DNA of 64,000 nt. Source: Flavisolibacter longurius (GTDB taxonomy: Bacteria; Bacteroidota; Bacteroidia; Chitinophagales; Chitinophagaceae). Of the stretch, positions 1-64,000 are shown piece by piece. The number at the start of each line of letters is the position of its first letter. Within the stretch, counting starts at the first letter, position 1. The translations under genes were made by a program, and so were the position numbers. A model generated the notes under the pieces. That model saw nothing but the letters and a program-made list of their open reading frames with translations, did no database searches and was not told the DNA's origin. The stretch spans positions 1-64,000 of the forward strand of contig JACJGO010000022.1 in NCBI GenBank assembly GCA_014163555.1. Direction: 5' to 3'.

Positions 1-793
1 AGGTGGCAGCTGTTGCCCCCTCGATCTTTTGGCCATTGCGGTACCACTGGTAGGCGGTGCCGCCACTGACGGTCAGCGTCAGGGTGCTGCCCGGACACAG
101 CGTGCCGCTTTGCGGGGTGATGCTGCCAGTGGGAAGTTTCACAGCTACAATCGTATCTACATTAGTTGGAGAAACACATCCGGAACTGTGTTTTACGGAA
201 ACCTGGTAAACGCCTGGTTCCAAATCTGTAAACTTGCCGGTTGTATTGGTATAATTTGTTCCGTTTATGCTGTATGTCAATCCGGTAGCCGGCGCTGGAC
301 TTGCAATGGTAATAGATCCTTTGCTATTTTGGCAATTGGGTTGAACAACGGTTGTTACAGGAGCTATAGCAGCCTTTCTGTTTTCTCCTTGGACTTTTGA
401 AACATTTGACCGGTCAACACACAAACCTGAGATAACAACACGACGGTAACAAATCTGTGGATCGGCATTCGCAGGAACAATATAATCTTTCCCATTGGCG
501 AAAGGAATCGGCAGAAAACTGTTTTGTCCACAATCCCCTGTTGCATATTCCCATTGATAAATATAATTGCGATTACCGCCAGTTGGGACTGAGCCAAGAA
601 GAATAGCAACTGTGTTTTCACACACCGCCGGTTCAATGGAGAAGGTGTTGTTTTCTATCCTGTTACGGCATGGCTGGCCTTGCGCCTGCGCAGCAAAACC
701 ATCAAACAGCAGCCAAATACACAATAAAATTCCAAAACGTTTTACACAGAAAACGGATGACGCTCGAAACTCGTAGCGTAAAAACATATACAT
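1..793 (-). CDS. Secreted Ig-like/SprB-type protein, N-terminal part, runs off left edge
   Basis: The minus strand is open from an ATG at 793 (second ATG at 787) to the window edge, about 264 codons with no stop. The start reads MYMFLRYEFRASSVF and is followed by a hydrophobic stretch (GILLCIWLLFDGF) ending in AAQAQ, a good Sec signal peptide. The mature part has cysteines and Ig/PKD-like phrases: YIYQWEYATG, then LTYSINGTNYTNTTG with PGVYQVSVKHSSGC (SprB-repeat style), then TLCPGSTLTLTVSGG and YQWYRNGQKI at the edge. Such modules are typical of very long Bacteroidota surface or secreted proteins that often end in a type IX secretion sorting domain; that end would lie outside the window. Base composition jumps inside the gene: bases 61-120 are 42/60 G+C, bases 301-360 are 23/60. 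It follows the 1115-5183 cluster on the same strand after a 321-bp gap. Confidence 0.75.
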   Translation of the reverse strand, partial: MYMFLRYEFRASSVFCVKRFGILLCIWLLFDGFAAQAQGQPCRNRIENNTFSIEPAVCENTVAILLGSVPTGGNRNYIYQWEYATGDCGQNSFLPIPFANGKDYIVPANADPQICYRRVVISGLCVDRSNVSKVQGENRKAAIAPVTTVVQPNCQNSKGSITIASPAPATGLTYSINGTNYTNTTGKFTDLEPGVYQVSVKHSSGCVSPTNVDTIVAVKLPTGSITPQSGTLCPGSTLTLTVSGGTAYQWYRNGQKIEGATAAT

Positions 794-1114
794 GGTTTCA
801 GTGCTCTTCAGTTAGAAATTGTTTTCAATTATCGCTTCACAAAAGGCACGACGGATTAATTATGACAGGGTCATGTTTCTCCAAGGGGTACAGAAGACTT
901 TAAAATCTCAAAGCAAATTTGTAGGGTTGCAGGTACGCACCTGAGGTTAGAAGGTTCAGGTACATGCACAGACAGCACCAATCATACAGCACAAATTAGA
1001 GGACAGTGTAGGTTATGTTTCTAACGACTCCGAAAGGACGTGAAAAGTTTAAAGCAAACCTTATACAGTTACAAAAAAGTTTTCCACCCTCGTTAGGCGT
1101 TATTAATTCAATAC
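794..1114. other. Intergenic gap, nothing recognised
   Basis: This 321-bp gap lies between the FGE-domain gene and the secreted Ig-like gene, both on the minus strand. I see no tRNA, no clear TAnnTTTG box reading toward 793 and no strong hairpin. Short open frames here look like noise. It presumably holds the promoter of the Ig-like gene. Confidence 0.4.
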
Positions 1115-2314
1115 TTATTCATTTCTTTCCATCACCAAACGAAAACCAATTTCGCTGGCTTTTGTTTTCGGATTCATTTTTTTCCGGAACGATGGCCGGA
1201 AGCGATCACCAACATGATCTTTAAAGTTTCCGCCACGGATGATTTTATCCTTACCCAGTGGTGGTCCTTGCGGATCTTTTTCAGTAAAATCTTCTTTGAA
1301 GAAAAATTCTCCATACCAATCCATGCACCACTCCGAAACATTTCCAAACAAATCATAAATGCCGGCCACATTGGGTTGCTTTTTTCCAACCGGATGCGTT
1401 TTATTTCCAGAATTAACAAAAGCCCAGGCAGATTTGCGAATATACGCTTCGACACCGCCAGCGTTTTCAATTTCTTCCATTCCACCCATCCGGGCCACAA
1501 ATTCCCATTCGGCTTCTGTAGGCAATCGAAACTGCTTGTTGCTCACGCCGTTGATCTTTCGCAAGAAGATCATTACATCTTCCCAACTAATATTTTCTAC
1601 CGGGCAATTGGAGCAGGGTTTGTTCAGGCTTGGATTCTGACCCATGATTGCTTCCCATTGCTCTTGTTTTACTTCATATTTACTCATGAAAAAAGGACTG
1701 ATCATCACCGGGTGTTCGGCTTCATCTTTTGAAGGCGATTTGTTATTTCCCATTACAAACGTTCCACCATTAATAGGCAGCATCTCTCCTACTATTTGCT
1801 GTATAATCGCTTTTTGGCGGGCTTCGTTTGAAACAGCATTCTCTCCTCCTGCCTGGTTTTGGTTGACGGGTCCTGCCAGTCTGCTCATTTCTGCACGCAA
1901 TTCGTTGCCCGCATCTATGGCATACAACATGTCAATAAACACTTCGGCCGGTTTTCCCTGCACCAGCGTAAAACTATCCCGCCATTCATCTCCGGTTTTT
2001 TCATTCCTGGCTACATAATAATAAGTGCCCGGCTTTAACCTGAGATAATAGAACCGATCCTTGGGTACTACACCTTTGCCTTCTTCATTGATGTAGATCC
2101 TGCAGTCGGTGTTGGTGGCAAAAAGCACATCCTGCAACGCATCCGTTTGCGGAACTGATTTGTGTGAATGTGAATTTGACTTCCCGGCCGTGGTAGCCGG
2201 CAAGGGATTGGCCGATGCTACGGCACCAGAAGATTTAGCCTGTGCAAAAGCGGATGCATAAAGCAGGCTTGCTGCAGCCAGACAAAAAAAGTATATGGAG
2301 AAACGCTTGGTCAT
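1115..2314 (-). CDS. Secreted FGE/SUMF1-domain protein
   Basis: About 399 residues. I chose the ATG at 2314 because a signal peptide starts there (MTKRFSIYFFCLAAASLLYA, then SAFAQ). An in-frame ATG at 2347 would add 11 polar residues and overlap the upstream gene. Residues ~60-130 form a small beta-rich PEGA-like segment (CRIYINEEGKG, LRLKPGTYYY). Residues ~180-397 are an FGE-sulfatase (formylglycine-generating-enzyme) domain: PVENISWEDV, RLPTEAEWEF at ~264, GNVSEWCMDWYG at ~324 and a terminal IGFRLVM. The cysteine pair used by true FGE near the C-terminus is not visible (FRPSFRKK instead), so a binding or structural role, as in GldK/GldJ-type proteins, is more likely than sulfatase activation. 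Last gene of a four-gene minus-strand cluster, 16 bp after the TssO-like gene. Confidence 0.8.
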   Translation of the reverse strand: MTKRFSIYFFCLAAASLLYASAFAQAKSSGAVASANPLPATTAGKSNSHSHKSVPQTDALQDVLFATNTDCRIYINEEGKGVVPKDRFYYLRLKPGTYYYVARNEKTGDEWRDSFTLVQGKPAEVFIDMLYAIDAGNELRAEMSRLAGPVNQNQAGGENAVSNEARQKAIIQQIVGEMLPINGGTFVMGNNKSPSKDEAEHPVMISPFFMSKYEVKQEQWEAIMGQNPSLNKPCSNCPVENISWEDVMIFLRKINGVSNKQFRLPTEAEWEFVARMGGMEEIENAGGVEAYIRKSAWAFVNSGNKTHPVGKKQPNVAGIYDLFGNVSEWCMDWYGEFFFKEDFTEKDPQGPPLGKDKIIRGGNFKDHVGDRFRPSFRKKMNPKTKASEIGFRLVMERNE

Positions 2315-2330
2315 ATGGGTTGATGGCAAA

Positions 2331-3116
2331 TTAATTTCTTCCGGCACGGGCAGCCTGCAACTGGGCTAACAGCCTGCGATTGTCATCCACTACGTCTTTG
2401 TATGATTTTTTCAGTTCATTGAGTTGGTTTTCAAAATTTGCATTGCTTTCTTGTAAACGATCATTGGTAGCTTTTAAGATTTCATATCGCTGTTTCCATT
2501 CGGAACCAGTATTGACAACGGGTTGCTGATTGGTTGGAGACGTAATCGCCACGCTCTCTTGTATGGCTGTTCTCGCGGCTTCAACTTCCTGTAAAAGAAG
2601 CTTGTTCTGGTTTTCCAGTTCAGCAATATTTCGGTCTTTATCCAATAATTGCTGTTTTAATGTCGAGTTTGTCAAACCCTTATCTTCCGAAGTTGTGATT
2701 CCCTTCGCAATGTTCGTTTGTTTTTCAGCTGCTTGTTTAAATGATTCTAAAAGGGCGATCAATTCCTTTTCTTTTTCCGGTGATGAAAAACTTACAAACG
2801 TTTTTTGTATACTGTCAATGCTTGCATAAAACGTACTTTCTTCGTCGTTTAACCTTGCAAGATTTCTTCTCGACCGGTTGCTTGCCACGTTCATGCAAAT
2901 CTTATCCAACGATTCCATACGCTGATGGAGGACCGTATAAATGGCACTGTGTGGATCTTCTGATTCACTTTGCAATGTTCCATCACTTTCCTCATCACCT
3001 GTTGTTGGGTTAAGGAAGGATGAAAAAAGTATAAGAACTAGCAAAACGCTGACAGCATAAGCCGTAAAGAAACGGATTTTTGCTTTTTTGCGGTTACTGT
3101 AGATTGGAATGACCAT
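2331..3116 (-). CDS. Single-pass membrane coiled-coil protein, TssO-like
   Basis: 261 residues. A short basic N-terminus (NRKKAKIRFF) precedes one membrane segment at ~13-33 (AYAVSVLLVLILFSSFL). An acidic linker follows, then a helical region at ~55-130 and a long coiled coil at ~150-258 (ELENQNKLLLQEVEAA, NFENQLNELKKSYKDV). This architecture resembles TssO, the membrane protein found only in the Bacteroidota subtype (T6SS-iii) of type VI secretion. The next gene upstream looks like the companion TssN. The family call rests on architecture and neighbourhood, not on a conserved motif; a generic coiled-coil membrane protein is the alternative. It lies 11 bp after the TssN-like gene and 16 bp before the FGE-domain gene, so all are probably cotranscribed. 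Confidence 0.55.
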   Translation of the reverse strand: MVIPIYSNRKKAKIRFFTAYAVSVLLVLILFSSFLNPTTGDEESDGTLQSESEDPHSAIYTVLHQRMESLDKICMNVASNRSRRNLARLNDEESTFYASIDSIQKTFVSFSSPEKEKELIALLESFKQAAEKQTNIAKGITTSEDKGLTNSTLKQQLLDKDRNIAELENQNKLLLQEVEAARTAIQESVAITSPTNQQPVVNTGSEWKQRYEILKATNDRLQESNANFENQLNELKKSYKDVVDDNRRLLAQLQAARAGRN

Positions 3117-3127
3117 TATAATAAACT

Positions 3128-3931
3128 TTACGATTTTTCATTTAATATGCTGATGTCAAAAGATGAAACTCTCTGTGCATAGATTACTTGATTTTCCTTT
3201 AGACCGTTTTTCGCAAGCGTTTTTTCCGGATCAAGAGAGCGCATCAAAATAAAATTATCTGTAGTAAAAAATACCCAGAAATAAGGCTTTTGAAGTGCAT
3301 TTGACAGTGGTATTATTGTTTCGTTTATATTGGTTTTGTTTTGAACCAGATCGAAATAAATTTTACCCAAAGACAATTCATTTGAAGCTTTAAATTGAAG
3401 GCTTAGCCGCGGCAATCCGTTTCCTTGTAAAATGCGGAAATGTATCAGGCTGCTGTTAAAGTAAAAACTCGGGTAAGCTATTTCTTTTTCAGTTGTTGGA
3501 TGCCACACCTTTACTCCATCCAACGCAAGTTGTAGATATGCTATCCATATTTCATTCAATGCAAATGGTAACAAAAAAGCAGCAGCAGAGCCAATGACAA
3601 GAGTAAAAGGATAATTTGATTTCCAAAGCATAATCCCGCACAAAACTATTAGGATGATTCCAGTAACGAACAGCGTATACATCCACTTGCCGCCTACAGA
3701 AACGAAATTTAATTCTTTGCGAATAGAGAACACGTGAATAATACCTGCCAGTAAAAAAACAACCATCTGTGTAAACGGTGACAGAGCATGAATCCAAAAA
3801 AGAGAAAGGAAAATACTAATAGCAAATGCCGCTCCGATAATATAGACCGTTCCGGCAACGGTCATTCTTTCCAAAGCTGTCTTCAGATCAAGTAAAGTTT
3901 TTTTATCGATGACAATCGATTCCTGTTTCAT
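3128..3931 (-). CDS. Polytopic membrane protein, TssN-like
   Basis: 267 residues. Four hydrophobic segments fill the first half (about 25-45, 50-68, 82-103 and 108-128; e.g. AGTVYIIGAAFAISIFLSLF). A soluble C-terminal half of ~135 residues begins near KVWHPTTEKEIAYPSF and probably faces the cytoplasm. Four N-terminal helices plus a soluble domain opening with an aromatic W-x-P segment match TssN of the Bacteroidota T6SS-iii as I know it. No other T6SS component (sheath, Hcp, TssK, VgrG) lies in the window, so secretion itself is not supported here. 61 bp separate it from the upstream TonB-C gene and 11 bp from the TssO-like gene. A plain membrane protein of unknown function remains possible. 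Confidence 0.5.
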   Translation of the reverse strand: MKQESIVIDKKTLLDLKTALERMTVAGTVYIIGAAFAISIFLSLFWIHALSPFTQMVVFLLAGIIHVFSIRKELNFVSVGGKWMYTLFVTGIILIVLCGIMLWKSNYPFTLVIGSAAAFLLPFALNEIWIAYLQLALDGVKVWHPTTEKEIAYPSFYFNSSLIHFRILQGNGLPRLSLQFKASNELSLGKIYFDLVQNKTNINETIIPLSNALQKPYFWVFFTTDNFILMRSLDPEKTLAKNGLKENQVIYAQRVSSFDISILNEKS

Positions 3932-3992
3932 AGTTTCTGATCAAAACAATATCTGCCGGTAAAGTGCAAATTATTTTCTGGCTCTTCCAGTG

Positions 3993-5183
3993 CTATACCC
4001 CTTTTACGGTAATTGGCTGTGTAATGCGGGTAGCCACAAACCGCCCGTTGCTAAAAGCCGGTTTCCATTTTGGCATTTTCAGCAATACTTTTCGAACCTG
4101 TTCATTCAGCAGTGTGTCCGCCGATTCTGAAATTTTTATACCACCACAGTTTCCCTGCGCATCAATGATAAACGTTGCAATCACCTGTTTGCTGTTTTTA
4201 CTGCGACCAACATCTGCGAGGCTTTTTTCCAAATAAGCAAGAAACGCCTTTGCGCCCCCAGGGAATTCTGCCAGGGCTTCGCCAGCCGATGCTGAAGCTG
4301 TTGTCGCAATTTCGGAAGAATCTGTCCTTGGTTGCTGGGCTTTTTCTGCTTTAGTCGTTTGAATGCGGATTTGCGCCGGACTTTGAACAGCCAGGTAAGG
4401 AATGTTGTTGCGAAGCCTTACCACACCACTTATGCAAACATCCTGGTTTAGAAAACGCTCTTCCGGAATTCCATTGAATTTTGCACGGTCTTTTTCCAGA
4501 ATGACCACGTTGACAAATGGATCTGAAAAGTCGGCCTGCACATCCAGGAGGGTGGGTCCGTCCTCTGAATCTTTATAATACCGTGTGCGAAAAACTTTAC
4601 TGCAGAAGGTAACGCTGTCGCCAATATAATTGCGGATGTTTTTCACCTGGATTTCTTTTACGGCCTGGTTGATGTTGGCCCGCTTTAATTCTTCCAGAAA
4701 AGCAGCACTCATTTTTTTTATGACGGCACTGTTTTCTTCCGGCAGCGTAAGATCGCTATAGGTGTTAAAACTGTATTTGCGAAGGCGGACAAGGTCAAAC
4801 CTCTGCAAAGCATCCAATTGGCGGAAATTTAAAATATAGTGATGGCGGTAACTGTGTTCGGTCAGTCCGGGTTCGAAGCTTTGCAGGGCGCTTGCTTTCA
4901 GCGAAACGGAGCTGTCGTTTGAAAAAAACAGGACCAATTCATTTTCCCTGTCAACCGTGGTTGCTCCCCAACCAACGCCGTTAAGGGTAAGAAAAAGATC
5001 GGAGGCAATGGCCGTATAAGAAAGGGATAAGCGGTCTTTTTGGGGAAGGCCTGAAACCTGTACAGTTTCCATTTCGAGGCGCTGTTTTTTCAGGAACTTA
5101 TCAAAACCATTTGTTTTTACACCTTGGGATAGGCCAACAAATGCGTGGCAAATTGCCATGAGAAGCCAGGTGTATTTTTTCAT
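3993..5183 (-). CDS. Secreted protein with OB-like and TonB C-terminal domains
   Basis: 396 residues. A signal peptide ends near residue 20 (LLMAICHAFVGLSQG). Residues ~30-170 are unrecognised mixed alpha/beta sequence. Residues ~185-275 look like an OB-fold (IGDSVTFCSKVFRTRYY, VCISGVVRLRNNIPYLAV). Residues ~315-395 match a TonB C-terminal domain (VIATFIIDAQGNCGGIKI, then MPKWKPAFSNGR). There is no N-terminal anchor of a real TonB, so this is one of the periplasmic or secreted TonB-C proteins common in Bacteroidota, not an energy transducer. First gene of the minus-strand cluster ending at 1115; a promoter-like box lies about 210 bp upstream. The function is unknown. Confidence 0.7.
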   Translation of the reverse strand: MKKYTWLLMAICHAFVGLSQGVKTNGFDKFLKKQRLEMETVQVSGLPQKDRLSLSYTAIASDLFLTLNGVGWGATTVDRENELVLFFSNDSSVSLKASALQSFEPGLTEHSYRHHYILNFRQLDALQRFDLVRLRKYSFNTYSDLTLPEENSAVIKKMSAAFLEELKRANINQAVKEIQVKNIRNYIGDSVTFCSKVFRTRYYKDSEDGPTLLDVQADFSDPFVNVVILEKDRAKFNGIPEERFLNQDVCISGVVRLRNNIPYLAVQSPAQIRIQTTKAEKAQQPRTDSSEIATTASASAGEALAEFPGGAKAFLAYLEKSLADVGRSKNSKQVIATFIIDAQGNCGGIKISESADTLLNEQVRKVLLKMPKWKPAFSNGRFVATRITQPITVKGV

Positions 5184-5493
5184 AAACGGTTATATTTATT
5201 TCAACATAGCCCTTTACTGGGTAGCGGACCGATTAACAATTTCTTCCATACGGAAGCTGATTTTTCATGGGATGCTCGTTGCAGAAATAGAAAACCTGTC
5301 TGTTATTGATTCTTTCAAACCAGGTTAAAACTTCCAAATACTGATTCGATTTGGATGCAAATAAAGCTGAAAATAAGGATATTACAGCAATGCTGCAAAC
5401 TTACTGCCGAAATTGAATCTAACCAACTCTGCCATGGTAGAATCTTTCCCCACGCCTGTTTTAAAGCATCTTCTCCCCTATTTTATTGCAAAT
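5184..5493. other. Intergenic gap with one promoter candidate
   Basis: This 310-bp gap sits between two minus-strand genes. Besides the promoter candidate at 5396-5426 I see only a short hairpin (CTTCC-ATAC-GGAAG) near 5245. Open frames here lack coding character. Confidence 0.4.
5396..5426 (-). promoter_or_regulatory. Bacteroidota-type promoter candidate for the 5183-1115 cluster
   Basis: On the minus strand, TAAGTTTG (5403-5396) fits the TAnnTTTG -7 box, and a TTG lies 20 bases upstream (5426-5424), a normal -33 spacing. The leader to the ATG at 5183 would be about 208 nt. The match is by eye only. Confidence 0.3.
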
Positions 5494-6855
5494 TTATTTC
5501 TCTACGCCCGGGTCAGGATATTTTTTTGCCGCATCATCTATGATGAGGAGCCAGTCGCTGCCACGCCCTTCGGAGTGTGGGGCAAATGAAAACGATCCGG
5601 TATTGGCAATGGGTTTCAAGGCTATGGAACGGCCGTCACGGGGATTGAACCACCAGGCCTTTAACTGGCTGCCGGAAAGTTTTGCTGTGTTCAGGGTAAT
5701 TTTTCGTCCGTACGGCAAGTAAGCCATCATAAAATCTCCATTCTTTGAAACAGCAGCCACGGTATATCCAGCATCTTCTTTGTTTTCACTTACAATAAGC
5801 GACTGGTCAGGGAACAAGTTTTGCCAAGCCCTTTTTTCCAGAACCTTTCGTGCCAAACCTACCTGGTAGGAACCGGCATGTGACAAAGCGGTTTTCCAAT
5901 GGGTCCGGGCCCAGGACACAGGCGTTTTGTTTTCGGTGTAAAACTGCCAGATGTTATGATTGCCATAAGTATGGCCAAAAGCGCCGGAAAGCAGGCTCCA
6001 ATACGCTGTTTGCCGGGCATCAAAATCATCCATCCAACCGTGTTCCGACGGGTTGAACCGGGACGGATGATCTTCGTACCGTGGTTCGCCATCCACATGC
6101 GGCTTGACAGGTTTTAGCTCCCTGTGTATTTGATTGTAGCGATAGTTTTTAGACGTATTGTCGTGGCCTGTTTGCGACATGTGGAAATCAATCCAGCTTT
6201 CGTCGGGAAAAAAATCAGAGGAGCTTTTGCCGCCTTGCGGATGAAAGGTCATCAGGTGGGTTCCGCCATCACCCACTCGAAGTCCTTCCGCCATGGCGCG
6301 GATGATGGCTTTGTCGTCCTCGTTTTCTATATCCCGGTCGCCGCCAAGGATCCAGACGATAGGCGCCGATTTGTATCGCCGTCCCAAAAACTCGCCAAAC
6401 GTCTTTACATTTTCCGGGGTGAATATTTCAGGGCCAACGCCCCATTTTTTGTTCCATTTATCGCCCCACGAAGGCAGCATGCCGATCATCAGGCCTAGTT
6501 TTTCCGCACGGTTGACGATGTAATCTACATGCCGGAAGTAGGCCTCATTGGGTTTGGCGGGATCGTTGTTTTGCAGCGGCCTGTCACCATACGGATTGGG
6601 TGTGTTCAGTCCATCCAGTTCCGCCAACACCACGGCCTGAATTACAGTGAAACCTTTCTTTGCCCGGTCCTGCAGGTATAGATCGGCTTCTTGCCGATTG
6701 AGCCGGTGAAACAACTCCCAGGCGGTATCACCAAGCCAGAAAAAAGGTTGATTGTTTACTGTGACAAGATACCTTTTATCCTGACTCACCTTTAGCTGTG
6801 TGAAGCCAGTGAGAAAAACGATCAAACAAAAACAAGTCAAAGCCAAACGAAGCAT
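5494..6855 (-). CDS. Secreted GH140/DUF4038 apiosidase-like glycoside hydrolase
   Basis: 453 residues with a signal peptide (LALTCFCLIVFLTGFTQ). The DUF4038 TIM-barrel runs from ~25 to ~345: FFWLGDTAWELFHRL near the start, then GVGPEIFTPENVK, the VWILGGDRD segment and the VDGEPRYED segment, which carry the expected acidic catalytic residues. A smaller beta domain follows (YLPYGRKITLNTAKL, KAWWFNPRDG). Characterised GH140 enzymes release apiose from rhamnogalacturonan II; the same fold also occurs in less specific DUF4038 proteins, so the substrate is inferred. It is alone on its strand between the TonB-C gene (310-bp gap) and a divergent MBL gene (347-bp gap). A palindrome 79 bp upstream may be its operator. 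Confidence 0.85.
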   Translation of the reverse strand: MLRLALTCFCLIVFLTGFTQLKVSQDKRYLVTVNNQPFFWLGDTAWELFHRLNRQEADLYLQDRAKKGFTVIQAVVLAELDGLNTPNPYGDRPLQNNDPAKPNEAYFRHVDYIVNRAEKLGLMIGMLPSWGDKWNKKWGVGPEIFTPENVKTFGEFLGRRYKSAPIVWILGGDRDIENEDDKAIIRAMAEGLRVGDGGTHLMTFHPQGGKSSSDFFPDESWIDFHMSQTGHDNTSKNYRYNQIHRELKPVKPHVDGEPRYEDHPSRFNPSEHGWMDDFDARQTAYWSLLSGAFGHTYGNHNIWQFYTENKTPVSWARTHWKTALSHAGSYQVGLARKVLEKRAWQNLFPDQSLIVSENKEDAGYTVAAVSKNGDFMMAYLPYGRKITLNTAKLSGSQLKAWWFNPRDGRSIALKPIANTGSFSFAPHSEGRGSDWLLIIDDAAKKYPDPGVEK

Positions 6856-7202
6856 CAGAAAAGAATTGAACTGTTAATTTACCCGTTTCTTGGAATATAG
6901 AACTGGTGATCGATGATGATTCGCAAAACTGTTGATCGAATCGTTCGATCCCGCAAGAAAAACCTTCAATTATTAAATACCGATCATCACATAACACTTA
7001 CATAGGGTTTCCTGATACACTAAAATTTATATTACTAATTGCAGCCTTCGAAACAGAATAAACCAAATAGAACAAGGCAATGAACACAAACACCGATTTA
7101 TTGGTTTCTTAAATAAGGGCTTTTCACGCTTAGCGGAAAAACTATCCTTATCATCCGTTAATTTCAGGATTCTTTTTCATTCTTAATTCGTCGACCATAC
7201 GC
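6856..7202. other. Divergent intergenic region
   Basis: This 347-bp region separates the divergent GH140-like (minus) and MBL-fold (plus) genes and must hold both promoters. I could not find a clean TAnnTTTG box for either gene. The palindrome at 6934-6950 is the only clear element. Confidence 0.4.
6934..6950. promoter_or_regulatory. Palindromic operator candidate upstream of the GH140-like gene
   Basis: GATCGAA-TCG-TTCGATC is a perfect 7-bp inverted repeat around a 3-bp centre, 79 bp before the hydrolase start. Size and position suit a dimeric repressor or activator site; no regulator gene is next to it. Confidence 0.3.
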
Positions 7203-8375
7203 ATGACCTTATATACCTTTCACCGGCAACCAGCCGGATTTATCTGCATCGTTATTTTGTTTTTCTTCTTTTCCCTGGTGTTGCCGGGTTGCCGTCCCAT
7301 TGTGGCGCTGGGCAGAAATCCCAAAAATGAGGACCTGGCCAAAATAGAAGCGTTACCCAATTACAGGAATGGTGAGTTTAGGAACCTGGATGATACGGTT
7401 ACCTATTCAACGTTTCCGCAAGCGGTAAGTACAGCAACTGCATCTTCATCCGGGGCACGAAGAAGGCCCCGGTGGACAGGTTTCCTGAAATTTTTCTTCC
7501 GCGATAAAACTACCACGCATCCGGCTACGCCCATTCCCATGATGGTAACGGACTTGCATACCCGTTTTGAGAAACCAACAGTGATTTGGTTTGGCCATTC
7601 TTCGGCGCTGGTCAAAACAAAAGGCGCCAATATTCTTTTCGATCCTTCCTTTAATGGATTTGCCGGCCCTTTCCGCGGACTGGTGAATGCGTTTGACGGT
7701 ACCAACTATTATGTTTCCAGGGATTTCCCGGAACTCGATGCCGTGGTGATTTCACATGATCACTACGATCACCTGGATTATACCACCATCCGGCAACTGC
7801 GAAAAAAAACAAAGCGATTTGTTGTACCAATGGGTGTGGGTTCGCACCTGCGCCGCTGGGGCATTCCGGCCGAAAAAATTTCGGAAGTCAACTGGCATGA
7901 TGTTGTGACGCTGCCAGACGGCATCCGCATTATTTCTACCCCCGCTTTTCACCGCTCCAACCGAACGTTTGCCCAAAGAAAAACCTTGTGGTCATCATAC
8001 GTTGTTGATGATGGAGAACATAAAATTTACTTTAGCGGCGATACTGGTTACAGCGGACATTTTAAGCTGATAGGCGAACGGTACGGGCCTATTGACCTGG
8101 CGCTGTTGGAATGTGGTCAATACAACGAACGCTGGTCGCGAAGCCATATGTTTCCCTGCCAGACTGTAAGAGCAGCGCAGGACCTAAGGGCCGCAACAGT
8201 ACTACCGATCCATTGGGGAAAATTTGCCGAGTCGACCCATGCCTGGAATGACCCGGTCAAAAGGCTGGTGAAAAGCGCCGACAGTGCCCGCCAGGCTGTT
8301 ACCATTCCCTATATTGGCGAGCCTTATTCCATTGGCGACAAACCACTCACCTACCCCTGGTGGGATTTCCGCTAA
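7203..8375 (+). CDS. MBL-fold metallohydrolase lipoprotein, NAPE-PLD/UlaG-like
   Basis: 390 residues. The N-terminal helix FFFFSLVLPGC forms a lipobox with Cys30, so this is probably an envelope lipoprotein. The metallo-beta-lactamase domain starts near residue 125 (WFGHSSALVKTKGANILFD) and carries the HDHYDHLD metal motif at 185-192. Later metal ligands are visible in FSGDTGYSGHF and in PIHWGKFAESTH. The order and spacing fit the UlaG/NAPE-PLD-like branch (COG2220), whose substrates range from N-acyl phospholipids to lactones; the substrate here cannot be told. A stable hairpin follows the stop. Confidence 0.85.
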   Translation: MTLYTFHRQPAGFICIVILFFFFSLVLPGCRPIVALGRNPKNEDLAKIEALPNYRNGEFRNLDDTVTYSTFPQAVSTATASSSGARRRPRWTGFLKFFFRDKTTTHPATPIPMMVTDLHTRFEKPTVIWFGHSSALVKTKGANILFDPSFNGFAGPFRGLVNAFDGTNYYVSRDFPELDAVVISHDHYDHLDYTTIRQLRKKTKRFVVPMGVGSHLRRWGIPAEKISEVNWHDVVTLPDGIRIISTPAFHRSNRTFAQRKTLWSSYVVDDGEHKIYFSGDTGYSGHFKLIGERYGPIDLALLECGQYNERWSRSHMFPCQTVRAAQDLRAATVLPIHWGKFAESTHAWNDPVKRLVKSADSARQAVTIPYIGEPYSIGDKPLTYPWWDFR

Positions 8376-8382
8376 GGCTTTG

Positions 8383-8406
8383 AACAGATCAATGTGTTGA
8401 TCTGTT
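8383..8406 (+). terminator. Hairpin after the MBL-fold gene
   Basis: AACAGATCAA-TGTG-TTGATCTGTT is a perfect 10-bp stem with a 4-nt loop, 8 bases after the stop codon. It has no proper T-tract, though a second A/T-rich repeat (AAAAAACTGTTTTTT) follows near 8421, so it probably serves both convergent genes. Confidence 0.5.
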
Positions 8407-8472
8407 TGAAATCAATTCCTAAAAAACTGTTTTTTGTTGCTGATGCGCAAAAAAAAAGTTTACGCAGAGCAA

Positions 8473-11058
8473 TTATATTGTCGATGGTATTGTTTTGTTT
8501 TTATGCATCCGCTTCCGGATCCATTTTTCCAGCTCCACTGCATGAAACAGGATAACAGCCACCCCCATACAGATCATCAGTTCCTGCAGGGATAGTGGCT
8601 TGGTGCGGAAGATTGGGTTGGCAAACGGCAGGTAAATGACGCCTAGCTGAAGCAGGAAGGTAAAAGCAACAGCGCCGATCAGGGGCATATTGCTTAAAAA
8701 TCCTTTTTTGTAAATGTATTCTGTATCGCTTCGGATAGCAAAAACGTGGGCTAATTGTGCAAATGTCAGGGTGGTGAACACCATGGTTTGCCAGTGCATA
8801 TCGCCGGTGCGTATTGACCAGGCCTGCATGCCAAGGGTTAGAAATGCCATCAGCAGTCCAACCCAAATGATATGAAAGCCGATGCCTTCTGCAAACAGGC
8901 TTTCATCTGTTTTTCGCGGCGGCCGGCGCATGATGTTTCGCTCCGCCTTTTCGGTGGAAAGTGCCAGACCCGGTAAGCTGTCTGTCACAAGGTTGATCCA
9001 GAGAATGTGAATGGGCAACAAGGGTATCGGTAATCCCAAAAGCGGTGCTAAAAAGATGGTCCAGATTTCTGCACTGTTGCAGGTCATGATGTACTTCACA
9101 AACCGGCGGATGTTGTCATAGATCCGCCGCCCTTCCTTAACAGCTTTTACGATGGTGGCAAAATTGTCGTCCAACAGGATCATATCGGAAACTTCTTTGG
9201 TAACATCCGTACCCGTAATGCCCATGGCAATGCCAATGTTGGCTTTTCTCAGCGAAGGCGCATCATTCACCCCATCACCGGTCATCGCCACAAAATGCGC
9301 TTTGTCCTGAAGCGCTTTTACAATGGCCAGCTTTTGATCCGGCGACACCCGGGCATAGACCCTGATCTGCTCAACGTTTTCTTCCAGTTCCTCCTTTCCC
9401 ATTCGGGTCAGTTCGGAACCGGTGACAACCATTTCGCCTTCGGCAAGAAGACCGATCTGCCTTCCAATGGCGGCCGCTGTTTCTTTGTGATCACCAGTGA
9501 TCATAACCGGCTTGATCCCGGCTGTTTTGCAAAGTGCCATGGCTTCTTTTATCTCATCTCTTGGCGGGTCGATCATGCCGGCAAGGCCAGCAAAACGAAG
9601 GTCTTTTTCAACCTGGTTTTCGTTGAGGCTGTCAGGCATTGTTTCCAGAAAGCGGTAGCCAAAGGCCAGCACCCTTAAGCCTTCCGACGCCATAGCGCTG
9701 GCCCTGTCTTGTATGGCATCGTCCTTATTTTCTTCCAACCGATCCAGTATGCTTTCAACCGCGCCTTTCGTAACCACCAGCACCTTTCCGTTGAAACGGT
9801 GAAGTGTCGTCATGCATTTGCGGTCCGAGTCAAAGGGAAGTTCACCCAGCCGCTCATAGGTTTGCTGCCACTGCCGGTATTTTTCAAACGAATACGTTGT
9901 TTGAATGTATTCCACCATAGCCACTTCGGTAGGATCACCCAGGTATTGTTCATTTTCCTGTATCACGGTATGGTTTAATGCCATGGATAAATCCAGCAGC
10001 GACATATCCTCGTTCTGCGCTTTTGCCTCCGGTGCCGGTTCGGTGTGAGTGAGGCGCATTTTGTTTTGGGTCAACGTGCCGGTTTTGTCGGTACAGATAT
10101 AGGTAACCGATCCAAGGGTTTCTACCGCTGTTAACTTGCGGATGAGTACATTTTTTTTTACCAGGCGGGCGGCTCCTCTCGACAACGCAATGGTGATGAG
10201 AGCGGGAAGTGCTTCAGGAATGGCCGCCACCGCCAGCGAAATCGCTACAAGCAACATCTGCACCGGCTCTTCGCCGCGCAACAGGCCCACACCAAACAAT
10301 ACAATACAGATAAGCAGAATCAGGTACGAAAGTTTTTTTCCAAAATCTGCCATGCGTTGCTGCAAAGGCGTTGTTGTTTTTTCTTCCTGCAGCAGTTTGG
10401 CAATATGACCGATCTCGGTTTGCATGCCGGTACCTATCACCACGCCTCTGCCTCTTCCATTGGTCACCAGTGTGCTTTTGTAAGCCATGTTGATCCGGTC
10501 GCCAAGTGGCAGGTTTTCTTCAGCAAGCTTTGTTGCAATCTTATCCACGGCCACCGATTCACCAGTTAACGAAGCTTCCATTATTTTGAGACTGTGGATT
10601 TCCAGCAACCGCATGTCGGCAGGAACCGTATTGCCGGCTTCCAGCAACACAATATCTCCCGGCACCAGCTCAGTGGAAACAATGGTGGTCACATGACCAT
10701 CCCGCAAAACGGTACTTTGGGGTGTGGCCATTTTTTTAAGGGCCTCCATGGCTTTTTCTGCCCGGTATTCCTGCACAAAGCCAATGATGGCATTTAGTAA
10801 AACAATTACCAGGATGATGATGGTGTCAACCAAATCGCCTGCAATGCCGGACACAATGGCTGCGCCGATGAGCACCAGGATCATGAAGTCGGTAAACTGG
10901 TTTACGAAAAGTAACCAGACGGGTTTTTTCTTTTTTTCTGCAAGCTTGTTCTGGCCGAATTCCTGGAGTTTTTGTTCCACCACATCCTTCGTCAGCCCAT
11001 TGTTGGAGGAGCCTGTTTTTTGGAGAACTTCATCCGTATCCAGTATGTGCCAGTTCAT
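8473..11058 (-). CDS. Cation-transporting P-type ATPase, Ca2+ (P2) type
   Basis: 861 residues, full length for the P2A/P2B family. The N-terminal cation-ATPase domain comes first (WHILDTDEVLQ). The phosphatase loop TGES is near residue 166, the M4 metal segment reads AAIPEALPALITIAL, the phosphorylated Asp is D324 in CTDKTGTLTQNKM, and the hinge GDGVNDAPSL is near 591-600. M5/M6 carry NSAEIWTIF and ILWINLVTDSLPGLAL, the polar pattern of calcium pumps. The enzyme would couple ATP hydrolysis to export of Ca2+ (or Mn2+) across the inner membrane; ion identity is inferred. It converges with the MBL-fold gene and has 249 bp free upstream. Confidence 0.92.
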   Translation of the reverse strand: MNWHILDTDEVLQKTGSSNNGLTKDVVEQKLQEFGQNKLAEKKKKPVWLLFVNQFTDFMILVLIGAAIVSGIAGDLVDTIIILVIVLLNAIIGFVQEYRAEKAMEALKKMATPQSTVLRDGHVTTIVSTELVPGDIVLLEAGNTVPADMRLLEIHSLKIMEASLTGESVAVDKIATKLAEENLPLGDRINMAYKSTLVTNGRGRGVVIGTGMQTEIGHIAKLLQEEKTTTPLQQRMADFGKKLSYLILLICIVLFGVGLLRGEEPVQMLLVAISLAVAAIPEALPALITIALSRGAARLVKKNVLIRKLTAVETLGSVTYICTDKTGTLTQNKMRLTHTEPAPEAKAQNEDMSLLDLSMALNHTVIQENEQYLGDPTEVAMVEYIQTTYSFEKYRQWQQTYERLGELPFDSDRKCMTTLHRFNGKVLVVTKGAVESILDRLEENKDDAIQDRASAMASEGLRVLAFGYRFLETMPDSLNENQVEKDLRFAGLAGMIDPPRDEIKEAMALCKTAGIKPVMITGDHKETAAAIGRQIGLLAEGEMVVTGSELTRMGKEELEENVEQIRVYARVSPDQKLAIVKALQDKAHFVAMTGDGVNDAPSLRKANIGIAMGITGTDVTKEVSDMILLDDNFATIVKAVKEGRRIYDNIRRFVKYIMTCNSAEIWTIFLAPLLGLPIPLLPIHILWINLVTDSLPGLALSTEKAERNIMRRPPRKTDESLFAEGIGFHIIWVGLLMAFLTLGMQAWSIRTGDMHWQTMVFTTLTFAQLAHVFAIRSDTEYIYKKGFLSNMPLIGAVAFTFLLQLGVIYLPFANPIFRTKPLSLQELMICMGVAVILFHAVELEKWIRKRMHKNKTIPSTI

Positions 11059-11307
11059 GGATTTCGTTTGCAGGATTCAGAAATAAGGATCGGTATAAAA
11101 AGGGTTATCACTCCTGCCCTGCTAACCGATTCCGGCAAAGCTAAGGAGGATACAGTGAATGCCGATTGGAAGAGGCAAACCGTATGCAGTGTAAAATGAG
11201 GACAGAAAAGAAACAGGACCCCCACTTAGAAAATGGGTTCTGGGAATCATAAAATAAGTGTTGCCGTCACCACGATGACGGTCTTCAGTGGTACAGATGC
11301 AGTTGCG

Positions 11308-11682
11308 TTACACGGCAAACCGCTGCGATTCCATCACCATCCGGCTTTGCTCATGCAGGGTAAATTCGTCGCTGGTCGTGGTTTGAACCGCTTCTCCGTC
11401 TGGACTTAACCGGTAGATCTGCGCATGTAGCCCATATTTTTCCCAGAGCTCTTTCTCCACACGGGCTACCGTAAACCATGACTTGATCTCCATTGCCCCT
11501 TTGGTGTGGTTGGAGCGGATGTCACCAATTTGTTCCTTTGGATCAAAGCGGAACTGAACATCCGTGGATTGAAAACGTTTGTGCGGAACAGAAAAAAATT
11601 CAATGGTTAAAAACGGGAAACATTCATTAAACCGGTCCTGAACTTCTTCAACCGTCATAGAGTCGACAATGTGGAGAAACAT
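11308..11682 (-). CDS. Conserved hypothetical protein, 124 aa
   Basis: A small soluble alpha/beta protein opening MFLHIVDSMTVEEVQDRFNE, followed by CFPFLTIEFFSVPHK and a basic middle. The phrase VEEVQDRFNECFPFL-IEFF resembles a short uncharacterised family that I associate with Bacteroidota genomes. There is no signal peptide, membrane segment or catalytic motif. Codon use is like the neighbours and the ATG at 11682 is the only good start. A weak hairpin (CCGTCA-6 nt-TGACGG, 11264-11281) follows the stop. Function unknown. Confidence 0.6.
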   Translation of the reverse strand: MFLHIVDSMTVEEVQDRFNECFPFLTIEFFSVPHKRFQSTDVQFRFDPKEQIGDIRSNHTKGAMEIKSWFTVARVEKELWEKYGLHAQIYRLSPDGEAVQTTTSDEFTLHEQSRMVMESQRFAV

Positions 11683-11909
11683 CGTAAAATAATTTAGTGA
11701 ACAATCGTTACCGGCTCTGCCGTTCGCAGATCCTTTTCCTGCTTTTTGGCCTTACCGTTTTTTCTTTCAGTTAATGCGGCAAAACTATCCTGCCATATCT
11801 CCAATTCTGCTGACCTTGATAAGAATGATTTCTGATTTGGATCATTTTTACAGTGCTAAAAAAAATTTTGAAAACAGGCGCTTCCTCCAAGGGGTTTGCC
11901 GATCTTTTT

Positions 11910-11917
11910 TATCTTTG
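11910..11917 (+). promoter_or_regulatory. -7 box TATCTTTG directly before clpS
   Basis: A perfect TAnnTTTG box ends 4 nt before the GTG at 11922. Transcription from it would begin at or next to the start codon, giving a leaderless mRNA. This also argues against the ATG at 11853, which lies upstream of the box. Confidence 0.5.
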
Positions 11918-11921
11918 CCCC

Positions 11922-12215
11922 GTGATCAATCCTGCAACAGATACCCATGTATTGGAAGAGACCGTTGTAAAAACACAAACGGTCAACCCCTACCAGCTTA
12001 TCGTTTGGAATGACGATTTGAACACCTTCGAATGGGTGATTGAAACCCTTGTTGAGGTGTGCGGCCACACCTATGAACAGGCGGAACAATGCGCTTACAT
12101 TATTCACTTCAATGGCAAATACGCCGTGAAAGAAGGCGAATATGAGGACCTGCGTCCGAAATGCGATGCCATTCTCGACAGGGGCATCAGTGCGACCATC
12201 GAAGTCATTGTTTAG
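11922..12215 (+). CDS. clpS: ClpS, adaptor of the ClpAP protease
   Basis: 97 residues from GTG 11922. The ClpS core is clear: PYQLIVWNDDLNTFEWVI contains the NDD residues that bind the N-terminal amine of N-degrons, and CAYIIHFNGKYAVKEG follows. ClpS hands proteins with destabilising N-terminal residues to ClpA(C)P. I prefer the GTG because it gives the usual length and sits 4 nt after a promoter box; the ATG at 11853 would add 23 residues (GASSKGFADLFYLCP) unlike ClpS. aat begins 57 bp after the stop, and the pair forms a complete bacterial N-degron unit: Aat attaches Leu/Phe, ClpS recognises it. Confidence 0.9.
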   Translation: MINPATDTHVLEETVVKTQTVNPYQLIVWNDDLNTFEWVIETLVEVCGHTYEQAEQCAYIIHFNGKYAVKEGEYEDLRPKCDAILDRGISATIEVIV

Positions 12216-12272
12216 GTTTTGCACTTCCATCTGGCGGATATTCCCAAGTTTCTCAGCTCCCATTTTTCCTGT

Positions 12273-12920
12273 ATGCCGATCGTTTGTTTTTCCGAAGCCC
12301 AGTTTCAATTCCCACCGCTGCACCAGGCCGATGACGAAGGCTTGTTGGTGATTGGCGGTGTCGTAACGCCGGAGCGGGTGCTGGAGGCCTATCCAAAAGG
12401 CATTTTTCCCTGGTACAGCGATGATATTCCGCTTTGGTGGAGCCCCGATCCGCGGTTTGTGCTTTTTCCCGAAGACCTCCACATCAGCCGCAGTATGAAA
12501 AAACTGTTACAAAAAAGACATTTCAGTTTTCGCACCAACACAGCATTTCAAGAGGTGATTTCCGCCTGTGCCACCGTGCCCCGGGATGGGCAGGACGGAA
12601 CCTGGATCACACCGGAAATGATGGACGTTTACAGCGATCTACACCAACGGGGTGTTGCACACAGTGCAGAAGCCTTGCTGGGAGAGCAATTGGTTGGCGG
12701 CATGTATGGGATTCGCATTGGCAACGTGTTTTTTGGTGAAAGCATGTTCAGCCGTGTGGCCAACGCATCCAAGTTTGCGTTTATCCGCTACGTGCAACAA
12801 CTAACAACAGAAGGTGTAGCCTTACTGGATTGCCAGGTGTACACGCCGCATGTGGAAAGCCTGGGGGCCCGGCTCATTCCCCGGGAGGTTTTTGCTGACC
12901 TGCTCAAAAAGCATTGTTGA
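12273..12920 (+). CDS. aat: Leucyl/phenylalanyl-tRNA--protein transferase
   Basis: 215 residues from ATG 12273 (MPIVCFSEAQFQFPP), which matches the usual family start; an ATG at 12219 would add 18 unlikely residues. Family signatures are GLLVIGGVVTPERVLEAY, the YPKGIFPWYSDD segment and PLWWSPDPRFVLFPE, then GVAHSAEALLGEQLVGG with MYGIRIGNVFFGESMF and the C-terminal LLDCQVYTPHVESLGA. The enzyme transfers Leu or Phe from tRNA to proteins with N-terminal Lys/Arg, making substrates for ClpS. It follows clpS in what is probably one transcript and converges with an esterase gene 27 bp downstream. Confidence 0.93.
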   Translation: MPIVCFSEAQFQFPPLHQADDEGLLVIGGVVTPERVLEAYPKGIFPWYSDDIPLWWSPDPRFVLFPEDLHISRSMKKLLQKRHFSFRTNTAFQEVISACATVPRDGQDGTWITPEMMDVYSDLHQRGVAHSAEALLGEQLVGGMYGIRIGNVFFGESMFSRVANASKFAFIRYVQQLTTEGVALLDCQVYTPHVESLGARLIPREVFADLLKKHC

Positions 12921-12947
12921 ATAAAGAAACGTTTGTTGCTTTCCCGG

Positions 12948-13679
12948 TTAAAATCTTGTCTCCAGGTAATGGGGCAGCATTGCTTTCCAGGTGTTCCAGT
13001 CGTGCGGCCATTCGCTTCCCCAGATATCCAATTCATAATTTATGCCTTTGTTGTACAAGATAGAAGCAAAACTCCGGCTGGCATTGGGGTCTTCGTACGG
13101 TCCACTGCCGCTGAAAAGATGAATGTGATGACTGCGGCGGATCTGTTCCAGCATACCATGGTCTGTAAGATTGGGCATGTAATGCTGCGGGCTGTTGAAG
13201 TACACATCGTCATCATAATGCCCTTTGGTGTATTCCGTGAGGTCGTATACTCCGCTCATGGCAATTACGCCATTAATCAGGTCGGGCCGTTTCAGAAAAA
13301 GATTCATGCTGTGCAGGGCGCCAAACGATGCGCCGCTGATTATGATGGGTGTGTCCTGTCCTGAAGTGGCTTTGATATAAGGAATCACTTCATCGTAGAT
13401 ATAATAGTTGAACTGGTTGTGCATCCAGGTTTTGTGTTTGGGATGCACATTGTTATTGAGCCAGCTATCGTTGTTGATGCTGTTGACAGAATAAACTTTC
13501 AACTTTCCCCCTTCAATAAACGGCCGGATCGTATCTATCAAACCAAAACGTTCATATTCCAGGTAATCAGCAGCGGCTGTGGGTACCAGCAGCAGTACGA
13601 ACCCATAATGTCCGTAAACGGCTACCGGCATTTCTTTTTGCACTCTTTCGCTGTACCATAAGGTGAGATTTTTCTCCAT
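12948..13679 (-). CDS. Esterase of the EstD/antigen-85-like alpha/beta-hydrolase group
   Basis: 243 residues without a signal peptide. The nucleophile is Ser118 in ISGASFGALHS. The C-terminal WPHDWNTWKAMLPHYLE carries the catalytic His; an acidic partner probably lies near FSGSGPYEDPNA. MPVAVYGHYGFVLLLVP and DEVIPYIKAT are typical of the esterase D/PHB-depolymerase-like group (COG4947-type). The substrate is unknown; a short-chain ester is likely. It is alone on its strand between convergent aat and the divergent kinase gene. A TAnnTTTA-like box sits near 13715 on the minus strand. Confidence 0.8.
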   Translation of the reverse strand: MEKNLTLWYSERVQKEMPVAVYGHYGFVLLLVPTAAADYLEYERFGLIDTIRPFIEGGKLKVYSVNSINNDSWLNNNVHPKHKTWMHNQFNYYIYDEVIPYIKATSGQDTPIIISGASFGALHSMNLFLKRPDLINGVIAMSGVYDLTEYTKGHYDDDVYFNSPQHYMPNLTDHGMLEQIRRSHHIHLFSGSGPYEDPNASRSFASILYNKGINYELDIWGSEWPHDWNTWKAMLPHYLETRF

Positions 13680-13836
13680 ACGTTTCGGTTAAAGCTCTCT
13701 TAAATGATTTTCAGCTAAAGGTAGAGACAAAACCTGTTCGTACAGAAAGGCGAAAAAAACACTTACTTGCAAAAAAAAATGCATAACAGGCGCAGGCAAC
13801 AAGGTGCAAAGCTGTATTTTCATTTTTGACCCTATT

Positions 13837-13844
13837 TATTTTTG
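13837..13844 (+). promoter_or_regulatory. -7 box TATTTTTG before the kinase operon
   Basis: It fits TAnnTTTG and lies 12 nt before the ATG at 13857. A TTG start at 13842 would fall inside the box, which supports the ATG. No clear -33 element is visible. Confidence 0.35.
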
Positions 13845-13856
13845 ATACCAGATCGT

Positions 13857-15707
13857 ATGTTTAATTCTCTTGCCAAACCGGAAGTTTCTCCTGAAACGCA
13901 AGCCAGCAAAATCATCCTGAACAGTATCAGTGAAGCCTACGTGTTTCTGGACACTGACCTGAAAGTAATTTTTTTCAACACGGCGGCGCAGGAGCAAACA
14001 AAAACTTTTTATGGAAGGGAGATTTACATTGGATTGCCCATCATTGAACTGGTGCATGAAAGCCGGAAGGGGCTTTTAAACCGGGTTTACCTGGAAGCGT
14101 TGGCAGGCAAGCGATATGTTTCCGAGAACGAGCACCTCCTTGCCGACGGAAGTAAGATTTATTTTGAGAACACCTTTCAGCCAGCCTATAACGAGAAAAA
14201 GGAGGTTGTTGGCGCCATCATTTCTTCCCGCAATATCACCGATAAAAAAAGATCGCAACAAACCCTGCAGGAATCCGAAGAACGGTTACAATTTGCTCTG
14301 GAAGCGGCCAATCAGGTTGCCTGGGATTGGAACCTGCAAACCAACGAAGTGATTTATTCCGGTTCGTATAAAAAACTGTATGGGTTTAGCGAGCAGGAAT
14401 CAAAGAATGATTTTTCCGACTGGGTTTCGCGTATTCACCCCGAAGACAAGGTAAAGATGCAGGACCTGGTTTCATCGCACATAGATTCCCGAAGCCTTGA
14501 TCACGACAGCCAGTACCGCATTCGCGACGGCGAAGGCCGTTACCGCTGGATCATGGCAAAGGGCCGCCTGGTTTCTTTTGATGAGGACGGAAAACCCCTG
14601 CGCATGATCGGCACACATACCGATATCACCGATGCGGTTAAGCGTGAACTGGAACTGAAACAAATCAACGAACGCTTTAACTGCATGATGAAAGCAACCC
14701 ATGAGTTGCTTTGGGAATGGGATGTAGTCAACAACAAAATATTCCGGTCGAAGGACGGCGTACGAAACGAACTGGAACTGGCCGATGGTTCGCCTATTGA
14801 AAGGATGGAGCAACTGCTGCAGCGTGTTCACCCCGATGACCTCGAAAGTGTGCACACCATCCTCAACAAGGTATTAAAAGCACCCCACGGGTTTACGTTT
14901 GAACTGGAATACCGCTTTCGCCGCCACGGCGGCGATTATGCCTATGTTTACGACCGGGCTATCCTGCTGCGGGACGAGCATGGCGAGCCGGTTCGGGTGA
15001 TCGGTTCGGCACAAAACATCTCAGAAAGGAAACGGCTGGAAAAAGAACTGCTCAATAACGAATTGGAATACCAGCGGCTCCTTCACCAGGCCACGGTAGA
15101 ATCGCAGGAAAAAGAGCGGGCCGAGATTGGAAAAGAATTGCACGACAACATTAACCAGGTGTTAACAACCACAAAACTCTACCTCGAACTGGTTCGCTCC
15201 AATGAAGAAATGAAGGAAGACCTGATTGCCCGAAGCCTAACCAATATCAACAGCATAATCCAGGAAATCAGGTTGCTTTCGCGGTCTTTAATGGATCCGA
15301 GTATCGGCGACCTTGGGTTGACCGACACGATACGGGACCTCATCGAAAACATACACCTTACACAGAAAATAAAAGTAGAATTTTGTACGGACGAAAACAT
15401 TGAAGCTCTTTTGGATAGCCAGCAAAAACTAACCGTTTTCCGGATTATCCAGGAATGTATGAGCAATGTGCTTCGTCATGCCAGCGCTACCTTTCTCCGG
15501 ATTGAAATCAAGACACAGGGCGATCACGCCTCCCTTCAAATCAGCGATAATGGCGTGGGCTTTTTACCGGAAAGCATTCGCAAAGGAGCCGGTTTGAAAA
15601 ATATTCAGAACAGAATTTACCTGATTAACGGTACTTTGCAGTTGGAAAGCAGCCCGGGAAAGGGTTGTACCATAACATTACAATTTCCTATAGTATTAAC
15701 CCGCTAA
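13857..15707 (+). CDS. Three-PAS-domain sensor histidine kinase (NarX/HisKA_3 type)
   Basis: 616 residues, apparently soluble: no membrane segment is visible. PAS 1 is at ~10-125 (ILNSISEAYVFLDTDLKVIF), PAS 2 at ~140-265 (FALEAANQVAWDWNLQTN), PAS 3 at ~275-395 (CMMKATHELLWEWDVVNN), each followed by a PAC-like strand set (IISSRNITDKKR, IGTHTDITDAVK, IGSAQNISERKR). The HisKA_3 box EIGKELHDNINQVL puts the phospho-acceptor at His429. HATPase_c follows with ECMSNVLRHASA and ISDNGVGF. Its partner is the NarL-type regulator 15 bp downstream. PAS 2 and 3 are of the WDWN type that often binds small ligands, but no haem or flavin residue can be assigned. Confidence 0.92.
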   Translation: MFNSLAKPEVSPETQASKIILNSISEAYVFLDTDLKVIFFNTAAQEQTKTFYGREIYIGLPIIELVHESRKGLLNRVYLEALAGKRYVSENEHLLADGSKIYFENTFQPAYNEKKEVVGAIISSRNITDKKRSQQTLQESEERLQFALEAANQVAWDWNLQTNEVIYSGSYKKLYGFSEQESKNDFSDWVSRIHPEDKVKMQDLVSSHIDSRSLDHDSQYRIRDGEGRYRWIMAKGRLVSFDEDGKPLRMIGTHTDITDAVKRELELKQINERFNCMMKATHELLWEWDVVNNKIFRSKDGVRNELELADGSPIERMEQLLQRVHPDDLESVHTILNKVLKAPHGFTFELEYRFRRHGGDYAYVYDRAILLRDEHGEPVRVIGSAQNISERKRLEKELLNNELEYQRLLHQATVESQEKERAEIGKELHDNINQVLTTTKLYLELVRSNEEMKEDLIARSLTNINSIIQEIRLLSRSLMDPSIGDLGLTDTIRDLIENIHLTQKIKVEFCTDENIEALLDSQQKLTVFRIIQECMSNVLRHASATFLRIEIKTQGDHASLQISDNGVGFLPESIRKGAGLKNIQNRIYLINGTLQLESSPGKGCTITLQFPIVLTR

Positions 15708-15722
15708 AACGAGACGAACATA

Positions 15723-16367
15723 ATGGAAAAAATCACCATCCTCATTGCAGACGACCATACGCTGGTCAGGGAAACGTGGAGCTTTATTTTGAATACGGAT
15801 GAGCGTTTTAGTGTAGTTGCAGAGTGCGGCAGCGGCGAAGAGGCTGTTGAACTGGCCAAGCAACTCCGCCCCCACATCGTCATTATGGATATCAATCTTC
15901 CGGGCATGAACGGCATTGAAGCCTCGCAACTGATCCGGAAATTTTCACCCGCCTCCCGCATCCTTGGCGTTTCGCTGCATACCCAACCAACCTATGCCCG
16001 CAAAATGATCCAAAAAGGGGCCATGGGTTATGTAACCAAAAACTCTTCCCGCGAAGAAATGTTCAAGGCGATTACGGAAATACAGGCCGGACGTCGCTAT
16101 ATTTGTGAGGAAATCAAAAACATCCTATCCGAACAGGTCATCAACGGCGAAGACCAACAGAGTGGATTGAATGCTCTTTCTCAGCGGGAAATCGAGATCA
16201 TTAATTTCATCAAAAAAGGATTTTCATCGAAGGAAATTGCTGAAAGCCTTGACATTTCAGTAAAAACTGTCGAAGTTCACCGCTACAATATTCTAAAGAA
16301 ACTTAACCTTAAAAACTCGGCGGCTTTAGTGAATTATATCAACAACAGCCAGTTGGAATTTGAATAA
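15723..16367 (+). CDS. NarL/FixJ-family response regulator
   Basis: 214 residues. The receiver domain has ADDHTLVRETW at the start, the phospho-acceptor Asp56 in VIMDINLPGMNG and the switch Lys in GAMGYVTKNSS. A LuxR-type HTH at ~150-205 follows (LSQREIEIINFIKKGFSSKE, VKTVEVHRYNILKKL). It is 15 bp downstream of the HisKA_3 kinase and is almost certainly its output protein, acting as a DNA-binding dimer when phosphorylated. Target genes cannot be seen. A receiver-only paralogue follows at 16504. Confidence 0.93.
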   Translation: MEKITILIADDHTLVRETWSFILNTDERFSVVAECGSGEEAVELAKQLRPHIVIMDINLPGMNGIEASQLIRKFSPASRILGVSLHTQPTYARKMIQKGAMGYVTKNSSREEMFKAITEIQAGRRYICEEIKNILSEQVINGEDQQSGLNALSQREIEIINFIKKGFSSKEIAESLDISVKTVEVHRYNILKKLNLKNSAALVNYINNSQLEFE

Positions 16368-16503
16368 TTCAGTGCCCCGGTTTTTCACAACCCTGACTTA
16401 CTGTAACCAATAACCACCGTGGAGCCATCTCTCCCGGAACCTGCCTTGCAATGGAGGTCAATTGCAATTTGAACAAACTGTTGATTCAATTGCAGTCGTA
16501 TTT

Positions 16504-16929
16504 ATGGACCAGCTTATTCGTTTGGTTATTGTAGATGATCATACCCTGATGCGTGAAACGTGGAAAATGGTTTTGCAGCGAGACCCCCGTATCCGTGTAA
16601 TCGCTGAATGTGCTTCCGGCGAGGAAGCTATCCGTTGCGCCGGAACCGATAAACCCGATATTATGCTCATGGATATTAACATGAGCCCCGTAAATGGATT
16701 TGAAGCCACCCGGAAAATTACCAAAGCCTATCCGACTATTCGTATCATAGGCCTTTCCATCAACAACCAGCCTGCCTATGCCAAAAACATGTTGCAGTTG
16801 GGGGCGAAAGGGTATGTTACCAAAAACTCACCGTCAGAAGAGCTCCTGGAAGCTATCAAGACCGTATTTGATGGCGGAATCTATATCTGCCGCGAGATCA
16901 AAGATCAATCTCCGGAAGGTCGCATTTGA
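16504..16929 (+). CDS. Receiver-only response regulator, paralogue lacking its HTH
   Basis: 141 residues from ATG 16504; a TTG start at 16462 would add 14 unlikely residues. It is clearly homologous to the preceding regulator: VDDHTLMRETWKMVL, Asp57 in IMLMDINMSPVNG, and GAKGYVTKNSPSEELLEAI with the switch Lys. The protein stops shortly after GGIYICREIKDQSPEGRI, where the paralogue's linker begins, so the LuxR HTH is absent. valS starts 63 bp later, so no frameshifted HTH is left. All phosphorylation residues are kept, so it may be a phosphate sink or a protein-protein output for the same kinase rather than a dead gene. Confidence 0.88.
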   Translation: MDQLIRLVIVDDHTLMRETWKMVLQRDPRIRVIAECASGEEAIRCAGTDKPDIMLMDINMSPVNGFEATRKITKAYPTIRIIGLSINNQPAYAKNMLQLGAKGYVTKNSPSEELLEAIKTVFDGGIYICREIKDQSPEGRI

Positions 16930-16966
16930 CGTGTCTCCTTTTCATAATACCGATTGGTGTGCAGCT

Positions 16967-16974
16967 TATCTTTG
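16967..16974 (+). promoter_or_regulatory. -7 box TATCTTTG before valS
   Basis: A perfect TAnnTTTG box lies 18 nt before the valS ATG at 16993. It would give a leader of about a dozen bases. A -33 TTG at normal spacing was not found. Confidence 0.5.
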
Positions 16975-16992
16975 CACACCAATTTTTATTTC

Positions 16993-19719
16993 ATGAGTAC
17001 GGAGCTTTCCAAAAATTTTGAGCCGCAGGCAGCCGAGGAAAAATGGTATCGCCACTGGTTGGACAAAGACTATTTTTCCAGCCGCCCCGATGAGCGGAAA
17101 CCTTATACTATTGTTATTCCCCCACCGAATGTTACCGGTGTGCTCCACATGGGCCATACCTTGAATGAAACTGTACAGGATGTGCTGATTCGCAAAGCTC
17201 GCATGAGCGGCTTTAATCCCTGCTGGGTGCCCGGCAGCGACCATGCTTCTATTGCTACCGAAGCCAAGGTGGTGCAGATGCTTGAAAAGGAAAAGGGCAT
17301 TCACAAGCACGATCTTACCCGGGAAGAATTTCTAAAGCATGCATTTGAATGGAAGGATAAATACGGCGGTATCATTTACCACCAGATTAAAAAACTGGGC
17401 TGCAGCGTTGACTGGAACCGTACCACGTTCACCATGGATGACCATTACTACAAAGCGGTCATTAAAGTGTTTATCGACCTGTTCAACAAAGGACTCATAT
17501 ACCGTGGTGCCCGAATCATCAACTGGGATCCGCAGGCACAGACAGCCCTGAGCGATGAAGAGGTGGAATACAGGGACATCCAGGGAAAGCTGTACTATGT
17601 AAAATATGTAGTAGAAGATAATGGATTAGAGATGACAGAGGACAGCGTTACGCCGCCTGCCATCGGACATCTATCATCTGTCAACTACATTACCATTGCT
17701 ACACAGCGTCCCGAAACCATTATGGGCGATGTGGCTGTTTGTGTGCATCCGGAAGATGAGCGGTACAAACACCTGATCGGAAAAAATGTGATCGTACCGC
17801 TGGTGAATCGTGCTGTACCGGTCATTGCTGATGAATATGTTGATCCCACCTTTGGTACAGGGGCCCTTAAAATTACCCCGGCACACGATATCAATGATTA
17901 TAATCTTGGTTTGAAGCACAACCTGCCCATCATTGATACGCTCAACCCGGATGGAACCTTGAGCGAAGCCGCCCAGGTTTTTGTAGGCATGGATCGTTTC
18001 GATGCCCGCAAGGCAGCCATTGCGCAATTACAGGCAGAAGGTTTGCTGGAAAAAGAAGAAGAGTACAGCACCCGCCTTGGGTTTTCGCAGCGTACAAATT
18101 GTGTGGTGGAGCCACGGATTTCAACGCAGTGGTTTGTGAAAATGAAAGAGCTGGCCGGCAAAGCACTGGAAGCCGTGACCAGCGGCGATATTAAAATTCA
18201 CCCGGAAGAGCGTTTCCTGGCGACCTATAAATACTGGCTCGAAAATGTAAAAGACTGGTGCATCAGCCGCCAGCTTTGGTGGGGACAACGCATCCCGGCC
18301 TGGTATGATGAAGAGGGATTGTTTGTTGTGGCCGCAACCGAAGCTGAAGCCAAAGAAGCCTATCAAAAAGCTTTCAACCGCTCAGCAACATCGCTGGAGC
18401 AGGATGAGGATGTTCTGGATACCTGGTTCTCGTCGTGGTTATGGCCTATTGAAGTGTTCAAAGGCATTACAGAACCCGGAAACCCTGAGATCGACTATTA
18501 CTACCCTACATCGGTACTCGTCACCGGGCAGGATATTATTTTCTTCTGGGTGGCCCGCATGGTGATGGCCGGCGAAGAATACATGGACGAAAAGCCTTTC
18601 GAGCATGTTTATTTTACCGGCATGGTGCGGGACAAGCAAGGCCGCAAAATGAGCAAAAGCCTTGGCAACTCGCCGGACCTGCTGGATCTCATTGATCGTT
18701 TTGGTGCCGATGCGGTTCGCTTTGGTATTCTCATCTCCGCTCCTGCTGGTAACGACCTGCTGTTTGATGAAAGCAGTTGCGACCAGGGACGCAATTTCAA
18801 TAACAAGATCTGGAATGCGCTGAAGCTGGTAAAAATGTGGGAAGCGGCTGGCACCGTAACCTATGACCGGAGTGCAGAAGATTTTGAAAAAGCCACCTTT
18901 GCCGCCACCTGGTTTGAAGCCCGGTTAAAAGCGGTAAAAACAGAATTGGAAACTCTTTACAATGACTTCCGGCTGAGCGAAGCGCTGAAAACAACCTATT
19001 CTCTTATTTGGGATGATTTCTGTAGCTGGTACTTGGAATGGGTGAAGCCGCCTTATGGTGAAAAGATCGACAGTCACCTGCTGACCTGTACACTGGACTT
19101 CTTTGAAGAACTAATGCAATTGCTGCATCCATTCATGCCATTTGTAACCGAAGAAATATACCACCGCTTGCGTACTCGTGAAGATGGTGATGATCTTACC
19201 ATCCGCCGTCAGGGTGAAGTGGGTACAAACCATGTTTCTATTTCAACCATCAGCAATGAAGAGGCACTGGCGTTGGGTAAGAACCTGCAGGAAATCATCA
19301 CCGCCATTCGGGATACCCGTAGCAAAGCCGGGCTCAAACCCAAAGAAGCCATTACCCTGCACATACAGTCTGCCACGCCTGAACGATTTGCCAATATCGA
19401 AAGCCTGCTGGCCAAACAGGTGGCTGCCGGTTCCATTCAGTACGTAACGGATGCGGTGCCGAACACCTTTACCGTAGTGGTTGGAACCAACCGGTTTTAC
19501 GTGGAATCGGAACAGGTTATCGATACCGAAGCGCAAAAAGAAAAACTGCAGAAAGACCTGGAATACCAGCGTGGGTTTTTGCTTTCTGTGGAGAAGAAAT
19601 TAAGCAACGAACGTTTTGTGCAGAATGCAAAACCAGACGTGGTGGAAGCCGAACGTCGGAAAAAACAGGATGCGGAAGAAAAGATCAAGGCTATTGAAGA
19701 AAGCTTGGCGAATCTTTAA
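16993..19719 (+). CDS. valS: Valine--tRNA ligase
   Basis: 908 residues, full length. The class I signature PPPNVTGVLHMGHTLNE places HMGH at 52-55, KMSKS is at 552-556 (GRKMSKSLGNSPDLL), and an editing (CP1) domain lies between (TIATQRPETIMGDVAV, TPAHDINDYN). The C-terminal ~65 residues form the coiled-coil tRNA-binding arm (EKLQKDLEYQRGFLLSVEKK). I chose the ATG at 16993 (MSTELSKNFEPQAAE) because the -7 box lies between it and an in-frame TTG at 16954. The enzyme charges tRNA-Val and hydrolyses mischarged Thr-tRNA. A terminator follows the stop. Confidence 0.97.
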   Translation: MSTELSKNFEPQAAEEKWYRHWLDKDYFSSRPDERKPYTIVIPPPNVTGVLHMGHTLNETVQDVLIRKARMSGFNPCWVPGSDHASIATEAKVVQMLEKEKGIHKHDLTREEFLKHAFEWKDKYGGIIYHQIKKLGCSVDWNRTTFTMDDHYYKAVIKVFIDLFNKGLIYRGARIINWDPQAQTALSDEEVEYRDIQGKLYYVKYVVEDNGLEMTEDSVTPPAIGHLSSVNYITIATQRPETIMGDVAVCVHPEDERYKHLIGKNVIVPLVNRAVPVIADEYVDPTFGTGALKITPAHDINDYNLGLKHNLPIIDTLNPDGTLSEAAQVFVGMDRFDARKAAIAQLQAEGLLEKEEEYSTRLGFSQRTNCVVEPRISTQWFVKMKELAGKALEAVTSGDIKIHPEERFLATYKYWLENVKDWCISRQLWWGQRIPAWYDEEGLFVVAATEAEAKEAYQKAFNRSATSLEQDEDVLDTWFSSWLWPIEVFKGITEPGNPEIDYYYPTSVLVTGQDIIFFWVARMVMAGEEYMDEKPFEHVYFTGMVRDKQGRKMSKSLGNSPDLLDLIDRFGADAVRFGILISAPAGNDLLFDESSCDQGRNFNNKIWNALKLVKMWEAAGTVTYDRSAEDFEKATFAATWFEARLKAVKTELETLYNDFRLSEALKTTYSLIWDDFCSWYLEWVKPPYGEKIDSHLLTCTLDFFEELMQLLHPFMPFVTEEIYHRLRTREDGDDLTIRRQGEVGTNHVSISTISNEEALALGKNLQEIITAIRDTRSKAGLKPKEAITLHIQSATPERFANIESLLAKQVAAGSIQYVTDAVPNTFTVVVGTNRFYVESEQVIDTEAQKEKLQKDLEYQRGFLLSVEKKLSNERFVQNAKPDVVEAERRKKQDAEEKIKAIEESLANL

Positions 19720-19773
19720 TGCAACTACTGCAACGTTGGAATAGATAATTGTAATCCCTTTTAATTGAAAATG

Positions 19774-19807
19774 ATCCCGGTCTGCAAACGGCCGGGATTT
19801 TCTTTGG
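19774..19807 (+). terminator. Intrinsic terminator after valS
   Basis: ATCCCGG (19774-19780) pairs with CCGGGAT (19792-19798) around an 11-nt loop and is followed by TTTTCTTT. It lies 54 bases after the valS stop. Confidence 0.7.
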
Positions 19808-19875
19808 GAATGAAAGTGAAAATTCAGCAACTTTAGTTTTTGAACCGGATCCCTTTCGGATTCTCAATAAATACT

Positions 19876-20901
19876 ATGAAAAAAGTTTTGTTCCTCTTTT
19901 TGTTCACCTGTTTGAACCTTTTTTTGTTTGCGCAATCTCCGCTTCCACGCCTGGATACACTTGCATCCGGGAAAAAAACATCGATCCGCGGAATGAGCGT
20001 GGTGAATGACAAGGTAGTTTGGGTGAGCGGCTCCAACGGAACCGTGGGTAAATCGGTAAATGGTGGGAAAGACTGGAAATGGTACCAGGTCACCAAATTT
20101 GAAACGGCCGATTTCAGGGACATTGAAGCCTTTGATGCTACTACCGCCATTGTGATGGTGATTGGCGAACCGGCCTACCTCCTACGCACAACCGATGGCG
20201 GCGAAAACTGGAAAGTGGTGTACGAAAATAAAACCAAGGGCATGTTTCTCGATGGCATGGAGTTCTGGAACAGCGAATCCGGTATTGTTATTGGTGACCC
20301 CATCGACGGGAAACTTTTTATAGCCCGTACGTTTGATGGTGGGTATTCCTGGCGGGCCATTCCGGAGCAATACCGGCCAAAAGCTGCCGAAGGCGAAGCT
20401 ATTTTTGCTGCCAGCGGCACTTCCATTCGAGCCCTCGATCGTGATGAAGCCGTATTTGTGACCGGAGGCACCACTTCAAATGTTTTTATTCGTGACCAGA
20501 AGATTAATCTTCCCATTCTGCAGGGCAAAAGTTCTACCGGCGCTTTTTCCATAGCCGTGTGGGACCACAACAAACGCAATGGCGGGAATAAAATGATCAT
20601 TGTTGGTGGCGATTATGCAGCTGATTCGCTTTCCACGGCAAATTGTTTTTATACCACCGACCGCGGACAAACCTGGCAGCCTGCCACCAAACCGCCAACG
20701 GGTTATAAAAGCTGCGTGGAATACATTACGGAAAAAGAGGTAATTGCCTGTGGGACCAGTGGCGTTGACTTTTCTTCCGATGGCGGAAAAACCTGGACGC
20801 AGATCAGCAAAGAGCCCTACCATGTGTGCATGAAAGCAAAAGATGGAAAAACCGTTTTCCTCGCCGGCAACAATGGCCGCATTGCCAAACTGGTTCGCTA
20901 A
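19876..20901 (+). CDS. Secreted YCF48/BNR-like beta-propeller protein
   Basis: 341 residues from ATG 19876, where a signal peptide starts (MKKVLFLFLFTCLNLFLFAQ); an upstream in-frame start would add 12 polar residues. The mature protein carries repeated BNR/Asp-box-like motifs: SVNGGKDWKWYQV, RTTDGGENWKVV, RTFDGGYSWRAI, YTTDRGQTWQPA and SSDGGKTWTQIS, as in YCF48/HCF136 and related sialidase-like beta propellers. The catalytic residues of sialidases are not evident, so a binding or assembly function is more likely than glycosidase activity. A terminator follows directly. Export to the periplasm or beyond is inferred from the signal peptide. Confidence 0.8.
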   Translation: MKKVLFLFLFTCLNLFLFAQSPLPRLDTLASGKKTSIRGMSVVNDKVVWVSGSNGTVGKSVNGGKDWKWYQVTKFETADFRDIEAFDATTAIVMVIGEPAYLLRTTDGGENWKVVYENKTKGMFLDGMEFWNSESGIVIGDPIDGKLFIARTFDGGYSWRAIPEQYRPKAAEGEAIFAASGTSIRALDRDEAVFVTGGTTSNVFIRDQKINLPILQGKSSTGAFSIAVWDHNKRNGGNKMIIVGGDYAADSLSTANCFYTTDRGQTWQPATKPPTGYKSCVEYITEKEVIACGTSGVDFSSDGGKTWTQISKEPYHVCMKAKDGKTVFLAGNNGRIAKLVR

Positions 20902-20909
20902 GCTACCTA

Positions 20910-20935
20910 ACAGGAATGCCTGTCTGTTTTTTTTT
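20910..20935 (+). terminator. Intrinsic terminator after the YCF48-like gene
   Basis: ACAGG-AATG-CCTGT forms a short stem (20910-20923), followed after 3 nt by a run of nine T (20927-20935). Confidence 0.65.
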
Positions 20936-21075
20936 GGATTAAAAGAAGCTAGGTACCGCATCAAACTTTTTATTTCGAATCCAATCGCATAAAATTGTTG
21001 TCGGATCAGTTTTTCAAAATATCGAATATCCACTATCAAATACCCGGCATCCTATCTCAATTATCCAATTCAACT

Positions 21076-21083
21076 TATCTTTC
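21076..21083 (+). promoter_or_regulatory. -7-like box TATCTTTC directly before the ThuA-like gene
   Basis: It has one mismatch to TAnnTTTG and ends exactly 4 nt before the ATG at 21088. The same spacing is seen for clpS, the DinB gene and the A-type carrier gene. Confidence 0.35.
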
Positions 21084-21087
21084 GACA

Positions 21088-21843
21088 ATGACAAAGAAAG
21101 TCTTGGTTGTTATTCTACTTTTCCAAATTCTAATTTCTCCGGCCATGTCGCAAAAACAGTTTAAAGCCTTATTGGTAACAACCACCAACGGATGGCATCA
21201 TGAAGCATTACACAGCGGTGTGATCGCATTAAAAAAAATGGGCGAACGTCATTTTTTTGACGTGGTGCTTTGGGAGAACCCCGGCGGCTTTACCGATCAG
21301 TATCTTTCCCAGTTCCAGGTTGTCATCTTTGTGCACACCACCGGAAATATTTTCGATTCGGCGCAGCAAAAAGTAATGGAACGTTTTATCCAGTCGGGAA
21401 AGGGATACGTAGGCATTCACAGTGCCTCAGATACGGAATACGACTGGGAATGGTACACCAAACTTGTGGGCCGCATGTTTAAGATTCACCCGGCCATTCA
21501 AACAGCAAAAATGCAGGTGTTGGACAACAGCTTCCCGGGACTGGAAGGCTTTGCCAATGGCCGTTTGTGGACGGATGAATGGTATGAGTTTGGACCTGAA
21601 AAATCAACGAACCTGCAATACATTTTGGCAGTGGATGAAGCCACCTATGATCCGAAAGTACAGTGGGGAAACAACAAGACAAACGGCATGGGAAAAATGC
21701 ATCCCATTGCCTGGTACCAGCAATACGATGGCGGCCGCTCTTTTTATACGGCATTGGGACATGTGCCCCAGAACTTTGACGATCCGGCTTTTCTGGCGCA
21801 CCTGCTGGCCGGGATCCGTTGGGCCGCTACTGGTAAAAAATAA
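21088..21843 (+). CDS. Secreted ThuA-like (trehalose-utilisation type) protein
   Basis: 251 residues from ATG 21088 with a signal peptide (VLVVILLFQILISPAMSQ). A longer in-frame frame exists upstream, but the signal peptide and the promoter box fix this start. The ThuA fold (glutamine-amidotransferase-like) shows KALLVTTTNGWHHEALHSG, VIFVHTTGNIFDSAQQ, FIQSGKGYVGIHSASDTEY, and HPIAWYQQYDGGRSFYTALG near the C-terminus. Family members occur beside sugar dehydrogenases and are thought to act on sugar derivatives; the biochemical role is not settled. A GNAT gene begins 33 bp downstream and may share the transcript. Confidence 0.88.
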   Translation: MTKKVLVVILLFQILISPAMSQKQFKALLVTTTNGWHHEALHSGVIALKKMGERHFFDVVLWENPGGFTDQYLSQFQVVIFVHTTGNIFDSAQQKVMERFIQSGKGYVGIHSASDTEYDWEWYTKLVGRMFKIHPAIQTAKMQVLDNSFPGLEGFANGRLWTDEWYEFGPEKSTNLQYILAVDEATYDPKVQWGNNKTNGMGKMHPIAWYQQYDGGRSFYTALGHVPQNFDDPAFLAHLLAGIRWAATGKK

Positions 21844-21876
21844 ATCTATTAATACTGCATAAATGCAAGGCAACGC

Positions 21877-22383
21877 ATGAGGATCAGGAAAGCTACGCTT
21901 GACGATGTACCTGCACTAAACATACTGGTAAACAGTGCCTACCGGGGCGATAGTTCCCGGCAGGGTTGGACAACGGAAGCCGATCTTTTGGATGGCATTC
22001 GCACCAGTGAGGCTTCCTTAAAAGCTATGGTCCAAAATGCGGCGGCTGAAATTCTCATCGCAGAAGATGCCAATATTTTGGGTTGTGTTTACCTGGAGAA
22101 AAAAAACCGGGTGCTCTATCTTGGTATGCTTACGGTGAATCCAATGCTGCAGGCCAAAGGTATTGGTTCTATGCTGATGCAGGCGGCAGAAGAAAATGCC
22201 CGCCAACGCGACTGTAACCGTATTCAAATGACAGTGATCACGGAAAGAAAACGCCTGATTGAATACTACCAACGCAAGGGCTTTCGGGATACCGGCGAAC
22301 GGGCACCTTTTCCTGATGACCCGGCTTTTGGAATCCCCAAACGTCCGCTCCAGTTTATGGTCATGGAAAAAATGATCAGTTAG
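21877..22383 (+). CDS. GNAT-family N-acetyltransferase
   Basis: 168 residues, one GNAT domain. It starts IRKATLDDVPALNILVNSAY, has the acetyl-CoA-binding loop in MLTVNPMLQAKGIGSMLMQ (Q-x-x-G-I-G variant), and ends its core with YYQRKGFRDTGER. The substrate cannot be predicted. It follows the ThuA-like gene by 33 bp on the same strand. No terminator is evident downstream. Confidence 0.88.
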   Translation: MRIRKATLDDVPALNILVNSAYRGDSSRQGWTTEADLLDGIRTSEASLKAMVQNAAAEILIAEDANILGCVYLEKKNRVLYLGMLTVNPMLQAKGIGSMLMQAAEENARQRDCNRIQMTVITERKRLIEYYQRKGFRDTGERAPFPDDPAFGIPKRPLQFMVMEKMIS

Positions 22384-22633
22384 GAAAAGGGCTGCCGCAT
22401 AAATATTTTTTGCCTCAGCGTTTTTTGCTACTCCTTCTATACCAGGAACATAAGATTTTCCAAGCGTTCACGATTCGCTTCCGCACACCTCTTCCCAGGT
22501 TTTTCTTCCGGAGGCTTTATCAATTTGGAACATACTTTGTACTTTTTGAGAGAACACATTTCATGCTTTGATAAAGTTGATCGGCAGCCCGTAATGAAGA
22601 AGTGATGTATTGCTAACATTAAAAACACAAGAG

Positions 22634-22876
22634 ATGAAAACCATTTTATCCATTGCTGTATGTGTCATATGCTATGCCTGTTTCCCCGCCCGTGAAGTGC
22701 AGGCCGAGATGGTGTATGCCACGCTTGTCAAAGTTGAAGAAGTGAACCGTTATCCCAACCTCAAACAAAAGATCCTAACCTGGCAAACCGACAAAGAAGT
22801 TTCCTTCGTCACGTATGAAAAGTCATCGATCAACATTCCCATTGGTACACAAACACGAGTGCTGATGACCAAATAG
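22634..22876 (+). CDS. Small secreted hypothetical protein, 80 aa
   Basis: ATG 22634 opens a signal peptide (MKTILSIAVCVICYACFPA). The mature ~55 residues form a beta-rich stretch (MVYATLVKVEEVNRYP, then LTWQTDKEVSFVTYEK and a hydrophobic end IPIGTQTRVLM). No family is recognised, but codon use and the signal peptide support a real gene. It stands alone, 250 bp after the GNAT gene; that gap holds a 9-bp inverted repeat (CTTTATCAA / TTGATAAAG) and no clear promoter box. Confidence 0.55.
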   Translation: MKTILSIAVCVICYACFPAREVQAEMVYATLVKVEEVNRYPNLKQKILTWQTDKEVSFVTYEKSSINIPIGTQTRVLMTK

Positions 22877-22976
22877 CATTGCGTTTTTCATTACATGAAT
22901 AATGTGATCATACAAAGGATGTTTTGCAAAACGCTATCTGTTTATTGACGGTACAATCAACCTAGGACCTGCTTTT

Positions 22977-23004
22977 TTGCTGCATAGCGAAAGCGTTACC
23001 TTTA
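22977..23004 (+). promoter_or_regulatory. Promoter candidate directly before the DinB gene
   Basis: TTG (22977-22979) is followed after 17 bases by TACCTTTA (22997-23004), close to TTG-N17-TAnnTTTG. The box ends 4 nt before the ATG at 23009, so the mRNA would be leaderless or nearly so. Confidence 0.4.
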
Positions 23005-23008
23005 GGCC

Positions 23009-23533
23009 ATGTCAAAAGCTACACTACCTGAAGTTTGGTTACGGGGACCTATACCCAGAATTTCGCCCTACCTGCAACCGGCTGTCCATGCACTGTTGCA
23101 GGCAAAGGAAGAGATTAATGCACTGATGGCGTCTTTTCCCGACAGTTTACTTTGGGAAAAGCCTGCCGATATGGCGTCAGCCGCTTTTCACCTGCAGCAC
23201 ATTCCCGGTGTTCTCGACCGGTTGCTGACCTATGCCAAAGGTGGCCAGCTTTCTGAAGAGCAGTTTGCTTACCTGAAAACAGAAGGTGTACCGGGTGTAG
23301 AAACAACACAAGAGCTCTTGCAGGTGTTCAATCAAAAACTGGATGCATTTGTAGAAGAACTGAAAAGCCTGGATGAGAAAATGCTGACAGAAGGCAGAGA
23401 AGTCGGCCGGGCCAAACTGCCCTCCACTGTTTTGGGATTGCTGTTTCATGCTGCTGAACATACCATGCGCCATAACGGGCAATTGCTGGTTACGGTTAAC
23501 ATTTTGCAGGAAAAAAATCAGCAAAAAATCTAA
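23009..23533 (+). CDS. DinB-family four-helix protein
   Basis: 174 residues, all helical. The DinB/YfiT metal-site pattern is visible: a His in AAFHLQHIPGVLDRLL and the HAAEHTMRHNGQLL segment near the C-terminus. Such proteins bind a divalent metal and often act as thiol-dependent transferases or as stress proteins of unknown activity. The ATG at 23009 lies 4 nt after a promoter-like box. It converges with the A-type carrier gene; a bidirectional terminator lies between. Confidence 0.85.
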   Translation: MSKATLPEVWLRGPIPRISPYLQPAVHALLQAKEEINALMASFPDSLLWEKPADMASAAFHLQHIPGVLDRLLTYAKGGQLSEEQFAYLKTEGVPGVETTQELLQVFNQKLDAFVEELKSLDEKMLTEGREVGRAKLPSTVLGLLFHAAEHTMRHNGQLLVTVNILQEKNQQKI

Positions 23534-23612
23534 GCTGATTTTAATAAAGACAAAAAAACATTGCTGTAAGCGGGAACGCAACATTCTATGTAAAATCAAA
23601 GAGATGCTCCTG

Positions 23613-23643
23613 TAAACAAAAACGCAAACGGTCAGTTTGCGTT
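23613..23643 (-). terminator. Terminator between the DinB and A-type carrier genes
   Basis: AACGCAAAC (23621-23629) pairs with GTTTGCGTT (23635-23643) around a 5-nt loop. On the minus strand the stem is followed by TTTGTTT, so it mainly ends the Fe-S carrier transcript; it can also stop the DinB transcript. Confidence 0.6.
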
Positions 23644-23674
23644 CCTAATTTTAAGATAGAGGCAACGAGAAAGT

Positions 23675-24019
23675 TTATACGCCAAACGAAGACCCACAGC
23701 CGCAAGTGGAGGATGCGTTCGGATTGTTGAAGGTAAAGCCCCGGTTATTCAAGCCGTTCTCCCAATCGATCTCCATTCCGGCCAGGTAAAGCTCATGGGA
23801 GCGGTTCATGACAAAAGGAATGCCGTCCAATTCGTATTCATTGTCGCCTTCGGCTTTTTCATCAAACCCAAGAACATACGAAAATCCCGAACAGCCGCCA
23901 CCTTTCACCCCTACCCGCAAAACCTTGGTGGAGTCAAACCCCGGATCCTGCATCAGTCGCTTTATTTCTGTTACCGCACCTGCCGTAAACTTTACCGGTG
24001 CTGCAATTGTTGTATTCAT
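23675..24019 (-). CDS. A-type Fe-S cluster carrier (IscA/ErpA/SufA family)
   Basis: 114 residues. The three conserved cysteines are present: GGCSGFSYVLGFD and the C-terminal STCGCGSSFGV. The start AAPVKFTAGAVTEIKRLMQD is typical. A-type carriers accept a [4Fe-4S] or [2Fe-2S] cluster from the assembly scaffold and deliver it to apoproteins in the cytoplasm. No isc or suf genes are adjacent, so which member it is cannot be told. A -7 box ends 4 nt before the ATG. Confidence 0.93.
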   Translation of the reverse strand: MNTTIAAPVKFTAGAVTEIKRLMQDPGFDSTKVLRVGVKGGGCSGFSYVLGFDEKAEGDNEYELDGIPFVMNRSHELYLAGMEIDWENGLNNRGFTFNNPNASSTCGCGSSFGV

Positions 24020-24023
24020 TTGG

Positions 24024-24031
24024 CAAAATTA
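24024..24031 (-). promoter_or_regulatory. -7 box TAATTTTG directly before the A-type carrier gene
   Basis: On the minus strand TAATTTTG (24031-24024) fits TAnnTTTG and is 4 nt from the ATG at 24019, again implying a leaderless transcript. No -33 TTG at the usual distance is seen. Confidence 0.45.
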
Positions 24032-24087
24032 CTGCAAGACGCGGGAAGTTCATTCTTTCGCACTGTGTTACAGAAGGAGTTTCACAG

Positions 24088-24095
24088 TATTTTTG
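24088..24095 (+). promoter_or_regulatory. -7 box TATTTTTG before the 24113 gene
   Basis: A perfect TAnnTTTG box 17 nt before the ATG at 24113. It lies 57 bp from the divergent box of the Fe-S carrier gene, so the two promoters sit back to back. Confidence 0.45.
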
Positions 24096-24112
24096 CCCCT
24101 TAATAAAATTTC

Positions 24113-24610
24113 ATGGAAGTAACCACGCTGAGTCTCCTGATTGCTGCACTGGCCCTGGCTGTTGCCATCCTTGCATTTTTACGTACCTATCGTGAAAAAG
24201 AGCCGGCACCCGTTCAAAACTTTACCACGAAACCCTTGCAATTGCAAGCCTTCGAAAGGCTGGTGATTCTTTGTGAACGCATTTCGTTGCCCAACCTTAT
24301 AAGCCGGGTTAACCAGCCGCAGCTTAGCGCAAGAGACATGCAATTGATGCTGATCGAAACCATCAAGCAGGAATTTGAATACAATGCCTCCCAACAGATC
24401 TATGTCAGCCAGGCTGCTTGGGAAGCGGTTCGCAACCTTCGCGACCAAACCCTTCTGATCATTAATTCCATTGCCCGTACGCTGCCGGCAGAAGCCTCGG
24501 CACATGATCTGAACAAAGGTTTGCTCGAAGCAATTCTGAACCAGGAAAATGCCGCTTTGCACACTTTTACGCTGGACACGCTGAACGAAGAAGCCAGACG
24601 GATCATGTAA
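24113..24610 (+). CDS. Conserved membrane-anchored hypothetical protein, 165 aa
   Basis: One N-terminal membrane helix (LSLLIAALALAVAILAFL), a short basic turn (RTYREK), then a soluble helical domain: LQAFERLVILCERISLPNLI, MQLMLIETIKQEFEYNASQQ and VSQAAWEAVRNLRDQ. I do not recognise a named family with certainty. The mutase gene follows 71 bp downstream on the same strand and may share the transcript. No catalytic motif is visible. Confidence 0.65.
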   Translation: MEVTTLSLLIAALALAVAILAFLRTYREKEPAPVQNFTTKPLQLQAFERLVILCERISLPNLISRVNQPQLSARDMQLMLIETIKQEFEYNASQQIYVSQAAWEAVRNLRDQTLLIINSIARTLPAEASAHDLNKGLLEAILNQENAALHTFTLDTLNEEARRIM

Positions 24611-24681
24611 GATTTAATAATGGTAATGCTTATTCAGCAAAAGCTGCAACAGGCATAACCGGCTTAGCTATCTGAAAAAAT

Positions 24682-26247
24682 ATGAAGCAGGAAAAACAAA
24701 CCGATTCGGGGATCGATATAAAAACCGTGTACACGCAGGAAGATATTGCCAACCTCTCCCCTGCCACCTTGGGACTCCCTGGCCAGGAACCTTTCACCCG
24801 CGGCATTCAGCCTGATATGTACCGGGGGAAGCTGTGGACCATGCGACAGTATGCCGGCTTTTCCACTGCGGAAGAAAGCAACAAGCGGTATCATTACCTG
24901 TTATCGCAAGGTGTGATGGGGTTGAGTGTGGCCTTTGACCTGCCCACGCAGATTGGATACGACAGCGATCATTCCCTGGCGGAAGGCGAAGTGGGCAAAG
25001 TGGGTGTCGCCATTGATTCGCTACGCGATATGGAAACGCTGTTTGACGGCATCAAGCTACAGGATGTTTCCACTTCCATGACCATCAATGCAACGGCCTA
25101 TATCCTGCTTTCGTTTTATGTGGCCCTTGCAAAAAAACAGGGCGCCGACCTGCAGAAAATTTCCGGCACCATACAAAACGATATCCTCAAAGAATACGCC
25201 GCTCGGGGTACCTATATCTATCCACCCAAACCCTCCATGCGCATCATCACCGATATTTTTGAATGGTGCAGCAAAGAAGTGCCCAAATGGAATACCATTT
25301 CCATCTCGGGTTATCACATTCGCGAAGCCGGCAGTACGGCCGTGCAGGAAATTGCATTCACCCTTAGTAACGGTAAGGCCTATGTGCAGGCGGCCTTGCA
25401 AAAAGGACTTGACATCAATGTTTTTGGAAAGCGGCTTTCGTTCTTTTTTAATGCGCACAATAATTTGTTTGAAGAAGTGGCCAAGTTCAGGGCGGCCCGT
25501 CGCATGTGGTCGCGGATGATGAAAGACCTGGGAACTACTGACCCCAAAGCCCTGATGCTGCGGTTTCATACGCAAACCGGCGGAAGTACGCTGACGGCGC
25601 AACAGCCACTCAACAACATTTCACGGGTAACCGTGCAAACCCTGGCGGCAGTTTTGGGCGGAACCCAATCGCTTCACACCAATGGCTACGATGAAGCCCT
25701 GAGCCTGCCAACGGAAGATGCGGCCCGCATTGCCCTGCGCACGCAACAAATTGTTGCATTTGAAAGCGGCGCCACTGATACCGTGGATCCTCTTGCCGGT
25801 TCGTATTATGTAGAAGCGCTGACCGATGAAATTGAGCAGCGGGCCTGGGAACTGATTGGAAAAATCGATGCAATGGGCGGCAGTGTTTCGGCCATTGAAA
25901 GCGGGTTTATGCAGGACGAAATTGCCCGCAGTGCCTACGCTTACCAACGAGGTATTGAAAGCGGTAAAAAGGTCATTGTGGGAGTGAATAAATTCAACCA
26001 GAAAGAAGACGGCAGCATACCGGTGTTCCGGGTGGATGACAGCATCCGGGAAAAACAAATCCAAAGCTTGTCAGCCTTAAAAGCTTCCCGTAATCCTGAA
26101 GCAGTAAATATTGCCTTACAAACTATCCGTTCTGCCGCAACCGATGGAACCAACCTGATGCCGGCCGTAGTTGCCGCCGTGGAAACTTATTGTACACTCG
26201 GAGAAATTGCCGACGTGCTGCGGGATGTTTTTGGTGAATACCGGTGA
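24682..26247 (+). CDS. Methylmalonyl-CoA mutase catalytic subunit without B12 domain
   Basis: 521 residues, covering only the substrate-binding TIM barrel. [13 protein letters not shown] carries the Tyr, and the [17 protein letters not shown] segment carries the Arg, that mark methylmalonyl-CoA specificity; isobutyryl-CoA mutases, as I recall, have Phe and Gln, and hydroxyisobutyryl-CoA mutases Ile at these places. Further signatures are [33 protein letters not shown] and [17 protein letters not shown]. The cobalamin-binding domain that completes a ~700-residue mutase is missing, and no small subunit lies nearby, so a partner must be encoded elsewhere. The reaction interconverts methylmalonyl-CoA and succinyl-CoA (propionate metabolism). 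Confidence 0.9.
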
Positions 26248-26361
26248 GTGGAAAGATGTAGGCAGTATAAATTAAGGAGTGAGTAGTAAGTTATAAGTTA
26301 TAAGTAGTATGTAGGGGAAATAAACAAACAATTAATTCTTGAAGAGAATTTTTTCTCGCAA

Positions 26362-26392
26362 GAAAAAAGGCACGGATCCCATGCCTTTTTTC
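26362..26392. terminator. Bidirectional intrinsic terminator
   Basis: GAAAAAAGGCA (26362-26372) and TGCCTTTTTTC (26382-26392) are perfectly complementary around a 9-nt loop. The A-tract and T-tract on either side make it work on both strands, for the mutase gene and the convergent DUF4142 gene. Confidence 0.8.
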
Positions 26393-26460
26393 TAGTAATG
26401 ACTGAATTGATATGCCAATAAAAGGACCTGTCAACTACTGCCTATTGCTTACCGCCTATT

Positions 26461-27078
26461 CTACTTTATAGCATTATTAATCGCTACTGCCGAATCCCTG
26501 TGTATCCGCAGAATAGGAAGGTTTTTCGCCGCAAACGCTTTCAGGGCTGCATCGGTACCGGAGTTGGCCTGCCGTTCAAAATCAGCAATGGTTTTTTCAT
26601 GATCCGATACCATCATGCTCATGTACTGTTTGTCGAAAGCGGCTCCGTTTGTTTTATTCAACGCAGCCAGATGATTCTGGTGTTCCTGCGGCAGGGCGGA
26701 CGGTGCCTGCATGCCGCGACCCGATAAAATGGTCATTAACTCCTGATTGGCGGCAGAATGGTCGTTCACCATCATCGCACCATAGGCCTTTACCCTGCTG
26801 TTCTGTGCTTTTTGTTGCGAAGCGTTTCCGGCCTCCACTTCCATCATGCCGCCGGCGGCTGCTTTCATGGCAAAGCTGGAATCCTGTGCATTCAAGGCTG
26901 TCCCGTTGTTGCCAAGGATTGAAGTCGTATCGCCTGAGATGTTTCCGGTTGGATTCGTTACGGTGTTACCTGTTTGATCAGAGGTGCTGGTGGCTGCTGT
27001 TGTGTTGGTGCCTTCGTTGCAGGCAACAACACTAAAGGCAAGGGCCACGCCGAAAAGGCTGAGGTTGTGTTTTTTCAT
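26461..27078 (-). CDS. DUF4142 (ferritin-like) lipoprotein
   Basis: 205 residues from ATG 27078; a longer frame would add 14 residues before the signal peptide. MKKHNLSLFGVALAFSVVAC forms a lipobox at Cys20. A Thr/Asn/Gly-rich linker follows (~21-70), then a four-helix DUF4142 domain: SFAMKAAAGGMMEVEAG, AYGAMMVNDHSAANQEL, and FDKQYMSMMVSDHEKTIADF with its conserved His residues. The biochemical role is unknown. It lies 56 bp downstream of hutH on the same strand. Confidence 0.88.
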   Translation of the reverse strand: MKKHNLSLFGVALAFSVVACNEGTNTTAATSTSDQTGNTVTNPTGNISGDTTSILGNNGTALNAQDSSFAMKAAAGGMMEVEAGNASQQKAQNSRVKAYGAMMVNDHSAANQELMTILSGRGMQAPSALPQEHQNHLAALNKTNGAAFDKQYMSMMVSDHEKTIADFERQANSGTDAALKAFAAKNLPILRIHRDSAVAINNAIK

Positions 27079-27134
27079 ATTTACTGTTTGGCGGACGATT
27101 AAAAAATTTATGCCACACAAACAGCCATCAACGC

Positions 27135-28700
27135 TTACAACGTGAAGCCGGGAAAGCCTTTATTCAGATCTGAATTTTGGTCCATCGCAAATTGTTGCAC
27201 ATGCTGCACAAATGAATAGTCTTCGATGATGGTCTTGATGCGATTGATGTCATCAGCAAATACCCTGTCCTCTTCTGCAAAACCCACAAACCGCCGTACA
27301 AAATGATGGGCTTCTTCCAGGATAGCGCTGCTCTTCAGCGGTCGCCGGAACTCAATGGCCTGGCAGGCACACAGCAGCTCGATGGCCAGAATGTATTCCA
27401 GGTTTTCCAAAACACTGTTCAGTTTTCGGCCGCTGATGCTGCCCATGCTCACATGATCTTCCTGTCCCAATGAAGTGGGAATACTATCGGCACTGGCCGG
27501 GAAGCAAAGCGTTTTGTTTTCAGAGACAAGAGCAGCCGTTGTGTATTGCGGAATCATAAAGCCGCTGTTCAGTCCTACATCTTTCATCAAAAGCATGGGC
27601 AGTCCCCATTTGCCTTCAAGCAGGAGATAACAACGCCGGTCCGAAATATTCCCGATCTCCGCCGCAGCCAGGCAGGCATAATCAAGCGGAAGCGCCATGG
27701 GTTGCCCGTGAAAATTTCCACCACTGATGGTATCGTCTTCACCCAGCACAATTGGGTTATCGGTAACCGAAGCCAGTTCAATTTCCGTGGCTTCTTTCAG
27801 GTGCAGCCAGGCATTTCGGGAAGCCCCGTGTACTTGTGGCATACAACGCAATGAATAAGGGTCCTGCACACGGCCGCAATCCATGTGGCTTTGCATGATC
27901 TGCGACTGATCGAGCAGCTTGCGCAACCGTTGTGCCACCAACAGGTTGCCGGCAAAGGGTCGAAGCTTATGCAGCCGTTCATCAAATGGCGCCTTGGTGC
28001 CGGTAAGGGCTTCGAGGCTCATGGCGCCGATGATGTCGGCCGCCTCCAGGCAGTAGTGCATGCGCTCCGCTGCTTTGATGGCATAGGAAAGAATAAACTG
28101 CGTACCGTTGATCAGTGCCAGGCCTTCTTTGGGACCGAGTTGAATGGGTTCCATCCCCAGCGTTTGCAGTACGGCGCCGGTTTGTTGCCGGCTGCCCTTG
28201 TAAAACACTTCGCCCAGCCCGATCAGGGGTAAAAAAAGATGGGCCAGCGGGGCCAGGTCGCCGGATGCTCCCACGCTGCCTTTTACAGGCACCACGGGAA
28301 CCACATCGGCTTCCAGGTGCCAGAGGATGCGTTCCAGCGTAGCCAGTTGAACACCGGAAAACGCCTGAGCCAGTGAATGAACCTTAGTAATAAGCATCAG
28401 GCGAGCAATGTCTTCGGGCACCGCCTCGCCTACCCCAACGCTGTGACTTTGAAGGATCTTGTATTGCAGCGTGGCCGTGTCACTTTCGTTAATGCGGGTA
28501 TTGGCCAGGATGCCAAAACCGGTGGTAATGCCGTACACGGTTTTGCCAGTTTCGGCCATGGCCTGCACATGTCGCTGGTTCTGCCGGATGCGCTCATTTG
28601 TTTCCGCATTGATGGTTCCCCTTGACTTTTTTTGGGCTAAAGCAATCGCCTGTTGAACGGTAAGATGGTCTTGTCCGTAGAAAAATTCCGCTGCAATCAT
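27135..28700 (-). CDS. hutH: Histidine ammonia-lyase
   Basis: 521 residues, full length. KGSVGASGDLAPLAHL contains Ala145-Ser146-Gly147, which cyclise to the MIO cofactor. YGITTGFGILANTRI, GNFHGQPMALPLDY and QEDHVSMGSISGRKLN are further HAL signatures (the His and Gly set favours histidine over Phe/Tyr ammonia-lyase). The enzyme turns L-histidine into urocanate plus ammonia. No hutU, hutI or hutG is in the window. The start is 51 bp from a divergent gene, and their -7 boxes overlap. Confidence 0.95.
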   Translation of the reverse strand: MIAAEFFYGQDHLTVQQAIALAQKKSRGTINAETNERIRQNQRHVQAMAETGKTVYGITTGFGILANTRINESDTATLQYKILQSHSVGVGEAVPEDIARLMLITKVHSLAQAFSGVQLATLERILWHLEADVVPVVPVKGSVGASGDLAPLAHLFLPLIGLGEVFYKGSRQQTGAVLQTLGMEPIQLGPKEGLALINGTQFILSYAIKAAERMHYCLEAADIIGAMSLEALTGTKAPFDERLHKLRPFAGNLLVAQRLRKLLDQSQIMQSHMDCGRVQDPYSLRCMPQVHGASRNAWLHLKEATEIELASVTDNPIVLGEDDTISGGNFHGQPMALPLDYACLAAAEIGNISDRRCYLLLEGKWGLPMLLMKDVGLNSGFMIPQYTTAALVSENKTLCFPASADSIPTSLGQEDHVSMGSISGRKLNSVLENLEYILAIELLCACQAIEFRRPLKSSAILEEAHHFVRRFVGFAEEDRVFADDINRIKTIIEDYSFVQHVQQFAMDQNSDLNKGFPGFTL

Positions 28701-28707
28701 ACGCTGG

Positions 28708-28721
28708 TAAAAATATCTTTT
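28708..28721. promoter_or_regulatory. Overlapping divergent -7 boxes of hutH and the 28752 gene
   Basis: Minus strand TATTTTTA (28715-28708) reads toward hutH, 7 nt before its ATG. Plus strand TATCTTTT (28714-28721) reads toward the ATG at 28752. Both are one mismatch from TAnnTTTG and share two bases, so polymerase could serve only one direction at a time. Confidence 0.3.
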
Positions 28722-28751
28722 ATCTTCAACAAGTCACCAGATTTCAACACT

Positions 28752-29258
28752 ATGGAAAACCTATTCGTCTTTTTGGCCACCAGTTTGGTGCTCCGTGCCA
28801 CCGGCCCCCGTTTTAAGCGTTACCTTATTCAACCTGGCTGTTCTACCTTTCTTCATTCCAGTGCCCGTACACTTCATGTTCGTCATACAAGGGACGGCGA
28901 CAAGGTGTTGTTCAACGAGTACGAAGAAGACAATGTTACCTACGGTACTATCTGTGTGCAGATGCAAGAAGAATACACGCTGGCCGACGCTGAAATGATC
29001 CTGATAAATTACATGAACCGGGTTCGTAAGCCCATGCAGATACACTGCAATGTTTCGATGGACAACAAGGTGGAAGGCCGGCAACTGACCATTACCGATT
29101 ACTGGCAGGATGATGCCGGTACTGATTGGAAAGTAAAAGGCTATACTAATGGAAAAATCATTGCGGTTCTTTATGTAAAAAATATTGGTGATACAACTGT
29201 GCAGAATCATGATGCCTTCCTGAACGGATTTCGTTTTTCCGGTACAGGAGCGAATTGA
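28752..29258 (+). CDS. Hypothetical protein, 168 aa
   Basis: ATG 28752 opens MENLFVFLATSLVLRATGP; frames further upstream overlap hutH and are unlikely. The protein is a mixed alpha/beta soluble sequence (SARTLHVRHTRDGDKVLFN, ADAEMILINYMNRVRKPMQ, ITDYWQDDAGTDWKVKGY, IIAVLYVKNIGDTTVQNHDA). I do not recognise a family; the core resembles stress-type or lipid-binding beta-sandwich folds only vaguely. It ends just before the tRNA-Arg promoter and a terminator hairpin. Confidence 0.6.
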   Translation: MENLFVFLATSLVLRATGPRFKRYLIQPGCSTFLHSSARTLHVRHTRDGDKVLFNEYEEDNVTYGTICVQMQEEYTLADAEMILINYMNRVRKPMQIHCNVSMDNKVEGRQLTITDYWQDDAGTDWKVKGYTNGKIIAVLYVKNIGDTTVQNHDAFLNGFRFSGTGAN

Positions 29259-29272
29259 ATATTGGTTTCTCT

Positions 29273-29280
29273 TATCTTTG
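29273..29280 (+). promoter_or_regulatory. -7 box TATCTTTG before tRNA-Arg
   Basis: A perfect TAnnTTTG box 36 bp upstream of the tRNA; a TTG lies 15 bases before it. It directly abuts the terminator stem of the preceding gene. Confidence 0.45.
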
Positions 29281-29310
29281 CGCCGTTCTTCTTGGAGGAA
29301 CGGCGTTTTT
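29281..29310 (+). terminator. Intrinsic terminator between the 28752 gene and tRNA-Arg
   Basis: CGCCGTTC (29281-29288) pairs with GAACGGCG (29298-29305) and is followed by TTTTT. Transcripts from the tRNA promoter box next to it would start inside the left arm and so could not form the full stem. Confidence 0.65.
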
Positions 29311-29316
29311 GATGCC

Positions 29317-29390
29317 GGTCCGATAGCTCAGCTGGATAGAGCAACTGCCTTCTAAGCAGTAGGTCTCAGGTTCGAATCCTGATCGGATCA
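29317..29390 (+). tRNA. tRNA-Arg (anticodon TCT)
   Basis: A 74-nt cloverleaf: acceptor GGTCCGA pairs with TCGGATC (one G-U pair), D arm GCTC/GAGC, anticodon stem ACTGC/GCAGT with loop CTTCTAA (anticodon TCT at 29351-29353), T arm TCAGG/CCTGA with loop TTCGAAT, and discriminator A. CCA is not encoded. It reads AGA codons. A degenerate copy of its anticodon-to-T-arm part lies at 29569-29605. Confidence 0.97.
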
Positions 29391-29704
29391 CAAGGTTGAA
29401 ACTCAATGCCAAAGCGAGTTTTAGCCTTTTTTTTGCCTTAAATTGTTCTAAATTGTCCCATTTTTCCTTTATGCCGGAACAGATAGTTTTTCCAAGCGTC
29501 ATTTAGGATATATAAAAGTATAATAGCTAAAGGCAATGCACATGTCAGCGTGCAAGATTGGATTTCAAGCATTCTAAGAAAAAGGTCTCAGTTTCGAACT
29601 CCTGAAAGAACCAAGTCAATCATAAAAAAAATAGTCATTAGGACCATACCCTCCTTATATTCAAATCGTCAGATACATTCAAATCAGGATCTATCCCAAC
29701 TCAA
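29391..29704. other. AT-rich gap between tRNA-Arg and the receptor gene
   Basis: This 314-bp gap is A/T-rich and has no credible gene. It contains the tRNA-like remnant at 29569-29605 and looks like scar or flank of a lost insertion. Confidence 0.4.
29569..29605 (+). repeat. Degenerate copy of the tRNA-Arg 3' half, possible old attachment site
   Basis: Aligned with 29347-29382 of the tRNA gene, 31 of 36 positions are identical with one inserted base. The copy covers the anticodon loop (TTCTAAG), the variable region and T arm (GGTCTCAG, TTCGAA, TCCTGA). The anticodon stem no longer pairs. A partial tRNA 3' repeat next to the intact gene is what integration at a tRNA leaves behind; a decayed tandem tRNA is the alternative. 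Confidence 0.6.
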
Positions 29705-32431
29705 TTACCTTCCCCTGCCCGCAAACTTCGCCATCCTTACATTGACAGTTAGTAAAAAATACCGGCCCAGGCGGTTGGTGCGGCTATCTGTGATCGTGGT
29801 TTCATTTATAGTGCGGACAATTGCCGTATTCTTATTGAACAGATCAAACCCTTGCAGGCGCAGGGTGAGTCGTTTGCCTTTTAAAAAACGGTATTCGGTG
29901 TACAGGTTGAGAATGGACGGGTTGCTGGCTACACTTCCGCTGAAGCCATAATTCAGCAGTCGGTAAAAATCATAGCCGATGGTAAAATCGCCAAAATAGT
30001 TTTTGCCATTGACGCCATAGTTTAGGGTCTGCGCCTTGGTGGTACGTGTTGATGTTTGGTAGCGGGTCGTGGTTTGATAGGCGGTATAATTGGCACGGAA
30101 GGTTACATCCACACGGTCATCTAGGTCAATACGAAAACTTGCTCCCGGCCGCAGGTTCCAGTTACTTCCCCTGTTCTTCTGGCCGTCCGTAAACGAAATA
30201 TTATTATCAAAGCTGGCAGCGAACGAAAGGCCGGCCACATATTTCCGGTTGCTGAACGGCTGGTTAAACGAAACATTGCCATCATACCCATAAAAGCCAT
30301 CCGTGTTTTCGTAGGTGGTGGTCCGACCGGTACCGGAAGGATTGTTGAACCGGCTGCTCACGATCTTATCCTGGGTCCGATCATGCGAAATGTTGATGAA
30401 CAAACTGCTGCCTTCTTTGCTGTTAAATTTATTGTACCGCAAACTAAAGCGGTTGGTAAATTCATTGACCAGGTCCGGATTGCCCGCAACAATGTTATTC
30501 AGGTTGGAACTGTCGGCAACGGGCTGCAATTGCAAAAACCCGGGTTCTCTCGATGAACCATCCACCGTTGCAGTCAGGGTGTGGTTTCGGGCAAAATTAT
30601 AAACGAACCGCAACGCCGGAACCCAGTTGATGTTGGTATAATTGGTAGCGTAATTCTTTCCGATATTTCCCCCGGAGAGCCGGGCGGGCTGCGAATGAAA
30701 CCCGATGCTGTAATTGTATTTTTCTTTTCGTCCACGCAGGTTGATACCCGCTTTGTTGGTCGTAAACTGGTAATTGTAATGATTGCTTTGGCGCTCGTTG
30801 TACAGTCCATCTGTATCCGCAGGATTCAGATAGTCGGTTACATCCCGGAGGCTCTTCGTTACCGAATTGTTCCAGTCATAAGATAGCTCAAGAGAAGTTG
30901 TGCCACTTGCATTCAGCGGCTCGGTATACGACAGGCGCAGGTTGGTACGCGAATTCTGTCCCAAGTTAGCAAGGGACTGTATCTGCAGGGTATCCTGTAT
31001 GCGTATCGGTGAGGCGAGGGAGTCGATGTTCTGATAGGTGCCATTGGTGTACCTGTCGGTTGTATTGTTCGAAAAATCAACGCTGAAATTCGTGCTGAAA
31101 TGCCGTCCCCGTTTGCCGAACCGGTGGAGATAATACACATTTCCGCCACCGTTAGGCGACGCATTTTCGCCTGTTGAACGATTGTTGTTCAATGTAAAAA
31201 AACCCTTCCGGCTGATGGCCGACCGGCTGTTGCCGCTATTGTCACTTTCGCTGTAGGAAAAATAGGGCGATACTTTGATGAAGTTGACGGAATCCGGTGC
31301 GTATTCCAGGTTAAAGGTTAGGCGATGGTTTGCAGAATGATTATCCGATGTACTCTCCCGTTCTGTGTTGCGAATATTCAGCGGATTAATATCCTGTGAA
31401 AACGTAGAACTGTTGACAGATGTATTTCGTGCTGAAAAACTATAGCTGCCGTTCACAGATACCTTCTCTCCCCATTTGTCCCGAAAGTTGGCACCGATCG
31501 ATTTTGACAAGGTAATGCCGGCGCCACCGCCGCCACGGCTATCACTTCCAAGGTTGGCACCCCGGGCGCCGCCGCCCCTTCCCCCGCCATTGAAATTGAA
31601 AAGATTGGCGTTGGTGTTATTGATTGCTCCCAGCAGGGAAATCTGCTGCTCCCCGTTAAAATGGTTGCCAAACACATTGGCTGCATACCGGCCTTCGTTA
31701 CCACCCGCCACGGTGGCATTGCCAAAGTTGCCGCGGTTTTTATTGGCTTGGGTATTGATGTTGATGATCTTTTCGGGTTCACCGTTCTTCACACCGGTGA
31801 GGTTGGCACCGTCTCCATAATCATCAATGATCTGTATATTCTGAATAACGTCTGCCGGCAGGTTTTGCATCGCTGTTTGCACATCGCCGCCAAAAAAATC
31901 TTTACCGTTTACCCGTACCCTTGCCACCTTTTTCCCTTCCGTTTCAATGTTGCCGTCTTTGTCCACGGTAACCCCCGGCAGTTTTTTCACCACATCTTCC
32001 ACGGGTGCACCTTCCCGCACTTTATACGCTGCCGCATCATATTGCACCGTATCCTCTTTGATCAGGACAGGCCGTACAGATTTGATCACAATCGCATCCA
32101 TTTCTCCGCCGCCAGGCAACATTTTAATAACCGGTAACTGGAACAACCGGGTTGCCCCCATTCGTTGAAAGCTTTCCTGGTAGGCTTGCAAACCGGTATA
32201 GGTGGCACGAATGCGAAAGCTATCTTTTTTTACCGTGGCAAAACTGTAGGCGCCATTTGCATTGGAGATGACCATTGAACTGTCGTGATCCTGAATAAGT
32301 GTGATAGTAACGCCTTGCAAGGCCTGACCGGATGAATCCGTTATTTGTCCCCGTACGGCAAAACCCTGTTGACCGTTTGCTGCCATTCCAAAGGTCAAAC
32401 CCGATACAATAAGCAGCCACCATTTACGCAT
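29705..32431 (-). CDS. Outer-membrane beta-barrel receptor (carboxypeptidase-regulatory + plug-like + OMP barrel)
   Basis: 908 residues with a signal peptide (LLIVSGLTFGMAANGQQ). A carboxypeptidase-regulatory-like domain at ~24-105 follows (VRGQITDSSGQALQGVTITL), then a TonB-plug-like region (VVKKLPGVTVDKDGNIE, ARVRVNGKDFFGGDVQT) and a long beta barrel of the OMP_b-brl_3 type ending FLLTVNVRMAKFAGRGR. A Gly/Arg-rich insert (FNGGGRGGGARGAN) lies near residue 275. It differs from SusC: no SusD partner is present, and it is divergent from a carbohydrate operon 154 bp away. It probably imports a TonB-dependent substrate; which one is unknown. Confidence 0.85.
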   Translation of the reverse strand: MRKWWLLIVSGLTFGMAANGQQGFAVRGQITDSSGQALQGVTITLIQDHDSSMVISNANGAYSFATVKKDSFRIRATYTGLQAYQESFQRMGATRLFQLPVIKMLPGGGEMDAIVIKSVRPVLIKEDTVQYDAAAYKVREGAPVEDVVKKLPGVTVDKDGNIETEGKKVARVRVNGKDFFGGDVQTAMQNLPADVIQNIQIIDDYGDGANLTGVKNGEPEKIININTQANKNRGNFGNATVAGGNEGRYAANVFGNHFNGEQQISLLGAINNTNANLFNFNGGGRGGGARGANLGSDSRGGGGAGITLSKSIGANFRDKWGEKVSVNGSYSFSARNTSVNSSTFSQDINPLNIRNTERESTSDNHSANHRLTFNLEYAPDSVNFIKVSPYFSYSESDNSGNSRSAISRKGFFTLNNNRSTGENASPNGGGNVYYLHRFGKRGRHFSTNFSVDFSNNTTDRYTNGTYQNIDSLASPIRIQDTLQIQSLANLGQNSRTNLRLSYTEPLNASGTTSLELSYDWNNSVTKSLRDVTDYLNPADTDGLYNERQSNHYNYQFTTNKAGINLRGRKEKYNYSIGFHSQPARLSGGNIGKNYATNYTNINWVPALRFVYNFARNHTLTATVDGSSREPGFLQLQPVADSSNLNNIVAGNPDLVNEFTNRFSLRYNKFNSKEGSSLFINISHDRTQDKIVSSRFNNPSGTGRTTTYENTDGFYGYDGNVSFNQPFSNRKYVAGLSFAASFDNNISFTDGQKNRGSNWNLRPGASFRIDLDDRVDVTFRANYTAYQTTTRYQTSTRTTKAQTLNYGVNGKNYFGDFTIGYDFYRLLNYGFSGSVASNPSILNLYTEYRFLKGKRLTLRLQGFDLFNKNTAIVRTINETTITDSRTNRLGRYFLLTVNVRMAKFAGRGR

Positions 32432-32485
32432 GGCCCGAAATTAGAAATTCAACTGTTCGGTACTATCCTGCAAAGGCAATGTTTT

Positions 32486-32501
32486 AACGTTTATAAACGT
32501 T
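32486..32501. promoter_or_regulatory. Perfect 16-bp palindrome between receptor and carbohydrate operon
   Basis: AACGTTTATAAACGTT is fully self-complementary and consists of two AACGTT hexamers 4 bp apart. It lies 54 bp before the receptor start and 84 bp before the SASA-gene start, a good place for a regulator controlling both. CpG-containing palindromes like this are typical of LacI-family operators, but no such regulator is in the window. Confidence 0.45.
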
Positions 32502-32585
32502 CTGTTTTTTTCGGTGATAGTACAGGATGGCAATTCAGGCCGGATGTAGCACATTCATACGAATAAAACGATTGAGTTGTTACCA

Positions 32586-34043
32586 ATGAAAGTATCCTTT
32601 TCTTTTTCTCTGTTTTTTTCATTCTTGCACAGTTTGGTTTTGGGCATTGCCTGTTCCATGCCTTTTGGATTATGTGCACAAGTAAAAACGGCTTCCCTGT
32701 TTACAGACAACATGGTGTTGCAGCAAAAAAGCAAGACGCCCTTGTGGGGATGGGCGGCTGCCGGCAAAACCATTTCGGTTACACCATCCTGGAACAAAAA
32801 ATCATTTTCGGCTAAAGCCGGTAGTGATGGCAAATGGAAAGTTTTACTAGAAACACCTACAGCCGGCGGTCCTTACCAGATAAGCATAACCGGTGACGGT
32901 TCTCTCCATTTAAAAAATGTTTTAATTGGCGAAGTGTGGATTTGTTCCGGCCAGTCAAATATGGAGATGCCCATGAAAGGGTTTAAAGGCCAGCCGATCG
33001 CCGGATCGAACAGCGCCATCCTGCATTCAACAAATAAAAACATTCGCCTCTATACAGTACCGAGAGGTGCCTCCACAACCCCGCTTGACAACAGCAAACC
33101 TTCCGCTTGGAAAGAAGCCGAACCGGAGACCGTCAGCAACTTCAGTGCAACGGCTTATTATTTTGGAAAGGACCTGGAAGCGTTGCTGAACGTTCCGATT
33201 GGGTTGATCAATGTCAGCTATGGTGGCTCACCGGTTGAAAGCTGGATGAACGCGGAAATGTTACAAGGTTTCGATGGCATCACTGTACCGGGCCCAAACG
33301 ATTCCATCAAATCACCCAACCGCACACCCACGGCATTGTATAACGGTATGCTCCACCCGGTTACTGGTTACGGCATTCGCGGGATGATCTGGTACCAGGG
33401 CGAATCAAATTATGATCGTCCGGACCAGTATGAGAAACTGTTTCCTATGGCGGTAAAACAATGGCGACAAGAATGGGGCGCCGGCGATTTCCCGTTTTAT
33501 TTTGTACAAATAGCACCGTATAACTATGCGCAATTGCCCCCTTACCAGGTGGGCGGCAAGTACAACTCCGCCTACCTGCGGGATGCCCAACGAAAGTCCG
33601 TTGCACAAATACCCAATGCTGCGATGGCGGTTTTGCTGGACAAAGGCGAAGAAGCCAACATTCACCCGGCGCATAAACAGGAAGCCGGTGAGCGATTGGC
33701 GCTCCTGGCGCTGGCAAAGACCTATGGCTTCAAAGGTTTTGGTGCGGAAAGTCCCTCCTATGATACCATGGTGGTTGCCAACGGAATTGCAGAAGTCAAA
33801 TTCAGCCATGCAACCAACTGGCTGACCTCCTATGGCAAAGAGTTGTCGCTGTTTGAAATTGCTGGCAAAGACAAACAGTTTCACCCCGCCAAAGCGGTCA
33901 TCAACCGGAGCTCTGTGATGGTTTCTTCGCCGGTGGTGAAAGAGCCGGTCGCCGTACGGTATGCCTTCCGTGATTTTACCACTGCTGAATTGTTCAGCAC
34001 AGAGGGGCTGCCTGTTTCTTCATTCCGAACCGATAACTGGTAA
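32586..34043 (+). CDS. Secreted SASA-family carbohydrate acetylesterase
   Basis: 485 residues from ATG 32586; an in-frame TTG 9 bases earlier is less likely. A long signal peptide ends near FGLCAQ. The SASA fold (SGNH-like) shows the nucleophile Ser124 in CSGQSNMEMPM and the second block GMIWYQGESNYDRPDQY. A conserved His near NIHPAHKQEAGERLAL completes the triad. The family was first described as sialate 9-O-acetylesterase, but Bacteroidota members in hydrolase operons usually remove acetyl groups from plant polysaccharides, which fits here. It is the first gene of a tight three-gene operon with the DUF5703 and GH127-like genes. Confidence 0.88.
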   Translation: MKVSFSFSLFFSFLHSLVLGIACSMPFGLCAQVKTASLFTDNMVLQQKSKTPLWGWAAAGKTISVTPSWNKKSFSAKAGSDGKWKVLLETPTAGGPYQISITGDGSLHLKNVLIGEVWICSGQSNMEMPMKGFKGQPIAGSNSAILHSTNKNIRLYTVPRGASTTPLDNSKPSAWKEAEPETVSNFSATAYYFGKDLEALLNVPIGLINVSYGGSPVESWMNAEMLQGFDGITVPGPNDSIKSPNRTPTALYNGMLHPVTGYGIRGMIWYQGESNYDRPDQYEKLFPMAVKQWRQEWGAGDFPFYFVQIAPYNYAQLPPYQVGGKYNSAYLRDAQRKSVAQIPNAAMAVLLDKGEEANIHPAHKQEAGERLALLALAKTYGFKGFGAESPSYDTMVVANGIAEVKFSHATNWLTSYGKELSLFEIAGKDKQFHPAKAVINRSSVMVSSPVVKEPVAVRYAFRDFTTAELFSTEGLPVSSFRTDNW

Positions 34044-34045
34044 GC

Positions 34046-36388
34046 ATGCAAATTCCCGGCAAATTCACCTTTACGCTTTTTCTTTCTACCCTAACCTTAT
34101 TTGCGTGGTCGCAACCAAAAGGGTTGGATGCTTACAATGTGGTCTGGAACACACAAAGCAAGAACAGCTGCGAAAGCATGCCTTGCGGCGGAGGCAGCAT
34201 TGGCCTGAATGTGTGGACCGAAAACGACGAAATTCTTTTTTACATAGCCAGCAGTGGCACCTTTGATGAAAACAATGCCTTGCTAAAGGCTGGACGGGTA
34301 CGCTTGAAACTTTCTCCCAATCCGTTTGCGGAGGATTTCAGCCAAACGCTTGATTTAAAAACCGGCGGGGTTATCATCACCGGGAAAAACGGCAGGCTAA
34401 CAACAAGAATACATTTTTGGGTGGATGTTTTTCACCCGATAATTCACCTGCAAGTGGTCAGCAGTCAGCCCATTTCCGCCGAAGCCACCTACGAGAACTG
34501 GCGCTATCAGAACCGGGAAAGCAAGGGCCGGGCCAACAACGGCAATTCGTATAAATGGACCTCGCACATCCCGATAAAAACGTACAAAGACGAAATCTCA
34601 TTTGAAGACAACAGTGTGTTGTTTTTTCACCGCAATGACAACAAACAAACGGTTTTTGATATCACCGTGCAGCAACAGGGGCTGGATAGCGTGAAGAGCG
34701 AACTTTTCAACCCGCTCTACAACCTCACCTTTGGTGGCAGGATGGAAGGAAAGGGAATGAAGCCGGCGGGAACGGTTTCAGGCTCTTACACGAATACTGA
34801 TTACAAAGGCTGGAAACTGGCCACCGCAAAGCCTGTCAGGAATACGGAGATCAGGATCATCCTGCACAAGGAACAGGCTCCAACTCTTGCCGCGTGGAAA
34901 AACGGTCTCGCACAAACCGCCAAAAATTCGAATCAAAAGAAGGCTTATCAAAATACGGTTGCCTGGTGGAAGGCCTTTTGGAACCGAAGCTTTGTATTGC
35001 TTCAGCCGCAAAAAAAAGATACGGGTTCAGTCGCCTGGCAAACGGGCCGCAATTACCAGCTGTTCCGCTACATGCTTGGGTGCAATGCCTACGGTGACTA
35101 CCCTACCAAATTCAATGGCGGCTTGTTTACGTATGACCCTGTTTTTACAAACGAACTTTATCCTTTCACACCAGACTTCCGCAACTGGGGCGGCGGAACG
35201 CATACGGCCCAAAACCAGCGGCTGGTTTATTTTCCTTTTTTGAAAAATGGTGACTTTGAACTGATGAAACCCCAGTTTCAATTTTACACCCGCCTCCTGC
35301 CAACTGCGGAACTGCGCAGCAACGTGTATTGGGGGCACGCAGGGGCCAGCTTTACAGAGCAGCTGGAAAACTTTGGGCTGCCCAACCCCGCTGAATATGG
35401 CTGGAAGCGACCGGCTCATTTTGACAGGGGGCTCGAATACAATGCCTGGCTGGAATACGAATGGGACACGGTACTGGAGTTTTGCCTCATGATGCTGGAA
35501 ACGGAGCGCTATGCCGGGAAGAATATCTCGGAATACATTCCATTTATTGAAAGCTGCCTGCGTTTTTTTGACCAGCATTACCAATACCGGGCAAAACACC
35601 GCGGTGCAAAAGCCTTGGATGGCAATGGTCACCTGGTACTGTACCCCGGCTCCGGTGCGGAAACTTACAAGATGGCTTACAATGCCACCTCCACCATCGC
35701 TGCCTTACATACAGTTACCGAACGAATCCTGCAATTGTCATCTAACTATCTTGATTCCACCAAACGAACGTACTTCACCAGTTTGCTTACCCGCATTCCG
35801 CCACTGAGTTTTGGTGAATACAATGGGCAAAAAACCATTGCACCCGCCAAACTTTGGGAACGGGTGAACAATACCGAAACCTCGCAGCTTTATCCTGTTT
35901 TTCCCTGGGGTCTGTATGGCATAGGCAAACCGAATTTAGACGTAGCAAGAAACACATACCTGCTCGACACCTTCGCACTCAAATTCAGAAGCCATGTGGG
36001 TTGGAAGCAGGACAATATTTTTGCCGCAAGGCTTGGGCTAACGGAAGAAGCAGCCAAGCTAACGACCATGAAGCTGCGTAATTCCGGCCGGCGCTTTCCG
36101 GCGTTCTGGGGGCCGGGTTTCGACTGGACGCCGGACCACAACTGGGGAGGCAGTGGCATGATTGGCCTGCAGGAAATGTTGTTGCAAACGGATGGAAAAA
36201 AGATCTACCTATTTCCGGCCTGGCCTAAAGAATGGGACGTTCATTTTAAGCTGCATGCGCCGTACCAAACCACGATCGAAGTTTCTTTGAAAGAGGGAAA
36301 AATAGAATGGATGAAGGTATTGCCTGCGGAACGAAAGAAAGATATTGTCAACCTGCTTGAAGGAGCAGCCAAAAATATTGCACCATGA
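34046..36388 (+). CDS. Secreted DUF5703 putative glycoside hydrolase
   Basis: 780 residues with a signal peptide (FTLFLSTLTLFAWSQ). The N-terminal ~270 residues match DUF5703: AYNVVWNTQSKNSCESMPCG, GSIGLNVWTENDEILFYI, LKAGRVRLKLSPNPF. The rest is probably an (alpha/alpha)6 barrel (RNYQLFRYMLGCNAYGDYPT, KFNGGLFTYDP, NWGGGTHTAQNQRLVYFP, VLYPGSGAETYKMAYN), related in layout to GH95/GH65-like enzymes, with a small C-terminal beta domain. Acidic catalytic residues cannot be assigned with confidence. It starts 2 bp after the SASA stop and its own stop overlaps the GH127-like start, so translation is probably coupled. Confidence 0.8.
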   Translation: MQIPGKFTFTLFLSTLTLFAWSQPKGLDAYNVVWNTQSKNSCESMPCGGGSIGLNVWTENDEILFYIASSGTFDENNALLKAGRVRLKLSPNPFAEDFSQTLDLKTGGVIITGKNGRLTTRIHFWVDVFHPIIHLQVVSSQPISAEATYENWRYQNRESKGRANNGNSYKWTSHIPIKTYKDEISFEDNSVLFFHRNDNKQTVFDITVQQQGLDSVKSELFNPLYNLTFGGRMEGKGMKPAGTVSGSYTNTDYKGWKLATAKPVRNTEIRIILHKEQAPTLAAWKNGLAQTAKNSNQKKAYQNTVAWWKAFWNRSFVLLQPQKKDTGSVAWQTGRNYQLFRYMLGCNAYGDYPTKFNGGLFTYDPVFTNELYPFTPDFRNWGGGTHTAQNQRLVYFPFLKNGDFELMKPQFQFYTRLLPTAELRSNVYWGHAGASFTEQLENFGLPNPAEYGWKRPAHFDRGLEYNAWLEYEWDTVLEFCLMMLETERYAGKNISEYIPFIESCLRFFDQHYQYRAKHRGAKALDGNGHLVLYPGSGAETYKMAYNATSTIAALHTVTERILQLSSNYLDSTKRTYFTSLLTRIPPLSFGEYNGQKTIAPAKLWERVNNTETSQLYPVFPWGLYGIGKPNLDVARNTYLLDTFALKFRSHVGWKQDNIFAARLGLTEEAAKLTTMKLRNSGRRFPAFWGPGFDWTPDHNWGGSGMIGLQEMLLQTDGKKIYLFPAWPKEWDVHFKLHAPYQTTIEVSLKEGKIEWMKVLPAERKKDIVNLLEGAAKNIAP

Positions 36389-38481
36389 AAAAATTGACCT
36401 CTTCCCTGTTGCTCTGTTACGGCCTGTATGCCGGCCTTCTACAAGCGCAGGAAAAAAGCCTCACCAACACCGCCAAAAGCCCCTACGCCAAACTGCACAG
36501 CGTTGACATGGCCGCCGTGCAATGGACCACCGGCTTCTGGGCCGAACGCTTCCGGGTTTGCCGCGATTCGATGGTGCCCAACCTATGGGCTATCTACAAC
36601 GACGACAACATCAGCCATGCTTTCAAAAACTTTAAGATCGCTGCAGGTCTGGACAGCGGCTCGCACAAAGGCCCTTCCTTTCACGACGGTGATTATTACA
36701 AAACACTGGAAGCTGTGGCGAGTTTGTATGCAATTACCAGAGACAAACGACTGGATGCGGAAATGGACGGCGCCATTGCCGTCATCGGCAAAGGTCAACG
36801 CGATGATGGCTATATCTACACCAAATCCGTCATCGACCAGAAAAAGACCGGCGCTAAAAAACAATTTGAAAGCCGTCTCAGTTTTGAAGCCTACAACATC
36901 GGTCACCTGATGACGGCCGCCGCGGTTCACTACCGGGCAACCGGTAAAAGGAACTTGCTCGACATCGCTATTAAAGCATCCGACTATCTCTACCGCTTTT
37001 ACGATACCGCCAGCGCCGCCACGGCCCGCAATGCCATCTGCCCTTCACACTATATGGGACTGGTGGAAATGTACCGCACAACTGGCGACGACAAATTCAA
37101 AACACTCGCAAAAAAACTCATTGATATTCGCGGGGCCTCCACCGGCTCCGATGACAACTCCGACCGCTATCCTTTCCGCGACATGCCCGAAGTGCAGGGC
37201 CACGCCGTGCGGGCCAATTACCTCTTTGCCGGCGCTGCCGATTTGTATGCAGAGAACGGCGATAAAACCTTGCTAACAACATTGCACCGCATGTGGAACG
37301 ATGTGGTGAACCATAAAATGTACATAACCGGCGGTTGCGGTGCGCTGCATGATGGTGTGTCGAACGACGGCACCTCGTTCAACCCTGCTGACGTGGAAAA
37401 ACTCCACCAGGCATACGGACGCAAATACCAGTTGCCCAACCTCACGGCGCACAACGAAACCTGCGCCAACATTGGCAACGTGCTGTGGAACTGGCGCATG
37501 CTACAGCTCACCGGCGACGCCAAATATGCCGATGTGCTGGAAACCACTTTGTACAACAGTGTTCTCTCCGGCATCTCTCTCGATGGCAAAAAGTTTTTTT
37601 ACACCAATCCCCTTGCATACATCGAAGACCTGCCGTTCAAACAACGTTGGACGAAAGAATCGTACAACACCCTAGCCGAACCGGCGATCCTAGAACAGGT
37701 AGGACCTTTTCCGCAGGGCATGCAGTGGTCGCGGGACCGGCTGGCCTATATTGGCCTTTCCAATTGTTGTCCGCCCAACGTCGTACGCACCCTTGCGCAG
37801 GTTAACAACTACCTCTTTAGTTTGTCCAACGATGGTTTGTGGTTTAACCTTTATGGAAGCAACGAGCTGTCCACGAAGTGGAAGGACGCAACGGTCCGCA
37901 TCAAGCAGGAAACCGCCTATCCCTGGGACGGCAATATAAAGCTCACTGTCCAAGAAGCACCCACGTCCCTTTCGCTCTTCCTGCGCATTCCTTCCTGGGC
38001 GGCTGGTGCCAAGATCCTGGTCAACGGTAAGCCTTCCGGCATTACTGCCACCGCAGGCAGCTATGCAGCTGTTAAACGTGCATGGAAGTCCGGCGATGTG
38101 GTGAGCCTGCAGCTGCCCATGGAAGCAAAGCTGATGGAAGCCAACCCGCTGGTAGAAGAAACCCGTGCACAGGTGGCGGTGAAGCGTGGGCCAATTGTTT
38201 ACTGCCTTGAATCAGCTGACCTTCCTCCTTCGGTAAAGCCGTTTGGTGTGGGCCTGGCGCTGGGCACAAAGTTCACGGCACAACCCATTAAAATTGATGG
38301 CGCGGCCATGGTGAGTTTAACCGGCACTGCTACCGTGCTGAATGATAGGAGCTGGAACGGCCAGTTATACCGCGAAGCAAAAGCGAAGGCGAAAACGGTT
38401 CCCGTTCGGCTGGTACCCTATTTTGCCTGGGCCAACCGGGGCGAAGGAGATATGACCGTGTGGCTGCCGGTGATTAAATGA
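36385..38481 (+). CDS. Secreted GH127-like (DUF1680) beta-L-arabinofuranosidase-type enzyme
   Basis: 698 residues with a signal peptide (LLLCYGLYAGLLQAQ). The (alpha/alpha)6 barrel includes TTGFWAERFRVCRDSMVP, FHDGDYYKTLEA and YITGGCGALHDG. Zn-binding residues of GH127 are present: Glu358 and Cys360 in TAHNETCANIG, Cys461 and Cys462 in SNCCPPNV, with Cys461 at the nucleophile position. Counting 16 residues back from Glu358, the place where I recall the Bifidobacterium enzyme's acid/base Glu322 holds Gln342 (HQAYGRKYQLPN). So the fold and zinc site are sure, but the exact activity is not. Two beta-sandwich domains follow. ATGA overlap with the DUF5703 gene. Confidence 0.88.
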   Translation: MKKLTSSLLLCYGLYAGLLQAQEKSLTNTAKSPYAKLHSVDMAAVQWTTGFWAERFRVCRDSMVPNLWAIYNDDNISHAFKNFKIAAGLDSGSHKGPSFHDGDYYKTLEAVASLYAITRDKRLDAEMDGAIAVIGKGQRDDGYIYTKSVIDQKKTGAKKQFESRLSFEAYNIGHLMTAAAVHYRATGKRNLLDIAIKASDYLYRFYDTASAATARNAICPSHYMGLVEMYRTTGDDKFKTLAKKLIDIRGASTGSDDNSDRYPFRDMPEVQGHAVRANYLFAGAADLYAENGDKTLLTTLHRMWNDVVNHKMYITGGCGALHDGVSNDGTSFNPADVEKLHQAYGRKYQLPNLTAHNETCANIGNVLWNWRMLQLTGDAKYADVLETTLYNSVLSGISLDGKKFFYTNPLAYIEDLPFKQRWTKESYNTLAEPAILEQVGPFPQGMQWSRDRLAYIGLSNCCPPNVVRTLAQVNNYLFSLSNDGLWFNLYGSNELSTKWKDATVRIKQETAYPWDGNIKLTVQEAPTSLSLFLRIPSWAAGAKILVNGKPSGITATAGSYAAVKRAWKSGDVVSLQLPMEAKLMEANPLVEETRAQVAVKRGPIVYCLESADLPPSVKPFGVGLALGTKFTAQPIKIDGAAMVSLTGTATVLNDRSWNGQLYREAKAKAKTVPVRLVPYFAWANRGEGDMTVWLPVIK

Positions 38482-38642
38482 TTTTTTTATGGGCCAGGGG
38501 CCAGTGCTACTATGAAGCGTCTGTTGCGTCGCACTCTTGTACGGTTGGTAATTCGTATAAACAGTGATGTGTGATTAAGTTTAGTTTACTCTTACTGGTG
38601 ATGCAATAAAACTCTGTAAATTCCAATCTAGTTATTCTGGGT

Positions 38643-39674
38643 ATGAACAGCATAAAGGACCTAATTTATTTCGATTACGATAAGGCAAAGTCACTTAATA
38701 GTCAACTCACTGGTGGTTTGATTAGCGAATTAACACGAGCAATTGAAAGTGAAGGCGGGCTGTCTTCGGAAGTGGGTTTTGACGTCAAAATCCTTAAGTC
38801 AAAAATTGGAAGTAACAACAAGGAACGTTCGATCAGAACTGAGACTATAGAGGTTTACCATGAATTGTTGAATCAGATTGAGAAATCTCTATTCGAGAGA
38901 AACATACTTACAGACATAAATAAGTCTTTTGAAGAAAGTGGCAAGTCTTTCAATGATTTTTTAATTGAAGTTCCTAGCTACACCTATGTAAAGGCAACCG
39001 GATGGAGCGCATTTGAGGACTTCGAAAGATTTAAAAGAATCATGAATAACTTCAATGAGATTCAACGCCTAATATATGGTTCTGTGTTGGAGTCACATGA
39101 AGAAGTCAAGCAAATTAAGGAACAAATTAATGACGTAAAAAAGAATTTAAAGAACAAGAACAGCAGTAATAAAGATTTGGTCCGATTGAAAGCAATTGAG
39201 AAAAACTTCGACAAAGCCATTGAGAGAGAATCAGGTGCAATATTGTTGGACGAGACTTTTATAGAAAGAGTTGAAACATTTCTTAACACCTTTTCACCTA
39301 ACCGCATAAACTTTAGATTAGCCCCATTTGACATTTTTAACGACTTTCAAATATTAGCAAATTTGAAAAGTGAGCATTTAGTAAATGGCAGCTTTGAAAA
39401 TGTTATTTACACTTATGGAAGTAGACCTAATATTAAATTATCCGTTTTTGGAGTAATTACTTCTTGTCCACAAAAACAGGATGTACGAGTTGATTTATAT
39501 GATGAGTATATAGCATACCAAGATGACGAACTAGCCGATGAAGCAAGATTCGAAAAGGCATTTAGAAATGTATTTTCAACATTTGAAAACTTTGAAAAAT
39601 TTTTTTTCGTGCCTAGCTATCCAAAAGTCTCGATAAGCCCTATTGCCATTTACAGAGAAATAAGGCTTGAGTAA
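38643..39674 (+). CDS. DUF6414-like protein, AT-rich, probably transferred
   Basis: 343 residues, cytoplasmic. The start DLIYFDYDKAKSLNSQLTGG and the following KSKIGSNNKERSIRTETIEV resemble DUF6414 as I remember it (tyrosine-Asp 'Y-F-D' plus 'S-x-x-S-Q' near the N-terminus). A charged coiled coil lies at ~145-200 (VKQIKEQINDVKKNLKN) and a beta-rich domain at the end (VIYTYGSRPNIKLSVFGVI). Base composition is very low: bases 39361-39420 are 17/60 G+C, against 34/60 at 38101-38160 in the preceding gene. This and the repeat-rich gap after it point to horizontal transfer. No function is established for the family; a stress or defence role is only a guess. Confidence 0.6.
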   Translation: MNSIKDLIYFDYDKAKSLNSQLTGGLISELTRAIESEGGLSSEVGFDVKILKSKIGSNNKERSIRTETIEVYHELLNQIEKSLFERNILTDINKSFEESGKSFNDFLIEVPSYTYVKATGWSAFEDFERFKRIMNNFNEIQRLIYGSVLESHEEVKQIKEQINDVKKNLKNKNSSNKDLVRLKAIEKNFDKAIERESGAILLDETFIERVETFLNTFSPNRINFRLAPFDIFNDFQILANLKSEHLVNGSFENVIYTYGSRPNIKLSVFGVITSCPQKQDVRVDLYDEYIAYQDDELADEARFEKAFRNVFSTFENFEKFFFVPSYPKVSISPIAIYREIRLE

Positions 39675-39736
39675 ATCCTTCTCCGTAGTGTTCTTACACC
39701 TTTACTCCAACAAACAGTAGAACAATTAAAAAACAT

Positions 39737-39800
39737 AGGATTGCTAGCCTTATTCACAGACTAAGATCAATTTTATTTCAGACATCAGGCCAGCAATCCT
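39737..39800. repeat. Inverted repeat, 13 of 14 bp, 36-bp spacer
   Basis: AGGATTGCTAGCCT (39737-39750) and AGGCCAGCAATCCT (39787-39800) are inverted copies with one mismatch. They could be the ends of a tiny decayed element or a stem ending the DUF6414-like transcript. No transposase is near. Confidence 0.5.
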
Positions 39801-39827
39801 AAATTAGAACGAAGACTACCAGCAGCA

Positions 39828-39883
39828 AGGGTTTTCGCAGACAGCCTTGTGCAAAGGCTCCGCAGCGAGACCCTGGGATTTTT
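39828..39883 (+). terminator. Three-segment stem followed by T5: complex terminator or structured RNA
   Basis: AGGGT pairs with ACCCT (39828-39832 / 39870-39874), TCGC with GCGA (39835-39838 / 39865-39868) and AGCCTT with AAGGCT (39843-39848 / 39854-39859), nested with internal loops and a 5-nt apical loop. GGGATTTTT follows. Internal loops are unusual for a plain terminator, so a small structured RNA is also possible. Confidence 0.4.
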
Positions 39884-39916
39884 AGCCACTCCATTTCCTA
39901 ATCTTTCTACTGCACG

Positions 39917-39973
39917 CTACCATCACAGCCCTTAGGCAGATGGCCTTCTGTGAGGGCCCCGCTGGGATGGTAG
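39917..39973. repeat. Long imperfect stem-loop upstream of an esterase gene
   Basis: CTACCATCACAGC (39917-39929) pairs at 12 of 13 positions with GCTGGGATGGTAG (39961-39973). The 31-nt interior can form a smaller AGGC/GCCT hairpin. It ends 108 bp before the esterase ATG at 40082; it may be a leader structure or a repeat element. Confidence 0.45.
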
Positions 39974-40081
39974 AAATTTTCCCGTAAGGGTTGCCGGTTA
40001 TAAAAGATATGCGCCGCTGGTGCTGTTTTGGAAAAAGCTGTACGAAAATATTCGTTTATCATTGTGTTTAGCCCAAACAAC

Positions 40082-41551
40082 ATGAAACACTTTATCACCT
40101 TTGCTTTTACGTGGTTGATTGTATCCTCTTCTTTTGGACAGGTAAAATTTTTTGTGCACCTCGACTCTGGCGCTACCCGGCCTTTAACGGGGCGTTTACT
40201 CATATCCACCACGGCAGATACAACCATAGGATTCCGTAATGGCGTTGACAATAACCAACCCCGGTTTGCCCTGCCTGTCAAAAACTGGACAAAAGACCAG
40301 GTTATAGAAGTTGACGACCGGGCTACGGCGCTTAACGTCATGCCTTCTCAAATGAAACCCGGTTATTACAAGGTCATTGGTTTTATGGATGCCCACCCCG
40401 AACGAGGAGCTTTTAACCCAGGCAATTTTTATTCTACAAAAGAGCCAGTGTTGCAGGTAACGCAGGAAGGGAAAGGTGAGATCCATATTTACCTGAACAG
40501 GGAAGTAAAGCCGCGTTCCTTTGCCGAATCGGATTCGATAAAGCGGATGGAATTGCATAGCTCCCTGTTATCAGCCTTTCACAAAAATGAGGTATTGGTA
40601 AAGGGAGGCATTTTTCTTCCGCCAAGTTATGGTGCCGACACTGCCAAACGGTATCCTGTTGTCTTTGTCATTCCTGGCTGGGGCGGCACCCACTACGATA
40701 TTTTAAATAGGGACCGGCGCAACCGGTATGGCATGGGCGTTGGTTTGGAAAAAATCTTTGTGTATCTCAATCCGGAAACCCAAGCCCGCTGGGGCCTACA
40801 TGCATTTGTTGATTCAAGAGTAAACGGGCCGTGGGGAAAGGCGTTGGTGGAGGAGGTCATTCCTTACATCCGGGCCAACTACCGCACGACGGGCAAAGCA
40901 ACACAAACATTCGTGATGGGTCAGAGTTCAGGAGGCTATCCGTCCTTATGGTTGCCATTGCATTATCCCGATGCCTTTGGCGGCGGTTGGGCCGTATCGC
41001 CGGATCCTGTCGACTTCAGCAACTTTACCGGCATCGATATTTATGCAGACGATGCTAATTACTATTACAATAAAGATGGATCGCTGCGGGGTGCCTTCCT
41101 GAAAGATGGCAAATACCTGAGTAGCGTAAAAAAGGATGTGGCCGGCGAGCTGTTTGAAGATGATGGCACCCAAACACAATCGTTTGAAGCTGCCTTTGGC
41201 AGAAGTGACAAAGATGGCCGGCCCTTACCCCTGTTCGACCGCGAAACCGGGAAGATAAATAAACAGGTGGCGGCCGACTGGAAACCCTATGACCTTGGCT
41301 TGTATATCCAAAGCAATTGGAGGCATTTGTCAGGCAAGCTATCTGGCAAAAAGCTGCATGTGTACGCTGGAGCGAAAGATAATTTTCACCTCGATCAATC
41401 GGTAGCAGGGTTTAAAGCCAAAGCTGCGGCCGTGGGGGCCGACCTTGTGGCGGAGATCATTCCGGATGCCGACCATTGGTCCATATGGTCAAAAGAATTT
41501 GCTGAACGAATCCAAAAAGAAGTGGATGCGCTTATCCTCGTAGATAATTAG
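40082..41551 (+). CDS. Secreted esterase, enterochelin-esterase-like alpha/beta hydrolase
   Basis: 489 residues from ATG 40082, which begins the signal peptide (ITFAFTWLIVSSSFGQ); a TTG frame upstream is less likely. Residues ~20-150 form a beta-sandwich-like N-terminal domain. The hydrolase domain has YPVVFVIPGWGGTHYD, the nucleophile Ser282 in FVMGQSSGGYPSLWLP, and the catalytic His in PDADHWSIWSKEFAE. The layout (N-terminal Ig-like domain plus esterase) is that of enterochelin-esterase-like and feruloyl-esterase-like enzymes (COG2382/COG2819). The substrate is not evident; a plant cell-wall or xenobiotic ester is possible. It stands alone. Confidence 0.8.
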   Translation: MKHFITFAFTWLIVSSSFGQVKFFVHLDSGATRPLTGRLLISTTADTTIGFRNGVDNNQPRFALPVKNWTKDQVIEVDDRATALNVMPSQMKPGYYKVIGFMDAHPERGAFNPGNFYSTKEPVLQVTQEGKGEIHIYLNREVKPRSFAESDSIKRMELHSSLLSAFHKNEVLVKGGIFLPPSYGADTAKRYPVVFVIPGWGGTHYDILNRDRRNRYGMGVGLEKIFVYLNPETQARWGLHAFVDSRVNGPWGKALVEEVIPYIRANYRTTGKATQTFVMGQSSGGYPSLWLPLHYPDAFGGGWAVSPDPVDFSNFTGIDIYADDANYYYNKDGSLRGAFLKDGKYLSSVKKDVAGELFEDDGTQTQSFEAAFGRSDKDGRPLPLFDRETGKINKQVAADWKPYDLGLYIQSNWRHLSGKLSGKKLHVYAGAKDNFHLDQSVAGFKAKAAAVGADLVAEIIPDADHWSIWSKEFAERIQKEVDALILVDN

Positions 41552-41651
41552 CAGGGCAATGTGTACATAGCTGCCCGATGCGTTCTTCAAAGTTGAGAGC
41601 AGCTGTCTTTGTGTTTCCAATTCAGGCCCTCATTATTTCAACATACTAAAA

Positions 41652-41927
41652 TCATCTATCCAGATATTTATGATGATTGTTTATGATGATCTCAGCATCA
41701 GGAAAGGCTTCTCTGATTTTTGCAATGTCTTTCTCTTGATTCTGACAAGAAGCTGTGGGTAAGAAAATAATATTTGGCTGACAGTCATTGGCAAGCAATA
41801 AAGCTTCATGACAGCTATGGGAAATATACACCTCGTAATTTTTCCGAAGAAAATACACTTTCATCAACAAACAAAGGTCAACCTCTTCATCAATGATCAG
41901 TACTTTCTTTCTGGGATTCATAGACAT
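41652..41927 (-). CDS. Degenerate receiver-domain protein, 91 aa
   Basis: Sequence and length fit a receiver domain: KVLIIDEEVDLCLLMKVYF keeps the N-terminal acidic pair and NYEVYISHSCHEALLLAND the next helix. The phospho-acceptor strand reads QPNIIFLPTAS, where Pro replaces Asp. The switch Ser/Thr and Lys also look lost (IIINNHHKYLDR), and the last helix is cut short. It cannot be phosphorylated in the usual way, so it is either a pseudo-receiver or a decaying gene. It lies between an esterase gene and the GH106 gene without partner kinase. There is a second in-frame ATG at 41921. Confidence 0.65.
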   Translation of the reverse strand: MSMNPRKKVLIIDEEVDLCLLMKVYFLRKNYEVYISHSCHEALLLANDCQPNIIFLPTASCQNQEKDIAKIREAFPDAEIIINNHHKYLDR

Positions 41928-41952
41928 GCAATGGTTATGAAGATAATTGTAA

Positions 41953-44900
41953 TTAGTTTATTACCTCTACCCTCACCGGCCCTAAAAGCCCCGCCGGCAA
42001 TAAAGGCTTTCCTTCCATCTTAAATGGGTAAACCGTGCTGCTGATGCGCTTCTCCAACGGCTGCCGTGCATCGCCAATCATCCGGTTGGCCCAGGTGTTC
42101 ACTACTTCAATCTTCAATTCATTTCTGCCCCCTTTCAATGCTTTCGAAATATCAATGCGGTAAGGCGCTATCCAAACCGTCCCGTAGGAGATGCCATTCA
42201 CAAACACTTCCGCCATGTTTGCCACGTTGCCTAAATGGAGGTAAACGGCTTTTGCTTTTCCTATCTTCTTCCAGCTAAATGTTTTGCGGTAAACAGCCGT
42301 GCCTGAATAATAACGGATGGCTGTGTCTTGGTGCTGGCTCCAATCCTGCAAAGCGGTAAATACCACCTCGCCTTTCGGTCCGCCAAGTGAAGAGTCAAAG
42401 CTTACCTTCCAGTCGCCATTCAAGGTTTGCACCTGCGTTGTGGTTATCCAATTGGTTCCCTTCTTCTCTCCTTTTCCAGCCGCAGTTTTCTGCAGCACCA
42501 CAAACAGCGAACCGCTGCCTTCCAACCGTACCGGCAGCACCGTTCGGCCACCTTCTACCTTCCAGTTTTTTACCTGCAGAATGCTTCCGGTCACCGCATC
42601 CCACAATTCTGGCTGCTTCCCAGTCAACCGTAACGAAAGCGTCAACTCTTTTGCACGGGCGGCTTGGTTGGAAACAAAATAAATATCAAAGCCTTTTCCT
42701 GCACGATGCGTCCAAGCAAGGCTGTCGGCTCTTTCGCCTTTTTCATCAGTCGCCAAAAAATCAGGTGCAATACCTAAACCGGCTAACGATTGTTTTTCAA
42801 ATGGCCCGGTGAGAATCTTTCCTTTTCCAATGCCTTGAGCTGAAGAATTAGAACGAACACCGGCGAAGATCTTTTGGAGCTCACTCCTATCATCTTTCAA
42901 TCCCAATGGCCTCCTGCCATCATTCGCCAGGAGAACCGTTGCACCTTCTTTCGCTAGGGCAAGAATTTTTTTTGCTGCTTCCGATGACAACGAACCGCTA
43001 TCCGGCAACAGCTTGTGCATATCCGGCACCACAAGGATTTTGTATTTCGCCCCGGTACTTAAGGAAATTTCTTTTCCCTTCACCGACGATAAATTCAGCA
43101 ACGCGTCAGGGTTAAATGAATCATAGGCATAGCCTCTTAACGGATCAGTCCACGATTGTGCATCCGTTGTATTGCCAACATAGGTAACACCATTCTCCGG
43201 CTTGCGGGTTGGCTGTCCTGCATTGCGCAGTCGGGCAGCTTCCCTTTCCACTGCTTCCTTGCCAAACAGCCCCGGAAGCGTTGGCACCAAACGCTCCGGC
43301 AAGAGTGACCGCCGCGGCAATTCTTCACCAGTGAAGACAGCAATATCCGTAACAGGTTTACCCAATTGTAACAGGGCCTGGCAACGCTTCACATAGGCAG
43401 TGAAAGCGTCCACTTTCGGCCACCAGGTTTGGTCGCGTTGAAACAACAAGCCAATGGCATCCAATGTGATACCCGGCTTTTTAGCCAGCCAAGGGTTGTG
43501 CATGAACACATGAAACACCATCCGGTTTATGCCCAGTGCAAAATTCCGGTCGAGCAAGGCTTTTAAATTGCCGGGATGCTCGTCAAACGCCATGCGCAAT
43601 TGCGTAAACGCTTCCGCCTGCACAATGTTCTTTCCATACACGTGGGCACCACTGATGGCATCCAGCATGTCGTTGGGTTTGTCATGCGTTGGACTGCGCA
43701 GCCAGAACTCTCCCATCGGGTAATCTACTTTCGAATAGTGCAGCATGCCATCACTCATCATCGTTGGCGCCACGCTTTCGGCTACAAACTTCACTCCCTC
43801 TTTCTTCGTTAAGTCACGCAGCGTCCCAAAAAAATTATCGTGGAAGAGTTCAGCAATCGTCTTTCGTACATCATATAAAAATCCTTCCGACACCTGGTTG
43901 CTTTCCACCGGAATTCCCCCCATCACTGGCAGGTAAGGGTACAGGTCATAACCTCTCCGCTTCTTAAATTCTTCTCTAAAGTTCTGCGACCAGTTTTGGC
44001 TGCCGCACTCCCAGCTATCAATATGAAACAGCTTGACGATTTCTTCTGCGGTGGCGCCGCCCTGCCGCATCAGTTCACCAAACCAGCTATTGAACTGCAG
44101 CGTTACAGCATCCTTGCTAAACTTGTCGCACTCCAATCCTTTTCCGCCACCAGCCGTTTCGTTTTTATGTCCGGTAGATGTATGGCCAATGCGAATGATC
44201 GTCCAGTCTCCGGCGGGTACAATCCAGTTCAGCTTACCATTAGCATCAAGGTATTTCGTAATGTCAATGATTTCTTTCTTTGGCACGAACAAACCGGGTT
44301 GGTTTTGTTCCTCCGTTGTACGTTTAGCAAGCCGCCACACTTCGCCATTCTTTCCTTCATACTGGTGAATGCGTGGTTCCGATGAAAGTTCGATGCCGGT
44401 GATCTTTAAAACAGGTCGCCACTTGGCGGCATCCAGGTCTTCGGCTCCCGGCTCAGCGCCTTCTTTCGTATAAATGAATCGAAAATGTTTGGCAGTGATT
44501 TCCGGAATGGCATGCGTGTAATCGCTGTCCCAGTCTTGCCAGCCAACTCTTGGCGATTCTAACCGTGTATGACGTGTAAAAGATTTTCCATCGTTGCTCC
44601 ATTCAACAATCAGCCGGTTCGACACGTAATTGATTCGGCTCCTGATCACAAGGGAACGCAGTGTAAACGGCTGTTCGAAACTGTACTGAATCCAGCATGA
44701 ATCTTCTGAGACAAAATTTTTTGTGTTGGCTGGATTTGTTAGGAAGGATGCGTCTGCACCTGAATTGGTGGTAACGACAGGTTTTGTTGTCGCCGTAGAA
44801 ACGCCGGTTCCTTTTAACGACGGAAACGCAAAGACCGCAACATCGCGATAATAATTTTCCAACGTTTCCGGCTGCGCCAGCGTATCATTAAAAGCTTTTC

Positions 44901-45339
44901 CGCCCTTCACATAGGTTTGCGTCCAAACCAGTTTTTGCATGGAGGCCTCGGGCTTTATCCATGGGCCACCAGCCAGTGCAAAACCATCGCTGATATGCAG
45001 TGCCAGTTTTACATCATACCGTTTGGCCTCCGCCATCGCATGTTTGATCATCGTCCACCAAAGCGGCGTGAGTTGCCGGGCTACCGGTTGGTAGATAGAG
45101 GGCTTCGTAGTGTCTTTTACCGTCATCAGGTAAGCGCCGCCGATGCCGCCTGCCTTCATGGCTTTGATGTCGGCCGTGATGCCTTCTTTGGAGATGGCGC
45201 CGTGCATCCAGTACCAGATCACCCAGGGCTTTGCATCTTCCGTAGGTTTTGTCCAGACATTCTTTGGGACCTGCGCATAAAGTAATACCGAAGAAAGGCT
45301 CAGCAAACAAACCAGCAAAATACCCCGCAACCCCCTCAT
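41953..45339 (-). CDS. Secreted GH106-type alpha-L-rhamnosidase
   Basis: 1128 residues with a signal peptide (GILLVCLLSLSSVLLYAQ). The GH106 barrel shows WVIWYWMHGAISKEGITADI, MKAGGIGGAYLMTV, VKLALHISDGFALAGGPW, and later LFHIDSWECGSQNWSQNF with an acidic pair. YVIWYW-type starts and the C-terminal galactose-binding-like domain (YRKTFSWKKIGKAKAVYLHL, VFVNGISYGTVWIAPYRID) match family members that remove L-rhamnose from rhamnogalacturonan. Rhamnose release is the best guess, though sequence-divergent members have other substrates. Its ATG overlaps the stop of the FucP-type symporter gene (ATGA), so the sugar released and its transporter are coexpressed. Confidence 0.88.
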   Translation of the reverse strand: MRGLRGILLVCLLSLSSVLLYAQVPKNVWTKPTEDAKPWVIWYWMHGAISKEGITADIKAMKAGGIGGAYLMTVKDTTKPSIYQPVARQLTPLWWTMIKHAMAEAKRYDVKLALHISDGFALAGGPWIKPEASMQKLVWTQTYVKGGKAFNDTLAQPETLENYYRDVAVFAFPSLKGTGVSTATTKPVVTTNSGADASFLTNPANTKNFVSEDSCWIQYSFEQPFTLRSLVIRSRINYVSNRLIVEWSNDGKSFTRHTRLESPRVGWQDWDSDYTHAIPEITAKHFRFIYTKEGAEPGAEDLDAAKWRPVLKITGIELSSEPRIHQYEGKNGEVWRLAKRTTEEQNQPGLFVPKKEIIDITKYLDANGKLNWIVPAGDWTIIRIGHTSTGHKNETAGGGKGLECDKFSKDAVTLQFNSWFGELMRQGGATAEEIVKLFHIDSWECGSQNWSQNFREEFKKRRGYDLYPYLPVMGGIPVESNQVSEGFLYDVRKTIAELFHDNFFGTLRDLTKKEGVKFVAESVAPTMMSDGMLHYSKVDYPMGEFWLRSPTHDKPNDMLDAISGAHVYGKNIVQAEAFTQLRMAFDEHPGNLKALLDRNFALGINRMVFHVFMHNPWLAKKPGITLDAIGLLFQRDQTWWPKVDAFTAYVKRCQALLQLGKPVTDIAVFTGEELPRRSLLPERLVPTLPGLFGKEAVEREAARLRNAGQPTRKPENGVTYVGNTTDAQSWTDPLRGYAYDSFNPDALLNLSSVKGKEISLSTGAKYKILVVPDMHKLLPDSGSLSSEAAKKILALAKEGATVLLANDGRRPLGLKDDRSELQKIFAGVRSNSSAQGIGKGKILTGPFEKQSLAGLGIAPDFLATDEKGERADSLAWTHRAGKGFDIYFVSNQAARAKELTLSLRLTGKQPELWDAVTGSILQVKNWKVEGGRTVLPVRLEGSGSLFVVLQKTAAGKGEKKGTNWITTTQVQTLNGDWKVSFDSSLGGPKGEVVFTALQDWSQHQDTAIRYYSGTAVYRKTFSWKKIGKAKAVYLHLGNVANMAEVFVNGISYGTVWIAPYRIDISKALKGGRNELKIEVVNTWANRMIGDARQPLEKRISSTVYPFKMEGKPLLPAGLLGPVRVEVIN

Positions 45340-46646
45340 GCCACCGCCCGGTTTTTAATTTTAAAACCACTGATGGCGAAGTAGAGAATCACAATATAAC
45401 ATATCGCGGGAATGTAATAACCGGTTTGAATATTGTCGTTGTTCATGTCAATGATTGACCCCATGATGTAAGGAAAAATGGCGCCACCTACAATCGACAT
45501 TACCAGCAGCGAAGATCCAATCTTGGTGTCCTTTCCCAGGCCTTCAATACCCAATCCGAAGATGGTTGGAAACATGATGGACATAAAGAAACCCAGTGCA
45601 CTTAGGGCATACACCACGTATTTGCCATCGCTGTAAATGGCGATCAAGCTTAGCACAACGGAAATGAGTGCGTAAATAGCAAGCAGTCGTGCAGCCGGGA
45701 AAAACTTCAGTAAAAATGTTCCCGCAAAACGACCAACCATAAACAGCAAGCCGTAAATACCCAGGGCCTTTGCCGCATCGATTTCTTCAATGCCACCGCC
45801 CTGCTTGGCCATGCGGATAAAAAAGCTGGTAACGCAGACTTGCGCCCCTACATAAAAGAATTGGGCAATCACCGCCCAGGTCAGGTGACGGTATTGAAAG
45901 GCTCTTCCAAAATCAGCCGGTTTCACCACCTTCGTATCGTCTTTCATTTCCGGCAGTTTCACAAACCAAAACAAACCAGCAACCAGCAACAACACGCCTC
46001 CTAAAATAGTATAAGGCATTTTTACCGAGGCGGCTTCACCTGCCAGGTAGGCAGCCCGTTCGGCTTCGGGCATGGCCGTGAGCTGCTCCGGTGTGTATTC
46101 CACGCCGGAAAGAATAAACAGGGCGCCAATAAACGGCGCAATGAAAGCTGCCAACCCGTTAAAGGAGGCTGCCAGGTTCAGGCGGAAGTTGGCAGATTTC
46201 GGATCACCCAGTATCGCCGCATACGGGTTTGCGGCCGTTTCCAAAATGGTCAGTCCACAACCAATGATAAACAGGGCTAAAAGGAAAACACCAAAGCTTA
46301 ATGAATTGGCAGCTGGCACAAACAAAAACGCACCAACGGCAAACAGGAGCAGCCCCGTGATAATGCCGCTTTTGTAGCCCCATTTTTTCAGGAACAGGCC
46401 GGCCGGAATGGCCATCAGGAAATACGCAAGAAAGACAGCCGTGTCGATCAGCGTACTCTGGGCATTGCTTAACTGGCAGGCCTTTTTTAAATGCGGAATC
46501 AGAATAGAGTCAAGATTATGCGCCATGCCCCACAAAAAGAAAAGGCTGGTCACCAAAATAAACGGAACAACATAATTTGTCTTGCTCCCTTTCTGGTAAG
46601 CGGTTGTTGTGGGTTGTGCAATGGATTCGACCGGGATTTGTGGCAT
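45336..46646 (-). CDS. FucP-type sugar:H+ symporter (MFS)
   Basis: 436 residues, twelve membrane helices. FFLWGMAHNLDSILIPHL, MAIPAGLFLKKWGYKSGII and ILETAANPYAAILGDP are classic for the FucP subgroup of the MFS, where a membrane-embedded Asp and Glu drive sugar/proton symport. The insert after helix 6 (GVEYTPEQLTAMPEAE) is usual in Bacteroidota members. FucP-like proteins carry L-fucose, L-galactose, arabinose or glucose; here a rhamnosidase lies directly downstream (4-bp overlap), so a 6-deoxyhexose is likely but not proved. It is 93 bp downstream of the MaoC gene. Confidence 0.9.
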   Translation of the reverse strand: MPQIPVESIAQPTTTAYQKGSKTNYVVPFILVTSLFFLWGMAHNLDSILIPHLKKACQLSNAQSTLIDTAVFLAYFLMAIPAGLFLKKWGYKSGIITGLLLFAVGAFLFVPAANSLSFGVFLLALFIIGCGLTILETAANPYAAILGDPKSANFRLNLAASFNGLAAFIAPFIGALFILSGVEYTPEQLTAMPEAERAAYLAGEAASVKMPYTILGGVLLLVAGLFWFVKLPEMKDDTKVVKPADFGRAFQYRHLTWAVIAQFFYVGAQVCVTSFFIRMAKQGGGIEEIDAAKALGIYGLLFMVGRFAGTFLLKFFPAARLLAIYALISVVLSLIAIYSDGKYVVYALSALGFFMSIMFPTIFGLGIEGLGKDTKIGSSLLVMSIVGGAIFPYIMGSIIDMNNDNIQTGYYIPAICYIVILYFAISGFKIKNRAVA

Positions 46647-46739
46647 GGGTTGTTTTTGTTTGTATACCTAATGGTTGCGTTACAATTGAACTTTCGTTGC
46701 GAGATACCTGTGCGTTCGGAACAGAGTTGAGCATTGTTT

Positions 46740-47192
46740 TTACCCCTGGTGGGATTTCCGTTTGGCCATGAGCAGGTGATCACAGGCCAGCACCACTTCA
46801 CCCCGTTGGTTGATCACTTCCACATGCTCCGTCACCGTGCCGAACGCCGGCTTTTTTGCATCGCCTTTGGCGGAGATGGTAATTTCACTGTGAAGGGTAT
46901 CACCAATGTGCACAGGCTTTACAAAGCGCAAGGTGTCATACCCTCTGGAAAACGCCTCCGGATTGATCTCCGACGCCGTTAAACCAATGCCGATGCTGAA
47001 CACCATGGTGCCATGTGCAATGCGCTTTTGAAAGGGTTGTGTTTTGCACCATTCTTCATCCATGTGGTGCGGGAAAAAATCACCGGTATGCCCGGCATGC
47101 ACCACGAAATCCGTTTCGGTGATGGTTCTTCCCAGGGTCACCCGCTTGTCGCCGACTTGATAATCTTCAAAAAAAATGGACTTGAAATACAT
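46740..47192 (-). CDS. MaoC-family (R)-enoyl-CoA hydratase-like protein
   Basis: 150 residues, a single hot-dog domain. [19 protein letters not shown] carries the hydratase Asp-x-x-x-x-His pair, and [15 protein letters not shown] is the second signature. MaoC dehydratases add or remove water from enoyl-CoA thioesters, and some act on mesaconyl- or methylmalyl-like CoA. It sits between a Gfo/Idh oxidoreductase (8-bp gap) and the FucP-type symporter. A CoA-thioester enzyme inside a sugar operon is unusual, and it matches the CoA-transferases of the neighbouring block. Confidence 0.9.
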
Positions 47193-47200
47193 AACTGATT

Positions 47201-48286
47201 TTATCGCTTTTCTGCTAATGGGTAATCTGGTTGAACGCCGCCTTCATCACTTGACCTGTACGCGGCTTCTACGACCAGCATGGTTTTAAAAACATCTTCC
47301 ACGCTTGTCGGAATAACGGGTGAAGAGCCTTCCTTGTACCGCATCAGGCTTCCCATTGTGCCAATAAAGGCATCGGGAAACCAGGTGCCTTGAATCTCTT
47401 TTGTCTGCCATGCCCCTGCTTTGCCGGACCCATCTTTCAGGCAATATTCAAACGTATCGGGTACGCCGTGCGGATAATCCATCAGCAGTCCCATTTTGGC
47501 AATCACTACGCCTTTTGTTCCTTCCCATTTGATAAAACTTTCCTGGTGGTCCGGACCAAAATCATGATCATGGTTGGTGTTGATGACGGTATGCATCGTA
47601 TTACCGTATTCTAAAATGGTTGTTGTTCTCGACGAAGACAGCTCCTTTGCCGGGTGCCGCAAGGTTTTGGAATAAACCGAGGACGGATCCCCTAAAAACG
47701 AACGAATGAGATCGATGTAATGAATACTGTGGTATTGAATCTCCAACCGCGGATGCACCATCACATGCGGAAAAAGATGCCACGGCGTTTCAACCGTTAC
47801 TCTTACCTCCATGTCGTACATCTCTCCCAGCAATCCTTCGGCAATCATTTTTCTTGCTTCCTGTACATAGGGCGCAAAACGCAACTGGCAATTGATGGCA
47901 GCAGCCAATTTCTTTCTTCTGCAAACGTCTAGTATCTCACGGGTTTGCTGAATGTTGTCACCCATGGGTTTCTGAATCAACACCGCTGCACCATCCGGCA
48001 ACTGCTCGAGTGTTGGCACAAATTGCTCCGGCATAATGGTGATATCGTAAACGGCATTTGCAGGCGCAGCTGCTACCGCTTCCTGTACCGTATTAAAGAC
48101 ATGCGGAATGTTCCATGCAGCGGCAAGCGTTTCAGCCCTGCTTTTCGTTCGGTTGGTGATACCAAAAACGGTAAAACCCGCCTTTTTATATGCCGGCAAG
48201 TGGGCATCGTGCACAATGCCACCGGCGCCAATGATAACAATCGGCTGGTCTGTTTCCGGTAAGAAAGGTTTGTATGGAATCGTCAT
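47201..48286 (-). CDS. Gfo/Idh/MocA-family oxidoreductase
   Basis: 361 residues from ATG 48286; a TTG 9 bases upstream would add three residues. The Rossmann fold opens [20 protein letters not shown], then [19 protein letters not shown] has the catalytic-type Lys-Pro, and [19 protein letters not shown] lies in the C-terminal substrate domain. Such enzymes oxidise sugars or inositols to lactones or ketones with NAD(P). It is the first gene of a four-gene block (Gfo/Idh, MaoC, FucP, GH106) read away from the AraC gene. The substrate may be the sugar released by GH106. It has no Tat or Sec signal, so it works in the cytoplasm. Confidence 0.9.
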
Positions 48287-48532
48287 ATTCGTCAAGCTTC
48301 GTTTTTCAACCCTCTTTTGGTTGTTCCTGCCTATTGTTTGAAATGTTGGTCGTCATCAGTGATTGGCAACCAGGTTATCTTTTCGTTGGGTCTTTGTATT
48401 TACCCGTGTTTTGCTTTTGCAGGCTTTCACAGGTTCGCCCAATGACCATTTTCGTACGAATCAACAAATTACCGTGATTTCCTTTTTCATCCCGTTGCAT
48501 TTTTTCTAATTTACGCACCTAAGTATTGCTGC
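48287..48532. promoter_or_regulatory. Divergent control region between Gfo/Idh block and araC-type gene
   Basis: This 246-bp region must hold promoters for both directions and probably AraC sites. No perfect TAnnTTTG box is visible. Near-misses are TAATTTAC before the regulator and TAATTTG-like ACAAATTA on the other strand near 48463. Confidence 0.35.
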
Positions 48533-49438
48533 ATGAACACAATCCCCAAAGAAGGCTCCATTAAAAACGTATGGCACGGAACCGGACGGCAACGAATCGA
48601 AATTCCAAAAGCCGTATTAAAAGCACAGGTGTTAAACAACAAGCTGTTGCAATCCCTTTATATCGGAAGCCTGGGGTATTACCCGCAAGCAAGGGGACAT
48701 TACACCTATCGGAAAAAAGGACTGCCGGAAAATTTCATCTTTTATTGCGTGGATGGTCAAGGATGGTACAAAATAGGAAACGAGCGGTATGAAATCGGTC
48801 CCAATGAATTTTTTATTCTGCCACAAAACGTGGAGCATGCTTATGGAAGCGATGAAGCGCGGCCCTGGAGCATTTACTGGATTCATTTCGGCGGCACTTC
48901 CTTACCCGACTTTAACAACATGCAGGTTGTCAGGGACCATTTCAAACCGGCACACATCAAAGCCAGTGATACCATCATTGCCCTTTTCAACAAAATCTAC
49001 CAGACCCTGGAAACGGGTTACAGTATCGACAACCTTTGTTTCTCCAATCTTTGCCTCAGCCATTTTTTAACCTTGTTCCTTTACAATGCAAAGCATTTTG
49101 AAGCAAGCGTGGTGAAAAATGATATCATCAGCGAAGCTATCTGCTATATGCAGGACAATATCAACATCAACATTACCCTGCAGGATCTTTGCAGTCATTT
49201 TCACTATTCGCCTTCCCGTTTTTCCAGCCTGTTTAAACAACGAACGGGTTATTCACCCATCGATTATTTTATTCAGTTGAAAATGCAAAAAGCAAGTCAG
49301 CTGCTAGATTTCACCGACCAATCCATCAAAGACATTGCCTACACGTTTGGCTTTGACGACCCGTATTATTTTTCAAGGCGGTTCCGCAATACCATCGGTG
49401 TGTCGCCAAAAAAATACAGGTCGATCAAAAAAGATTAA
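48533..49438 (+). CDS. AraC-family transcriptional regulator
   Basis: 301 residues. The N-terminal cupin domain has FIFYCVDGQGWYKIGNERY and NEFFILPQNVEHAYGSDE, as in AraC-type sugar sensors. Two HTH motifs follow at ~200-298: LCSHFHYSPSRFSSLFKQRT and IAYTFGFDDPYYFSRRFR with the signature NTIGVSPKKYR. It would bind a small molecule, probably a sugar, and activate nearby promoters. It is divergent from the Gfo/Idh-MaoC-FucP-GH106 block and converges with the amidohydrolase of the CoA-transferase block, so both are likely targets. Confidence 0.92.
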   Translation: MNTIPKEGSIKNVWHGTGRQRIEIPKAVLKAQVLNNKLLQSLYIGSLGYYPQARGHYTYRKKGLPENFIFYCVDGQGWYKIGNERYEIGPNEFFILPQNVEHAYGSDEARPWSIYWIHFGGTSLPDFNNMQVVRDHFKPAHIKASDTIIALFNKIYQTLETGYSIDNLCFSNLCLSHFLTLFLYNAKHFEASVVKNDIISEAICYMQDNININITLQDLCSHFHYSPSRFSSLFKQRTGYSPIDYFIQLKMQKASQLLDFTDQSIKDIAYTFGFDDPYYFSRRFRNTIGVSPKKYRSIKKD

Positions 49439-49487
49439 TGTTCAAAGAGCTGTTGTATTGATAAATACTTAAAAGGAAACGCCTGCA

Positions 49488-50339
49488 TTAGAGGTTGTAA
49501 AACTTCACGGCATTCTTTGCATAAACCTTTTCCTGTTGTTCCTTATCCAACAGGGCTTCCAGTACACTTTGGTAGGTGACCCAGGTTTTGGTATAGCTGC
49601 CCGCCAACAGGGATACTGGCCAGTCGCCACCGCAAAAACAGCGTTCCGTACCGAAATGCTCCAGTGCAAAGGCGACATAAGGCTCTATATCAGCAGCTGT
49701 CCAATCCTTTTTTTTCGTCGTGGTTCCTAAGCCGGAAATTTTTGCATGAAAGGCCGGATTGGCGGCGGCTTCCTGCATCAGGCTTCCCCAGCGACCAAAG
49801 CGTTCACCGCTTGCAATGGGTGGTTGATTCAGGTGATCAAAAACCATCCTTAGTCCGGGAACTTTTTCTGCAACCGTTAACACCGTTTCAATATGCTTGG
49901 GCAACACGCCTACCACATCAAATGGCAGTGCATACGAAGCCAGTATCTTCAGGCTTTCGATGACGGATTCCTGCAACAGCCATTGCGGGTCGGCTTCATC
50001 ATGAATCAAGTGCCGGATTCCTTTGAAATAACGGTTTCGGCTATACGTTTCCGCTAGTTTTCTTTCCGTTTCTTCCGGTTGCTGCAGGGGCAGCCATCCC
50101 ACCACACCGGATACGATTTCCTTCTTTTCAGCAACTTCCAGCATCCAATCGGTGTCTTCCAGATTGTTGGCGGATTGAACCAATACGACTTCGATGACAC
50201 CTGCCTTTTTTTGTTCCTCCTCTACTTCCTCAAGGTGAAACGTTCTGTTCAGTAAAGAGGTATCGCCTTTCAGCCAAGGGTAGTCAGCTTTTTCAAAGTT
50301 CCAGACATGTAAATGGGTATCGATCATACGGGTTGCCAT
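49488..50339 (-). CDS. Amidohydrolase-2 family lactonase-like enzyme
   Basis: 283 residues without a signal peptide. IDTHLHVWNFEKADYPWL opens the TIM barrel with the metal His-x-His, and GWLPLQQPEETERKL, RMVFDHLNQPP and CGGDWPVSLLAGSY supply the remaining ligands and catalytic Asp. This is the COG3618 type, whose known members hydrolyse L-fuconolactone, L-rhamnonolactone or related sugar lactones. A lactonase next to Gfo/Idh dehydrogenases fits an oxidative sugar route. Its ATG follows the stop of the first CoA-transferase by 2 bp, so it closes the four-gene minus-strand operon. Confidence 0.88.
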   Translation of the reverse strand: MATRMIDTHLHVWNFEKADYPWLKGDTSLLNRTFHLEEVEEEQKKAGVIEVVLVQSANNLEDTDWMLEVAEKKEIVSGVVGWLPLQQPEETERKLAETYSRNRYFKGIRHLIHDEADPQWLLQESVIESLKILASYALPFDVVGVLPKHIETVLTVAEKVPGLRMVFDHLNQPPIASGERFGRWGSLMQEAAANPAFHAKISGLGTTTKKKDWTAADIEPYVAFALEHFGTERCFCGGDWPVSLLAGSYTKTWVTYQSVLEALLDKEQQEKVYAKNAVKFYNL

Positions 50340-50341
50340 GG

Positions 50342-51511
50342 CTACAAATCGCTTTTATAATCTTCTGCAGATGCTAAAAATTCTTCTTCAATCTTTTGAT
50401 TGTGTTCTCCCAATTTGGGCGCACCACGATAAGAAAGCAGCAACCGGCCATCCACACGAATGGGACAACGGGTGGTTGTGATTTGCAGTCCACTGCTGGT
50501 GCTTACCGTTACTTCCATGTCCAATACCTGATAGCCATCCTCCAGAACCAGTTCATCATAATTCAGCACTTTGGCACACCAGATATCGGCCGGCTCTAAA
50601 ATACGTAACCAATCCTTTGTTGCTCTTGTTTTTAAATGATCAACCAATACCCGTTTGATCTCATCCCGCCTTCCGAACCACTCTTTTTTATCCGGAAACG
50701 CTTTCAGCGCAGGGCAATCCAGCAAATCAGACAGCACCAGGATATCGCCCATGGCAAGGGCCAGGAAACCGTCGGAAGTCTCGTAGATGCCATACGGTGC
50801 CGCAATATAGGCATGGCCGTTATTGACAGCACTCCGCACCGGCAATTCGTTGCCATCGTTGTAAAAACAGGTCAGTACTTCAAACTGGAAATCAAGGATG
50901 CTCTCCAGCATGTTTACTTGTACCAAAGCGCCTTCCCCGGTCACCGCTGTCTGGTATAAAGCGGCTAAGATTCCCTGTGCCAGGTGGGTGCCGGCCATGA
51001 TATCGGCTACGGCTACTCCCATAGGCGTAGGTTGCCTATGATTGTCATTGCTTAACCAGGCAAGCCCGGAGACCGATTGCAGCAAAAGATCCTGCCCGGG
51101 CAGATCTTTCCAAGGACCTTCCGTGCCATAGCCACTGATCTCTGCATATACAATGGAGGGGTTAATGTGCTTGACTGTTTCATAGTCCAGCCCCAGGCGT
51201 TCCATCACACCCGGCCGGTAATTGTGCAGCAATACATCCGCTTCTTTCAACAACTCTTTCACCAGTTGTAAATCATTCTCCTCTTTCAGGTCTGCCGCAA
51301 AACTTTCCTTGTTGCGGTTGATGGCATGAAAGATCGTGGATTCGCCTTCCACCACCACATCGGATACATAGAGTTCACGACAAATATCACCGCTGCCCCT
51401 TCTTTCCACTTTAATCACCCTCGCTCCCATATCCGCCAGCCGCAAACCCGCCGAAGGGCCCGAAAGGAACTGGCTAAAGTCAATCACCACGATGTCGTCC
51501 AATAAATTCAT
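50342..51511 (-). CDS. CaiB/BaiF family III CoA-transferase, copy 1
   Basis: 389 residues. [20 protein letters not shown] and [14 protein letters not shown] are class III signatures, and [16 protein letters not shown] places the catalytic Asp at 170, the position expected from formyl-CoA transferase (Asp169). [18 protein letters not shown] follows the family pattern. The enzyme moves CoA between organic acids through an aspartyl-CoA intermediate. It is closely related to the next gene (about half of the residues identical by eye), and its ATG overlaps that gene's stop by 4 bp. Donor and acceptor are unknown. Confidence 0.92.
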
Positions 51512-52656
51512 TGTACTGCGTTAAGAAGTTCAGCTTTTATGTGTTGCGTGTGCTCGCCTAAGCCGGGTGCTTTTTTGGAAGAAAACAACCGTTCACCATT
51601 GATCCGTATCGGGCAGCGGGTGGTTGTAATTGTTTTTCCCGCCAGGGTTATCTCTTGTTCCATTTGGAGTACACGATAAGCCTCCAGTTCCTGTAACTCT
51701 TTCCAGTTCAGCACCGGCATGGCCCAGATATCATTTTGTTGTAAGGCGGCAAGCCAGGCAGCCGTTGATTTGTTCTTTAAAAAACGAACCAAGATGGCTT
51801 TGATCTCATCCCGATTGCGAAACGCTTCTTCCTGTTCGAACCGGTATAATGGCGGGCAATCAATGGCGGCCGCCAGTTTAGCCAAGGGGGTCATGGCAAT
51901 GGCCAGGTAACCATCGGCCGTTTCATAAATGCCATAAGGCGCACTTAGCAGGGAATGCCCGTTGCTTACCTGGCTGCGTTGGGGAGGCTGGCCGCTGGTG
52001 TAATAGGTGGTTAACAGTTCAAACTGGAAGTCCAGCAATGATTCCAGCAGGCTTACTTCGATTAGGGCACCGACCCCTTTTTTATGCCGGCGGATCAAGG
52101 CTGCCAGGATGCCCTGCACCAGGTGGGCGCCACACAAAATATCTGCTATGGCGATGCCAAACGGGACGGGATTGTCTTCTTCGTTTCCCGATGTGTACAC
52201 CAAACCTGACAAAGATTGTAAGAGCAGGTCCTGACCCGGCTTTCCTTTCCAGGGTCCTTCCTTTCCATAACCGGTTATTTCGGCATAGATGATTTTTGGA
52301 TTCAAAGCAGAAACCGAGGCATAGTCCAGCCCTGCTTTTTCCATTACACCCGGACGAAAATTATGGGTCACCACATCTGCTTCCGCTATCAGCCGCTTTA
52401 CCCAGGCCAAGTCTTCCGGATTCTTCAGGTCCGCGGCAAAACTTTCCTTGTTGCGGTTGATCGTATGAAAAAGTAGGCTGCTGTCATCAGCCCATAGATT
52501 TTTAATGGCCAACTGCCGGCAGGCGTCGCCCCCTTTGGGTCTTTCAATTTTAATGACCCTTGCGCCAAGGTCGGCCAGCCGTAGACCCGCCGAGGGACCT
52601 GACAGGTATTGACTGAACTCCAGGACCTTTACCCCTTTCAACGGTAAGTGATTCAT
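51508..52656 (-). CDS. CaiB/BaiF family III CoA-transferase, copy 2
   Basis: 382 residues. Signatures run parallel to copy 1: [35 protein letters not shown], and [16 protein letters not shown] with the catalytic Asp172. [18 protein letters not shown] is shared too. Class III enzymes are interlocked dimers, so two coexpressed paralogues may form a heterodimer or act on two substrates in sequence. Both copies keep the active-site Asp, so neither is an obvious dead partner. Its ATG overlaps the stop of the solute-binding-protein-like gene by 4 bp. Confidence 0.92.
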
Positions 52657-53822
52657 AGCGCCACCCTCCTCTTTGCTGTTTGTAGCGACTCCTGGTAAAT
52701 GCGATTCAGCTCACTCAATACGTTTGCTGGTTTGCCACCATGCCATAAGTAACGACGAATGGGATTGCCAGCATGATCCTGGAAATGCAGGTAACCGTTG
52801 TACCGCGGACGGATATAACCATTTTGCATGGCTGGTAGCACGTTCGTAAAATAATTGTTGCAGAGACGATTGGCTTCCGCTTCTTTCCATGCGGTCAGGT
52901 GGCCAGGCTGTCCACCATGCTGCACGTAAAAGGTGCGCTGGCATTCGGGAGACACCACTTCCTTCGCAAATCGCAGGGCCCATTCTTTGTGCTTACTAAA
53001 AGCCGATACAGCAAGCCCGGTGCCGCCGATCGTGGTCCGTAATCGTTTATCCTGAAAAGATACGACGTCAGTGTAGTGTAAAAGATTTTTGGCATAGCCC
53101 CTGCGGGCATAGTTGGAATATCCATAGGCAAACGGGCAATACCAGAAGTGATCTTCTTTTGACATGATCTCCGCCACAGCAATTGGGTTGTAACTGAACA
53201 TTCGTTTATCCACCAGTGAATACAACGCCTCCATCGTCTCCAACGCCTGCAAGCCGGTATTCGGATTAATCACTTCTTCCTCCGACTGAAACGGTTCTTT
53301 GCCATGGGCGATACAAAACGTGTAAAAGTTCATCAGCAGGTCAATCGGGATGGCCGGTACGGCCACTTTCCCTTTTCGTGCCAATGCCAATACATCCTCC
53401 CAGTTTTCAGGGACAGGAACCGCGTGTTTCTGGAGCAAGTCAGCCCGGTAACTGGCTACTGGTGTTGCCGCATCAATGGCCAGTGCCCATTGGTGATTGT
53501 TGTAGCAATAACTCTGGTGCGAACCGCCAACCGAATGCTTCAACTGGTCCTCCATGTAATTGGCAGGCAGGTGTTTTTCCAACGGCAGCACACAGTCCGT
53601 TGCGGCAGCACAACCCACCCAGGGATGATCAATGATCAGGAGATCATATTCTCTTGTCAGGTACTCGATAGGATAGTCCGCAAACTCCTGCAGGGTTCTT
53701 TTTTTCCACTGCACGTCCACGCCTGGATGCAGCTCTGAAAATCGTTGTGCGTACGCCAGTAATGGTGTGATACCACGGCTGTGCCCCCATGTAATTCCTT
53801 TTAAAATGATTTTTTCCTTCAT
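52653..53822 (-). CDS. Solute-binding-protein-fold protein without signal peptide
   Basis: 389 residues from ATG 53822 (a GTG one codon earlier is possible). The sequence begins [20 protein letters not shown] and goes straight into the first strand of an MalE-like family 1 solute-binding fold: [54 protein letters not shown] and [20 protein letters not shown] are typical. There is no Sec signal or lipobox, no start further upstream supplies one, and no ABC permease or ATPase gene is in the window. It therefore looks cytoplasmic. It is the first gene of the operon with two CoA-transferases (4-bp overlap) and a lactonase, suggesting a role in binding or sensing their substrate. Confidence 0.85.
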
Positions 53823-54154
53823 CACAAAATAATGGGTTGCATTAAAGTGTATTGCTGCAGTGGAAGAATCTGCGTGTGCTGGCGACTTTCATATACAGGC
53901 AAAAATTCCGAAGCGACTTCCGTACTGACGCTTTTTAACTGTATTAAAAGTAGTTACACGGGTGCCGGGCTACAATGGCATCTTTTCGCAAAAAGATGGA
54001 TAATCTTACCAACCCAGCAGCTGCTCCCTGAGATAACGACATCCCTCCTGCTTGGATTCTTCAAACAGGCGGTTTTACCAGATGCAGTATCAGGAACAAG
54101 ATGTTGATCTGTATGCAACTATTTTCAGCTGCACGATCCGGCTGGCGGAAGCTC
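53823..54154. other. Intergenic gap upstream of the SBP/CoA-transferase operon
   Basis: This 332-bp gap lies between two minus-strand genes and should hold the operon promoter. A TTATTTTG stretch right before the ATG is a poor -7 box. The only clear structure is the hairpin at 53979-53998. Confidence 0.4.
53979..53998. terminator. Hairpin between GH2 gene and SBP/CoA-transferase operon
   Basis: CATCTTTT-CGCA-AAAAGATG is a perfect 8-bp stem with a 4-nt loop. There is no T-tract, so it may be a weak terminator of the GH2 transcript or a leader structure of the operon. Confidence 0.35.
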
Positions 54155-57472
<3,318 letters not shown>

Positions 57473-57615
57473 TTAGTATGACGGGCTTTTGTCATTTTTT
57501 TCACTTGTTCTCATAATTCCTTTTGCGATACGGATATCACTGAACGTTTTCCTTTGTTGTGATGACTTGTAGAACCTTTGCATTTTTAAAAGGTAAGCTT
57601 GCTTCTTTACCTGTT

Positions 57616-59898
57616 TTACTTTGATAAAACTTCTTGCGCTTCGTAAGCCACCGTATATTTTTTGCCGGCTTCCACTTTTATGGCATACAACCCTTCTCCG
57701 AGCGTTTCTACTTTTGCTTCTTTGCATACTGGTTGTCGTTTACTGCGCAGGCGCAATGTCCCGGTACCCGCAGCGCCTTTGACGGTCACGGAAGTTCTGC
57801 TAACATGCAGTTCAATATCGCCGGCCGGCGTTGGCACCTTGCCCTCCATCCATTGCAATCCTCCCAACGACGGTTGAATCTCGTACGTGGCATAACCTGC
57901 TGTTGTTGGCTTTACACCCATGTAGTATTTTCCCAGCAGGTAGATCGGGCTGGCACCCCAGGCGTGGCAAAGGCTTTTGCCAAATTCGCGGCCGTACATG
58001 GCAAAATGTTCAGCACCTTTTTTTTCGGGGTTGTATTCTTCCCAAAACGACGTAGCGCCCAGGTTCAGCATGCCGCCCCAGTACTCACGCATCTGCTGCA
58101 ACACATACTCCTGCTCTCCCATGGCGCACAGAGCCTCTAGCTCGTAAAAACGCATATACGGTGTCGTGATTTTTTGTACGATGTCGTTCAGCAACACATG
58201 CTGCTTGACACCCTGCTTTTGTACGTCAGTAAAGTAGTTGAAAAAAATACCAAACATGTTGGCATACCGGGTAACATTGTCGGTTTGCGCCCCATCAACG
58301 CGACTGTGCACAAAAGCATTTTTCGCATCGTTCCAGTAAAGCGAAAATAATTTTCCTTTCATGTCTTTCGCCAGCGTAGCATACGCTTCCTTGCCCTGCT
58401 GATCGTCTGCAATTTCCGCACAGAGGGCCATCGTCTCCAGGCTGCGGGCAAACAGCAACTGCTCGAAGCTAACTTCACCTTTTTTGCTCAGGCCCGCTGC
58501 CCAGTCGATAAAGATCCAGTCGCCGGGTAGCCCCTGCAACAGACCTTCTTTGTTGCGACGGCCCAGTACATAGGCCATCAGGCTTTGCATCCGCGGATAA
58601 TATTGCTTGATGAAGGTTGTATCGCCGGTGTAGAGATAGTAGTCATAGATGCCCAAGAACCAGTAAAACGTATAATCCATGATGGTGTTGATATGACCTG
58701 TCACTGGGTCTTTTCCCCTGAGTGCGGCCATGGTTCGTTCTACCGTTGGCGAATCAAAATAAAGGTAGTAGTTCATCAGGTAGCTCTGGTAAGCATCGCC
58801 ACTCCATACCCAGCGGTCACGCTTGATACCGTCAATAAAAAACTCGCGGGTATTCAGGGCAAGAGTGTATTTGGAGACATCGTAGATACGGTTGATCAGG
58901 CTGTCCGAACAACGAAAGCTGCCCCGTTCTTTAACATCGGCATATTCGTACAACATGGATACCGAATCAAAATGCACGGTGGGATCGCTCACGACATTTA
59001 CATACCGGAAGGCTTTGGAAAGCGGCATGACCGAATCCCTTTTCCTACTTTGGGCCACCTGCAACCTGTCCAGCGCAATGGCGCCGTCTTTTGAAAGCGC
59101 TTCTTCTTTTGATTCACCATAAAAGAGGGTAACGGCACCTTTTCCTTTGAGGCCGTGTAGCCTGATAAAGCCAAAAGTTTCCTTGCCAAAGTCAACAAGT
59201 TGTTCCCGGCCTTTTTTGACCACACTGACTGCGCTTTGCGGCTTTACCGGTAAGGAAAAGCGGGAAGGAAGCTGTGAAGGTGTAGTAAAGTTCCAATGCC
59301 CTGCCTTGAGCCATTGCGTCGCAGAGATGTCCGATGTTTTTCCGGTTTCGTCGATCCATTCCTTGTCTTCAAACGTTACCAGCCAGGATGAATCGGAAAC
59401 AATCGTTTTGCCCTTTACATAAATGGCCGGCACCACTGCCTGGCTGAAAACCTTAATGTTGATCTTATGCTTGCCTGCCGGAACGGTTATCCTCGTTGGT
59501 GTGCCTTCCAAAGGCTTTCCATCCAGCTTGACATTGTATTTTCCTTCCGCATAAATGGCTACTTCTTCGGGTTGCGATAGCGTAAACTCTTTGTGAAAAT
59601 CCATCAGCGGATAATGGCTGTCGATTTTCCAGAACACGGGAAAAAAAGCCCCGCGGTCGGTGCGCCGGTTTTGCATGTTGTTGCTCAGCCAGATTTCGTA
59701 ATCGCCGGGATACCAGATCCAGGTGGCTTGCTGGGCTGCAGATTGTAACCAAAAATTCAGCAGAGAAAAAAGGCTTATAAAGATTTTCTTGTGGATTGCC
59801 CCCCTTCCGAACTGCGCTAACGGAAATGCACATCCGCTAAAGAGTGAATGCTTTTTATTGGCAAGATGACCGGCTGTAGTAAAATGATTTTTCTTCAT
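57616..59898 (-). CDS. Secreted GH78 alpha-L-rhamnosidase
   Basis: 760 residues from ATG 59898. The N-terminus is odd: about 38 polar residues come before the hydrophobic signal core (IFISLFSLLNFWLQSAAQ), and no ATG is closer. GH78 features are the galactose-binding-like N-terminal part (MDFHKEFTLSQPEEVAIYAE), LVDFGKETFGFIRLHG, the catalytic region FFIDGIKRDRWVWSGDAYQ, GDWIFIDWAAGLSK and the C-terminal FGKSLCHAWGASPIYLL. The enzyme would cleave alpha-L-rhamnosides. Its start abuts the SSS symporter stop (59901-59903), which suggests coupled translation. Confidence 0.9.
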   Translation of the reverse strand: MKKNHFTTAGHLANKKHSLFSGCAFPLAQFGRGAIHKKIFISLFSLLNFWLQSAAQQATWIWYPGDYEIWLSNNMQNRRTDRGAFFPVFWKIDSHYPLMDFHKEFTLSQPEEVAIYAEGKYNVKLDGKPLEGTPTRITVPAGKHKINIKVFSQAVVPAIYVKGKTIVSDSSWLVTFEDKEWIDETGKTSDISATQWLKAGHWNFTTPSQLPSRFSLPVKPQSAVSVVKKGREQLVDFGKETFGFIRLHGLKGKGAVTLFYGESKEEALSKDGAIALDRLQVAQSRKRDSVMPLSKAFRYVNVVSDPTVHFDSVSMLYEYADVKERGSFRCSDSLINRIYDVSKYTLALNTREFFIDGIKRDRWVWSGDAYQSYLMNYYLYFDSPTVERTMAALRGKDPVTGHINTIMDYTFYWFLGIYDYYLYTGDTTFIKQYYPRMQSLMAYVLGRRNKEGLLQGLPGDWIFIDWAAGLSKKGEVSFEQLLFARSLETMALCAEIADDQQGKEAYATLAKDMKGKLFSLYWNDAKNAFVHSRVDGAQTDNVTRYANMFGIFFNYFTDVQKQGVKQHVLLNDIVQKITTPYMRFYELEALCAMGEQEYVLQQMREYWGGMLNLGATSFWEEYNPEKKGAEHFAMYGREFGKSLCHAWGASPIYLLGKYYMGVKPTTAGYATYEIQPSLGGLQWMEGKVPTPAGDIELHVSRTSVTVKGAAGTGTLRLRSKRQPVCKEAKVETLGEGLYAIKVEAGKKYTVAYEAQEVLSK

Positions 59899-59900
59899 AA

Positions 59901-61478
59901 TCAATGTCCGTTAAAAATGATGTAAAGGGTAAGAATAACAAGGCCGAGCACTGCAAACAAGATTTTTACTTTTTTGGACGTAACCGGAATGGCGGCTGTT
60001 TCGGCATTGTTCCGCTGAGGTGTGCTGTCAGTTAACGAAAGCAGTACAGCCGCCACCAGGAGGATGGCAAAAATGTAAAACGACAGGAGTAAAAAATGCG
60101 GCCATTGCGGGTAGGCATCGGCGGGAAAAACCCACAGGTACAAAATGCCCACGAACAGGCTGAAGGCAGAACCAAAACTCAGGATGCCATTGACGGCTTT
60201 GCGGGTGGTGCCTTTCCAGAATACGCTCAGGAGAAAAACAACAGAAAGGGAAGGCGCCAGAAAACCGAGTACCGCCTGGAAAATGTTGAACAGATTTTGC
60301 CCACGAATGTTGTCAATGGCAATGGCCATGAGCACAGCGAAGATGGCGCCAATCACAATGGACATTCGCCCGATTTTAATTTGTTGTTCTATTGTGGCAG
60401 CCGGGTTGATGTTTTTTACATACACATCGGTGGTAAAAACGGTGCTCAATGCATTCAGCGAGGAGCCGATGGTGGCGACCAAAACGGCGATCAAAACACA
60501 AATCACCAGCCCGTTCATACCCGGTGGAAAAAGATTGGTGACCATGGTCATGTAGGCCAGGTCCGAATTTTCGAGTTGCGGGAACAGCGCAAAACACAGG
60601 ATGCCGGGCAGGATAAACAGCGGGAGGGCCAGCACTTTCAGCCAGCCAATGAAATTAACCCCGAGCTGCCCCTGTTCTAAATTTTTAGCACCCAACACAC
60701 TTTGTACCATGGCCTGATCGGTGCAAAAAAAAGCAACCGCCGCAACCGGGTAGCCCAGCAACATGGCCTGCCAGGGATAATTGGCATCATCGGATGGTTG
60801 TATAAGGTTCCAGTAATTGGCCGGAACTTTGTCGTAGAGGGCCGACAGACCGCCTACCCGCTCCAAACCCAGATAGGAAAGCAGTAAGGAGACGACGATC
60901 AGCAGGATCATTTGAAACACATTCACTTTGGCAATGGCCCGCAATCCGCCCGCAAAGGTGAACACACCGGCAAAGAGCACCAGCATGATCACCGATTGCC
61001 ACATGGGAATGCCCAGGATCTGCCGCACCAGCACACCACCACTAAAAAGTCCCAGTGACAACCAACTTACCAGGATTTTTATAAGGGCATACCAGGCCAA
61101 TATATTCCGTGTACTGTCGCCATAACGTTTGCCCATGTACTCGGGCATGGTCGCTACTTTGCTGGCCAGGTAACGGGGTGCAAAAACAGTAGCCAGCAGC
61201 AACAGGAAAACAAAAGCATACCATTCAAAATTGCCGGCGACAATACCCGTTGCATAGCCGATGCTGGCAAAGGCAAGCAGGGAGGAAGGACCTACATTGG
61301 TACCCCACATGTTGAAGCCGATGTTGTACCAGTTCAGCGAATGGCTGGCCAGAAACAGCGTTTCGTTTCGCTTTTTTTGTTTGACGCTGGCAATGTAACC
61401 GATCACCAGCAACACAACCAGATAAACCCCTACGATGGCGAAATCCAGTTTGGTCAGCTTGTCGTAGATCGGGTTCAT
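59901..61478 (-). CDS. SSS-family sodium:sugar symporter
   Basis: 525 residues, about 14 membrane helices. ASHSLNWYNIGFNMWGTNVG, GGLRAIAKVNVFQMILLI and ATIGSSLNALSTVFTTDVYV (the Na+-site segment of SGLT-like transporters) mark the family. Members carry sugars, myo-inositol or sialic acid with Na+. Placed between a Gfo/Idh gene (4-bp ATGA overlap) and the GH78 rhamnosidase, it most likely takes up the sugar set free by GH78/GH2, possibly L-rhamnose. The substrate is inferred from context only. Confidence 0.92.
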   Translation of the reverse strand: MNPIYDKLTKLDFAIVGVYLVVLLVIGYIASVKQKKRNETLFLASHSLNWYNIGFNMWGTNVGPSSLLAFASIGYATGIVAGNFEWYAFVFLLLLATVFAPRYLASKVATMPEYMGKRYGDSTRNILAWYALIKILVSWLSLGLFSGGVLVRQILGIPMWQSVIMLVLFAGVFTFAGGLRAIAKVNVFQMILLIVVSLLLSYLGLERVGGLSALYDKVPANYWNLIQPSDDANYPWQAMLLGYPVAAVAFFCTDQAMVQSVLGAKNLEQGQLGVNFIGWLKVLALPLFILPGILCFALFPQLENSDLAYMTMVTNLFPPGMNGLVICVLIAVLVATIGSSLNALSTVFTTDVYVKNINPAATIEQQIKIGRMSIVIGAIFAVLMAIAIDNIRGQNLFNIFQAVLGFLAPSLSVVFLLSVFWKGTTRKAVNGILSFGSAFSLFVGILYLWVFPADAYPQWPHFLLLSFYIFAILLVAAVLLSLTDSTPQRNNAETAAIPVTSKKVKILFAVLGLVILTLYIIFNGH

Positions 61479-62539
61479 AGGCCATACTCCTTTACGATGT
61501 CCTGCACCTTCACCGGCTTCCCGCTTTCCAGCGAACGATCCATGGCCTGCAGCAAGGCAATGGTGCCAATGCCTTCCTTCATATCCGGGTAGGCGGTAAA
61601 ATCCTGTTCAATGCTGTCGGCGAAATAGTCAAGGTAATTCTGGTACTCCCCTGCATGGTGACTTTGGCCTTCGAACCTGAAATAATGTTTTAATGCCGCA
61701 TCGCCCCAGCGAATGATTTTTTCTTCACCGCTTTTATCGGTAATGGCATAACGCAATTCGTGGTAATCGGCCTGGCTGGCACCTTCCGTACAGCGTAATA
61801 CGCAGCTCATGCCGCTGTCACGGCTGGTTGGCTGTGTGGGTCCTGTGTACGCCCCGCTGACCCTGGCGATTCTTCCATCGGTGGCCTTGAAAATAAAATG
61901 CATGGTATCATGGTTTTTCAGCCCGGCTTTCAAGCCGTTGCTGCTGATCATGCCATAACCCATTACTTCTTCAATATTGGGGAGATACCAGCGAATAAAA
62001 TCAGTAGGATGACTCAAACCGCCGTATAACCATTTGAACGATTGCAGCAAGGACCAGCCTTTTTCCAGAAACCACCGGTGGTCGGCGTGGTAGTAGGCTT
62101 CAATGGTGATCAATTCTCCCAGCAGGCCTGCATCAAAGTCTTTGCGTTGCCGCATGGCCGGTTCAAAAAAGCGGGAACTTTGCCCGACAAAAACTTTTTT
62201 GCCACGCTGTTCCTTCAATTGCAGCAGCTCGTTTGCTTTTGAAAGATCATCCAGAAACGGTTTGGTGCAAACAACATGTTTGTCGTGCAAAAGAGCCTCA
62301 CGGATATGTTCTGCATGCAGGTGGTCGGGAGTGTAAATGGCGATGACATCAATTTCCGGGTCATCCAGCATTTGCTGGTATGTGGTGGTGTACTGCTGAA
62401 AGTCAAACTCCTTTGCCCGCTGCCGGCACAAGGCTTCGTTCCTGTCGCAGATCATTCGCAATTCGTAACGTCTGCTCGCCAGGGCTGCAGCCATCGTGCT
62501 TCGCCCTTCGCCCAATCCTAAAATTCCTAATCGTAACAT
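61475..62539 (-). CDS. Gfo/Idh/MocA-family oxidoreductase
   Basis: 354 residues from ATG 62539 (MLRLGILGLGEGRSTMAA), where the Rossmann fold begins; a longer frame to 62614 would overlap the upstream gene. HDKHVVCTKPFLDDLSKAN carries the conserved Lys-Pro, and HRWFLEKGWSLLQSFKWLYG with GGLSHPTDFIRWY lies in the substrate domain (catalytic His likely). It would be an NAD(P)-dependent sugar dehydrogenase in the cytoplasm. It is only distantly like the family member at 47201. It follows the beta-helix/mutarotase gene by 16 bp and overlaps the symporter gene by 4 bp. Confidence 0.92.
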   Translation of the reverse strand: MLRLGILGLGEGRSTMAAALASRRYELRMICDRNEALCRQRAKEFDFQQYTTTYQQMLDDPEIDVIAIYTPDHLHAEHIREALLHDKHVVCTKPFLDDLSKANELLQLKEQRGKKVFVGQSSRFFEPAMRQRKDFDAGLLGELITIEAYYHADHRWFLEKGWSLLQSFKWLYGGLSHPTDFIRWYLPNIEEVMGYGMISSNGLKAGLKNHDTMHFIFKATDGRIARVSGAYTGPTQPTSRDSGMSCVLRCTEGASQADYHELRYAITDKSGEEKIIRWGDAALKHYFRFEGQSHHAGEYQNYLDYFADSIEQDFTAYPDMKEGIGTIALLQAMDRSLESGKPVKVQDIVKEYGL

Positions 62540-62555
62540 TGGTTTATCTGAGTCT

Positions 62556-64000
62556 TTAATTCGCTGCCAGCTTTTGCAGAAAAATCCATGTCTCACCCGG
62601 CTTGGTTCCTTCAAGGCCCTCCTGGTATTTTTTCATGATGCGGTTCCACTCTTCCACTCTCGGGTTGTTCTCGGTTGTTTTCGGATTAAGATTATCCAAA
62701 CTTTCTCCTTTGGGAATACTGATCACCAACATGAGTTGCCGGCCATTCCGGTACAACAGTAATTGCTGAAAGTCGGCCTTGCAAAATCCCTTGGAAACTT
62801 CCGGCCATTGCTGAAATTGGGAGGCATGATAGCGCATGTATTCCTGCTGAAGCCTTGGATCAGCAACCAGGTTGGCGGTTAACAGAATGTGCTGCCGTTC
62901 GGTTGTCGTGGCTGTGTTTTCGCAACGCTGCCGGTTAAACTCATAAAAGGCATCGTAGTAAACTTTTACCTGCGCATCGGGGAATTGATCCTGTAATTTT
63001 CCACGCAACACGGACACATCCTGAACTTTATCAAATATCACGTACCGGTTTTGCCAGTGGTAAATGGCTGCTGTATCAACCTTGTATTGCAGCAAAATAG
63101 TTTTCAATCTGGCGAGATCCAACGCGTTTTTTTGTGTGACCAGTTCGACGATTACAGGCTGTTCGTGCACAATACCCCAGGTTGGATACAGGACCTCACG
63201 GTACTTCAGCAGGTGCCGGAACGCGGGTTGCAATCCCGCCGCCGCTTTTATGTTTTCACTAACGGCGGGACCGTTGTTGGTCCATACGTTGCCGGGCCCA
63301 TTGGCATTTTGCAGGAATTTTTGCGAAGGTGTCCAGTTGTCCTTTACCGTTATATGCGATGAACCTTCATCGGTATAGAGATAAAACCAGTGACTTGGCA
63401 GGTGCGCATACGGTGCTTTGTAAGCACTGTCAATAGCATTCCCGCTGATCTCCGTTCCCGGTTGTGCACTGAGGGTGTAGATGCCGGCAACGTCGTACAA
63501 CTGCCGGGCAAAGCGATGAATTTTGTTGCCCATCACTTTGTTTGCTTTCATTACGTTCGGTGTCGGGCTCCAACCCCACCCCAGGGAAATTCCCATGTAA
63601 GGAAGTTCGGAAATATCGTTGTGAGCAATGGTGCTGTTGCGGAGGTAACCGCCACCGATGCCCACGCATCCCCAGTCTTCGTTGCCCACATCATTCACCA
63701 GGTTATTGGTGATGTTAATGTTGCTGCTCACCTCCCGCTCGTCTTTGGGATTGTAGGGCAGGTGCACTTCAGAAGCTTCGTCGGAAAAGTGACCGGCAAG
63801 AATCGCCGTCCCGCCTACATCTTTAAACAGGTTGCCCTTGATGCCGGCATCCTGAACGCCTTTGCCAAGATCAAGCCCCGTTGCTGCCAGGTGTTCAAAC
63901 CGGCAACCGTCAATGTTTATATTGTTAGCAAATGCAATGTTTACCGCAGCCGCCGGACGGCCCACCCAGGCCTGGTTTTCCAGCGTTTGTTTGTCGGCGG
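62556..64000 (-). CDS. Parallel beta-helix protein fused to L-rhamnose-mutarotase-like domain, 5' end outside window
   Basis: At least 481 codons; the frame stays open to the window edge (upstream residues read ADKQTLENQAW), so the start is missing. Residues up to ~280 of the visible part are a right-handed parallel beta-helix with NosD/pectate-lyase-like repeats (INIDGCRFEHLAATGLDLG, NITNNLVNDVGNEDWGCVG, ISGNAIDSAYKAPYAHLP). A first ferredoxin-like segment follows (VIVELVTQKNALDLARLKTI). The last ~100 residues match RhaM/DUF718: EEYxRYH-type start EYMRYHASQFQQWPEVSKGF, LMLVISIPKGESLDNLNP and NNPRVEEWNRIMKKYQEG. RhaM interconverts alpha and beta L-rhamnose. It heads the Gfo/Idh-SSS-GH78-GH2 series. 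Confidence 0.85.
   Translation of the reverse strand, partial: ADKQTLENQAWVGRPAAAVNIAFANNINIDGCRFEHLAATGLDLGKGVQDAGIKGNLFKDVGGTAILAGHFSDEASEVHLPYNPKDEREVSSNINITNNLVNDVGNEDWGCVGIGGGYLRNSTIAHNDISELPYMGISLGWGWSPTPNVMKANKVMGNKIHRFARQLYDVAGIYTLSAQPGTEISGNAIDSAYKAPYAHLPSHWFYLYTDEGSSHITVKDNWTPSQKFLQNANGPGNVWTNNGPAVSENIKAAAGLQPAFRHLLKYREVLYPTWGIVHEQPVIVELVTQKNALDLARLKTILLQYKVDTAAIYHWQNRYVIFDKVQDVSVLRGKLQDQFPDAQVKVYYDAFYEFNRQRCENTATTTERQHILLTANLVADPRLQQEYMRYHASQFQQWPEVSKGFCKADFQQLLLYRNGRQLMLVISIPKGESLDNLNPKTTENNPRVEEWNRIMKKYQEGLEGTKPGETWIFLQKLAAN

Follow-up and report, generated by a model that had tools for sequence, protein, structure and literature searches.

We find that a solute-binding protein (SBP) of the MalE fold, lacking any export signal, is encoded together with class III CoA-transferases in four phyla, and we put at about even the chance that the two form one functional module in which the SBP serves as the dedicated ligand-binding partner. 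The data show the fold, the missing export signal and the order of the genes, the joint occurrence of SBP and CoA-transferase in two samples of genomes, the parallel divergence of the two proteins, and a constraint on the SBP like that on an enzyme; physical contact, the ligand and its identity, the substrate, the order of steps and the chemistry are inferred. The best reading of the data is that the protein either binds a ligand as partner to the CoA-transferase or is an enzyme in its own right, an enzymatic role being nearly as compatible with its invariant cleft.

A MalE-fold protein without an export signal

The window (the whole stretch of DNA analysed here, 64,000 nucleotides) carries a four-gene block on the minus strand at 49488-53822. 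It consists of the SBP, which we call cytSBP1 (52653..53825; ATG at 53822 is the preferred start, with GTG at 53825, one codon earlier, possible), the CoA-transferases CaiB1 (51508..52656) and CaiB2 (50342..51511), and an amidohydrolase that is probably a sugar lactonase and which we take to be of the COG3618 type (49488..50339; Pfam Amidohydro_2, 1.9e-38). The SBP/CaiB1 and CaiB1/CaiB2 junctions are 4-bp overlaps and CaiB2 is separated from the amidohydrolase by 2 bp. The first-pass annotation had described a four-gene operon of a MalE-like SBP without signal peptide, tandem CaiBs with their catalytic Asp residues, and a lactonase-type gene 2 bp on; the components, overlaps and spacing are all as it claimed, but the block belongs to a longer minus-strand cluster. 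This cluster also includes two conserved neighbours, a Gfo/Idh/MocA oxidoreductase (47201..48295) and a MaoC-type hydratase/dehydratase (46740..47192; PDB 4ffu, 3e-64), as well as a FucP-type sugar/H+ symporter of the MFS (45336..46646) and a GH106 alpha-L-rhamnosidase-like protein (41953..45339; Pfam PF17132, 1.9e-174), and it is interrupted by a plus-strand gene for an AraC-type regulator (48533..49438). The window also carries an SSF transporter (59901..61478) and, in addition to the GH106 gene, GH127 and GH78-like ones.

Both CoA-transferases match CoA_transf_3 over its full length (2.4e-101 for CaiB1 and 3e-95 for CaiB2), are 56% identical to each other, and have the active-site aspartate, Asp172 in CaiB1 and Asp170 in CaiB2; the latter aligns with the Asp of 4hl6 (YfdE), 9br6 (SUGCT), 4ed9 and 10uh. 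Neither reaches the cut-off of any listed NCBIfam model. The amidohydrolase reaches 153 bits with the NCBIfam L-fucono-1,5-lactonase model, short of its 400-bit cut-off, and matches PDB 4dlf at 1.2e-27. FucP passes the TIGR00885 fucP cut-off (386 against 280.4 bits) but not the 427-bit cut-off of a second fucP model.

For cytSBP1 the only Pfam domain found is SBP_bac_8 (4.6e-12), and the protein has the two-lobed MalE fold. Examination of its sequence and of upstream starts reveals no export signal or lipobox: the first predicted strand spans residues 5-12, and the alignment to SmoF (chain 7ofy_B) begins at model residue 4 and 7ofy_B residue 2. The same holds widely among homologues. In 37 of 87 genes a stop codon occurs no more than 15 codons from the first motif, and 63 of the 87 have no start codon able to add an export sequence. 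Some start codon lies more than 15 codons upstream in the other 24, and only three (two of them doubtful) combine an upstream start with a hydrophobic stretch, L161 having such a start. These stops and starts lead us to reject, for the window protein and almost every homologue, the reading as a transport SBP whose start was misplaced, and they support, at the level of sequence, the earlier proposal that the MalE fold is reused inside the cell. Each of the 16 annotated members examined carries the name 'extracellular solute-binding protein' or '(carbohydrate) ABC transporter substrate-binding protein', names that are probably wrong as to both place and role.

As the first-pass annotation had also stated, the genes identified near the block include no ABC permease or ATPase, the transporters there being the FucP-type MFS and SSF proteins. 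An ABC partner elsewhere appears unlikely: in the whole genome we find two PF00528 permeases, both scoring best with Opp/Dpp/Nik-type models, and no MalFG-type pair, with a search tool whose negatives are not airtight, since in a parallel search with PF13416 it missed the window's own SBP.

Linkage to CoA-transferases across four phyla

Of 85 loci drawn from four phyla, 83 have a CaiB gene on the same strand within the stretch fetched, 79 have it within 2 kb and 72 within 100 bp, counts that are inflated by related genomes and near-copies (such as L048/L052 and L065/L067, which were kept). The loci include 20 plasmid loci chosen, non-randomly, by genus and type from 149 matching records, and one recorded as Roseateles but flagged as an unverified organism (L055); they omit the weakest listed matches (H99 and H100, ~23% identity), possibly ordinary transport SBPs. 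SBP and CaiB overlap by 4 bp in 34 of 65 loci, some with the SBP first and others with CaiB first. The tie extends to whole genomes. In the phylum sample of 395 genomes all 19 SBP carriers have two CaiBs (E<=1e-60), and one non-carrier has a weak one; among 245 Paenibacillaceae genomes CaiB is present at E<=5e-63 in 19/19 carriers and at <=1e-60 in 0/226 others. The SBP–CaiB tie thus reaches far beyond close relatives, and the gene-order search proposed earlier recovers the order SBP-CaiB-CaiB-lactonase in another phylum, in 4 of 22 Paenibacillaceae loci (L162-L165).

The two proteins also diverge together: SBP distances correlate with those of the nearest CaiB (Mantel r 0.82, n=83, leaving out L046, L047 and L157-L160), a value equalled in none of 2000 permutations. 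Two SBP loci occur in each of four Paenibacillaceae genomes, where every SBP has its own CaiB, and on Sinorhizobium plasmids the pair stands isolated amid unrelated genes. At the other end, the SBP and CaiB of L028 are 8 kb apart, and at two loci the stretch fetched holds no CaiB: L059, from Microvirga, and L082, from genome G286, which has its CaiB pair ~60 kb off, next to another SBP. Incidental inspection of the loci showed no CaiB-SBP fusion. An apparent MaoC-SBP fusion by in-frame read-through (L038, L047) was discarded, both loci being frameshifted and their relatives having separate, mostly overlapping genes.

One element of the earlier proposal, a two-subunit CoA-transferase, does not generalise: most Alphaproteobacterial loci have one adjacent CaiB, and 6 of the 19 Paenibacillaceae carriers have a single genome-wide match (E<=1e-25).

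Cleft, companion genes and the role of the protein

In all 85 cytSBP1 sequences D65, D117, Y235 and R338 are identical, and H66 is kept in 84 (L046 and L047, with broken frames, and L157-L160, which are not cytSBP1 loci, were left out); R16 (85/85) and H14 (84/85) are equally conserved, although positions 10-17 belonged to the selection pattern. The canonical ligand aspartate (D118 in 6jai numbering, Ala in the 6jai mutant) appears by alignment to correspond to A119, alanine in 85/85. The clamp arginine is retained: in the T. thermophilus glycoside-binding protein the counterpart of R338 by alignment is R356, a residue mutated in that protein's ligand structures according to their titles. Over 82 full-length pairs (L178, with a partial CaiB, was dropped) the columns at least 97% identical number 43/367 in the SBP and 39/377 in CaiB, whose catalytic Asp is kept in 82/82; the constraint on cytSBP1 matches that on its enzyme partner. 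Its stem branch in the tree is long (5.54).

The cleft is invariant over loci whose companion genes differ, and the ligand could accordingly be one shared by every locus rather than one sugar acid. MaoC and Gfo occur together in 52 of 86 rows of the companion table, and 18 rows have crotonase but neither MaoC nor Gfo (the table includes L046 and L047; L082, with no match, is absent). Related loci also hold mutarotase genes and, in several cases, FAH, SDR and MR/MLE genes, while a sugar-acid dehydratase with an aldolase or diketo-acid hydrolase is not among the genes identified beside the window block. These companions point to an oxidative pathway for deoxy sugars that includes CoA activation, and they bear out the sugar-acid context first proposed for the module. 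The GH127, GH106 and GH78-like genes gave the idea of aceric acid as substrate, which found no support in the open-licence literature and forms no part of our proposal.

Part of the Bacteroidota encode a second signal-less SBP in the same operon. No row has both this SBP and a lactonase of the close form (0/89), an exclusion that follows lineages and hence rests on few events; 8 of the 14 second-SBP loci have a distant lactonase relative. Against a profile of this second SBP, 6 periplasmic SBPs have a median score of 101 bits and 83 cytSBP1 proteins one of 8 bits, which places the second SBP nearer to the periplasmic ones. The tree alone fails to show two recruitments because three one-sided groups fit any root, but on its sequence the second cytoplasmic SBP was likely recruited separately.

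If the module works as we propose, a sugar, probably a 6-deoxy sugar of the rhamnose or fucose kind, would be released by GH106/GH78-type enzymes, imported by FucP and oxidised by the Gfo/Idh enzyme; the amidohydrolase would open the lactone and CaiB1/CaiB2 would load the resulting sugar acid onto CoA. The SBP would clamp a ligand, most likely the sugar acid, between its two lobes and act on or with the CoA-transferase, and MaoC would dehydrate or hydrate the CoA thioester. Such a module would amount to a CoA-dependent sugar-acid route in four phyla and a new intracellular role for the MalE fold, and as a tight two-gene unit it is directly testable. More tentatively, and with somewhat less than even confidence, we envisage that a MalE-type SBP was taken over long ago to become an obligatory part, in the cytoplasm, of a class III CoA-transferase system, either presenting the substrate as a Venus-flytrap subunit or acting as a new enzyme with the SBP fold. 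It would later have spread through four phyla with the companion sets MaoC + Gfo/Idh, crotonase + FAH and crotonase + aldehyde dehydrogenase, a general sugar-acid degradation via CoA thioesters, with the second SBP apparently recruited separately in part of the Bacteroidota.

How else could the same data arise? The SBP-fold protein could itself catalyse the step that immediately precedes or follows CoA transfer, for instance as a dehydratase, a lyase or a hydrolase acting on the acid or its thioester. The invariant polar residues, the alanine at 119, the long stem and the constraint equal to that of CaiB (a comparison with CaiB, not with transport SBPs of equal divergence) all fit such a role, as does the exclusion between second SBP and close lactonase; yet no match to a catalytic residue is known, the normal MalE fold is kept with two sugar-clamp residues, and the exclusion is lineage-bound, with distant lactonase relatives in over half of the second-SBP loci. 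We regard this account as a serious possibility, though one well short of even. A role in sensing or buffering the sugar acid in the cytoplasm, regulating the pathway without a catalytic part, would agree with a binding-protein fold for which no membrane partner was found, but it is improbable given that the loci have regulators of their own (AraC in the window, IclR or LacI in related loci), that Pfam finds no further domain in the SBP, and that the link is to CaiB.

The adjacency could instead be merely historical, SBP and CaiB serving separate steps of one pathway, as the Microvirga and G286 loci without an adjacent CaiB might indicate. The two-gene islands of the Sinorhizobium plasmids, the overlaps in both gene orders and the recurrence of the same pair amid different companions make this at least as improbable as the sensor. 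Least credible, and in our view scarcely so at all, is an ordinary periplasmic ABC binding protein with a misread start or a permease elsewhere: the Pfam assignment and the upstream starts of some homologues, including that of L161 before a hydrophobic stretch, speak for it, and the stops close to the first motif, the missing starts beyond, the finding of only Opp/Dpp/Nik-type permeases in the window genome and five plasmid loci with a separate SBP beside MalFG-type permease genes speak against it.

Comparison with known systems

We found no description of a CaiB and solute-binding pairing in the PMC open-licence literature, which may cover the topic thinly, and 'caib' and 'maoc' do not occur in related open-licence papers among the matches listed; judged from that search alone, the SBP-CaiB module may be undescribed. 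In contrast to MalE-type ABC sugar-binding proteins (SmoF, TMBP and the T. thermophilus alpha-glycoside-binding protein), cytSBP1 has no export signal, no MalFG partner that we could find, alanine in place of the ligand Asp, and a uniform invariance across phyla. CaiB1 and CaiB2 share the full CoA_transf_3 domain and the Asp with the class III CoA-transferases formyl-CoA transferase, YfdE, SUGCT and BbsEF, but miss all listed NCBIfam cut-offs, and the cytoplasmic SBP companion belongs to the present system only; we know of no class III CoA-transferase that needs such a partner. Benzylsuccinate CoA-transferase (BbsEF) is listed with two different subunits; of the present systems, all 19 carriers of the phylum sample have two CaiBs, but 6 of the 19 in Paenibacillaceae have a single match at E<=1e-25.

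Reuse of a binding-protein fold inside the cell has precedents in the PBP-II folds that became cytoplasmic enzymes, MqnA/MqnD, prephenate dehydratase (PheA), HisG and HMBS; these belong to other PBP clusters, and to our knowledge none is MalE-type and paired with a CoA-transferase. In Burkholderiales, Bug/TctC binding-protein genes lie beside CaiB genes, an arrangement shared with the present system, though the SBP family is different and secreted. The non-phosphorylating L-fucose/L-rhamnose pathway runs through a mutarotase, 1-dehydrogenase, lactonase and dehydratase, and then an aldolase or a dehydrogenase and hydrolase (PMC11199699); the term 'CoA' does not occur in that paper or in PMC3870299. 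The window resembles this pathway in its lactonase-like protein and FucP, and related loci do so in their mutarotase, MR/MLE, SDR and FAH genes, but unlike that pathway the present loci have a CoA-transferase, with MaoC or crotonase, at their centre.

The SBP-CaiB pair and its neighbours

In the window, the gene for the MalE-fold solute-binding-like protein without an export signal (SBP; 52653-53825, minus strand) is followed on the same strand by two full-length class III CoA-transferase genes, CaiB1 (51508-52656, Asp172) and CaiB2 (50342-51511, Asp170), and by a COG3618-type amidohydrolase, the lactonase (49488-50339), with two 4-bp overlaps and one 2-bp gap between them. We recover the block as the first-pass annotation drew it, in order, overlaps and CoA-transferase Asp; Asp170 of CaiB2 aligns with an Asp of YfdE, SUGCT and two more solved relatives. 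The same four genes, in exactly the order SBP-CaiB-CaiB-lactonase, are found again in L162-L165, which are 4 of the 22 loci from Paenibacillaceae.

Homologous loci are spread over Bacteroidota, Bacillota and Pseudomonadota, plus a single one in Actinomycetota. A same-strand CaiB gene lies within the fetched stretch in 83/85 loci, at ≤2 kb in 79 and, measured between matched ends, no more than 100 bp away in 72. The exceptions are L059 (Microvirga) and L082 (genome G286, pair about 60 kb off), with a loose case in L028 (8 kb). With starts picked mechanically, SBP and CaiB overlap by 4 bp in 34 of 65 loci: the order is SBP-CaiB in 24 (Bacteroidota and Ponticoccus L057) and CaiB-SBP in 10 (other Pseudomonadota and Streptomyces L061). 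On the Microvirga ossetica plasmid of L059, where the fetched stretch holds no CoA-transferase, the cytoplasmic SBP (8998-10167) overlaps a gene that carries a mannonate dehydratase annotation; SMP-30 and SDR genes adjoin. An apparent in-frame read-through from MaoC into SBP in Niabella (L038, L047) was rejected as a true fusion; frames are broken in adjacent genes too, so errors of assembly are the probable cause.

Presence across genomes follows the same pattern. The SBP occurs in 19/395 genomes of the Bacteroidota sample, spread over 9 genera, and CaiB at E≤1e-60 occurs in 20/395, namely the same 19 carriers (two CaiB each) and G337 (one, weaker). A PF02515 search of eight of these carriers (G033, G150, G269, G170, G316, G182, G107, G286) turned up no class III CoA-transferase beyond the two, and the window genome gave the same result. 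Among 245 genomes of Paenibacillaceae, the family of Cohnella phaseoli, 19 carry the SBP and all 19 have CaiB at E≤5e-63; CaiB reaches 1e-60 in 0 of the 226 without SBP, 16 of which have a weaker one. Because the sampled genomes are related, these co-occurrences are not independent events.

The companions are less constant. Among 86 rows, 52 have MaoC and Gfo, 18 crotonase without MaoC or Gfo, 6 MaoC alone, 6 none of the three, and 4 other mixtures. As varied companions surround a constant pair, the SBP-CaiB pair, not a single pathway, looks like the unit. Further sets are seen in L083 and L085 (SBP-CaiB-CaiB with crotonase and without MaoC and Gfo; L083 also has an aldehyde dehydrogenase) and on a Methylobacterium nodulans plasmid (L060: MaoC, CoA-transferase, cytoplasmic SBP, AMP-binding protein). 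Plasmids of S. meliloti and S. medicae carry the pair by itself among unrelated genes; the isolated CaiB-SBP of the Sinorhizobium plasmid loci L048, L052 and L064, the last near conjugation genes, is a minimal two-gene unit. The association is far more general than the reading of a single sequence could show.

Constraint, cleft and a probable second recruitment

In a midpoint-rooted tree, for which the program warned that long branches meet, the 29 cytoplasmic SBP rows are split off by a single branch with support 100/99, and a long stem of 5.54 changes per column separates them from periplasmic SBPs of the same loci. SBP distances correlate with those of the nearest CaiB (r 0.82, 0/2000 permutations, n=83), to which shared descent contributes. 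Four Paenibacillaceae genomes have two SBP loci, each SBP copy with its own CaiB copy (SBP 39-49% identical, CaiB 32-37%). Over 82 full-length pairs mean identity is similar (SBP 45%, CaiB 48%), and columns at least 97% identical number 43 of 367 well-filled in SBP and 39/377 in CaiB. Gauged against CaiB in these alignments, the constraint on the SBP is, in our reading, what would be expected if it were an enzyme or if its interface were obligatory.

Ala119 of the window SBP aligns with the ligand Asp D118 of the T. thermophilus glycoside-binding protein (Ala in the D118A entry 6jai) and with an Asp of SmoF. Position 119 is Ala, and Asp117, two residues before it, is Asp, in 85/85 homologues, and His66 is retained in 84/85. 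Asp65 aligns with D70 of the glycoside-binding protein in a weak stretch (4.3 bits), with the TMBP alignment agreeing on Asp, and Arg338 aligns with its R356, a residue that, going by the structure titles, carries a mutation in ligand structures. His14 and Arg16 hardly vary either, but they lie within positions 10-17, which belonged to the selection pattern. From these alignments to solved relatives, the cleft looks remodelled rather than degenerate.

In five plasmid loci a separate SBP adjoins MalFG-type permeases, so the cytoplasmic SBP there is additional to a transport SBP. In the window genome (completeness 99.82) a search for PF00528 permeases, not airtight in that the same tool missed the window SBP with PF13416, found two, both Opp/Dpp/Nik-type.

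A different, second SBP, absent from the window block, follows CaiB2 in 14 Bacteroidota loci (L049 12571-13803, L051 12436-13668, L072-L081, L084, L157). In the 13 with the N-terminus seen it starts at the mature-domain position, with no signal peptide, and both members scanned match SBP_bac_1. Its profile scores a median of 101 bits on periplasmic SBPs (n=6) versus 8 on the cytoplasmic family (n=83), which makes separate recruitment likely, though the unrooted tree does not show it. Across 89 rows, 35 have only a close form of the window lactonase, 14 only the second SBP, none both and 40 neither, an exclusion that follows lineages; a distant lactonase relative is nearby in 8 of the 14.

Setting and proposed role

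Downstream of the block on the same strand, past a plus-strand AraC gene, lie Gfo/Idh, MaoC, FucP-type symporter and GH106 genes. Since the wider surroundings hold GH2, GH78-like, GH127, DUF5703, esterase and SSF transporter genes, the region probably serves to degrade a polysaccharide of plant type that contains rhamnose. A DUF5703 protein precedes a GH127 protein at 34046-38478 (plus strand), and one lies immediately upstream of the SBP in Rufibacter (L049). An ORF at 62559-63965 (minus strand), whose C-terminal residues 367-464 match L-rhamnose mutarotase and whose N-terminal part is weakly beta-helix-like, is possibly an unusual fusion. MaoC (46740-47192, minus strand) is very similar to PDB 4ffu, a solved protein labelled only 'oxidase', which may have its role in the SBP-CaiB pathway.

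The first-pass annotation made the SBP a delivery or sensing subunit of a two-subunit CoA-transferase acting on a sugar-derived acid. Its main idea stands; the tandem CoA-transferase as an essential part does not hold in general. The likeliest reading, at about even odds, is that the SBP would bind the acid, its putative ligand, for the CoA-transferase in a putative complex, the AF2 prediction being of the SBP as a single chain. The main alternative, less likely but still substantial, is that the SBP itself acts on the acid as a putative enzyme.

A mutarotase, an oxidoreductase and a lactonase, whose genes occur in related loci, would make the sugar acid, a formation known from the non-phosphorylating L-fucose/L-rhamnose pathway (PMC11199699). 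Given the CoA-transferase and MaoC or crotonase genes, the acid would probably be activated by the former and then dehydrated as a CoA thioester by one of the latter. The text of PMC11199699 is without the term 'CoA', whereas the SBP loci pair a CoA-transferase with a CoA hydratase, MaoC or crotonase.
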